From: Desulfobulbaceae bacterium | Lineage (GTDB): Bacteria; Desulfobacterota; Desulfobulbia; Desulfobulbales; Desulfobulbaceae | Reading direction: 5' to 3' | DNA length: 40,525 bases | Assembly: GCA_023544645.1 (NCBI GenBank) | Contig: JAMJFO010000028.1 | Span: 1-40,525 of the forward strand | Translations under genes and position numbers: made by a program | Part shown: piece after piece, positions 1 to 40,525 of the stretch | Numbering within the stretch: position 1 is the first letter of the stretch | Layout of the letters: every line of letters begins with the position of its first letter | Notes under the pieces: model-generated | Told to the model about the DNA's origin: nothing | Database searches by the model: none | What the model saw: only the letters and a program-made list of their open reading frames with translations

Positions 1-21
1 TATTTCCTAAAGGGTAACAGC

Positions 22-204
22 ATGTTTGGACTGGGAATGCCTGAATTGATAATCATCCTGGTGATCATCGTTATCATTTTCGGCGCGGGCAAACTGCCCG
101 AAATCGGCAGCGGCATCGGTAAAGGCATCCGGAACTTCAAGGATGCCACTACCAAGGATGAGGAAAAAACCAAAACCATTGAGGACGACAAAAAGGAAAG
201 TTGA
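22..204 (+). CDS. tatA: Sec-independent protein translocase subunit TatA-like (copy 1)
   Basis: This 60-residue protein has the TatA/E layout: a short periplasmic N-terminus (MFGLGMPEL), one membrane helix at about residues 8-21, the hinge [10 protein letters not shown], an amphipathic helix starting [12 protein letters not shown], and a charged lysine/glutamate-rich tail. TatA oligomers in the cytoplasmic membrane form the conduit through which TatBC passes folded proteins. At 60 residues it is at the short end of the family. AAAGGGT lies about 8 bases before the ATG. A second, similar gene follows at 283, so the pair looks like an old duplication. No tatB or tatC is visible in the window, so I cannot say which Tat complex they join. 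Family call is firm; TatA versus TatE or TatB role is not separable here. Confidence 0.93.
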
Positions 205-282
205 GCTCTCCCTGCCCCCAGGGAACCACTGCCTTGAGTGCGCTCCTTCTCCGCCTGAACCCATGACAGCCAGGGATGTACC

Positions 283-531
283 ATGTTTGGACTCGGCACA
301 CCGGAATTAATCGTTATCCTCCTCATCGCAGTGCTTATTTTCGGCGGCAGGAAACTGCCCGAAATCGGCTCAGGCCTGGGCAAAGCCCTGGGCTCTTTCA
401 GGAAAGGAATTGACGATGTGGAAGAAACCGGTCAGGATATCACCAGGTCGCTTCCCGGGATAAAGGAAATGACAGAGGTCAAGGGCAAAGTAGACGAAGT
501 CCGCAAGATCACCAGATTCCTGAGAAAGTAA
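283..531 (+). CDS. tatA: Sec-independent protein translocase subunit TatA-like (copy 2)
   Basis: This 82-residue paralogue of the gene just upstream shares the start MFGLGTPELIVIL, a single membrane helix at about residues 8-21, the hinge [14 protein letters not shown] and an amphipathic helix. Its tail is longer and contains a second charged helical stretch (about residues 45-82). The longer tail makes a TatB-like role possible, but the hinge reads as TatA. It starts 78 bases after the first copy stops, and a weak GGGATGT lies before the ATG. Two TatA-type subunits side by side are common in delta-proteobacterial lineages. Regulation cannot be read from the sequence. Confidence 0.92.
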   Translation: MFGLGTPELIVILLIAVLIFGGRKLPEIGSGLGKALGSFRKGIDDVEETGQDITRSLPGIKEMTEVKGKVDEVRKITRFLRK

Positions 532-610
532 TCCCTTTTCGCCTACTGATACTGTTTATTATCCACCTCCTGGCTCCTGCAGTAAACTCGTCAATCCTCC
601 GTCCTTTTTC

Positions 611-637
611 TTGACATATTTTTTTTTTCTTTGTAAT
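611..637 (+). promoter_or_regulatory. Possible sigma70-type promoter before the glutamate synthase operon
   Basis: A perfect TTGACA hexamer at 611-616 is followed by a T-rich spacer and TGTAAT at 632-637 (15-base spacer) or TAATCG at 634-639 (17-base spacer). It lies about 120 bases upstream of the first glutamate synthase gene, in a stretch with no credible coding frame. The -35 match is excellent, the -10 match only fair, so this is a candidate only. Confidence 0.35.
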
Positions 638-758
638 CGTTTTTTCTTGCGTCGACTTTCCTGTTTTCGTCGGAAATATGCTTACAACTGTCTCTTGGGT
701 CTTCCCTCCGGACATTAATGACAAATAAAACCAGAATGTTACAACATGGGAGATTTTC

Positions 759-1898
759 ATGTGCCGTCTAGCTCTGAAAACCGCAGACACCCCTTTTTCA
801 CCGTATGAAGTCCTTACGGCCATGGAAGCCATGCAGGAAGGTTACGATGGAAGCGGTCTGGGACTGCTGCTGCGGGGCATCCAGTTTGAAGATTTCAACT
901 ACAAAGGCGACCTGCCCATATTCTCGGGCATAGCGCATAATGAGTCAGCCCTTCAGCGGCTGAACGCCTACATGGAGGAAAGGGGCTATGAACTCAAATA
1001 TGACCATGAGTTCACCATTACCCCCGGCATGATCGAGGCTCAGGATCGTGAAAAATACATCATCCGGGTATACCGGGAACCGGTACATGTGGATAAATCA
1101 GTCGAAGCCACTGAACAGCGAAACATGAACATCCGTCTGGATCTGCGCAAAAACGGCGAAGATCACGGCGGTGACCTGACCGTCTTCTCCTTCTGGCCCG
1201 AAGTGGTCATGATCAAGGAAGTAGGCTGGCCGCTCCAGGTCGGCGACGCCCTCGGGCTTCACGACGGCCGCATCAAGGCCCGGGTGGTCATGGCCCAGGG
1301 CCGGCAGAACACCAACTACGGAATCAACCTCTACGCCTGTCACCCCTTCTTCATCCAGGGCATTTCAACAATGACCAATGGTGAAAATACGGCTTTCATT
1401 CCGATCAAGGAATGGCTTTCCGGCAAACAGATTCCCGGTTATCTCGGTTATCAGAGCGACTCGGAAGTCTTTACCCACATTCTCCATTACGTGGTCAAGA
1501 AACTGAAACTGCCCCTTGAAGCATACAAACACGTCATCACCCCGTTGAAGACCGAAGAACTCGACGCGCATCCCCAGGGAGAATTTCTCAAGGGACTGAG
1601 AGCGGTATGCAGGCGCCTCATCATTGATGGCCCCAACGCCGTAATCGGCACCCTGCCCGATGAAACCTGCATGCTGACCATGGATCACAAAAAACTGCGG
1701 CCGGCAACGGTTGGCGGCAAACCGGGCGTCTGGGCAATGGCTTCCGAGATTTGCGGCGTGGATGCCATGATTCCGGACCGCGATCGCTCCCTCGATTTTC
1801 AACCCATGCGCGAACACACAGTAATTATTCCTCCAGACCGTAAGGAGATGGTAATATGGTCTCAGTTCGATCAATTTATACTACCCCAAGCAGCCTGA
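759..1898 (+). CDS. Glutamate synthase amidotransferase subunit (class II, GltB1-like)
   Basis: This 379-residue protein matches the stand-alone glutaminase domain of split, archaeal-type glutamate synthases. It begins Met-Cys-Arg; in class II (Ntn) amidotransferases the Cys at position 2 becomes the N-terminal nucleophile after Met removal and releases ammonia from glutamine. Segments such as GYDGSGLGLLLRG, FSGIAHNE and the late TCMLTMDHKKLRPA and GVWAMASEICGVDA fit the family. The gene overlaps the next one by 43 bases and begins a three-gene operon whose products rebuild the domains of the single large GltB chain plus GltD. Product would be cytoplasmic and would pass ammonia to the FMN subunit encoded next. 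Confidence 0.9.
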   Translation: MCRLALKTADTPFSPYEVLTAMEAMQEGYDGSGLGLLLRGIQFEDFNYKGDLPIFSGIAHNESALQRLNAYMEERGYELKYDHEFTITPGMIEAQDREKYIIRVYREPVHVDKSVEATEQRNMNIRLDLRKNGEDHGGDLTVFSFWPEVVMIKEVGWPLQVGDALGLHDGRIKARVVMAQGRQNTNYGINLYACHPFFIQGISTMTNGENTAFIPIKEWLSGKQIPGYLGYQSDSEVFTHILHYVVKKLKLPLEAYKHVITPLKTEELDAHPQGEFLKGLRAVCRRLIIDGPNAVIGTLPDETCMLTMDHKKLRPATVGGKPGVWAMASEICGVDAMIPDRDRSLDFQPMREHTVIIPPDRKEMVIWSQFDQFILPQAA

Positions 1899-3496
1899 CC
1901 TATCATGATCTGCCCTGGATAATCAAGCACCGCGAGGACCGTTGCACCCTCTGCGGGCACTGCACTTCCGTCTGCCCTGTACAGGCCATTTACCTGACCT
2001 ACCGTCGCCAGCGAATGCCCAAGCTTGATATTCTCAAGAAAAAACGGGGCAATGAATACCGCACCTTTGTCGGTATCAGGCAGAAAACAAACATCGAAAA
2101 CAAGTGCATCGGCTGCGGCATGTGTTCAATGGTATGCCCCAATGAGGCCATCGGACCGGAGCCGAACAGCAACGAGAACCGCTCCCTTTTCCATATGCAC
2201 CAGAAGGGTGATGCCTGGAAACGGGGCGGCCGACGCAATCTACCGGGCCGGACGATTCTGGATAAAATCATCTTCAACAGAATCTCCATGCTCACCGATC
2301 CGGCCCTTGATGCGGGACGTCACGAATTCAACACCAATACCATACTCGGACGCATCCTTGCCCCGGAGGAATTCCTGCGGAGAAAAGCCGCGGGAGAATG
2401 GATCCCCCCCACCCGCGAGATTTTTCCCTTTATCATCGGCTCCATGTCATTCGGCGCCCTGTCACCGAACATGTGGCTCGGCCTCCTGCAGGGCGTTGCC
2501 TACTGCAACGAGGTCCTGAGCATTCCGGTGGTCATGGCCACCGGCGAAGGCGGAGTGCCGCCGTGGGTCCTGAAGAGTCCGTTCCTCAAGTATATCATCC
2601 TGCAGATCGCATCCGGCTATTTCGGCTGGGACGAGATTATCCGGGCGATTCCTGAAATGCAGTGCGATCCCGCGGCCATCGAAATCAAGTACGGCCAGGG
2701 CGCCAAGCCCGGCGACGGCGGCCTGCTGATGTGGTTCAAGGTCTCCAAGCTGATCGCCCGCCTGCGCGGGGTGCCGGAAGGCGTCGACCTGCCTTCCCCG
2801 CCGGTTCATCAGACACTCTACTCCATTGAGGAAAGCGTCATGAAGATGATCCAGACCATGTCCATGGCCTTCGGCTTCCGGGTGCCGGTCTATCCCAAGA
2901 TCTCCGGCTCCACCTCGGCCAAGGCGGTGCTCAACAACCTGGTGCGCAACCCCTATGCGTCCGCCCTGCTCATAGACGGCGTGGACGGCGGCACCGGCGC
3001 AGCATACAATGTCAGCATGGACGCCACCGGTCATCCCATTGCCTCCAACCTGCGGGAATGCTACCTTGACCTGGTTGCCCAAGGCAGACAGAACGAGATA
3101 CCGCTTTTTGCCGCCGGCGGAATCGGCAAAAACGGCAATGTCACCCAGAATGGCCTGGCCCTTATCATGCTCGGCGCCTCCGGCGTCCATATCGGCAAAT
3201 ATATCATGCAGGCAACGTCCGGCTGTCTGGGCAATGAAATGGGCCGCTGCAACGTCTGCAACCTCGGCCTGTGCCCCAAGGGCATCACCAGCCAGAACGA
3301 GAAACTGTTCCGGCGCCTTGATCCCGACGACGTTGCCCAGCGGGTTGTCGACACCTTCATGGGGATAAGGACCGAAATGAAAAAGATTATGGCCCCCCTG
3401 GGCCGCTCCCAGAGTCTGCCCATCGGCATGTCCGACGCCCTTGGCATCGATGATGCCGCCGCTGCGGAACGACTGAAAATCAAATACGTCTGTTAA
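1856..3496 (+). CDS. gltB: Glutamate synthase FMN/ferredoxin subunit (GltB2-like)
   Basis: This 546-residue protein carries the central synthase domain of glutamate synthase. The N-terminus holds two 4Fe-4S ferredoxin motifs (Cys30-33-36-40 and Cys84-87-90-94). The rest is the FMN-binding barrel: IIGSMSFGALSPN, IEIKYGQGAKPGDGG, a central ISGSTSAKAVL stretch and DGVDGGTGAAYNVSMD. The Cys cluster GRCNVCNLGLCPKG near residue 465 fits the site of the 3Fe-4S cluster. It would reduce 2-iminoglutarate formed from 2-oxoglutarate and ammonia. AAGGAGATGG lies 5 bases before ATG, so the start inside the upstream gene is well supported. The added ferredoxin domain is typical of anaerobe and archaeal forms and is absent from the E. 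coli enzyme. Confidence 0.94.
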   Translation: MVSVRSIYTTPSSLTYHDLPWIIKHREDRCTLCGHCTSVCPVQAIYLTYRRQRMPKLDILKKKRGNEYRTFVGIRQKTNIENKCIGCGMCSMVCPNEAIGPEPNSNENRSLFHMHQKGDAWKRGGRRNLPGRTILDKIIFNRISMLTDPALDAGRHEFNTNTILGRILAPEEFLRRKAAGEWIPPTREIFPFIIGSMSFGALSPNMWLGLLQGVAYCNEVLSIPVVMATGEGGVPPWVLKSPFLKYIILQIASGYFGWDEIIRAIPEMQCDPAAIEIKYGQGAKPGDGGLLMWFKVSKLIARLRGVPEGVDLPSPPVHQTLYSIEESVMKMIQTMSMAFGFRVPVYPKISGSTSAKAVLNNLVRNPYASALLIDGVDGGTGAAYNVSMDATGHPIASNLRECYLDLVAQGRQNEIPLFAAGGIGKNGNVTQNGLALIMLGASGVHIGKYIMQATSGCLGNEMGRCNVCNLGLCPKGITSQNEKLFRRLDPDDVAQRVVDTFMGIRTEMKKIMAPLGRSQSLPIGMSDALGIDDAAAAERLKIKYVC

Positions 3497-3544
3497 GCAA
3501 TTATTCTCCATATACTTAGAAACTCCACCTACGACTGCATACAA

Positions 3545-5902
3545 ATGGGTAAAACAAAAAAAATAAAAACGGTTTCCGGGAAAGATAAAAACGGCATCCG
3601 TCTTACGTCAAAGATCTTTGAGGAAAAGGTGCGTGAAGCCGCGGCCCTGTCCGATGGCCTGATTCTCCAATCATATGGTCAGCATAATATCGGCATGCGC
3701 CTCGGCACGGCGGAGCATCCCATCCATATTCAGGTGAAGGGTCCGGTGGGCCAGCGCCTCGGCTGCATGGGCCAGCCCGGAGCGACCATTGTCTGCGAAG
3801 GACCTGCATCCGATGATGTCGGCTACCTGAACATCGGCGCCGATGTCATCATCAAGGGCAACGCGACCAACGGTGTCTGCAATGCCATGGCGGCAGGCAA
3901 GGTGATGGTCGGTGGTTCAATAGGCGCCCGCGGCCTGACCATGACCAAGTGGAACCCGGAATACTCCCGGCCGGAGCTGTGGGTTCTCGGCTCGGTGGGC
4001 GATACTTTCGCCGAGTTCAACTGCGGCGGCATTGGAGTTGTCTGCGGCATTGAAGCCAAGAATCCTGAAAATATCCTGGGCTACCGGCCCTGTGTAGGAC
4101 AGGTTGGCGGCTGGATATTCTACCGTGGCGCCACTGACAACTCCTATTCACGAACCAATGCCAAGCTGACGGATCCGGATGATGAGCAGTGGCAGTGGCT
4201 CATGGATAACATGCCTTCATATCTCAAGGCTATCGGGCGGGAAGAACTGCTTGAAACACTGAGTGTCCGCGAAGAGTGGAAACTGCTCATGGCCATCACC
4301 CCGCAGGAACGGGCGCTGATGTTTTCCGGGCCCATGCCCATGGAGGAGTTTCGCAAGCGCATCTGGGACCAGGGTTTCGGGGGCGGCGATCCCCTTCGTG
4401 ATCTTGCCCCCGGGCTGGATCGCAGTGTCATCGGGGTTATTGAAACCGGTGACCTGCGAAGACACAAGCCCTACTGGGTCAACCGTGATTCGGCCGCTCC
4501 ATGCACGTTCTACTGCCCCATCCATATCCCGACTATCGACCGTCTCCGCCTGATCAGGGAAGGCAGGGTCGAAGAAGCTTACGAAATGCTGCTGCGCTAC
4601 ACACCGCTTCCTGCATCTGTCTGCGGCACCATCTGCCCCAACCTCTGCATGGAAAACTGTTCCCGGAAAAAAGTCGACTACAGTATCGATGTTTCCGTAC
4701 TGGGCCGGGCGATCAATACTGCGGAACCCCTGAAAACCGCACCGGCAACCGGCAGGAAAGTCGCCATCATCGGCGGTGGTCCCGGCGGCATGGCAGTGGC
4801 CTGGCATCTTGCCATCAACGGCATCGAAGCCCATATTTTCGAACGTGGAGAGGATATAGGCGGCAAACTCGCCCAGACCATACCGTGGGAACGGTTGTCC
4901 CGGGCCGTCTGGGAGCGGGAGATCGAGCGGTTCAAAAAAACGCCGAACATCTTTATCAACACCGGCGTTTCCATGAGCAAGGACAGGATGGAGGAGTTGA
5001 AAAAGGAATTTGACTACGTTGTCATCGCCGTCGGCACCCATCAGCCGCGGATCATTCCTTTTCCGGGCCATGAAAAGGTCATCCCCGCCCTTGACTACCT
5101 GAAGGCCGCCAAGAGCGACACGCCCATAAAAACCGGCAAAAAAGTGGTCATTATCGGCGCCGGCAACGTGGGCTGTGACGTGGCAGCCGAGTGCTACAGG
5201 CTCGGCGCTGATCAGGTTACCCTGGTGGATATCCAGAAGCCTCTGGCCTTTGGCAAGGAAAAAGAATCCGCCGAAGCGCTGGGCGCGACCTTCAAGTGGC
5301 CGGTGATGACCAGGGAGGTCAACGACGAAGGGCTGGTCGGTGACGACGGCACCCTCTATCCGGCTGACACGGTCATCATCTCCATTGGTGACGTGCCCAG
5401 GCTCAGCTTTCTCCCCGATTCGGTGGAAACGGTGACTGTCGGCGGAGCGGGGTGGATCAAGACCGATGAGGCCGGACGCACCAGTGATGACAAGATCCTT
5501 GCTGTAGGTGATGTAGAGAAACCGGGCCTGGCGACCAATGCCCTGGGAGCCGGCAAGCGAACCGCTGAATATATTGCCGCCACCCTCAAGGGAGAGCAGT
5601 GGATGCCTTTCGAGATGAAAGTGATCAAATATGAATCGCTGACAACCGAGCATTACAGCCCGGTACCATCCAAGGGGCTGACCGAAGAAGATCAGGCGAT
5701 CCGCTGCCTGAGCTGCGGTTCCTGTCGCGACTGCCATCTCTGTGAAACCATGTGTCCCACCAATGCAATTTACCGCCGAGATGTCGCGCCCGGAAAAGAC
5801 GGGGTCGATTATGAGTATGTTTCGGATGACAACAAGTGCATAGCCTGCGGTTTCTGCGCCGACACCTGCCCCTGCGGTATATGGAGTCTGCGTCCGTTCT
5901 GA
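3545..5902 (+). CDS. gltD: Glutamate synthase GXGXG domain fused to GltD-like NADPH:FAD subunit
   Basis: This 785-residue fusion has four parts. Residues about 20-205 form the GltB3/GXGXG beta-helix (GPVGQRLGCMGQPG, GNATNGVCNAMAAGKVMVGG). Residues about 320-372 are the Cys-rich Fe-S region of GltD-like proteins (CTFYCP, CGTICPNLCMENC). Next come two dinucleotide-binding folds: FAD at 405-415 (VAIIGGGPGGM) and NAD(P)H at 534-545 (VVIIGAGNVGCD). The C-terminus adds a ferredoxin-like domain with Cys motifs from 721 to 737 and at 765-768-771-775. It would take electrons from NAD(P)H to the synthase subunit encoded upstream, 48 bases away. A hairpin follows the stop codon. The joining of GXGXG and GltD in one chain is the unusual point. 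Confidence 0.93.
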   Translation: MGKTKKIKTVSGKDKNGIRLTSKIFEEKVREAAALSDGLILQSYGQHNIGMRLGTAEHPIHIQVKGPVGQRLGCMGQPGATIVCEGPASDDVGYLNIGADVIIKGNATNGVCNAMAAGKVMVGGSIGARGLTMTKWNPEYSRPELWVLGSVGDTFAEFNCGGIGVVCGIEAKNPENILGYRPCVGQVGGWIFYRGATDNSYSRTNAKLTDPDDEQWQWLMDNMPSYLKAIGREELLETLSVREEWKLLMAITPQERALMFSGPMPMEEFRKRIWDQGFGGGDPLRDLAPGLDRSVIGVIETGDLRRHKPYWVNRDSAAPCTFYCPIHIPTIDRLRLIREGRVEEAYEMLLRYTPLPASVCGTICPNLCMENCSRKKVDYSIDVSVLGRAINTAEPLKTAPATGRKVAIIGGGPGGMAVAWHLAINGIEAHIFERGEDIGGKLAQTIPWERLSRAVWEREIERFKKTPNIFINTGVSMSKDRMEELKKEFDYVVIAVGTHQPRIIPFPGHEKVIPALDYLKAAKSDTPIKTGKKVVIIGAGNVGCDVAAECYRLGADQVTLVDIQKPLAFGKEKESAEALGATFKWPVMTREVNDEGLVGDDGTLYPADTVIISIGDVPRLSFLPDSVETVTVGGAGWIKTDEAGRTSDDKILAVGDVEKPGLATNALGAGKRTAEYIAATLKGEQWMPFEMKVIKYESLTTEHYSPVPSKGLTEEDQAIRCLSCGSCRDCHLCETMCPTNAIYRRDVAPGKDGVDYEYVSDDNKCIACGFCADTCPCGIWSLRPF

Positions 5903-5921
5903 AACAGCAAGCGCATGAACT

Positions 5922-5954
5922 GCAAGGGGCAGTCCGTCCGCGGACTCCCCTTGC
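5922..5954 (+). terminator. Strong hairpin ending the glutamate synthase operon
   Basis: GCAAGGGG pairs with CCCCTTGC and AGTCCG with CGGACT, with one unpaired C and a four-base TCCG loop, giving a 14-bp stem 20 bases after the stop codon. There is no T run after it, so it is either a non-canonical terminator or a transcript-end stabiliser. The remaining bases up to the next gene at 6164 hold no credible frame. Confidence 0.6.
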
Positions 5955-6163
5955 TACGTAATCGATCCTGCATCCCCTCTTACGATGGGCGGGCGTCTTT
6001 TCGCACCGCAATCGCCCGTATTTCCTCCCACCCGTTTTTCATGGTCAACCCGCCGGCAAAGTATAGCTTTTCGGTTGATTTCGTCTGCAGTTATGCTAAT
6101 CAATATCCTGGAGTATTGGGTAAATATAACTCGATCCATACTGATTATGAAAATGGTTAAACT

Positions 6164-7939
6164 ATGACAACAGACAGCAACCATCCTGATGGCGGCAACT
6201 ATGAAGGAGGCCTCAAGGATAACCAGCGTCATGGTCAGGGCGTCTACACCTATCCTGACGGCAGCGTGTACAAAGGCGAATGGAAAGATGATCTGCGCCA
6301 CGGACAGGGCACGTTAACCCTCCCCGACGGTTCCAAATACGCCGGAGAATGGCGGAAAGACCTGCGCCATGGCTACGGAGCAACCTCGCCCGCAGACGGC
6401 CGTTACGAGGGAGAATGGAAAAACAACCAAAAACACGGCCAGGGAATCTACACCTACACCGACGGCGGCCTCTATGAAGGGGACTGGAAAAACGACATGC
6501 GTCACGGCCAGGGAACCTACACCTTCCCATCGGGCATCAGGTACGTCGGCGGGTGGAAAAATAATAAAAAACACGGCCAGGGAACCTACTCATTCTCCGA
6601 TGCAGAAAAGTACGAGGGAGAATGGAGGGAAGGAAAACGGCACGGGAAAGGCATCTATATCTACTCCGACGACAGCCGGTATGAAGGCGAATGGATCGAA
6701 AACACCAAACACGGCACAGGCGTCCTCACTTTTGCCGACGGCAGCATGTATGAAGGCCAGTGGCAGGCCAACCACAGACATGGCAAAGGAACATATACCT
6801 ATCCCTCCGGCACCCAGTATGCGGGTGAATGGCATGAAAACCATAAAACGGGACAGGGAACCGTACTGTATCCCGACGGTGAAAAATATTCAGGCGCCTG
6901 GAAAAATGACATGCGTCACGGCCAGGGAACCTATACATTCATTGACGGAGGCCAATACCAAGGGCAATGGCAGGATGACACACGTCACGGAAAGGGGCGC
7001 TACGCCTATCCGGATGGCGGCATATACGAGGGCGAATGGCAGCGCAATATCAGACAGGGGCAGGGCGCCTATTCCTATCCCGATGGCGGCACATATGAAG
7101 GTCAGTGGAAAGATGACATGCGTCACGGCCAGGGAACCTATGTTTATCCCGATGGTTCCAGGTATGCCGGAGGATGGGAGAACGACTGCAGGCACGGCCA
7201 GGGAGTGATTACCCATGCCAACGGCGACAAGTACGTTGGCGAGTGGCAGCACGGTGAAAAACACGGCGAAGGCACCTACACCCTGGCTGATGGCGGGAAA
7301 TATGTGGGCGAATGGCTGGATGGGAAAATGCACGGCAAGGGAACCTTTATCCCTGCCGATCAATCTAAATATATGGGCGACTGGCAATACAACAGGAAAA
7401 ACGGTCAGGGGGTCTACAGTTTTCCTTCCGGCAACAAGTATGAAGGCGAGTGGAAAGATGACAGGATGCACGGCAAGGGCATCTTCACCTTTCCCAACGG
7501 CACAAAATATGTCGGCGAATGGAAGGCCGGTAATATGAACGGCAAGGGGACGCTGTCTCTCCCCGACGGCACCAGTTATTCCGGTGACTGGCAGGATGAC
7601 ATGAAGCATGGTGAAGGGACGTACACCTATCCTGATGGTGGAAAATACGTCGGCGCATGGGCAAACAACATGAAGAACGGCTACGGCACATTCACCTACT
7701 CAGACGGCGGCAGATATGCCGGAGAATGGCTCAACGACAAACGTCATGGACAGGGCGCGTACACCGACCCGGAAGGCGACAGATATGAGGGCGGCTGGGA
7801 GAACGACAAAAAGCATGGCCAGGGAACCCTCATCTTTCCCACCGGCCAGACCAAAAAGGGCTACTGGGTGAAAGACAAATTTCACAGCCGAAAGCCGGAC
7901 AACAGCTCCTTTACCGGCATGGATTTTCCGGAGGAATAG
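6164..7939 (+). CDS. MORN-repeat protein, 24 repeats
   Basis: Nearly the whole 591-residue protein consists of MORN repeats of 23 residues with the pattern GxxYEGEWKxDxRHGQGTYTYPD. I count 24 complete units from about residue 10 to 560 (the fourth is one residue short) and a degenerate 25th, followed by a short charged tail. There is no signal peptide, membrane helix or enzyme domain. MORN arrays form elongated beta-hairpin sheets that serve as scaffolds or bind lipids or proteins; in bacteria few have an assigned job. It is preceded by a hairpin-bounded gap and ends 18 bases before a convergent gene, so it appears to be a single-gene unit. Repeat identification is certain, function is unknown. 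Confidence 0.95.
   Translation: MTTDSNHPDGGNYEGGLKDNQRHGQGVYTYPDGSVYKGEWKDDLRHGQGTLTLPDGSKYAGEWRKDLRHGYGATSPADGRYEGEWKNNQKHGQGIYTYTDGGLYEGDWKNDMRHGQGTYTFPSGIRYVGGWKNNKKHGQGTYSFSDAEKYEGEWREGKRHGKGIYIYSDDSRYEGEWIENTKHGTGVLTFADGSMYEGQWQANHRHGKGTYTYPSGTQYAGEWHENHKTGQGTVLYPDGEKYSGAWKNDMRHGQGTYTFIDGGQYQGQWQDDTRHGKGRYAYPDGGIYEGEWQRNIRQGQGAYSYPDGGTYEGQWKDDMRHGQGTYVYPDGSRYAGGWENDCRHGQGVITHANGDKYVGEWQHGEKHGEGTYTLADGGKYVGEWLDGKMHGKGTFIPADQSKYMGDWQYNRKNGQGVYSFPSGNKYEGEWKDDRMHGKGIFTFPNGTKYVGEWKAGNMNGKGTLSLPDGTSYSGDWQDDMKHGEGTYTYPDGGKYVGAWANNMKNGYGTFTYSDGGRYAGEWLNDKRHGQGAYTDPEGDRYEGGWENDKKHGQGTLIFPTGQTKKGYWVKDKFHSRKPDNSSFTGMDFPEE
6191..7843 (+). repeat. 69-bp tandem coding repeats (MORN array)
   Basis: About 24 head-to-tail units of 69 bases (one of 66) encode the MORN repeats. 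Blocks such as ATGCGTCACGGCCAGGGAAC recur almost unchanged (about 6498, 6909 and 7118), so recent internal duplication or gene conversion has probably acted. Copy number could vary between strains. Confidence 0.9.
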
Positions 7940-7957
7940 TCCGCAACATTCTTCTGC

Positions 7958-9055
7958 CTATAAAACAAAATCAGCAACCCCCTCTTTATCAATCTGCAAG
8001 GGTGAAGAAACGGTATCGGCAGGGCTGTCCCTGCTGCTGACCACCGCGGTGATCTGTCCCTTGTCGTCGCTGCCGGCATCTGGAGTGATGACGTCTCCGG
8101 CAACATACTCCTTGCTGTCCGCCGCGGAATATAATTTCCCCCGTCCTTCACGATCATCATCCAGTCCCAGTGCCGACAGGTCTATTATGGCCAAGTCCTC
8201 CAGATCCGCCAGGCTAATAACCGCCTTATGACCTATCTCCTGGATATGCGGGAGGATCTGGGGCAAAAATTCAGGAAACCGGGACTCCAGATAAGAATAA
8301 AGTATTTTTGCCTCCAGAAACCTTTTTTCTTTCTGCGCCTGTTTTGCTGCGTTGAAGATATTGTTTTTTATTTCCACTCTTTTGCCAAGCAGAGTAGCAT
8401 ATCCTTCAATCTCTTCCTGCATGTCGGGAAATGCCGACTGCAGGGCGGCAAACTTTTCCCGGGCAACATCAAACTGTTTTTTCCTGATGCACTCAACGGC
8501 CTCTTCGCGCATGGCCCCGGTTACATAGCTGATCTTCTCAAGATAGCCGTCCACTTCATCCTGCCTGTCAAAACCATGGATCTGTTTGAACAGGGATTTT
8601 GCCTCGGCATAGTTGCCGCCATCAAACGCCTGGACAGCCCTGTTGAATTTTTCGTTATTCTGAAGATTCCGTTCAACTTTTCTTCGCAGGCTGATTACTT
8701 TTTCATTGAGATTGGGATCGAATGCCTTGATGTTCCTGAGCAGCATGGAAGTCCGGTTAAAATCGCCTTCAACGTATGCCTTTTGGGCCTGCTCATATTT
8801 ATCGACAATGCTGATATCTCTCTTGATGTTCGACAAAAGAAGCAGAAAATCCGTCCGGTTGTCCGGGAATTGACCCGGCAGCTTTTCGGCCAGTTCCCTG
8901 GCCGCATCGTATTTATTCTCACTTAACAGGACGCGAACCTCTATGAGCTTTTCCTGCTTCGACGTTTCATATTCATCAAAATTTATATGACAATGCTGGC
9001 AGGAAAGACCGTCTTCACTTCTCTTGTTACATTTGGGGCAGGTTTTATCAGCCAT
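7958..9055 (-). CDS. Zinc-ribbon protein with TPR-like helical repeats
   Basis: This 365-residue protein begins with a zinc ribbon (Cys6, Cys9, Cys19, Cys22) and continues as a long helical region of repeated motifs such as YVEGDFNRTSMLLRNI, FDGGNYAEAKSLFKQI and IRKKQFDVAREKFAAL, which resemble TPR units. A segment near residues 280-297 reads ISLADLEDLAIIDLSALGL, and the last 60 residues are acidic and probably disordered. I see no membrane helix and no catalytic motif. Function is unknown; a cytoplasmic adaptor is the simplest reading. It lies 112 bases downstream of the metallo-beta-lactamase gene on the same strand and converges on the MORN gene. Confidence 0.82.
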   Translation of the reverse strand: MADKTCPKCNKRSEDGLSCQHCHINFDEYETSKQEKLIEVRVLLSENKYDAARELAEKLPGQFPDNRTDFLLLLSNIKRDISIVDKYEQAQKAYVEGDFNRTSMLLRNIKAFDPNLNEKVISLRRKVERNLQNNEKFNRAVQAFDGGNYAEAKSLFKQIHGFDRQDEVDGYLEKISYVTGAMREEAVECIRKKQFDVAREKFAALQSAFPDMQEEIEGYATLLGKRVEIKNNIFNAAKQAQKEKRFLEAKILYSYLESRFPEFLPQILPHIQEIGHKAVISLADLEDLAIIDLSALGLDDDREGRGKLYSAADSKEYVAGDVITPDAGSDDKGQITAVVSSRDSPADTVSSPLQIDKEGVADFVL

Positions 9056-9167
9056 GACAATGCTCTCTTTGCTTTTCAGTCTTTTTATCTGTTTTCTTCA
9101 ACCCATCGAAACATTTGCCGATAAGTATAGCGCAATACTGGTATCGGATAACGCCTGTCCTTGCCTG

Positions 9168-10559
9168 CTACAAATCAAATACCTGGTGAGGCTCCGGCAT
9201 TTCCACCCGGGTCTCTTTCAGGAGGCCGGCAAAAACCTTCATGCTGTCCTCTTCGCCGTGCACCAGAAAAGTGGTCTGCGGGCTGCCGGTTCCGGCATGC
9301 CAGGAAAGGAGCTCGCGCTGATCGGCATGGGCTGAAAAACCGCCGATGGTGTAGATGTCCGCCCGGACCTTGATCTCATCGCCGAATATGCGCACCATTT
9401 CTTCACCATCGATTATGCGGCGGGCCAGGGTACCACGGGCAGCATATCCGACAAAGATCACCGAAGCCTCATTGCGCCACAGATTATGCTTGAGATGATG
9501 GCGAATCCTTCCCCCGGTGCACATACCTGAACCGGCAATGATCACCGCACCGCCGGTAAACTTATTGATGGCCATGGACTCAGCCGATTCACGGGTAAAA
9601 CGAAGTCCGGGCAGGAAAAAAGGATCCTTGCCGGAGTGAAAAATCTGTAGTGCCTCCTTATCGTAACATTCAGGATGGCGACGAAAAATCTCGGTGGCTG
9701 AAATGGCCATGGGTGAATCCAGGAACACCGTCAGGGTTCCGGGCAGGCGGCCGTCATCAATCCCCTCACGGAGATGGTAGAGAATCTCCTGCGCCCTCTC
9801 CAAGGCGAAACTGGGAATGAGCACATTCCCCCCCCTGGCCAGCGTTGTATTGATCGCCCGGTAGAGCTCTTCAACAGATGGTCCAAGCTCTTTGTGCAGC
9901 CGGTCGCCATAGGTGGTTTCCATCACGACAACGTCTGAATCAGGCGGGGATGCGGGATCGCGGAGGATGATCCTGCCGCTGTAGCCCAGATCGCCGGAGA
10001 ACAGCACCCGTTTTTTGACGCCGTTTTCTTCCAGGTCCATTGCCACGGCGGCGGATCCCAGGATATGCCCGGCATCGTAAAAGGTTATACAAATGCCCGG
10101 AGCAAGTTCATGACAAGCTTCAAACCCTGTTATATCGGTAAAAAAATCCAGGCTGTTCAACGCGTCCAGGGTATTATACAACGGTTTGATCTCTTCACCG
10201 CCGCCCCCTTTTCTGCGGGCTTTTCTCGCCTTGTATTCAGCTTCCTCTTCCTGAATGCGGGCAGAGTCAAGCATGACCAGCCTGGCAAGTTCCCTGGTCG
10301 CCGGGGTGCAAACGATTTTTCCACTGAATCCCCTTTTGGCCAGGAGAGGAATACGGCCGCAATGATCGAGGTGGGCATGGGTGAGAATAAGAAAGTCAAT
10401 GGCGGCCGGATCAAATCCGAAATCATTTCTGTTCTCCTCATCCATATCCCGGCCGCCCTGGAACATGCCGCAGTCAACCAGCAGTTGCATGTTGTTGCAT
10501 TTAACGAGGTGACAGGATCCGGTCACGTTTCTGTTGGCGCCATGAAATTCAATCTGCAT
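9168..10559 (-). CDS. Metallo-beta-lactamase/beta-CASP ribonuclease-like protein
   Basis: From the ATG at 10559 this is a 463-residue protein of the CPSF73-like beta-CASP family. It carries the metal motif THAHLDHCG (His61, His63, Asp65, His66), further signatures YDAGHILGSA and FSGDLGYSGR, the beta-CASP region with FALERAQEIL and SGMCTGGRI, and the late GGFSAHADQRELL and VHGEE motifs. Such enzymes are two-zinc RNA exo/endonucleases in the cytoplasm. The chosen start has GGAGAG five bases upstream on the minus strand; a frame extension of seven codons exists but that start lacks a comparable site. Family is certain; the RNA targets are not known. Confidence 0.92.
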   Translation of the reverse strand: MQIEFHGANRNVTGSCHLVKCNNMQLLVDCGMFQGGRDMDEENRNDFGFDPAAIDFLILTHAHLDHCGRIPLLAKRGFSGKIVCTPATRELARLVMLDSARIQEEEAEYKARKARRKGGGGEEIKPLYNTLDALNSLDFFTDITGFEACHELAPGICITFYDAGHILGSAAVAMDLEENGVKKRVLFSGDLGYSGRIILRDPASPPDSDVVVMETTYGDRLHKELGPSVEELYRAINTTLARGGNVLIPSFALERAQEILYHLREGIDDGRLPGTLTVFLDSPMAISATEIFRRHPECYDKEALQIFHSGKDPFFLPGLRFTRESAESMAINKFTGGAVIIAGSGMCTGGRIRHHLKHNLWRNEASVIFVGYAARGTLARRIIDGEEMVRIFGDEIKVRADIYTIGGFSAHADQRELLSWHAGTGSPQTTFLVHGEEDSMKVFAGLLKETRVEMPEPHQVFDL

Positions 10560-10835
10560 TTCTTCTCTCCACCATGCCATGAAAATTCATTCATGGATTT
10601 TGTGATATAGTTCCGAGTATTTGACCAGAGAATCATCCGAATATCCAGTTTTTATTTCATTCCCCCAGTCACTGTGATATATTGCGGAGACAGCGTAAAT
10701 ACTCACAGGACAGAGCAATCACACATCCACTGCTGCCGACATTCATAGCGGCTGCAGGGCGCCGTTTAGGAGATAGTGAATTTAGTTTGCCCATTTCCTG
10801 TTGCCCCGCTTCTTCATTAAACTTATATATAAATC

Positions 10836-11819
10836 ATGCATACTCACACCCTATCCAACTGGCAGCATCGCCATGACTTTGCGGTCATTCACGAGCATGG
10901 AGAGCGCCGGACTCTGCAGGTACTGGTTCTTACCGCGGTGACCATGGTTATCGAGATTATTGCAGGCACGATCTACGGTTCCATGGCCCTGCTGGCCGAC
11001 GGCTGGCACATGGGCACCCATGTCGCCGCCTTCATGATCACTATTTTTGCCTACCGATATGCCCGCAGGCATGCCGATGACCCGGCCTTTGCCTTTGGCA
11101 CGGGCAAGGTGAGCGTCCTGGGCGGGTTTGCCAGCGCCATCGCCCTGGCCATTGTTGCCCTCATGATGGGCATTGAATCCATCCAGCGCATTATTATGCC
11201 CCAGGAAATACACTTTAACCAGGCCATCGGGGTGGCTGTCCTCGGCCTGGTCGTCAATATACTCAGCGCTTTTCTTCTCCAGGGACGCCACGACCATTCC
11301 CATTCCCACGACCATCGCCATGACCATCACGACCACAACCTGCGCGCAGCCTATATGCATGTCCTTGCTGATGCGTTGACTTCCCTGCTCGCCATTACCG
11401 CGCTGACGGCCGGAAAATTCCTCGGCTGGAACTGGCTCGATCCGTTCATGGGCATTGTCGGCGCAGTGGTGATCACCCGCTGGGCGTATTCCCTGCTCAC
11501 CGACACAAGCCCCATCCTTCTTGACGGCAGTATTGACCAGGTATACAGGCAAAATATCAAAAAAGCGCTTGAAAAGGACATGGACAACAGGGTTGCCGAT
11601 ATGCATGTGTGGAAAGTCGGTCCAGCGGATTTTGCCGCCATCATTTCCATAGTCACCCATTACCCGCAGCAGGTGGAGCATTACCGGAGCCTGCTTCAGG
11701 ATTTCTCGGCGCTCTCCCATCTAACAATCGAAATCAACAGGTGCGGCACTGAGCCGTGCATTATTGCCGAAGGAAAAAAAGATGAAACGCAACCGCCTGA
11801 ATGGCGGGAAAACGATTAA
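10836..11819 (+). CDS. dmeF: Cation diffusion facilitator, DmeF-like Co/Ni efflux
   Basis: This 327-residue membrane protein is a cation diffusion facilitator. It has the paired metal-site motifs (Asp55-x-x-His58 in LLADGWHM, and His175/Asp179 in YMHVLADALTS), about six membrane helices and a cytoplasmic C-terminal domain. The His-rich loop RHDHSHSHDHRHDHHDHN at about residues 151-168 lies between helices IV and V. The wording near the start (ERRTLQVLVLTAVTMVIEI, SMALLADGWHMGTH) matches the DmeF branch, which exports cobalt and nickel using the proton gradient. It stands alone: the 276 bases upstream hold no clear gene, and it converges on the next gene. The exact metal is inferred. Confidence 0.88.
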   Translation: MHTHTLSNWQHRHDFAVIHEHGERRTLQVLVLTAVTMVIEIIAGTIYGSMALLADGWHMGTHVAAFMITIFAYRYARRHADDPAFAFGTGKVSVLGGFASAIALAIVALMMGIESIQRIIMPQEIHFNQAIGVAVLGLVVNILSAFLLQGRHDHSHSHDHRHDHHDHNLRAAYMHVLADALTSLLAITALTAGKFLGWNWLDPFMGIVGAVVITRWAYSLLTDTSPILLDGSIDQVYRQNIKKALEKDMDNRVADMHVWKVGPADFAAIISIVTHYPQQVEHYRSLLQDFSALSHLTIEINRCGTEPCIIAEGKKDETQPPEWREND

Positions 11820-11869
11820 AGGCAATATATACTGCAGGAAAAATAAAGGGAAAAAGGGCAGAGTTCAAA

Positions 11870-12622
11870 CTACAGGGATATCCGATCCCCGGAAACGGGC
11901 AGCATCAGCTGGGGATGAGCCTTCAGCAGGACATCAATATCGGCAGCCTGCTGCTGCCGGAAATTCCTTTCCAGGTGAACCAGGGCCAGTTTTTTAATTC
12001 CGGCATCATTCGCCAGTTCGAGGCACCCGGTGATCGAGCCGTGGTTATGGATTTCTTCGTCGAGCCTGAATGCTTCATGCACAGCCAGGTTACAATTTTT
12101 TATCAGTCCGGCAACTTCGTCTGTGGGGCGACCGTCCCCGCTGTAATACAGCTTCTTTTTCCCGTCATCGACAAGCAGCCCCAGGTTCTTCTGTGAATGA
12201 TCGGTCTGCATGAATTGCAGAGACAGACCGGAAAATTCTCTGGCCGCACCCGATTCAACTTCCTCGAACCGGACATCGTAGCAGAGTCGTGCCCTGAAAT
12301 TCGGATAGGCCAGGTCCATTGCCGCCACCACCTTGTCAGCCACTCCTCTCTGCCCGACAATGCGAAGAGGTTTTGACCGTTTCATTTCCCAGAACCTGAG
12401 CAGGAGCAAGGGCATGCCGAAGAAGTGGTCGCCGTGAAAATGGGATATCCAGACCATATCAAGCTGGTCCGGATCTTCAAAGAAGGCAAAATAGCTGTGC
12501 GGAACCGAGAAACCGCAATCGCACAGCAGGCTGACATCATTTGAGGCGTGAACGTGAATTGAGGTGTTGCCATGTTTGGGGTCGCAGGCCTCGCCAACGC
12601 CGACAAAAAATACTTCCATCAT
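11870..12622 (-). CDS. RNase Z-like metallo-beta-lactamase hydrolase
   Basis: This 250-residue protein has the metallo-beta-lactamase fold: HxHxDH at residues 61-66 (SHFHGDHFFG), a later TDHSQKNLG, YYSGDGRP with the bridging Asp, and a C-terminal VHLERNF. The overall layout is like RNase Z/ElaC or the related cyclic-phosphodiesterase group, but it is shorter than typical RNase Z (about 300) and I do not see a clear exosite arm. tRNA 3' processing is therefore possible, not shown. The start has AAGAG four bases before ATG. It converges on dmeF, 50 bases apart. Confidence 0.82.
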   Translation of the reverse strand: MMEVFFVGVGEACDPKHGNTSIHVHASNDVSLLCDCGFSVPHSYFAFFEDPDQLDMVWISHFHGDHFFGMPLLLLRFWEMKRSKPLRIVGQRGVADKVVAAMDLAYPNFRARLCYDVRFEEVESGAAREFSGLSLQFMQTDHSQKNLGLLVDDGKKKLYYSGDGRPTDEVAGLIKNCNLAVHEAFRLDEEIHNHGSITGCLELANDAGIKKLALVHLERNFRQQQAADIDVLLKAHPQLMLPVSGDRISL

Positions 12623-12797
12623 GGAGCTCTTCTCTTTTGTTTACGCTCTGCTCTGATATCAACAGGTTCGGTTGTGGTCTCGATCAGCCAAGCTTACATT
12701 TTCTGTTTATATCATGGCGCTCAATGAATCAACTCTTTGCCACCATCTTGATCTACATATATACCTCATGCGTATGAATATTTACCGCATTCAACCG

Positions 12798-13484
12798 TTA
12801 TGACCTGTCCTGATCAAACATGGGCAAATACCCACCGCCAGATGAAGTCTGCGCTACTTCTTCGGCCAGCTGATCGGGAGAAAACGGCAGGAAGGCAAAG
12901 AGAAATTCTTCCAGCTCAACGCACCTGTTGAAATTGATCCGGATAAGTCGGTGCATTTCGGGATCGCCGTTTCCGTAATGCTCCAGGATATATTCGAGGC
13001 GGTCTTCCAGACTGACGATTTCCTCATGCCGCACCCGTTTATCCGCGTAATAAATGATCTCCCTGGCGTTGAACAGACCAAGGCTCCGCCGCTTTGCATC
13101 GTGATCCCGGAGGATAACGTGCTCCTCGACAATTGAAGCTATTTCGGGATAACCAAGATGGAGGCAGATCTCCGCCCCTTTGCGGGCATGATCGCAACCG
13201 TTTTTCAGGCAGGGGGTCTTGGCTATATCATGGAGCAGAGCCCCGGCCGCCACCAAACATCTGTCCGGTATTGCGGGGGGAATCGGCTCACCCTCCTCAA
13301 ACCCTTCGATAATCCTCAGAGCCGCGCGCGCAACTATGACCGAATGTTCCCTGATATTGGGGAGCATCGCGTACTCATCCATCAGCTGGAAGCATCGGGC
13401 TATGTCCGGTATATCGATTGCGGTCGTCACATCGGATAAAGAAGCAATTACGTTGGCATTCCTGCTAAATGAGGACCTTTTCAT
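12798..13484 (-). CDS. HD-domain phosphohydrolase
   Basis: This protein of about 228 residues carries an HD domain: His in NIREHSVIVARAAL, the His-Asp pair in GALLHDIAKTPC, and further metal or substrate histidines in GCDHARKGAEICLHLG and EEHVILRDHD. HD proteins hydrolyse phosphate esters, often nucleotides. The frame extends upstream to a TTG at 13520; I prefer the ATG at 13484 because the TTG lacks a ribosome site, but neither is strong. It sits downstream of hemE and ahbD on the same strand and is probably cotranscribed. Whether it is linked to haem or simply carried along is unknown. Confidence 0.82.
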   Translation of the reverse strand: MKRSSFSRNANVIASLSDVTTAIDIPDIARCFQLMDEYAMLPNIREHSVIVARAALRIIEGFEEGEPIPPAIPDRCLVAAGALLHDIAKTPCLKNGCDHARKGAEICLHLGYPEIASIVEEHVILRDHDAKRRSLGLFNAREIIYYADKRVRHEEIVSLEDRLEYILEHYGNGDPEMHRLIRINFNRCVELEEFLFAFLPFSPDQLAEEVAQTSSGGGYLPMFDQDRS

Positions 13485-13546
13485 TAAAGAACCCGGTACA
13501 TTTCCTGTCTGTTTTGACAAGGAGATTATTTAACCACTTGTTCAGT

Positions 13547-14569
13547 TTACTTACCGCTGAAACGGTGAACCGCGTCAACAGCTATTTTGGCCTGGTCAGG
13601 GGGGGTCTGCGGGACAATGCCGTGACCCAGATTGAAAATATGGCCGCGCGCGCCCTGGGCATCATCAAGAAGTTTTTTGATGCGTTCCTCCAGTTCCTCC
13701 TTGGGCAGGAACAGGGCAATGGGATCGAGATTGCCCTGGACGGCATGATTGCCGACCCGGTCAATGGCATCCTTGATATTGACCCGCCAGTCAAGCCCCA
13801 GGACATCCGCCCCCGAGGTCTTGGAAAGGTCAAGAAGCGTGGCGCCGTTGTTGGCAAAATAAATGATCGGCACATCGGTTACCTTGCGCAGGTCATTAAT
13901 GATCGACTGCACATACGGCAGGGCGAAGCGTTTGAAATCGACCGGGGCGAGGATGCCTGCCCACGAATCGAAAATCTGCAGGGCCTGGGCGCCGGCCCTG
14001 GCCTGGGCCTGGAGATACAGGCTGGTGCAATCGGTTATTTTCGACATCATCGCGTCGAATAGCTGGGGCTTCTGGAACATCATCTTCTTGGTTTCCAGGA
14101 AGACTTTGGAGGAACCTCCTTCGACCAGATAGGTTGCCAGGGTGAACGGGGCGCCGGAAAAACCGATAAGGGGCACCTTCAATTCCTTGCGCAGGAGCCT
14201 GATGGTTTCCATGACAAAGGGCATGGTCTCATCCGGGTCCGGCACGATCAGATCATCCACGGCCTTGCGGCTGCGGACCGGGTCGCGAAAAACCGGTCCC
14301 TTGCCCTCGGAGAATTCCAGGTGCAGGTTCATCGCCTCCATGGGAATGAGGATATCGGAGAACAGGATGGCGGCATCAAAGCCGAAGATATCTATGGGCT
14401 GCAGCGTTACCTCGGTGCAGAGCTCAGGATTATGGCAGAGTTCCAGGAAGGTGACCTTGCCCCGTACTGACTGATATTCGGGAAGATAGCGGCCTGCCTG
14501 GCGCATGAACCAGACCGGTGTATATTCTGTTTTCTCTCCTCGGCATGCGCGTAAAAATGTATCATTCAT
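13547..14569 (-). CDS. hemE: Uroporphyrinogen decarboxylase
   Basis: This 340-residue protein is HemE, with the family signature PVWFMRQAGRYLPEYQ near the N-terminus, FGFDAAILFSDIL for the active-site Asp, and a late GNLDPIALF and FNLGHGI. The enzyme removes four carboxyl groups from uroporphyrinogen III to give coproporphyrinogen III in the cytoplasm. Length is normal. It starts 37 bases after the ahbD stop, so the two are probably one transcript. That pairing is notable because the usual partner steps of AhbD run through sirohaem and do not need HemE. Confidence 0.97.
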   Translation of the reverse strand: MNDTFLRACRGEKTEYTPVWFMRQAGRYLPEYQSVRGKVTFLELCHNPELCTEVTLQPIDIFGFDAAILFSDILIPMEAMNLHLEFSEGKGPVFRDPVRSRKAVDDLIVPDPDETMPFVMETIRLLRKELKVPLIGFSGAPFTLATYLVEGGSSKVFLETKKMMFQKPQLFDAMMSKITDCTSLYLQAQARAGAQALQIFDSWAGILAPVDFKRFALPYVQSIINDLRKVTDVPIIYFANNGATLLDLSKTSGADVLGLDWRVNIKDAIDRVGNHAVQGNLDPIALFLPKEELEERIKKLLDDAQGARGHIFNLGHGIVPQTPPDQAKIAVDAVHRFSGK

Positions 14570-14606
14570 CGACTTGATCCCTTTTGTTCTCTTTTTATGT
14601 TATGTA

Positions 14607-15659
14607 TCAGCTGCCAGGCTGGTAGCTGCAGAAAGGCTCCTGGGCCATATAATCGCCGGACATGGCATAGGCCCTGGCCCGGCAGCCGCCGCAGACATTG
14701 ACGTACTCACAGCGGCCACAGTTATCCTTATAGCTTTTGAAATCACGCAATTCCAGGAAAAGTTTGGAATTCTCCCAGATATCTTTGAACGACTGCTCCC
14801 GGATATTGCCGGCCGCCAGCGGGAAATAGCTGCACGGCAGCACGTTGCCGTCTACGTCGATCAGGCAGATGAGCTGGCCCGCCAGGCAGCCTTTGGAGCC
14901 GCCGGTGGAAAACTTCAGGGTCCGCCGCTTGAAACGCTCGCCTTCCATCTTGGAGCGCTGCAGGACAATCCGGTAGTACTGCGGAGCGCAGGTGGGACGC
15001 ACCAGCATGACGTCTTCATCCTTTTCCATATCATAATGCCAGTTCAGGATATCCTCGTATTCGCTTTCCGGGATCAGCTCCTCCATGATTTCCTCGCCGC
15101 GGCCGGTGGGGACGATCATGAACAAATACCATGCAGTGGCATTCAGGCTCTTGACCAGTTCGTAGATCTTTGGCGCTTCCTCCTTGTTTCGCTTGGTGAA
15201 AGAGGAATTTATCAAAAACTGGATGCTGTGTTCATTGAACAGCCGGATGGCATTCATGGTTCCGTCAAAGGCGCCGGGCTGATTGCGGAAATTATCGTGA
15301 ACCTCGGCTGTTGAGCCATCCAGGCTGAGAGATACCATTTTGATCCCGGACTCCTTGATATTCCGGCAGATTTCCTCATTCACCAGGGTGCCGTTGGTCG
15401 CCAGGCACATGCGCATTCCCAGTCCTGTGCCATAGGAGGCTATATCAAAAACATCCTTGCGCAGGAGCGGCTCACCTCCTGACAAAACCATTACCGGATC
15501 AGCATAGCTGTGGATATCATCAAGAACCCGTTTTGCCTCATCAAGTGAAAAATCAGGATGCCCCTGTACCTCCAGTTCGGATGAGGAGCGGCAATGCACG
15601 CATTTCAGGTTGCAGCGGCGGGTTATTTCCCAGGCTATCCATTTTGGTTCAAATTCCAT
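14607..15659 (-). CDS. ahbD: Radical SAM/SPASM protein, AhbD-like haem b synthase
   Basis: This 350-residue protein has an N-terminal radical SAM motif (Cys16-x3-Cys20-x2-Cys23, CNLKCVHC), SGGEPLL at about 60-66, and a SPASM-type C-terminus ([20 protein letters not shown], then [20 protein letters not shown]). It opens with [14 protein letters not shown], as AhbD proteins do. AhbD converts iron-coproporphyrin III to haem b by oxidative decarboxylation of two propionates. The ATG at 15659 has AGGAG seven bases upstream; the frame runs 29 codons further but without such a site. Location directly ahead of hemE supports a porphyrin role. A related NirJ or AhbC identity is less likely because those proteins open differently. 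Confidence 0.85.
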
Positions 15660-15864
15660 GTTGTTCTCCTGCAAAATGCTCAATGTAAACGTAAGAATAA
15701 AGATTATATTCACCGAACAGTATACGGTCAACCTGTTTTCGCCCACAGTGGAATAGCTCTTGTATTGTATTGACGGCTATGCCAAAATAGATAAAAAAGG
15801 AAAAATAAATTCACGTTTCTGAACATTTGTTATCTTCAGCAGCCAAAACAAAGGAGGTTTTTGC

Positions 15865-16344
15865 ATGAAGGAGATCAAATCGATCCTCACCCCAATTGAT
15901 TTTTCTGAAAACGCCCCAATAATTGCTGACGCCGCAATCTATGTTGCGGGCACATTCAAGGCCAATCTCTCTTTTGTGTTCGTTGTCCAGGATTTCGAGG
16001 ATTACACCGGCTTTATGACCCCGCCGGTCAACATGCTGAACCTGAAGGAAGAGATCTTCAACTCCGCCGAACAGCAGATGCACTCCTTTCTCGACGAAAA
16101 AGCCAAGGAATGCAGCAATCGGGGCATTCCATCGGTTAACGGCAAGATCCTCACCGGAGATATTGCCGAGGAAATAATGCAGTACGCGGTCACCAACAAA
16201 TCCAACATGATCATCATGGGCACTCACGGCTACAAAGGATTTGAACGGATTATCTTCGGCAGCGTCGCCGACAAGGTGGTTAAGAATGCCTGCTGCCCGG
16301 TCCTGACCATTAATCCGTATCAGGATATATGCGAAGAAAAATAG
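15865..16344 (+). CDS. Universal stress protein, UspA family
   Basis: This 159-residue protein is a single UspA domain, starting KEIKSILTPIDFSENA and ending with the nucleotide motif GTHGYKGFERIIFGSVADKVV (G-x2-G-x9-GS) then CCPVLTINP. The ATP-binding type is expected from these glycines. AAAGGAGG lies seven bases before ATG. It stops 20 bases before the PqqD-like gene; the two could share a transcript, but universal stress proteins are common singletons, so I do not count it as part of the RiPP cassette. Confidence 0.95.
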   Translation: MKEIKSILTPIDFSENAPIIADAAIYVAGTFKANLSFVFVVQDFEDYTGFMTPPVNMLNLKEEIFNSAEQQMHSFLDEKAKECSNRGIPSVNGKILTGDIAEEIMQYAVTNKSNMIIMGTHGYKGFERIIFGSVADKVVKNACCPVLTINPYQDICEEK

Positions 16345-16364
16345 GGAGATGCCAAGAGGAAGCT

Positions 16365-16631
16365 ATGAGTTGTTATAATTTAAGCGATGAGGTCACCTGG
16401 CGGGATGTCGACGAGGAAATGATCGTCCTCCACCTGCCCACCGGCAAGTATTACACCTTTAACAATACCGGACACCTGGTGTGGCAGCAGCTGGCAGAGG
16501 GAAAGGATACGTCGGAGATCACCTCGCAGATAATGGACAAATACGAGGTTGACAGGGAGACGGCAATCAGAGATCTCTCTGCCTTCATCAGCGGATTGAA
16601 GGAACATAATCTTATCAGCGAAAAAAATTGA
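16365..16631 (+). CDS. PqqD-like RiPP leader-recognition protein
   Basis: This 88-residue protein is a PqqD-family RRE domain. The pattern YNLSDEVTWRDVDEEMIVLHL, then GKYYTFNNTGHLVWQQLAEG, then a helical end with YEVDRETAIRDLSAFISGL is typical. These domains bind the leader of a ribosomal peptide and present it to the modifying enzyme, usually a radical SAM/SPASM protein. The ATG at 16365 follows AGAGGA; a longer frame beginning at 16329 overlaps the upstream gene and adds a sequence unlike the family. It stands just before the two precursor genes, which strongly supports the role. Direct binding is inferred. Confidence 0.9.
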   Translation: MSCYNLSDEVTWRDVDEEMIVLHLPTGKYYTFNNTGHLVWQQLAEGKDTSEITSQIMDKYEVDRETAIRDLSAFISGLKEHNLISEKN

Positions 16632-16748
16632 TCCTGCATTTTTTTCATTCCATTTTATATTTTTTTTTAGTTTAATAAAATAATTCATAATACCGTAAAT
16701 TCATTTGATAGTGTTCTGATTAACGAATAGAGCAACAAAGGAGGAAAA

Positions 16749-16841
16749 ATGTCGAAATTAAACTACGAAGCTCCGCAATTCACATGCCATGAGCCCCTGG
16801 AATCCGTCAGCTTTACCTACTATTATTACTACTATTATTAA
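16749..16841 (+). CDS. Putative RiPP precursor peptide 1 with heptatyrosine C-terminus
   Basis: A 30-codon frame encodes a peptide that begins MSKLNYEAPQFTCHEPLE and ends with FT followed by seven tyrosines (residues 24-30), then TAA TAG. CAAAGGAGG lies five bases before ATG, one of the best ribosome sites in the window. Its N-terminal 18 residues match the second peptide at 13 to 14 positions (K-L-N, A-P-Q-F-T, H-E-P-L-E), while the ends differ, the usual sign of a common leader and variable core. It sits between the PqqD-like gene and three radical SAM genes. It has no homology I recognise. The leader/core boundary is inferred, probably after residue 18-22. Confidence 0.85.
   Translation: MSKLNYEAPQFTCHEPLESVSFTYYYYYYY
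16818..16838 (+). repeat. Seven-unit TAY trinucleotide repeat
   Basis: Seven tandem TAC/TAT codons (TAC TAT TAT TAC TAC TAT TAT) encode the tyrosine run of precursor 1. The mixture of TAC and TAT suggests that the run is held by selection on protein, although slippage could change its length in steps of one residue. Confidence 0.9.
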
Positions 16842-16864
16842 TAGTTTATTCATCAAAGGAGGAC

Positions 16865-16954
16865 ATGGCGAAATTAAACTGCCAAGCACCGCAGTTTACA
16901 TTACATGAGCCTCTTGAGCCTGCAGGTTATACCTATTACTCCCGGTACTGGTAA
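16865..16954 (+). CDS. Putative RiPP precursor peptide 2 (aromatic C-terminus)
   Basis: A 29-codon frame encodes a peptide starting MAKLNCQAPQFTLHEPLE and ending AGYTYYSRYW before TAA. CAAAGGAGG again lies two bases before ATG. It is a clear paralogue of the first peptide, 23 bases downstream, so the two arose by tandem duplication. The C-terminal ten residues hold four Tyr and one Trp with Ser and Arg mixed in. Shared position of F/Y-T-Y-Y suggests the modified core begins there. Modification, cleavage and activity are not visible from sequence. Confidence 0.83.
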   Translation: MAKLNCQAPQFTLHEPLEPAGYTYYSRYW

Positions 16955-16975
16955 TAACAGCGGCTCCACAGACAT

Positions 16976-17009
16976 ACCGGGTAGAAAGACCAGCGCTTAT
17001 CTACCCGGT
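16976..17009 (+). terminator. Hairpin after the precursor genes (first of two)
   Basis: ACCGGGTAGA pairs perfectly with TCTACCCGGT over 10 bp with a 14-base loop, 21 bases after the stop codon of precursor 2. No T run follows. With the next hairpin it could reduce read-through into the enzyme genes or protect the short precursor mRNA. Confidence 0.5.
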
Positions 17010-17012
17010 CCC

Positions 17013-17040
17013 GAATAACCGATTTTTCAATCGGTTATTC
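17013..17040 (+). terminator. Second hairpin between precursors and enzyme genes
   Basis: GAATAACCGATT pairs perfectly with AATCGGTTATTC over 12 bp around a TTTC loop, three bases after the preceding hairpin. The following bases (CTGTTTCAGG) are only weakly T-rich, so this looks like a partial terminator or processing site 50 bases before the kinase-like gene. Confidence 0.55.
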
Positions 17041-17090
17041 CTGTTTCAGGCGAACCTGTTCCCTGTTTCCCATCTTTCCGATCCAGACAT

Positions 17091-18167
17091 ATGCCAGCCG
17101 CCGCTCCGCCGACAGATCCGACATCGAAACATTATCTCCTCCCGCCGGACATCTGTCTCACCTTCACCGGTGACGACTACCCGGCCAGGCAGGCCATCGA
17201 GTTCATGTTCGACTATTGCCGGCCCCTCAACGGCCCGGAGAAACAGAACCGACAGCAGGTAATTGCCAGGATTTCCATCAACAATGAGTACATGTCTTCT
17301 CCCCTGCCGGACTGGATAGACAGACAGATAACCAACCGCCGGGAATATGATCATGTGCATGCCTTCTATGGCCCGGACGGAGAAATGGCGGCCCTGCTTT
17401 CAAACGGTGAGGGCTTTGTCTGCGGCCTGCTGAACAAAACCGCGGACCGGATCGACCTCACCCTGGGCAAGACAGGCGCCATGGAATCAATGATGATGTC
17501 GCCCAGCGCCATTTTCACCCCCCTTGTCCAGGAGGTCCTGCAACGCCGCAGCCATCTTGTTTTTCACAGTGCCGGGCTGCAGCTGCAGGATGGCACCGGG
17601 ATCATGATCCTGGCCGACTCCGGCGGCGGCAAGACAACAACCGCCCTGTCCCTCCTGCGGAAAAACGCTTCGATGCTGGCCGACGACCTGGTCATTTTCA
17701 CCCATGCGGGTTCCCTACCGGTCATCCATGGAATTCCCGAGCCGTTGAACCTTACCGCCGCGACCAGGGATTTTTTTCCCGAGCTCCGGGAAGCCGGATC
17801 CTTACCTGCCAGGGACGGGGTTACCGACAAGGTCGTCTTTGATCCCCGCAGCATATACGGCGACAACTGTTTCGGGGCCGGTTCGCAGCTGCACGTTATC
17901 TACTTTGTCGAGGTAAGCCATGGCCAACCGAGCCTTTCACCTGTTTCCCCGCACATTGCCCTGGGGAAAATGATCAAGGGCTGCACCTTTGCGTTCAATC
18001 AGAAGCTGACCCGTGCTTCCGGATCCAGCCTTTTCGACCTTGCCTCGACCATACCCTGCTTTACCCTGCGGACCGGATCAGACCCCGCTTACCTCGGCGA
18101 CTGGCTGCAGGAAAAGAGCATGGCCATCGCCTCCGCCACCATCCGGTCAACGCCTTCGAAAACATGA
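17091..18167 (+). CDS. HPr-kinase-like ATPase of RiPP cassette
   Basis: This 358-residue protein has an N-terminal half without clear motifs and a C-terminal P-loop domain like HPr kinase/phosphorylase: VFHSAGLQL, then ADSGGGKTT at 175-183 (Walker A), then MLADDLVIF with the Asp pair near 198-199, and VHGIPEP-like IHGIPEPLNL. HPrK-like proteins in lasso-peptide and other RiPP clusters phosphorylate the peptide or act as partners for other tailoring enzymes. True HPr kinase roles in carbon control are unlikely given the neighbours. It overlaps the next gene by four bases (ATGA). The ribosome site is weak, and no better start is obvious. Substrate is unknown. Confidence 0.82.
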   Translation: MPAAAPPTDPTSKHYLLPPDICLTFTGDDYPARQAIEFMFDYCRPLNGPEKQNRQQVIARISINNEYMSSPLPDWIDRQITNRREYDHVHAFYGPDGEMAALLSNGEGFVCGLLNKTADRIDLTLGKTGAMESMMMSPSAIFTPLVQEVLQRRSHLVFHSAGLQLQDGTGIMILADSGGGKTTTALSLLRKNASMLADDLVIFTHAGSLPVIHGIPEPLNLTAATRDFFPELREAGSLPARDGVTDKVVFDPRSIYGDNCFGAGSQLHVIYFVEVSHGQPSLSPVSPHIALGKMIKGCTFAFNQKLTRASGSSLFDLASTIPCFTLRTGSDPAYLGDWLQEKSMAIASATIRSTPSKT

Positions 18168-19567
18168 CGTCAATAACGCGCTTCCTTCCAGAACTTGTCA
18201 ACTGCCTTGCCGGCGCCGATGAAGGAGCCGCGCGGGGAGCAGTCCGCGAACTCATGGGAGCGATCCCGATGGCGGCCCTGCCGGAAAGATGGCCGGACAA
18301 TTCAGATTATCTGCCGCCTGTTCAATCAGTTGTTCCCCATTGGCTTATCGATACCGGCACCGGGTGGTACAGGACCAATGAATTTATCAACACCTGCGCC
18401 GACCTGGCCGAACAGCTGGAAGGAGCACAGCTCGATCTTTTCTTTACCAGGATGGCGGCTTTGCTGGGCGCCACCAGGCTCTTCACCGCAGCCCTGCGTG
18501 AACGGGGACAGGAGACGCTCGCCACCAGGTTCATCCTGCGGCTGACCCATACCCGGATGCGGCAGTTTCCCATGCAGATCTGTTTTTCCCCGACGCTGCG
18601 CTGCCAGCTGCAATGCCCATACTGCATCTCGGCAGGAACGGCCGAGGAAACAACTCCGGAGCCGGACCGATCCCGGGTGGATACCCTGCTTGACTGGCTG
18701 GCCCGCCAGGGCATCCACCGCATCGGCCTGTCTGGCGGCGAACCGACCCTGTCGCCCCTCTTTCACTACATCGCGGACGAAACTGAACTGAGAGGCATGT
18801 CACTCTACATGGCCTCCAACGCCATGTTTTCCCCATCGACCTGCAGCCTGATCATCGACAGAGGCGTCTCATCGATAACCCTGCACCTTACCGACCAGAC
18901 CATCGAAGACTCCGAAAAAAGAAAGGTCTTTATCCGCAATGCCCGGGCGCTGGTTGCCGCAGGCATCAACGCGGCCCTGCGCTGCAACCTTACCAGACTC
19001 GACCAGGACCCGGCCATCTATGCTGATTACGCCCATGAAACCGGGATCAGGGAGATGCGGGTCGCCGTCCCCACCCCCAACGCCCAGCACGGCAACGAAT
19101 ATATAGAACCGGAAACCCTGCGTGATTTTGCCCGACAGCTTGTGGCCCTGCATGGCCGGTGCGAGAGCTACGCCATGGTGCTGCATCTGGCCAAGCCCTT
19201 TCCCCTCTGCCTGCTGCCGGAACGGACCGCCCGCTATTTTCTCGGCAATGGCTCTGCCGCCATCAACTGCCCCATGCACCAGAACGACTATTCCAACAAC
19301 ATTGTCGTGCATCCGGATTTTTCATTCATCCCCTGCCTGGGACTCAGCATGAAACAGCGCCGGCCCATAGTCGAGCATGACAACCTCCGGCAGGCGTCCC
19401 GGACATTCAGTGATTTCATTATGCCGTTGATCAGAAAACCCCTGTTCCGGCATTGCCCCGAGTGCCCCCTGTGGAAAGGCTCCCGCTGCCTCGGAGCCTG
19501 TCTCAGCTACCGTCTGCCGTCCACAACCGGCAATGATGTTGCCAAACCGGATTCAACGGACCTGTGA
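18164..19567 (+). CDS. Radical SAM/SPASM peptide-modifying protein 1
   Basis: This 467-residue protein has about 135 residues of helical N-terminal sequence, then the radical SAM motif Cys147-x3-Cys151-x2-Cys154 (CQLQCPYC), LSGGEPTLSPL near 187-197, and a C-terminal Cys cluster (NCPMHQN, FIPCLGLS, HCPECPLWKGSRCLGACLSY) typical of SPASM domains that bind extra Fe-S clusters. SPASM enzymes act on ribosomal peptides, and together with the PqqD-like protein this is the most likely main modifying enzyme. The long N-terminal extension is not a known RRE as far as I can tell. It overlaps its neighbours on both sides, indicating translational coupling. Confidence 0.88.
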   Translation: MTSITRFLPELVNCLAGADEGAARGAVRELMGAIPMAALPERWPDNSDYLPPVQSVVPHWLIDTGTGWYRTNEFINTCADLAEQLEGAQLDLFFTRMAALLGATRLFTAALRERGQETLATRFILRLTHTRMRQFPMQICFSPTLRCQLQCPYCISAGTAEETTPEPDRSRVDTLLDWLARQGIHRIGLSGGEPTLSPLFHYIADETELRGMSLYMASNAMFSPSTCSLIIDRGVSSITLHLTDQTIEDSEKRKVFIRNARALVAAGINAALRCNLTRLDQDPAIYADYAHETGIREMRVAVPTPNAQHGNEYIEPETLRDFARQLVALHGRCESYAMVLHLAKPFPLCLLPERTARYFLGNGSAAINCPMHQNDYSNNIVVHPDFSFIPCLGLSMKQRRPIVEHDNLRQASRTFSDFIMPLIRKPLFRHCPECPLWKGSRCLGACLSYRLPSTTGNDVAKPDSTDL

Positions 19568-20646
19568 TGAGCGCCACAGCTTTACAGATGCGGAACATTT
19601 CGCACTTTCTGCGCAGCACGCTGTCCGCCTTCATCAAGGGGGAGGAACCGGATACCATTGTTGAAAAACCGGACTGGCGCATCCTGCAAGGCATCGTCAG
19701 GGGCCGCAATCTCGCCGCGCTTTTCGCTTTCTGCCATGCCCATACTCACCTGCCCCCGCCGTTGATCCGGGAGTGGCAGCAGATGAAAATGGCAACCTCG
19801 CTGCGGAACATGGCCAAACTCAAGATCACCACCGACCTCACCGCTCTTGCGGAAAAGGCCGGAATCAGGGCCGTGGCCATGCGCGGCATTGTTCTGGCCC
19901 ATTGTCTGTACCCGGATCCGGCCCTGAGGCCCATGCATGATATCGACCTCCTCATCCGTCCGGCCGATCGCGAAAAATTCCATGGCGCCATGGAAGCGGC
20001 CGGTCATATTCCCACTGATTATTTCCGCAGCCAGTATGTGTATAAAATCAACAATGTCACCGTGGAAGTCCACTGGCAGATGCTTTCCAACAAGCGGTAC
20101 CGGGAAAGGATAGACAGTGACATCCTGGTCGGATCGGCTGTGCGGATCGACACCGGCAGCAGCCGCTACTTTCGCCTTGATGACCAATGGGAGATCATCG
20201 GCCTGGTGGTGCACGCCTTCACCCATCACAACCTGAGCCAGCTCTTCTCCCTTATTGACATCGGCCTCTATATGCGCAATAAAGAGCTTGACTGGCAGGA
20301 GGTTGCCCGCTTGAGCAAGGAGATGGGCCTATCCAGAATGATGCACCTCACTTTTGCCTTCATCAACCACCTCTTTGACCTGGGTCTCGAGGAAAAAGTG
20401 CTGCACCATTTTTCACCGTCGACCAGACAAGCGGAAAAATATTTCCCGGCCTACCTGGATCAGACTCTGGCCAGGATAACGCCGGCATCCCATTTCTCCA
20501 TCAAATGCAGTCAATTCTATGTGGCGGAAACATACATCAACAAAGGCAGGGAGCTGCTCCGGCTGTTCTCTGCCAAGGAGCGCCGCTTTCTGCTGGAACT
20601 TGCTGCCGCCCACTTCTGCAAGACCAGGCAAAAGCTCAAAGCGTAG
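19567..20646 (+). CDS. Nucleotidyltransferase-fold protein of RiPP cassette
   Basis: This 359-residue protein resembles the uncharacterised nucleotidyltransferase family seen in lasso-peptide and polysaccharide loci. The core reads AMRGIVLAHCLYPDPALRPMHDIDLLIRPAD, with the metal-binding Asp125 and Asp127; the usual Lys-Gly before the helix is Arg-Gly here. A second region HWQMLSNKRYRERID and HAFTHHNLSQLFSLIDIGLY also fits. Such enzymes could transfer a nucleotide to the peptide or a partner. The ATG overlaps the upstream stop (TGATG). A GTG three bases earlier is an alternative. The activity is inferred from fold only. Confidence 0.78.
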   Translation: MSATALQMRNISHFLRSTLSAFIKGEEPDTIVEKPDWRILQGIVRGRNLAALFAFCHAHTHLPPPLIREWQQMKMATSLRNMAKLKITTDLTALAEKAGIRAVAMRGIVLAHCLYPDPALRPMHDIDLLIRPADREKFHGAMEAAGHIPTDYFRSQYVYKINNVTVEVHWQMLSNKRYRERIDSDILVGSAVRIDTGSSRYFRLDDQWEIIGLVVHAFTHHNLSQLFSLIDIGLYMRNKELDWQEVARLSKEMGLSRMMHLTFAFINHLFDLGLEEKVLHHFSPSTRQAEKYFPAYLDQTLARITPASHFSIKCSQFYVAETYINKGRELLRLFSAKERRFLLELAAAHFCKTRQKLKA

Positions 20647-20649
20647 ATC

Positions 20650-22836
20650 ATGCGGGGAAAGCTTAACACAATCATGGAAACGGCAAACTGGCAGCATCTT
20701 GAAATAAAAGACAGTGATCCGTCGCAGTGGCTGCTGGATAAGGCCAAGGAAAATGTCCTGCTCGTTGCTCTGAACATGCCCGGCTATTATTCCCTGCCGG
20801 TCCGCATTCTTTCGTTGCTGGCCGGCCAATCAGATGAGCTTGGCAGCCGGTTCAATGTCCGCTATATGGAAAATTCCATCCGGGAACCCACGGACCGGCT
20901 GCTGGCGGTTATAACCTCCATGCATCCCGGGATCATCGGTTTTTCGGTCAACATCTGGAACCGGCAGTTGGTCATTGAACTGGCAGCAGCCATAAAAAAG
21001 ATCCTGCCAGGGGTCACCCTCCTGGCCGGCGGGCAGGAGGTGACCAACTCGGTGACCAATCCCCTCCTGGCCCTGCCCGGTTTCGATTATATCATTGACG
21101 GTGAAGGCGAAATACCTTTTGGCCAGTTTCTCCGGCAGTGGGACAAAGACGCAAATACCCTTGCTGAACCGGCAAGGGTTTCCGGACTCCATTATTATAC
21201 GCCCGGGGCGCAACCCGCATTCACCGGCCCGGCGGAGATCGTCGCCGGCCTGGATGAAGTTCCCTCGGTTATTCTGGCCGGACTCATCGACCCCAGGCTC
21301 TGCGCCAAAAAGCTCGGGGTGATGATCGAGGGCGCGCGAGGATGCCCGTTTCGCTGCGGCTACTGCTTTGAAGGCGGCTACAACCGGAAGGTCCGGAGCG
21401 CGCCGATGGAAAGGGTCATCGCCGAAATGGAATACATGGTGGACAAGGGGGCCGGATACTTTCATCTGATGGACCCCATTCTGTGCAACAGCAACCCCCG
21501 GCGGCTGAAAGAGATATCGGAGTTCTTCACCGCCCTGCGCCAAAGCCGGAAAGGAGCGGTCATTCTGGTCGAGGCCTATGCCCAGCATATAACCGAGGAG
21601 ATCGCCGGCCATCTCAAGCAGGGATTCATCATCGACATCGGGCTGCAGACCATCAACGAGCAGACCAATGAGGCGATCACCCGCCCCTTTGACAGGGAGC
21701 GGTTCAGGGAAGGAATAACCTATCTCCATAAAACAGGCGCCTCCTTCAACATTTACCTGATATGCGGCCTGCCCCATGAGACCATGGAGTCGTTTTTTCG
21801 GGGCATCCTTTTTGCCCTGGAGCAGAATCCAACAAAAATCTTCTTCAATGAGCTGCAGCTGCTCAACGGAACTGCGCTCAGGAAAAAGGCCCTTGATTTC
21901 AACTACACCTTCAATCCCGTCCCCCAGTACGAGGTCCATGCAACTCCCTGGATGAACAAACGCTCCATGCAGATCACCCTGACCGCGGCACGGACGCTGG
22001 GCCGCTACTACAATCTCAACGGCCGCTCCATCTACGCCGCTGCCCCATGGTATGCTTCCCCGCACGGCGTCAGCCATGAAGAGATCGTCCTGGACCTTGC
22101 CTCTCCCTGCGCCCATGGTTGTCCCGGATGCGTGCAGGGTGACGTCCGGGCATCGCGTCCCGAAGAATGGCGAAAACTGGAGAAAGCAAAAGGAAAACTT
22201 GCCGGCAAGGATGTACGGATGCGGGTCGGCAATCAGGTGGATGACAAACCCCTTCTCCGGTTCAGCGGCAAGATGCCGCTGGCTTCGGTGCTGCGTACCG
22301 GTATCCATGCGCCGGCTGATTTTTTTGATAACCCCCGGAGGGTGGACAGCCTGTTCCAGAGCGGCGCCTGGCATTACACAACCTTCCTCACCGCGCCCCC
22401 GGCCCGCGACCCGCGGGCGGCGGCACGATTTGACAGGAAACTGGCTGCTCTCGAATCACTCAACCGGACCCTTCCCCTGCCCGGGGCAGCGGTACTTGAA
22501 CCCCACCTGGATATCAGGCTGCTCACCGGCAAAGCAGATCCCGACGGCTACCTTCTGGCCATTGAAAAAATCACCGCCCGCCGCCCGACCGTTATATCTG
22601 TCCCCCGGGAACTTGACCATGCCGGGAAAAAGTGGCAGGCAGCCCTGGCCCGTGGATTCGACATCTGCATCAGCAGGGGCCACTGGCTGCGCCTGCCGGC
22701 AAAACAGATGCGCCATGCCCTGGCAGAGGAATATTCCGACGAGGTCATCACCTGCCTCGGCAAAATGAACCTGATCAGCGCCGATGATAATCAGCCGGTC
22801 TGTTACGTTGCGGGCGAACGCCTGCAGGGAGCCTGA
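20650..22836 (+). CDS. B12-binding-type radical SAM protein with second CxxxCxxC region
   Basis: This 728-residue protein starts with a cobalamin-binding-like Rossmann region (LLVALNMPGYYSLPVRIL, IGFSVNIWN, VTLLAGGQEVT, IIDGEGE), though the DxHxxG motif for His-on cobalamin is missing. The radical SAM motif is Cys232-x3-Cys236-x2-Cys239 (CPFRCGYC), followed by LMDPILCN and DIGLQTINEQTNEA. The last 240 residues hold a second Cys cluster at 487-491-494 (CAHGCPGC) in ILDLASPCAHGCPG. B12-type radical SAM proteins often methylate unactivated carbon, and others do ring or thioether chemistry. It starts three bases after its neighbour's stop. Family is firm, chemistry unknown. Confidence 0.85.
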   Translation: MRGKLNTIMETANWQHLEIKDSDPSQWLLDKAKENVLLVALNMPGYYSLPVRILSLLAGQSDELGSRFNVRYMENSIREPTDRLLAVITSMHPGIIGFSVNIWNRQLVIELAAAIKKILPGVTLLAGGQEVTNSVTNPLLALPGFDYIIDGEGEIPFGQFLRQWDKDANTLAEPARVSGLHYYTPGAQPAFTGPAEIVAGLDEVPSVILAGLIDPRLCAKKLGVMIEGARGCPFRCGYCFEGGYNRKVRSAPMERVIAEMEYMVDKGAGYFHLMDPILCNSNPRRLKEISEFFTALRQSRKGAVILVEAYAQHITEEIAGHLKQGFIIDIGLQTINEQTNEAITRPFDRERFREGITYLHKTGASFNIYLICGLPHETMESFFRGILFALEQNPTKIFFNELQLLNGTALRKKALDFNYTFNPVPQYEVHATPWMNKRSMQITLTAARTLGRYYNLNGRSIYAAAPWYASPHGVSHEEIVLDLASPCAHGCPGCVQGDVRASRPEEWRKLEKAKGKLAGKDVRMRVGNQVDDKPLLRFSGKMPLASVLRTGIHAPADFFDNPRRVDSLFQSGAWHYTTFLTAPPARDPRAAARFDRKLAALESLNRTLPLPGAAVLEPHLDIRLLTGKADPDGYLLAIEKITARRPTVISVPRELDHAGKKWQAALARGFDICISRGHWLRLPAKQMRHALAEEYSDEVITCLGKMNLISADDNQPVCYVAGERLQGA

Positions 22837-22838
22837 AC

Positions 22839-23831
22839 GTGAACATCTTCATAACCAACCACTGCCCCCGCAAATGCTCTTTCTGCTTTGCCAGGAGTCG
22901 TATCGGTCTTTCCACCGAACAGGAGAGCGCCGATATCATGAGCCGGGAAAACATCCGCCGGGTCATGGATTTTCTTGAACGCTCCGAGGAATACCAGCTC
23001 CGGCTGCTGGGCGGCGAGCCGACCACCCACCCTGAATTCCTGGACATTGTCAAAGAGGCCATGGACCGGAACTTCCGCGTTCAGATCTTCACCAACGGCA
23101 TGCTCAAGCAGGAACTCACCGACGCCCTGAGCGAACTCCCCCGGGACAGGCTTTCCTTTCTCTGCAACGTCTCTCCCCAGGCCAAAGACACGGAGGAGCA
23201 GAGGGAGCAGGTCCGCTACACCCTGAAAAAATTCAACCAGCGGGTGCAGGTGGGCGTCACCCTCACCGGCCCGTCCATGGATTACCGGTATCTCATTGAC
23301 TATATCGAAAAATATAACCTGCTCCGCCGCATCAGGGTAGGCATTGCCCAGCCCATTGTCGGCCCCACGCGAAACTCCCACCTCGCCACCGCCAAGTACC
23401 GGGAAACAGGAAAATTCATCGTGGCCATGGCCCGGGAATGCGTCAAAAAGGACATCCTCCTGGGTTTTGACTGCGGACTGACCCTGTGCATGTTCACGGA
23501 AGAGGAGATCGGGGTCCTGACCAAGTCAGCGGACGGTTTCCGCGGACTCTGCGATCCGATCATCGATGTGGGGCCCGGCCTGGATATCTGGCACTGCTTC
23601 CCCCTGGCCGAGACGTTGAATTCCAGGCTTGATCATTTCAGAACCCGCCGGCAGATTCTCAACTACTACAAGAAAATCACCATGCCCTATAAACAGCTCG
23701 GCTGCATGGCGGAATGCGTCAGTTGCATCTACAAAAAACGGCAGCAGTGCACCGGCGGCTGTCTGGCCCATGCCATGAATTCCCTGAACAGATTTCCGCC
23801 CCGCATAGCTCCAGAACCCTGCGAGGCATAA
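22839..23831 (+). CDS. Radical SAM protein 3 with Cys-rich C-terminus
   Basis: This 330-residue protein starts at GTG with MNIFITNHCPRKCSFCFARS, putting Cys9, Cys13 and Cys16 in the radical SAM motif unusually close to the N-terminus. LLGGEPTTHPEF follows near residue 56. The C-terminal third has many cysteines (DCGLTLC, LCDPII, IWHCFPLAE, GCMAECVSCIYKKRQQCTGGC), like a SPASM or twitch domain. The GTG start is three bases after the upstream stop, and it is the last gene of the cassette. I do not recognise its subfamily. Together with the other two enzymes it suggests several radical steps on the same peptides. Confidence 0.86.
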   Translation: MNIFITNHCPRKCSFCFARSRIGLSTEQESADIMSRENIRRVMDFLERSEEYQLRLLGGEPTTHPEFLDIVKEAMDRNFRVQIFTNGMLKQELTDALSELPRDRLSFLCNVSPQAKDTEEQREQVRYTLKKFNQRVQVGVTLTGPSMDYRYLIDYIEKYNLLRRIRVGIAQPIVGPTRNSHLATAKYRETGKFIVAMARECVKKDILLGFDCGLTLCMFTEEEIGVLTKSADGFRGLCDPIIDVGPGLDIWHCFPLAETLNSRLDHFRTRRQILNYYKKITMPYKQLGCMAECVSCIYKKRQQCTGGCLAHAMNSLNRFPPRIAPEPCEA

Positions 23832-23913
23832 AGGCGGAGGTACAGCACCCCGTCACCTTTTCTCCTGACTGCCCCGGAACAGCTGCTGGTGTTTTCTCTG
23901 CGGTTATCGTTCC

Positions 23914-24063
23914 TTACCTGTCAAGAACTTGCCGGATAGTCTTGAGCAAGGTATCGATGATAACCGGTTTTTCAAGATACTCCGCAACCCCCATGTCCCT
24001 GGTCTTTTCCCTGTTGATAATCTCACTGTAGCCTGAACAGAGGATAATCTGAATATCAGGCTT
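23914..24063 (-). pseudogene. Remnant of a response-regulator receiver domain
   Basis: The minus strand reads KPDIQIILCSGYSE, then EKTRDMGVAEYLEKPVIIDTLLKTIRQVLDR and a stop codon. This is the last 50 or so residues of a receiver domain, of the type found at the end of hybrid sensor kinases (IILCTGYSE and the conserved Lys-Pro). The upstream half with the phosphorylated Asp is absent; the sequence further upstream in this frame is unrelated and AT-rich. It is therefore a decayed fragment left by deletion, sitting at the right edge of the RiPP cassette. Confidence 0.75.
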
Positions 24064-24278
24064 GATAATAGTGGCCGACACCTTCCTTCTTGTAATAATT
24101 AAGTATAAAATATAACATGATACTGAACTGATAAACAGCGGCAGATTACAGTGCAGGCAGGTTGTCCGTAAATGCTCACGGGGTGGAGCAATCACGCATT
24201 GCGCTTTAACCAACATTTATAGTGGTTGTCCAGTGGCTCGTTGCTATTCACAATCATCCGGGCGGTAGAGAAGGTAAC
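24064..24278. other. Non-coding stretch between remnant and zinc-ribbon gene
   Basis: Together with 23832-23913 this makes up the rest of a 447-base gap around the receiver remnant. I see no convincing gene, tRNA, insertion sequence end or terminator; the composition is AT-rich near 24085-24130, unlike the flanks. Confidence 0.4.
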
Positions 24279-26192
24279 ATGACGGAAAAAAGGATCTTTT
24301 GTCCCGCGTGCCACTCGGAAAACCTGGACAATTCGGTCTATTGCTGCCAGTGCGGCTCACCAATGCGCAAGGGTATACCTGCCAGAATCCATAAAAGCCA
24401 GTGGCTTGCCATCATCATAATAACGCTGATCCTGAGCGTTATCCTCACCTCGGCCATACAATTTTTCAATGCCCCCCGAACCAGGCAGCCGGACGCTGAA
24501 AACCGGAGCCAAACCGCCCGGGAAAACAATACTGCCCGGCCCCTGGAAATTGATCCGGCCGGGCAGCCGGACAGGAGCAGAAAACCCTCCCGTGCCGGCC
24601 AGGTAGTCCCGAAGGCGCAACAGGAAACGGAACCGGACGAGGATCTCATCGTGGGCAGGGTGTCCATCGTGAGTCCCAGCGGCGTTATTGTTTCAGAATT
24701 TCCGGCCCCGGTCATCAACGGCTCGTGGCTGGCTCTGCCTTCCCGGGCATGTATCGGCGGGGACAACTGGTTTTTTACGGTGGGCAATGAAAAAGCAATC
24801 CCCATTGAAGGAGGCCTCTGGGGCAGAGGAGATGCCGTGGGTTTATGGCATCTTGCCGGTGAAGGCAAATTTCAGGGACCCGGCTTTTCCACCTGGAACC
24901 AGGATATGCCGGTCAGGCTGCTCTCCATTGACACCGGTTTACTCTCGAAGCCGATGTCCCTGACCCCTTCCGGTGTCCAGGGAGCCTTCATATACATTTC
25001 CCTGCCCGGCCGCCTGGACCCCGGAGTGTTCCTCCAGAACGGAATGGTTGTGGGCTGGTCCTTCGGCGATATCCTGGATGGCGCTTACATGTGGCCCCTG
25101 GGTTCGGAAGCAAACCTTCTCTATACAAATTATGTTGATGATTTCTACAATGAAACCTTTGCCGGCGGCCGGGAAGAGTATTTCTCCATTGCCCTTACCG
25201 AGGGAAGAGAGTCTTCACCCCAGGGCCAGCTGCAGATGTTTGCCGAAGCATTCCGGCACTCCCCGAAGCTCTCGCCCGAAGATACACCGCGGCGCCTCAG
25301 AGTTGAAAACATATACCCTCTCATATCAAAACTGGTGAACATTATAATGGACCAGAGTGCATACCATTACATAGCAACGCTTACTGGAGAGCCTCTGCTC
25401 TGGGAGGCCCGCGACCCTGAGCTGCTGATGAACGTTGTCCTGGCCACCCGGAATGTCTATGGACCGGTGACGGCAGTCAATTTCATGGAAGGACCCGGCG
25501 AAAATATACGCCGGTCATTGGAAGGGGAAAATGAAAAACTGACCCGGTTTCATCTTGAACTCTATCTTGGATGGATCAAAAGCCTCGTGGACAGTGGTAA
25601 CATTTCAAGGGGCTGGGATGTGTATGATCGGGCCCGTCCTTTTTTTAACGAATCTCCGGAACTGCAACTCCTTGCGGTGGAACTCGCCCTGGCAGGGGGG
25701 GATTGGGCTGTTGCGGAAAGCCTTCTGTACCAGAGAGCATATCCCGACCAATTCAGGGAAACCCGGATGATGCTGGCTGATCGTATTTCAGACCTGAAGG
25801 GACAGGAAAACAAAATAGTCATCAAGTTCCAGCCGGGCTCCAGGGACATTCCGGTCATCGCAACTGTCAACGACCGTATTGAACACGATTTCCTGATTGA
25901 TACCGGCGCTTCATTTGTTACAATACCATACTCCACAGTTGAGGCCCTGGGGATAGAAGATACTCTAAGCATGCATCAACAGGAGGTCCAGACCGCCGGT
26001 GGGACCGTATATGCCAATACAGTAACCCTCTCATCAGTTGAGCTGCATGGCTGGATCATCCCCGATGTCAAAGCGCTGGTCATTGACCTGCCCAACCGTC
26101 CCGGTCTTGGCCTCCTGGGACTTAATTTTCTCAACCGGTTCGGAATGGACCTGCAGGCGGATGAAGGCATTATTACTCTCGAACCCAAATAA
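24279..26192 (+). CDS. Membrane-anchored zinc-ribbon protein with retropepsin-like domain
   Basis: This 637-residue protein begins with a zinc ribbon (Cys8, Cys11, then Cys22/23 and Cys25) and a single membrane helix at about 43-62. A disordered Pro/Arg/Glu-rich linker leads to a large middle region that includes WSFGDILDGAYMWPLG, and then a helical stretch. The last 100 residues form a clan AA aspartic protease-like domain: DFLIDTGASFVTIP with Asp541-Thr-Gly, and GLLGLNFLNRFGMDL. Single-domain retropepsins act as dimers. The ATG at 24279 follows GAAGG; the frame runs 19 codons further upstream without support. It is predicted to place the protease outside the cytoplasm. Substrate unknown. 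Confidence 0.84.
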   Translation: MTEKRIFCPACHSENLDNSVYCCQCGSPMRKGIPARIHKSQWLAIIIITLILSVILTSAIQFFNAPRTRQPDAENRSQTARENNTARPLEIDPAGQPDRSRKPSRAGQVVPKAQQETEPDEDLIVGRVSIVSPSGVIVSEFPAPVINGSWLALPSRACIGGDNWFFTVGNEKAIPIEGGLWGRGDAVGLWHLAGEGKFQGPGFSTWNQDMPVRLLSIDTGLLSKPMSLTPSGVQGAFIYISLPGRLDPGVFLQNGMVVGWSFGDILDGAYMWPLGSEANLLYTNYVDDFYNETFAGGREEYFSIALTEGRESSPQGQLQMFAEAFRHSPKLSPEDTPRRLRVENIYPLISKLVNIIMDQSAYHYIATLTGEPLLWEARDPELLMNVVLATRNVYGPVTAVNFMEGPGENIRRSLEGENEKLTRFHLELYLGWIKSLVDSGNISRGWDVYDRARPFFNESPELQLLAVELALAGGDWAVAESLLYQRAYPDQFRETRMMLADRISDLKGQENKIVIKFQPGSRDIPVIATVNDRIEHDFLIDTGASFVTIPYSTVEALGIEDTLSMHQQEVQTAGGTVYANTVTLSSVELHGWIIPDVKALVIDLPNRPGLGLLGLNFLNRFGMDLQADEGIITLEPK

Positions 26193-26238
26193 ATAAACCG
26201 CGGAAACCGGTTGACAGGCAGGAAGAAAGATGAATACC

Positions 26239-26709
26239 TTATTCTTTTCTAAGCCGGACAAACTCTCCCCCTTCGGCACCCTTCAGTCTCGCCCAGTAAA
26301 CAACATCCCCGTGCTCCCCCATCCTGTCCGGGTACATCTCGTGCGGATCTTTTTCTTCGAAAAGCGGCCTTCCTTCAAAGCTGATCCAGCAATGACCTTC
26401 GGCCTCCCTCTTTCCCTGCAGGCTGTGCAGTCCGATATTAAGCTGCACGGGATATCCACGGATACGCAGGGCACGACAGCGGGCATAGCTGTAATAGAGG
26501 CAGGGGTGGGCGGTATTCACGATGACAAGACCGATTATCCGGTCCACCCCGGCCGCAAGCTGCTCCATGGAGAGCGAGGTGTTCACCCTGGGTGCGACAG
26601 GAGGAAGCGGAAGCCACTTGTTGCTGCCTTGGCGATTGGCAAGAAATGCCCGGCACAGGGAAGCAAGGACATTGAACGGAAAAAAGAATGAGGCAAAGGT
26701 CCGGTGCAT
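26239..26709 (-). CDS. Transglutaminase-like protein resembling lasso-peptide B2 protease
   Basis: This 156-residue protein resembles the B2 leader peptidase of lasso-peptide clusters. The segment HPCLYYSYARCRALRIRGYP carries the likely nucleophile Cys70, followed by VQLNIGL, and GHCWISFEGRPLFEEKDPHEMY carries His106 and an acidic partner. Length is typical for B2 (about 150). B2 is a cysteine protease that cuts the leader when helped by an RRE protein (B1). No lasso cyclase (asparagine-synthetase-like) or lasso precursor is nearby, so a stand-alone peptidase acting in another RiPP pathway is possible. The radical SAM cassette ends about 2.4 kb away. The gene follows an unknown gene on the same strand by 29 bases. 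Start is uncertain. Confidence 0.8.
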   Translation of the reverse strand: MHRTFASFFFPFNVLASLCRAFLANRQGSNKWLPLPPVAPRVNTSLSMEQLAAGVDRIIGLVIVNTAHPCLYYSYARCRALRIRGYPVQLNIGLHSLQGKREAEGHCWISFEGRPLFEEKDPHEMYPDRMGEHGDVVYWARLKGAEGGEFVRLRKE

Positions 26710-26738
26710 CAGGCGGCCATGGAACGCAGGGAAGAGGA

Positions 26739-27821
26739 TTATTGCCCTGTCAGCAGGCCGACAACAATATCCCGCAACGGCTCACCGCCAATATCCCCCT
26801 CCAACTCATGCTCGTCATGGCCGAAACTGTCGAGAAACAGCTGTTTCAGCCCGACCCCAGGGAAAACATACAGGACAAGTTGACAACGGCCATATTCCTG
26901 CCGCGGGAAATACCTGTCCATGGCCGCGCTCCAATCCTGCGACAGTTTCGGAGATTGGCCCGGATTGTTCAGCAGGCCCCGGAGATTTTCCACCAACGCT
27001 GCTTCCTCCTCCTGAAACTGTTTCACCTGCGCCAGAAGCCTGTCCAGATCTGGATGCCTCAACGGCAGGGGAAGGGTGCAAAACACATCAGGCGCACGGC
27101 CGGAACTACGTTCATATTCTTCGGCGATCCGGTCCACCGCGTCCGGGTCTGTGGCTACAAAAAAGCCTGCTTCATCCACCGGATTCGTAGCGAACGCAAA
27201 CAGCCGGGTCCATGCCTTCAACCGAAGCCGCTGCATCCTGTCCGCATCCGCCACCGGTGAGGAAAGTCTTCCGGTCATGGAGAACAGGTTATCAGGTCCG
27301 CTGCTCAAGCCGGAGAACATGTTCTGTTCACGCTGGTGGATGCTCTCCATATCCTCTTCAATTCTTTTCCGGTCAAGGTCATGCTGTTCTGCCAGTTTCA
27401 GCACCAGCCTTGCCTGCCACAGGAGGTTTTCCCTTAACTCCTGCCTGGTACTGTCAATGCCATGACCGGACAGCAGGCTGGAAAGAATGGTGCTCCTTGA
27501 TTCACTGGCGGGACGGCTGCCGGCCGACATGCCGGCAAGGGAAACATGGGAGAGCTGCGCGGCATAATCATCGGGCCGCTGCCGAAGGTCCTTGACCAGG
27601 CGCAAAAAACGCTCCCGGTCCTCTCCCAGCGGGGCCGGAGCATGGAGACGACAGAGCTGGCGCTCAGTCATTCCCGCGCCCAGCGGGTTCAGGCTTTCTC
27701 CGGGATCATCGTTTTCAACCGGCTGACAGTAGACAACCTGATCGAAAACCGGTACAAGGGAGGTGAGCACCTGCGGGGCAGGAACAGTATCAGGAAAAAT
27801 GACAACAGATGTGTTCTTCAT
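26739..27821 (-). CDS. Uncharacterised 360-residue protein paired with B2-like gene
   Basis: I do not recognise this protein. It starts MKNTSVVIFPDTVPAPQVL, has FDQVVYCQPVEND near residue 27-39, a charged helical middle (RKRIEEDMESIHQREQNMF) and a late segment with HELEGDIGGEPLRDIVVGLL. There is no signal peptide or membrane helix, and predicted structure is largely helical. It lies directly upstream of the B2-like gene on the same strand and starts back-to-back with the small membrane protein gene at 27822. The tight link with the peptidase-like gene suggests a shared pathway, but nothing more can be said. Confidence 0.75.
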   Translation of the reverse strand: MKNTSVVIFPDTVPAPQVLTSLVPVFDQVVYCQPVENDDPGESLNPLGAGMTERQLCRLHAPAPLGEDRERFLRLVKDLRQRPDDYAAQLSHVSLAGMSAGSRPASESRSTILSSLLSGHGIDSTRQELRENLLWQARLVLKLAEQHDLDRKRIEEDMESIHQREQNMFSGLSSGPDNLFSMTGRLSSPVADADRMQRLRLKAWTRLFAFATNPVDEAGFFVATDPDAVDRIAEEYERSSGRAPDVFCTLPLPLRHPDLDRLLAQVKQFQEEEAALVENLRGLLNNPGQSPKLSQDWSAAMDRYFPRQEYGRCQLVLYVFPGVGLKQLFLDSFGHDEHELEGDIGGEPLRDIVVGLLTGQ

Positions 27822-28187
27822 ATGAAAACAGTACGCGAAAAAATTACTTTTGTTCTGACGGCGTTTGCCTATATGTTATTTCATCTCGGCAAAATGCCGG
27901 ACGGATCGATCTTCATGGGCACACTGACGGCCCTGGCCAGCACCCTTCCTTTTGAGATCGCCTTTACCTACCTGGTCGTTGTTTTTATCCGCCGGACCAC
28001 GGGGGGCAAAATACCGCCCTGGGACCGGATACTGAGGATCTTCTTTACCATCGGCATTCTCTTCGGCCTGATCTACAACCTCTATGTGATGGGCGCCATA
28101 GAGGAACAGCGCCGGGAACAGGAACAATCTACCGTATCACGGTCCGCGGACCATGATACCCGGAAGGCGCGGTCGCATTCGGCATGA
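27822..28187 (+). CDS. Small membrane protein of unknown function
   Basis: The 121-residue product begins MKTVREKITFVLTAFAYMLF and has two or three hydrophobic segments (about 8-20, 30-55 and 68-90), with a charged Arg/Glu-rich C-terminus that is probably cytoplasmic. The frame continues upstream, but that part reads as a shadow of the gene on the other strand; the ATG at 27822 directly abuts the start of the divergent gene. No ribosome site is evident. It overlaps the convergent gene by 59 bases. No family recognised. Confidence 0.6.
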   Translation: MKTVREKITFVLTAFAYMLFHLGKMPDGSIFMGTLTALASTLPFEIAFTYLVVVFIRRTTGGKIPPWDRILRIFFTIGILFGLIYNLYVMGAIEEQRREQEQSTVSRSADHDTRKARSHSA

Positions 28188-28929
28188 GGAAGCTTTCCGG
28201 ACTGACAAGGGTTCCGGGGCTGGTCACTGAATTACAGCCGGTCTGAACCCGATCGCCGAGGATGGCGCCGAATTTTTTCAGTCCCGTGCCGACCAGCCCC
28301 CCCGAGGACTTAATCTGTACCTCGCCGGGAAGAAAGCGCAGATTGGCCAGCTTGGTCCCGGCCCCCAGGTTCACATCATTGCCGAGGATGGAATCGCCGA
28401 TATAGGCAAAATGTCCGGCCTTGGCGTCATTGAGAAAAATTGAATGCTTTACTTCGGTGGTGTGCCCGATCACGCAGCGTTTGCCCACCAGACAGTATCC
28501 GCGCATATACGCGCCCTGGCGCACTTCCGAGTGGTCCCCGATAAAAGCCGGTTCCCGCACCCAGGCCCCGGATTCGATCAAGACCCCCCTGCCGATCTGA
28601 ATACGGCTGCCCAGGATGGTCGCTCCGGCCATGATCAACGATGCGCCGGGGAGCAGTTCGCCGTCCCTGACAATCTTGAGTCCGCCGCGGGTCACATTGT
28701 CATATTCAATCCGGCAGCCCCGGCCGGAGTAAATTTCCCCTTCGTACAGCACCAGCGGTTCGGCCAGGGGAATCCCATCAGAGAGAAGCGGGTGGGCGAG
28801 GGGCTCTCCTTTTTCCCTGTCCATGTATGCTTTCAGATTACGCAAACCGTCCCAGACATGATCAGCGTCTTTGAACAGGTCCCCGTGGACAAAGTCAATT
28901 AATGCAAAAAAAGATCGTGGTTCAAACAT
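28129..28929 (-). CDS. Left-handed beta-helix (hexapeptide) acyltransferase-like protein
   Basis: This 266-residue protein has an N-terminal helical part and then repeated hexapeptides of the type seen in LbH acyltransferases and Glm[30 protein letters not shown], then [21 protein letters not shown] and [20 protein letters not shown]. Such proteins transfer acyl groups to amino sugars, or act as sugar-nucleotide-binding proteins. No nucleotidyltransferase part is present, so it is not complete GlmU. It converges with the small membrane gene and diverges from lon. Substrate unknown; GGGAAAC lies before the ATG. Confidence 0.83.
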
Positions 28930-29170
28930 GTTTCCCGGTTCGTCAAACTTTACGTTTTCCTCAGTTGCCGCATTCGTTCATTATTACCGGCTTGCAGCGA
29001 AAAGCATCATATTGTGCCGGCCCTGGCAATGCGTAACGACATTTCATCCACTGTATATTGAACAGGAAATAATACAAGAAAAAAGGGTTTTCACATCTTT
29101 GACTCGACATTCCTTGACTAAAGGCGGTCTTGTGTTTACTTTCTCACCCACCTTTCAACAAGTAGCCATA

Positions 29171-29187
29171 CAGTCTCCAAGAGACTG
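29171..29187 (+). promoter_or_regulatory. Hairpin just before the lon ribosome binding site
   Basis: CAGTCTC and GAGACTG form a perfect 7-bp stem with a CAA loop, ending four bases before the CGAGGAGG ribosome binding site of lon. Placed there it could control access to the site or stabilise the message. No sigma32 or CIRCE-like element could be identified in the 274 bases upstream of lon. Confidence 0.4.
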
Positions 29188-29203
29188 TTCCGAGGAGGAA
29201 CAC

Positions 29204-31642
29204 GTGGAATTTAATGATACTCTGTCCACCAGCATGGATGATTTCGGAGACAACATCCAGGATCTGGAGATCCCCGACGCCCTGCCGCTCATGGCGGTGC
29301 GCGATGTTGTCGTCTTCAACTACATGATCATCCCTCTTTTTGTCGGCAGGCCCGGGTCCATCGAGGCTGTCAATGAGGCCATGAACGGCGACAAGCTGCT
29401 GATGCTTGTTTCCCAGAAAGACGCCACCAAGGACAGTCCCGCTCCGGATGACCTGTACAAGGTCGGCATGGTGAGCATGATCATGCGGACCCTGAAACTG
29501 CCCGACGGCAGGCTGAAGGTTCTGGTTCAGGCCCTGTCCAAGGCGCAGATCAAGGAATTCATCCAGAAGGATCCGCATTACCGGGTGGAGATCGAGCTGC
29601 TGGAGGAACCGGAAGAGGTCAAAATCACCGTCGAGGTTGAAGCCCTCATGCGCACGGTGCGTGAACAGACCGAAAAGATCATGTCCCTGCGGGGCATTCT
29701 CTCCTCGGACCTGATGATGATCATCAACAACATCGAAGAGCCCGGACGCCTGGCCGATCTGGTCGGTTCCAACCTGCGGCTCAAGGTCAGCGAATCCCAG
29801 CAGATTCTGGAAACCATTGATCCCGTTGCCCGGCTCAAGCTCGTTGCCGATCTGTTGAACAAGGAACTTGAGGTTTCCACTGTCCAGGCCAAGATCCAGT
29901 CCGACGCCAAACAGGAAATGTCCAAATCACAGCGCGAATATTTTCTCCGCGAACAGCTGCATGCCCTGAAAAAGGAACTGGGCGATGAAGATGCCTATTC
30001 ACAGGAAATCGAAGAGCTGAAGCAGAAAATCAAAAAGAAAAAACTTCCCAAGCATGCCAAAAAGGAAGCAAAGAAGCAGCTCAAGCGCCTGGAGATGATG
30101 CATCCGGATGCCTCGGAAGCGACTATTATCAGGACATATATTGACTGGATCCTGGACCTGCCCTGGAGCAACTCCAGCAAGGACAAGCTCGACCTGAAGA
30201 TCGCCTCGGCAGTCCTGGATGAAGACCATTACGGGCTGGAACGGGTCAAGGAGCGCATCCTTGAATACCTGGCCGTGCGCAAGCTCAACAAGGACACCAA
30301 GGGTCCCATTCTCTGTTTTGTCGGCCCTCCCGGCGTCGGCAAAACATCCCTGGGTCAGGCCATCGCCAAAGCCATGGGCCGGCAGTTCTACCGGATGTCG
30401 CTGGGCGGCATGCGCGACGAGGCCGAGATAAGGGGCCACCGGAGGACCTATATCGGCGCCCTGCCCGGGCGCATCCTCCAGGGACTGAAGAATGTGGGAA
30501 CCAACAATCCGATCTTCATGATGGACGAAATCGACAAGGTAGGGGCCGATTACCGGGGTGACCCGTCCTCCGCCCTGCTTGAAGTACTGGATCCCGAGCA
30601 GAATTCAACCTTTTCCGACCATTATCTCAATTTGCCGTTCGATCTGTCCAAGGTCATGTTCATCACCACGGCCAATATGAGCGATACAATTCCCGGCCCC
30701 CTCATGGACCGGATGGAGGTCATTCGCCTTTCCGGCTACACCCTGGAAGAAAAAATGGTGATCGCCAGACGGTATCTGCTTCCCCGGCAGATCAAGGAAA
30801 ACGGCATTAAACCTGCCCAGATCCGGCTCGACGACAAGACAATGAAACTGATCATCAGCCAGTTCACCCATGAGGCCGGGGTCAGGAACCTGGAACGGGA
30901 ACTGGGCAAAATATGCCGCAAGATCGCGCGCAAGATCGCCGAAGGGGGAAAAGGACCATATACGGTCTCTGCCAACAACCTCAACAAGTATCTTGGACCG
31001 CCCAAATTTCTCCCGGATGCGGAACTGGACACTGTCGGGCATCCTGGCCTGGTCGTCGGCCTTGCCTGGACCGAAGTCGGCGGCGAGCTGCTGCATATAG
31101 AAACAACCATTATGCCCGGTAAGGGGAAACTTATCCTGACCGGCCAGCTGGGCGATGTCATGAAAGAATCGGCCCAGGCAGCTCTCAGCTACTGCCGGAG
31201 CCGCATCAAGGAACTGGGAGTGTCAGCCGGTTATTTTGACGAGATTGATATCCATATCCATGTGCCGGCCGGCGCCATCCCCAAAGACGGGCCTTCTGCC
31301 GGCATAACCATGGCCACCGCCCTTTACTCGGCCATCGGGAAAAAATGCGTCAAAAAAGGCATGGCAATGACCGGCGAGGTTACGCTGCGCGGCAGGGTAT
31401 TGCCCATTGGCGGCCTCAAGGAAAAAGCCCTCGCCGCCCTCAGGTCCGGAATTACCAAGGTGATCATTCCCATGGAAAACCAGAAGGACCTGGTGGAGAT
31501 CCCGGAAGAACTCCGTAAAAAGATCACGTTTTATCCGGTCAAAAACATGGACGAGGTCATTGAACTTGCCCTGGGCAAGCTGAAAAAGCCCAGCCGCCGC
31601 AACAAGCAGAGCTCCGGCAAGGGCAAGCGAGCCGTCGCCTAG
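29204..31642 (+). CDS. lon: ATP-dependent Lon protease
   Basis: This 812-residue protein is Lon: N-terminal substrate domain ([20 protein letters not shown]), a helical linker ([13 protein letters not shown]), AAA+ module with Walker A (GPPGVGKTS) and Walker B (IFMMDEIDK), and the C-terminal serine protease domain with Ser698 in KDGPSAGIT and Lys741 in [10 protein letters not shown]. It degrades damaged and regulatory proteins in the cytoplasm. I place the start at GTG 29204 because GAGGAGG lies six bases upstream and the length then fits; the frame runs 111 codons further upstream, but that extension is unlike Lon and covers the neighbour's start. mltG follows 21 bases after the stop. Confidence 0.97.
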
Positions 31643-31663
31643 GCCATTACTCGCCCGCTGTTC

Positions 31664-32683
31664 ATGAGGCCGATTATCCGGGGGATAGGGCTGTGCCTGC
31701 TGGTTCTTCTGGCCGGCGGGATCTGGTTTGCTTCCTATGTCTTTACGCCATCCCCCGCGGCGACTGATACGGTTGTCTATATCCCCAAAGGCGTAGGCGT
31801 ACGGGCGATCAAAACCCTGCTCGCCGACCAGGAGCTGATACGCGATGACATCCGTTTTCTCGCTCTGGCCCGCCTGTCGGGGACTTCCGCCAGACTCAGG
31901 GCCGGTGAGTATCGAATTCCCCCGGGCCTGAACCCCCTGCAGATACTGCGGCTGCTGGAAAAGGGCGAGGTTCTCCGGCACCAGGTCACCATACCGGAGG
32001 GAATGACTGCCCGCCAGATCGGCGCTATCCTGGAGCAGGGAAACTGGATAGACCCTCACCGTTTTGCCGCTCTGACCACCGACCACCAGTTCATCCGGTC
32101 CCTTGGCCTCGATCTGGAGAGTCTTGAAGGATACCTGTTCCCTGACACCTATTCACTGGCCCGCGGCGAAATCACGGAAGAATCACTGATCGCGATGATG
32201 GTCAGCCGATTCCGCAGTGTCTGGAAAGAGGTCACCGAAGACGGCGCGCCGGACCTGGTTCGTCACCAGGTAGTTACCCTGGCATCCATCGTGGAAAAAG
32301 AAACGTCCGACCCCGGGGAACGGCCTCTTATCGCTCGTGTTTTTCTCAACCGGCTGGAAAGGAAGATGCGACTGCAGTCGGACCCCACGGTTATCTACGG
32401 AATGGAAAATTTTTCAGGGAACCTGACCCGGCAGGACCTCCAGACCGAAACACCCTATAATACCTATGTTATCAAAGGACTGCCCCCGGGCCCCATCTGC
32501 AACCCCGGCAAGGAATCGATTACCGCGGTTCTGCATCCGGCCGATGCTCCCTATTATTACTTTGTCTCCAAAAACGACGGCACCCATCATTTTTCAACAA
32601 CACTCAAGGAGCACAACCGCGCGGTCCATAAGTACCAGAGAAGCAAAACCTCTCCGCAAAACGGGGGGAAAAATACTTCCTGA
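31664..32683 (+). CDS. mltG: Endolytic murein transglycosylase MltG
   Basis: This 339-residue protein is MltG (YceG): an N-terminal membrane anchor at about residues 6-26, a LysM-like domain (IPKGVGVRAIKTLL), then the catalytic domain with EGYLFPDTYSLARG, LASIVEKET containing Glu211, and LQSDPTVIYG, ending with KGLPPGPICNPGKESI and YYYFVSKNDGTHHFS. It cuts nascent glycan strands in the periplasm and so sets their length. It starts 21 bases after lon and is probably cotranscribed; the ribosome site is weak. Confidence 0.96.
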   Translation: MRPIIRGIGLCLLVLLAGGIWFASYVFTPSPAATDTVVYIPKGVGVRAIKTLLADQELIRDDIRFLALARLSGTSARLRAGEYRIPPGLNPLQILRLLEKGEVLRHQVTIPEGMTARQIGAILEQGNWIDPHRFAALTTDHQFIRSLGLDLESLEGYLFPDTYSLARGEITEESLIAMMVSRFRSVWKEVTEDGAPDLVRHQVVTLASIVEKETSDPGERPLIARVFLNRLERKMRLQSDPTVIYGMENFSGNLTRQDLQTETPYNTYVIKGLPPGPICNPGKESITAVLHPADAPYYYFVSKNDGTHHFSTTLKEHNRAVHKYQRSKTSPQNGGKNTS

Positions 32684-32808
32684 GACTGCGGACAACAGAT
32701 TTCACAGCATCGGCCAGGCAAACCGTTGATCATCACCACTCAATCAAAATCCTGCCTGCCGCATCTGGAGCAGTCCGGCAAAGGGAATCTGAATATGAAA
32801 AAAATGAT

Positions 32809-33840
32809 TCAGCCAAACTTCAGGACCTTTGCCCCTTTGATCTTTTTACACTTCAGGTCATACAGCGCTTGATTGGCGTCTTCAAACTCGTAGACCTCAA
32901 CGTGGGGACGGATATCCATATCAGCGGCGAGTTCCAGGAAGGCCGAGACATCGCGCCTGGTTATGTTGGCCACGGACTTCACTTCTTTTTCCTTCCACAG
33001 GTGGCGGGCGTAATCCAGGCCAAGCAGCGCCTGCTGATCAAGCGCCTCCTTACGAATCGCGTTTATCACCAGCCGGCCCCCGGGAGCAAGATTATCCAGA
33101 CCACTGATCACCGGAGCCCATACCGGCGTGGTGTCAATGACTGCCTGCAGGGGTTCAGGACAATGTGTTGTGGTGTCACCGGACCATACGGCCCCCAGTT
33201 CCATGGCAAAATCGCGTTCGGCAGGATTGCGGGCGAAGACAAAGACCCGGGAGGCGGGAAAACGGTACCGGACCATTTTCAGGACAAGATGACCGGAACC
33301 GCCGAAACCGGTAAGACCAAGACTGTCGCCGTCCCTGATACCGCTCAACTGAAGCGACCGATAACCTATGGCGCCTGCACAGAGCAGAGGGGCGGCTTCA
33401 AGATCGGAGAACTGCGGTGGGATGGGATGGGCAAAATCTTCCTGAACCTTCATGAACTCGGCATACCCGCCATCCGCATCCACCCCGGTCCCGCGATAAT
33501 CAGCACACAGATTCTCCAATCCACCCCGGCAGTAACGGCAGTGGCCGCAGGATGAATATATCCAGGCAACACCAACCCGTTCACCGGACTGAAACCGACG
33601 GGCTCCAGGGCCGGTCTTTCTCACCCGGCCCACAACCTGGTGGCCCGGTATAACCGGCAGCCGGGCCGGAACACGACCTTCGATCTCGTCCAGTTCAGTA
33701 TGGCATACGCCGCAGGCCGCAACCTCTATGAGAATTTCATTATCGCCGATTTCCGGCACAGGCAGTTCAGACAGCCTGAGGGAGGCAGGTTCTTTAAGGA
33801 TATCCGCATATTCTGTCAGCACAAAGGCCTTCATCATCAC
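32809..33840 (-). CDS. Zinc-dependent alcohol dehydrogenase family protein
   Basis: This 343-residue protein is a medium-chain zinc alcohol dehydrogenase. Cys46 in ACGVCHTEL and His67 in IPGHQVV match catalytic zinc ligands; Cys98, 101, 104 and 112 (SCGHCRYCRGGLENLC) match the structural zinc. LTGFGGSGHLVLKM is the NAD(P)-binding loop. The reaction is reversible alcohol oxidation, and specificity is not visible. The start lies among three adjacent codons (GTG ATG ATG, 33840 to 33834). It is separated from both neighbours, with no sign of an operon. Confidence 0.9.
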   Translation of the reverse strand: MMMKAFVLTEYADILKEPASLRLSELPVPEIGDNEILIEVAACGVCHTELDEIEGRVPARLPVIPGHQVVGRVRKTGPGARRFQSGERVGVAWIYSSCGHCRYCRGGLENLCADYRGTGVDADGGYAEFMKVQEDFAHPIPPQFSDLEAAPLLCAGAIGYRSLQLSGIRDGDSLGLTGFGGSGHLVLKMVRYRFPASRVFVFARNPAERDFAMELGAVWSGDTTTHCPEPLQAVIDTTPVWAPVISGLDNLAPGGRLVINAIRKEALDQQALLGLDYARHLWKEKEVKSVANITRRDVSAFLELAADMDIRPHVEVYEFEDANQALYDLKCKKIKGAKVLKFG

Positions 33841-33889
33841 CGGCCGCCCTGATCAGCACCCTGCAGCACCACCTGCACGGAAACAGGAT

Positions 33890-34693
33890 TTACTCCCGGA
33901 CCGGCTGCCGCATGAGTTCTTCCCGGAGTGCGGCAACCTCTTCGTTCCTGGCGGCCAGCTCCTTGACCAGATTACGTTTTTCCTCCTGGATTTGCTGCAA
34001 AGCGTCACGCTGGTCACCAATTTTGGAAAGAAGAACCTCCATATTGATCTTTAACCGGTCCATTTTCCGCGAAGTCTCATTCATGGCCGAATTCTTTTCC
34101 TCCAGCAGTTTTTCCAGTCCCATCATCTGCGCCTTTTCAGCATCCAGCTGCTGCCGCAGCCGGTCAATTGTCAGCTCTGCCGCCTGCAGTTGCTCCAGGA
34201 GGGACTGCACTTCAGTTTCCCTGTTTTTTTGTGCTTCTCCAACTTGCTCCCCCTGGACCTCTTCTGGTTTACCCTTGGCAGAATCCGGTTCAGCACCGTC
34301 ATCCTTGCCCGTTTTTCCCTCTGCCGGCAAAACTTCCTGCTCAGGCAGACCGCTCCGGAGAGCGTCCCTCTCCTCGGTTAATTTCTGAATCGCTGCGTTA
34401 CAGGCGGAAAGTTGTGATTCAAGAACCTTGATCTCCTTGCGCAGCGAAACAAGCTCTTTCCTGGCCTTGTCCAGCTGCACCTCCCTGGCCGCCAGTGTTT
34501 CCTGCAGTTCGGCTGTCTTGCCGAGCACCTGTTCACGCTGCCGGGAATTCTGATCGGTCAGTTTCTGCATCTGTTCAACCGTCTCTTGTAATTTCTTCTC
34601 CAGGACGATTTTTTTTCTATCGGCAAGCGATCCCCATATCCCACCGATAATAAGCAATACCACCAGTATGAAAATTGCTTTATTCTTGTTCAT
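33890..34693 (-). CDS. Membrane-anchored coiled-coil protein
   Basis: This 267-residue protein has an N-terminal membrane helix (IFILVVLLIIGGIWGSL, about residues 7-23) and then an almost continuous coiled coil rich in Glu, Gln, Leu and Arg, interrupted by an acidic Pro-Glu stretch near 120-155. The C-terminus would lie in the periplasm. AGGAG lies eight bases before ATG at 34693. The gene starts 18 bases after the lipoprotein gene and follows it in the same operon, probably with the penicillin-binding protein gene. No enzymatic motif. A cell-envelope scaffold role is the most likely. Confidence 0.8.
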   Translation of the reverse strand: MNKNKAIFILVVLLIIGGIWGSLADRKKIVLEKKLQETVEQMQKLTDQNSRQREQVLGKTAELQETLAAREVQLDKARKELVSLRKEIKVLESQLSACNAAIQKLTEERDALRSGLPEQEVLPAEGKTGKDDGAEPDSAKGKPEEVQGEQVGEAQKNRETEVQSLLEQLQAAELTIDRLRQQLDAEKAQMMGLEKLLEEKNSAMNETSRKMDRLKINMEVLLSKIGDQRDALQQIQEEKRNLVKELAARNEEVAALREELMRQPVRE

Positions 34694-34711
34694 CACATTC
34701 GCTCCTGTACG

Positions 34712-36550
34712 CTACGGCTGAGGGTAACCTGTCTGTACCTGCTCTTTCCGATTCCTGACCGGTACGCCATTGATTGTCGTTTCCATTGGTTGCTGCATGC
34801 TTTCCCGATCGCCCGCGTCAGGTTCAGACAACAGCTCAGGATTAATGGATCGTATCTCCTCTTCTATCCGTTCCAGATTTTTTTCAGTCTTATCCAGTAA
34901 ACCGGACTGAGGATATTTTTGCAAAATTCCCTGGAGCAGCTGACGGGATTTGAAAAGCAGGTCAATCCGCTTTTCCTGGTCAGTTGCCTTGCCGGCCTCT
35001 ACAAAATATTCAGCGGCCACTCTTCTGTCTTCCTGGGCGGCCAACTGCGATGCTTCGGCAATCTTGTCGTTCGCCCTGTCGGCATAGGAGGTATCCGCAA
35101 GAGTTGAAAATACCTCGATGGCCCGGTCATACTCCTTTGCCCGCAGGTAATCCTGGCCCCTGCTCCAGGTATCCTGCAGGGCCTCTTCCTGTGCCAAACG
35201 CCTCGTTTCCGCCTCCTCGTAGTCGGCAGCGGTCAGCTCATCTGATAGTGTACGGATCAAATCCTTCTTGTCCGGGGGCATTTCATGCATGGGCAGCTGC
35301 TCAATAGCCAGGAGAGCTTCCTGGTAATTTTTCTCATTTTTGAGCATCCTGATTCGCTGCAGCAAACCGGCAAACCAGGCTTCGGCACGATCCCTGGATT
35401 CATACATGATATGATTGACCGTGGGAACCATGCTGGAATCCGGGAAATCAGCCAGGAAACGGCTGGCTTGGAGTGATACCTTGAAGGCGTCGCGTTCAGG
35501 ATTGTAGGCAAGGTAGCCCCTCATGAGTTCGGCAAAATTTCTGACTTCAAGCCCCCGGGAATTGCGGGCACTGATCATGGACTGCTGCTTTCTTACCCAT
35601 TCAATGTTCTCGCCCAGGCCCGCGTAACGGTTAATGATGTCGACATACCGCTCAAAGGCCTTTTCGTAATTCTGCATGCCGAACTGGATATCGGCAATAA
35701 GCTGCATCAGTTTGAATTCCCGCTGGATCAGATCCTGTTCCTGGAGGCTGGCCAGCAGTTCCCGGAATACTTCCGCGGCCTCCTCTTCGCGACCGGATCT
35801 GAGCAGGGCCTGGCCATAATTATAGGTTGTCTGATAGGCAGGCTGCTGTCCCTGCTCCAGGGGCAGGGAGCCATACAGCTCAATAACCTGCTGATAGTCA
35901 CCGGAGGCCATTTTTTCCTGGAGTTCGCTTTCTTTTTCTACCAGGATCCTGTCCAGGGTCCCGGTGATCCACCCTCCGGGCTGCCGGTCAGCCGTGATGA
36001 TCTGCTGACAATCGCTCTCCAGAAAACGTATGTCCTGCCGCTTGGCGGCAACAAACTTTTCGATCACCGATGCATCAACGCTCTGCCCGCTGCTCTCACG
36101 GATCAGCATCCGGTGAAGGTCGTTATAGCCATTGAGTATATTTATCAGCCGAATTTGGCAATCCGTTATTGTATCCCGCTGTTCCCGGTCAAGGTTGACA
36201 GTTGCGGCCTCGGCGGTAAATTTTTCCCATTGCGCGGTTTTCCCTTCATATTCCACGATACGGTCATCAACCAGGGTAAGCAGGGAAAGCACTGCATCTG
36301 CCTTAATTTCTTCTGTCGATGAAACCTGTTGCCGTGATGGAAGCAGGGCTGACGGTCCATCCCGCTGTATTTTCTGTTGATCAACATCAGGCCCGGGGAT
36401 GCTGGAAGGCGCCTGGGCAGCCGACCTGGTGTCCGATGGGTCACGATAGGCATCAACAGTCTTCTTGTTCGGCGCGCAACTGCCCAGCACAAGGGAGGCG
36501 AGCAGAAGACAGCAAAAAAATGAAATTTTCTTTTTGCAGTTGTTGCACAT
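34712..36550 (-). CDS. TPR-rich outer-membrane lipoprotein
   Basis: This 612-residue protein begins at ATG 36550 with a signal peptide and lipobox (LLLASLVLGSC, Cys25), so it should be a lipoprotein. The rest is helical, with TPR-like repeats (YNYGQALLRSGREEEAAEVF, QFGMQNYEKAFERYVDI, YLRAKEYDRAIEVFSTLADT) and a final proline-rich tail. The frame extends 15 codons to a TTG but the ATG gives a normal signal peptide. It lies downstream of the class A penicillin-binding protein gene and upstream of the coiled-coil gene. By position it could be an activator of that enzyme, like LpoA, but I see no sequence proof. Confidence 0.82.
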   Translation of the reverse strand: MCNNCKKKISFFCCLLLASLVLGSCAPNKKTVDAYRDPSDTRSAAQAPSSIPGPDVDQQKIQRDGPSALLPSRQQVSSTEEIKADAVLSLLTLVDDRIVEYEGKTAQWEKFTAEAATVNLDREQRDTITDCQIRLINILNGYNDLHRMLIRESSGQSVDASVIEKFVAAKRQDIRFLESDCQQIITADRQPGGWITGTLDRILVEKESELQEKMASGDYQQVIELYGSLPLEQGQQPAYQTTYNYGQALLRSGREEEAAEVFRELLASLQEQDLIQREFKLMQLIADIQFGMQNYEKAFERYVDIINRYAGLGENIEWVRKQQSMISARNSRGLEVRNFAELMRGYLAYNPERDAFKVSLQASRFLADFPDSSMVPTVNHIMYESRDRAEAWFAGLLQRIRMLKNEKNYQEALLAIEQLPMHEMPPDKKDLIRTLSDELTAADYEEAETRRLAQEEALQDTWSRGQDYLRAKEYDRAIEVFSTLADTSYADRANDKIAEASQLAAQEDRRVAAEYFVEAGKATDQEKRIDLLFKSRQLLQGILQKYPQSGLLDKTEKNLERIEEEIRSINPELLSEPDAGDRESMQQPMETTINGVPVRNRKEQVQTGYPQP

Positions 36551-36694
36551 GGTTTTCGGTTCCGTTTCTCCACAATTATGCAATTCCGCCAGCAAGTCTC
36601 TGCCGGAACAGCAAATATTTTTGATTGGTTCTCAGAAAGTATCAGAAAAACCGGGAACGGACAATTCTTTTTCGGAAAAACGCTGATGGTCGGA

Positions 36695-36716
36695 CCGGCA
36701 GCGGTTGACCTGCCGG
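36695..36716 (-). terminator. Possible hairpin after the penicillin-binding protein gene
   Basis: On the minus strand CCGGCAG pairs with CTGCCGG over 7 bp around an 8-base loop, about 85 bases after the stop codon of the penicillin-binding protein. A short T-run follows some 18 bases later. It may reduce read-through to the lipoprotein gene. Confidence 0.3.
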
Positions 36717-36799
36717 GAGTATTGCCTGATAAGCAAAGAGATCGTCAACCAGCCACAGAAGGACGGGAAAAGCAGCAGGCCCATGACCTGCCCCGTTCT

Positions 36800-39700
36800 T
36801 CAAGGCTGACGGTTTTTCCAGTAAGGCCTGAACAGTCGGTCCGGTTCGAAATTATCACTGCTGCCGGCCACCCGGCCATAGGCTAGAACCGCCGGCATGG
36901 AAGGAACAACATACCCTCTCAGGATGCCCCGGGACGGGACGGCTCTCCCGCCGAGGTCGGGGGCAACCGGCACAAAAAACTGTCCGGTATCGGTATAACG
37001 CAGAGGCAGACCATTAAAACTGAGATCTGCCAGATCAACCCTGTTCCCGGCATCATCCTGGTTGACCAGAGTCATCGCGATACTGCTCCAGGTCGGCAGC
37101 GCGCCACTTGATCCGGTGATACGGGTAGTTCCCTTTTTCATGGGCTTATTGTCGTCAAATCCGACATAGACACCGACAGTGTACCCTCCGGGCAGATGCA
37201 GGGATGACCCATCCTCGGCCAGGACAGGTATGTAGCCGAAAAAAGCCGCATTGGTGAATTCATTGGACGTTCCGGTCTTGCCCAGTAACGGCACCGGGAG
37301 GTTCAACCGGTCAAGAAGTTCCTGTCTTTCCGGGTCGCTGCTCCGCAGCCGGACAAAATCTCTCGCGTATCTGCCGGTTCCGTACCTGACCGTATTGTGA
37401 AGAATATCTGCCACCGAAGTCGAAGTGTAGGAATCAACAACTTCCTTTGCATCGGTCTGCCGGGAGTAAACAGCTTCGCCATTAATCGTTTCTATGCGTT
37501 CAATAACCGACAACCCATCCACCAGAGATTCACTGTAAAATACATCTTCTTCCGTTTCAGGCGCATTGGTAAATCGTGTGCCGGTGACCATGGTCTCATA
37601 CATGCGAACCCCATCGAGAAGGGAGATAACATTTGATCCCAGGGGAAAGGAAAGCACGGGTTCAAGTTTCGAATGGATCCCCGTCTCCCTGCCAAGATGA
37701 ATAAGATACTGCAGACCGACCAGTATGCGATAATCGCGTATATCGCTGAGGACCTCCATGGAATAAGGTTTTTCCGCAAACAGGAATTCTCTTTCCCTGG
37801 CCATCTGATCGGTAACCTGCTGGAAGGCATACACGCTTATGTCCCCGTCCAGCTCCACATTTTCCCAGAATTCCCGGCGCCTGTCCGGCTCCATCCCCTG
37901 CAGTGTGGACCGCATGGTCTGTTCGGGAATCAGGGTCCGGTTCTCCCCGGGCTTATCCAGGGAAAAAACAACCGTTCCGTTTTCATCCCGCCAGAAAAGA
38001 CCGACCGGTTTAAGATTACCGCTTTCGCTGTCCAGAAAGGCAAGTGGATCCAGCGCCTGAACCGGGGAGGTTTCAATCTCAAAATAACGTTTATTCTGCT
38101 GCAGGGCATCCATTGTCGACTGCAGGCCCAAATAGCTCCGACCGAGAATCGCCAGCCTCAGCTCAAATTCGCTCCGTTCCCATTTTGAGAGCTTCTTGTC
38201 CGCCAGCTGTTGACTCACCTCTTCGGCATACTTGTCAAAATGCAGCCCGTACGGCAATTCTTTCAGTTTCCGGTATGCCGGCTCCATGCCTGCAAAAAGA
38301 AAATCCGTTTCGAGGTTTTTCACCGCCCGGTCGTAGGCAGCCTGCAGCAGAACATCCCTGGTGACCACAATTCCATACTGGTCGCGGATCCGCTGCTTGA
38401 AATATTCGTATCGTCCTGAGAGATCATCGGGTTGCGGGGCTAAATTTAAATGGGCAGCCACTTCCCGCAAACGCGGGGGTGTTAGATGATCGGTAAGATG
38501 ATACAGAAGCCAGATAGCGGCAAGGTTTTCCGAAGTGACACCGGCCCAGCTCATGGATACCTCGCCATGCGGACTGATATGATCGGGACGGGGAAAATAG
38601 GGGATATCCTGATAAACAAATACATTACGGCTATTATTCAGCATATCAACCGGACTCCAGCCCAGCTGCAGGGCTGCGGTCAAAAGAAAAGGCTTGAAAG
38701 TGGAGCCCATCACCCGCCTGGCACTGACGGCGCGGTTGAAATACCGGTTTTCCATGCCGCCGGCCATGGCCCTGATACCGCCTTCCTGCAGGACCAGAGC
38801 CGCTCCCTGCAGTTCCGGGAATCGTTCGAGGTCGAGCAGCAGGGCGCCGTCAGGTTCAACATCCCGGACACTGACATAAACCTTGTCGCCTTCTTTAAGC
38901 TGATCGAGCAGCAGGGGCATATCACTTTTGTCGGCGCTGCTCCATCGCTGCCGGGTAAACCGGACCAGAGCGGTCAGCGCTTTTTCCAGGCCCTGCCGGT
39001 CGATCCGGGCTTCAGGGTGTTCGCTCCCCAGATCCACCCTGATCAACGGTTCGCCGCTTTCTTCGCGCTCCATGCTCCTGATTTGGCCGAACAGAAAAGC
39101 GCCATGGTCCACCAGGGTGTCACCCGGGTATTCCAGGTTCAGATACTCTCTCTGCACCTCCTGACGATCATAACCGCGCAGGCGGATGTCCAGCCGGGAG
39201 AGCTCTCCACGAAGGGCAGTGAGCGCGCCCTCCTGCAGATCCTTTTCAATGGTTGTAAAAATCCTGATACCGGATGTCGAGGGATTGCTGATTCCATGTT
39301 CCTCAAGGGCCCGGGTTATTTCCGGAGTGGACAAACCGTCACGGACAAGGTCCATAATCGTATTCAGGGCAAAGGACATCCGGCCGCGGTTGAATTCAAT
39401 GTCCTGACCTGCCGCTCGGGCAAATTCCGCGTCAGAGATAAAATTGAGCCGGCGCATGTTTCGCAGGACGTATGCGGCCCTCTCCTTTGCCCTTTTACGG
39501 GCTGTGGCTTCCGCCTCCTCCGAAGACTTGGTAAAGGGATTGTAATAATTGGGCCGTTTGACGCTGCCGGCGATAAACGCATTTTCCAGCAGGGTCAGGT
39601 CGTCAACATCCTTGTCAAAATAGTAGCGTGCGGCAACCCCTAGGCCGTGGCCGTTGCCGCTGACAAAAAACTGGTTGATATAAAATTCCAGTATTTTTTC

Positions 39701-40186
39701 CTTGGGGTAATGATATTCGAGCTGCAGGGCATGCAGCAGTTCTTTCAGCTTGGCCCGGTAGGTCCTGGATTCACGCTTGAACAGATTTTTTGCTGTCTGC
39801 TGGGTGATGGTGCTTCCACCCTGGACGACCCTGCCGGCCTTGATGTTGGCTAGCATTGCCCTGGCAATGCCAATAAAATCAATGCCGAAATGGTCAAAAA
39901 ATTGCGCATCTTCCGCCGCAATGATGGCATTAACGAAGGAAGTGGGGATCTGCTGAAAAGGGATGTACTGGCGATGCGCCTCATGGAAAAGGACTCCGAT
40001 TTTCCCGACTCCGTCCCGATAAAAAACCGGGCTTTCACGGCCGAGGATCCCTTCAATATAGGAGGGTTCAATTTCAGGCCCCGGATCGACGACAACCACC
40101 CAGTAGAGAATGGCTCCTGCTCCCGCAACGGCAAAAAAAGCAAAAAAGAGCAGAAGAACAAAGAGTTTTTTGCACAAACGCAGCAT
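36800..40186 (-). CDS. Class A penicillin-binding protein (PBP1-type) with large insertion
   Basis: From ATG 40186 this is a 1128-residue bifunctional peptidoglycan synthase. A membrane anchor (about 8-30) precedes the GT51 transglycosylase domain, with Glu92 in IIAAEDAQFFDHFG and GGSTITQQTAKNL. The transpeptidase domain has SxxK at Ser495-Lys498 (MGSTFKP), SEN at about 552-554 (GVTSENLAA) and KTGT at about 970. The gap of about 415 residues between SxN and KTG is much larger than usual. It polymerises and crosslinks murein at the outer face of the inner membrane. A TTG 12 codons upstream is an alternative start but lacks a ribosome site. Two envelope genes follow on the same strand. Confidence 0.95.
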   Translation of the reverse strand: MLRLCKKLFVLLLFFAFFAVAGAGAILYWVVVVDPGPEIEPSYIEGILGRESPVFYRDGVGKIGVLFHEAHRQYIPFQQIPTSFVNAIIAAEDAQFFDHFGIDFIGIARAMLANIKAGRVVQGGSTITQQTAKNLFKRESRTYRAKLKELLHALQLEYHYPKEKILEFYINQFFVSGNGHGLGVAARYYFDKDVDDLTLLENAFIAGSVKRPNYYNPFTKSSEEAEATARKRAKERAAYVLRNMRRLNFISDAEFARAAGQDIEFNRGRMSFALNTIMDLVRDGLSTPEITRALEEHGISNPSTSGIRIFTTIEKDLQEGALTALRGELSRLDIRLRGYDRQEVQREYLNLEYPGDTLVDHGAFLFGQIRSMEREESGEPLIRVDLGSEHPEARIDRQGLEKALTALVRFTRQRWSSADKSDMPLLLDQLKEGDKVYVSVRDVEPDGALLLDLERFPELQGAALVLQEGGIRAMAGGMENRYFNRAVSARRVMGSTFKPFLLTAALQLGWSPVDMLNNSRNVFVYQDIPYFPRPDHISPHGEVSMSWAGVTSENLAAIWLLYHLTDHLTPPRLREVAAHLNLAPQPDDLSGRYEYFKQRIRDQYGIVVTRDVLLQAAYDRAVKNLETDFLFAGMEPAYRKLKELPYGLHFDKYAEEVSQQLADKKLSKWERSEFELRLAILGRSYLGLQSTMDALQQNKRYFEIETSPVQALDPLAFLDSESGNLKPVGLFWRDENGTVVFSLDKPGENRTLIPEQTMRSTLQGMEPDRRREFWENVELDGDISVYAFQQVTDQMAREREFLFAEKPYSMEVLSDIRDYRILVGLQYLIHLGRETGIHSKLEPVLSFPLGSNVISLLDGVRMYETMVTGTRFTNAPETEEDVFYSESLVDGLSVIERIETINGEAVYSRQTDAKEVVDSYTSTSVADILHNTVRYGTGRYARDFVRLRSSDPERQELLDRLNLPVPLLGKTGTSNEFTNAAFFGYIPVLAEDGSSLHLPGGYTVGVYVGFDDNKPMKKGTTRITGSSGALPTWSSIAMTLVNQDDAGNRVDLADLSFNGLPLRYTDTGQFFVPVAPDLGGRAVPSRGILRGYVVPSMPAVLAYGRVAGSSDNFEPDRLFRPYWKNRQP

Positions 40187-40281
40187 TATCGGATCAAGTT
40201 TTCCCAACAGGTGGGCAATCAATGTACATGGTCGGGAATAATCTTAATTTTGGTCAAGAAATTAAATCTTTACGTTTTTTC

Positions 40282-40311
40282 TTGAAAAAAAGCCAGTTTT
40301 AATGGTAAATT
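40282..40311 (+). promoter_or_regulatory. Weak promoter candidate for the edge lipoprotein gene
   Basis: TTGAAA at 40282-40287 and TAAATT at 40306-40311 are separated by 18 bases, in an AT-rich stretch between divergent genes. This is the best match in the gap, but it is common in AT-rich DNA. Confidence 0.25.
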
Positions 40312-40383
40312 TTATCTACAATTGCAACATAGTCAATCTACAATTTTTGATTATCAAAATAAATCAATATTTTAAAAAACAAC

Positions 40384-40525
40384 ATGGATTTACATTATTC
40401 ATATTCGACCAGAACAACAATTACAATATTGTTATTCTCGGCCGCCTTCTTGGCATTTCTTTCCGGCTGCGCGCCGAAAAAGGAAATAACGTATAAGCGA
40501 CTTGATTCAGACCTCTATGCCAATG
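40384..40525 (+). CDS. Putative lipoprotein, start only (cut by window edge)
   Basis: From ATG 40384 the frame encodes about 47 residues to the window edge: a positive N-terminus, a hydrophobic stretch (TILLFSAAFLAFLSGC) with a lipobox LSGC, then APKKEITYKRLDSDLYAN. This looks like a lipoprotein signal peptide followed by a mature start. No clear ribosome site. The rest of the gene, and so its identity, lies outside. Confidence 0.65.
   Translation, partial: MDLHYSYSTRTTITILLFSAAFLAFLSGCAPKKEITYKRLDSDLYAN

Follow-up and report, generated by a model that had tools for sequence, protein, structure and literature searches.

A conserved family of tyrosine-tailed peptides encoded beside lasso-type processing genes and three radical SAM genes

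Gene content of the locus

The window analysed here, a stretch of 40,525 nucleotides from a Desulfobulbaceae bacterium, carries two tiny open reading frames of 30 and 29 codons, each with its own ribosome site (Table 1). Both had been picked out from the letters alone, and the frames, their ribosome sites and their different tails, seven tyrosines in peptide A and YYSRYW in its paralogue B, all stood up. The original prediction described the first 18 residues as nearly identical; the likeness is there, although with 14 identical residues and the differences S/A, Y/C, E/Q and C/L the wording was slightly generous. Genes of such length usually escape gene callers. Peptide A contains the lasso-leader motif YxxPxF, whereas B has CxxPxF, a cysteine replacing the motif tyrosine (CQAPQF). 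Despite this replacement, comparison of B with A over the first 25 codons gave pS 0.73 and pN 0.15, indicating that the leader of B is constrained too.

The pair had been placed between a PqqD-like gene and three radical SAM genes. The PqqD-like gene does lie upstream, but the gene directly downstream is that of an HprK-like kinase, followed on the same strand by a radical SAM gene, a PF14907 nucleotidyltransferase gene, a B12-binding radical SAM gene and the last radical SAM gene. Between this last gene and a peptidase gene further on (B2, below), positions 24222-26192 encode a zinc-ribbon and aspartyl protease protein (PF13650) that was not found at the other loci.

Table 1. Coordinates of the genes and features of the cassette in the window.
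Feature	Position	Strand	Evidence
PqqD-like RRE, lasso B1 type	16365-16631	+	PF05402 E 1e-18; PDB TbiB1 6e-14, TfuB1 7e-10; in 5/5 genomes
Ribosome site of A	16736-16744	+	CAAAGGAGG, read from sequence
Putative precursor peptide A	16749-16841	+	30 aa, MSKLNYEAPQFTCHEPLESVSFTYYYYYYY; leader with YxxPxF, heptatyrosine C-terminus; orthologues in 4 genomes, purifying selection
Ribosome site of B	16854-16862	+	CAAAGGAGG, read from sequence
Putative precursor peptide B, paralogue of A	16865-16954	+	29 aa, MAKLNCQAPQFTLHEPLEPAGYTYYSRYW; tail TYYSRYW
Hairpin between B and kinase gene	16976-17009	+	region 16955-17090 folds with z -5.2
Second hairpin, same gap	17013-17040	+	folding of region 16955-17090
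HprK-like / lasso-type peptide kinase	17091-18167	+	PF07475 below gathering cut-off; H159, K181, D198, D199 invariant; PEPCK/HprK fold
Radical SAM enzyme, N-terminal extension, SPASM-like Cys	18164-19567	+	PF04055; CxxxCxxC and C431/C434/C442/C446 invariant in 5
Nucleotidyltransferase	19564-20646	+	PF14907 E 1.7e-41; such genes also occur in certain lasso clusters that have a kinase
B12-binding radical SAM enzyme, methyltransferase-like	20650-22836	+	PF02310 and PF04055; PDB CysS 2e-18, TokK 1e-13; fold comparison
Radical SAM enzyme, SPASM-like C-terminal Cys	22839-23831	+	PF04055; 49-65% identity to relatives
Lasso-type B2 leader peptidase (transglutaminase-like Cys protease)	26239-26709	-	PF13471 E 5e-9, above cut-off; homologue in 5/5 genomes

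Distribution and constraint of the peptide genes

Five of 258 genomes of the order/class hold the cassette, the window genome included, and all five are draft assemblies, which limits the comparison. Three relatives (L021, L022 and L023, from genomes G117, G171 and G419) were picked up with the first radical SAM protein as query and belong to the same family as the window, in another genus; the fourth (L035, from G475), of another family, was added by a profile of the B12 enzyme. Wherever the contig permits, we observed the same gene order, from the PqqD-like gene through the peptide gene to the last radical SAM gene, with genes that often overlap or abut. In L022 the contig breaks, with the terminal part of the last radical SAM gene and then B2 continuing on another contig; in L035 an ABC exporter gene is inserted within the operon. 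No exporter was recognised beside the window cassette, and neither the upstream Usp gene nor the HemE/AhbD-like heme genes have an orthologue at the relatives' loci. Beyond the order, among 395 sampled genomes of the phylum, the first radical SAM protein matched only distant single-domain relatives, and six other phylum genomes with such relatives (23-32%) held neither cassette nor peptide. A scan of genome contigs with two patterns returned only the three MAGs L021, L022 and L023, but the patterns were narrow and other phyla are therefore not excluded. Viral contigs gave no match, and plasmids only B12 radical SAM proteins of at most 30% identity over about half the length.

Orthologues of the peptide sit at the same place in all four other genomes and all contain YxxPxF. 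The sequence is MKKSYVAPQFFKHNPLESVSSTYYYYYYY in both L021 and L023, ends in SATYYYYYYY in L022, and is MKKTYVAPMFECHEPLESVSATYYYYTYYYY, with the tail TYYYYTYYYY, in L035. Each of these genomes has a single peptide gene, so that the predicted pair exists in the window genome only. The heptatyrosine is exact across two genera, in the window and the three MAGs, with TAT and TAC codons shuffled. In the three pairs within the L021/L022/L023 genus, 29 codons show 13, 13 and 18 synonymous against 0, 1 and 1 nonsynonymous differences (Fisher P 1e-13, 7e-12 and 5e-18), and at 2-5 of the 7 tyrosine positions the codon is not the same, so that preservation of a DNA repeat does not explain the tyrosine run. 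Peptide pN between genera is about 0.2 and pS is near saturation. The peptide is 97-100% identical within that genus, where the enzymes are about 51-83% identical; between these three genomes and the window the peptide is 76% and the enzymes are 28-49% identical. This persistence of the heptatyrosine while the codons varied and the enzymes diverged (28-65% identity to the window over the relatives) shows that the peptide is real and constrained.

When we ran a peptide profile on 74 genomes of the family, it matched at E<1e-17 in the four cassette holders only, with the next match at E=0.1; peptide and cassette thus co-occur exactly in this set. The original prediction was to be abandoned if the frames were missing from related cassettes or their codons unconstrained. 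Instead, the family of both frames is kept and its codons are constrained, and the proposed division into leader and core gains support from a peptide present in 5/5 cassettes, always beside the PqqD-like gene and under strong purifying selection, though no chemistry has been shown. As far as sequence can establish it, the same-place orthologues in four genomes and the excess of synonymous change confirm that these are not chance frames, and the peptides are a genuine, selected family of putative RiPP precursors.

Processing and tailoring genes

The leader machinery encoded around the peptides had not formed part of the original prediction, and it strengthens the leader/core reading. The PqqD-like protein has lasso B1 structures as its closest PDB matches. 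The B2 gene was uncovered by comparing neighbours across loci, and a PF13471 homologue at every cassette locus places B2 in 5/5 holders in three different positions or orientations: directly after the last radical SAM gene in L021 and L023, and after it in L022; beside the PqqD-like gene in L035; and 2.4 kb from the cassette on the opposite strand in the window. Scores against the lasso B2 model NF033537 (cut-off 33) were 32.1 bits, for the window protein, and 35.8, close to or over the cut-off. Directly 3' of B2, L021 (13362-14105) and L023 (5314-6108) carry an Rce1-like (PF02517) CAAX protease gene, not seen at the window cassette, for which a role in immunity or extra processing is possible.

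In lasso leaders the motif YxxPxL lies at -17 to -12 (PMC10368454). With the motif tyrosine placed at -17, Ser (in B, Gly) falls at -2, and an invariant Thr follows two residues further on. Most lasso leaders have Thr at -2. The cut site is inferred: canonical spacing would leave the core TYYYYYYY and an invariant Thr at -2 the core YYYYYY, and we lean slightly towards the former. Either cut would leave an almost pure tyrosine product. Neither predicted core contains Asp or Glu in any member, and no tail contains Cys.

Characterised lasso kinases phosphorylate Ser, and since the predicted core of A lacks Ser and has one Thr at most, the target of the kinase is unclear. A predicted model of the enzyme (pLDDT 82) matches the PEPCK/HprK fold. 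Its four His-Lys-Asp-Asp residues, kept in 5/5 genomes, correspond to those reported as essential in lasso kinases (PMC9266682) and to the BsfK motif (PMC10368454). In pseudomycoidin, the nucleotidyltransferase psmN acts after the kinase (PMC9266682). By homology, B1, B2, kinase and nucleotidyltransferase form a lasso-type chassis without a cyclase at the locus.

Alignment by hhalign relates the first radical SAM protein to the last (99.4%). The B12 enzyme has a second invariant CxxxCxxC at residues 487-494, which possibly binds an auxiliary cluster or belongs to a second, degenerate radical SAM domain in the C-terminal part; a profile for such a domain matches only 14-21 columns around the motif, and confidence in the structural model is low (mean pLDDT 57). 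The reaction types of all three enzymes are inferred from enzyme class only. Behind the cassette, L035 (3-4217) carries a ketoacyl-synthase-like ORF, two further B12-radical-SAM-like ORFs and a glycosyltransferase-like ORF.

We also compared 20 B2 loci from the phylum; a motif test marks a cyclase-like ORF in eight of them. At L098 (G030:C15:25000-40000), six tandem small ORFs (for example MKKEYEKPELVIYEDLSDVTAGVEPVSGVTG) lie at 5995-12962 near genes for a kinase, PqqD, PF14907, B2, DUF362 and an ApyD-like B12 radical SAM protein. L097 (G282:C1:1098000-1114000) carries, at 6717-11028, three small K-x-Y-x-x-P ORFs with a B12 radical SAM gene, PqqD, B2 and an HprK-like gene. At both loci, several small ORFs whose leaders read K-x-Y-x-x-P accompany B1, B2, a kinase and a B12 radical SAM gene, and the 15-16 kb retrieved for each contain no cyclase-like ORF, suggesting that the cyclase-less theme is probably broader than the tyrosine family. 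On its gene content L098 is a predicted second cyclase-less lasso-chassis family.

Interpretation and relation to known systems

A short leader-bearing precursor, an RRE, modifying enzymes and a peptidase share one conserved locus, which meets the general criterion for a RiPP. Because the peptide genes are kept by selection in five genomes beside lasso-style processing genes and three radical SAM genes, with no cyclase, they very probably give rise to a modified ribosomal peptide of a new kind. Our preferred reading, to which we give a probability of roughly 0.83, is that the two ORFs encode precursors of a cyclase-less RiPP with a lasso-type chassis and an oligotyrosine core, the chemistry and function of which have not been shown. 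B1 would bind the leader through YxxPxF and present the tail to the tailoring enzymes. In place of a cyclase, the two SPASM-like and the B12-binding radical SAM enzymes would modify the C-terminal tyrosine run, with tyrosine cross-linking and C-methylation the likeliest modifications if enzyme class is a guide; kinase and nucleotidyltransferase may add phosphate or nucleotide or sugar groups, and B1 and B2 would then remove the leader. The hairpin behind the peptide genes probably keeps precursor expression high and enzyme expression low. Binding, the order of steps, the cut site and the chemistry are all inferences; what the sequences themselves show is the gene content, the synteny, the constraint on codons and the lack of a cyclase at the locus. 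The reading is weakened by the absence of any product, transcript or enzyme assay, by the cysteine in the motif of B, by the distance of B2 from the window cassette, by the unclear target of the kinase and by the lack of a recognised exporter there.

Beyond this, we can only tentatively propose that the family is a RiPP class of its own: the oligotyrosine core would pass from a leader system of lasso type to the three radical SAM enzymes, and the product would be a polyphenol with cross-links, methyl groups and possibly phosphate. Exact conservation would point to a fixed physiological role as a redox mediator, in metal binding or as a signal, rather than to warfare. Alternatively, the peptide may be no secreted product but, as with PQQ or mycofactocin, the scaffold from which a conserved small molecule is made, a cofactor or a redox- or metal-binding compound, with tyrosines excised or fused. 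The tail is exact across two genera while the enzymes have diverged to 28-49% identity, unlike the variable cores of bacteriocins, and only 1/5 cassettes has an internal ABC exporter. Yet the tail does vary (TYYYYTYYYY, TYYSRYW), no NCBIfam cofactor model scores above cut-off, and a cassette so rare is unlike a core cofactor, leaving this explanation unlikely, if still worth keeping in view.

The chassis might instead merely cleave the peptide, the radical SAM enzymes acting elsewhere and the product being an unmodified tyrosine peptide. In the window B2 stands apart from the operon, as this would allow, but the conserved gene order, disturbed only by the ABC gene of L035, and the B12 radical SAM genes in L097 and L098 make it improbable. 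The gap behind the peptide genes bears on a regulatory leader peptide that acts on the downstream genes through hairpins. Folding is strong in the window, L021 (z -4.1) and L035 (z -5.5) and weaker in L022 (z -2.7) and L023 (z -0.5), and a hairpin followed by a U-run lies at the equivalent place in L021, L022 and L023; a scan for promoter and terminator consensus found nothing exceeding shuffles. These hairpins and the small size of the frames are all that favours a regulatory or chance origin, which we regard as very improbable given purifying selection along the peptide, its exact co-occurrence with the cassette and a leader motif that matches the adjacent RRE type, since an attenuator would have no reason to conserve YxxPxF. 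Finally, a true lasso peptide with its cyclase encoded elsewhere in the genome is scarcely tenable despite the B1, B2, kinase and nucleotidyltransferase of lasso type, because the predicted core offers no ring-closing Asp or Glu at 7-9, PF00733 has no match on any cassette contig of the five genomes (only these contigs being covered) and lasso machinery does not include the three radical SAM enzymes.

The cyclase-less oligotyrosine RiPP that we favour can be set against several known systems. The window proteins fall short of the SynChlorMet models (TIGR04248 21.7 vs 100, TIGR04249 16.6 vs 125, TIGR04250 25.0 vs 400 and TIGR04251 28.6 vs 400 bits). GeoRSP, PQQ, mycofactocin and Clo7bot models were likewise all below their cut-offs, and tails without Cys do not meet the thioether criterion of sactipeptides and ranthipeptides. 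SynChlorMet (the Scm models of NCBIfam) shares PqqD-like, HprK-like and radical SAM proteins with the cassette but lacks its B12 radical SAM enzyme, nucleotidyltransferase and B2. The B12 radical SAM methyltransferases KedN5, CysS and TokK share the order of B12-binding and radical SAM domains and include the best PDB relatives, whereas the C-terminal region of the window enzyme has the second CxxxCxxC, and its score against the KedN5-type model NF033712 is 116.4 bits with a cut-off of 700. Literature searches, including searches on polytyrosine and tyrosine-rich radical SAM RiPPs, found no description of the tyrosine family, its substrate or the full gene set, in keeping with the original prediction that no heptatyrosine-core RiPP family was known.

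Closest in gene content are the phosphorylated lasso clusters (paeninodin, pseudomycoidin and Bradymonas bsf), which share a short precursor with a YxxPx[LF] leader, a discrete B1 RRE, B2, a His-Lys-Asp-Asp kinase, a nucleotidyltransferase and sometimes an ABC exporter. Unlike them, this family combines an oligotyrosine core with three radical SAM enzymes and has neither a cyclase nor a ring acceptor in its core. Such a set, in which three radical SAM enzymes join a chassis of lasso type, is new and, by test, not that of a lasso peptide, and it suggests that B1, B2, kinase and nucleotidyltransferase are a portable module that works without a lasso cyclase. With seven identical tyrosines in the tail, any modification pattern would directly report how radical SAM enzymes select their sites along a chain of repeated aromatic residues. 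In general terms the idea has a forerunner, in that RRE-Finder listed about 300 discrete RREs of lasso type next to radical SAM genes that lasso machinery did not explain (PMC7470986). Those loci share with ours a lasso-like RRE without a lasso cyclase and adjoining radical SAM genes, and, as far as the available part of that report extends, it describes no such family, precursor or tyrosine core. For a group so far only mentioned as unexplained RREs, the present cassette is a defined instance in which substrate and enzymes can be named together.
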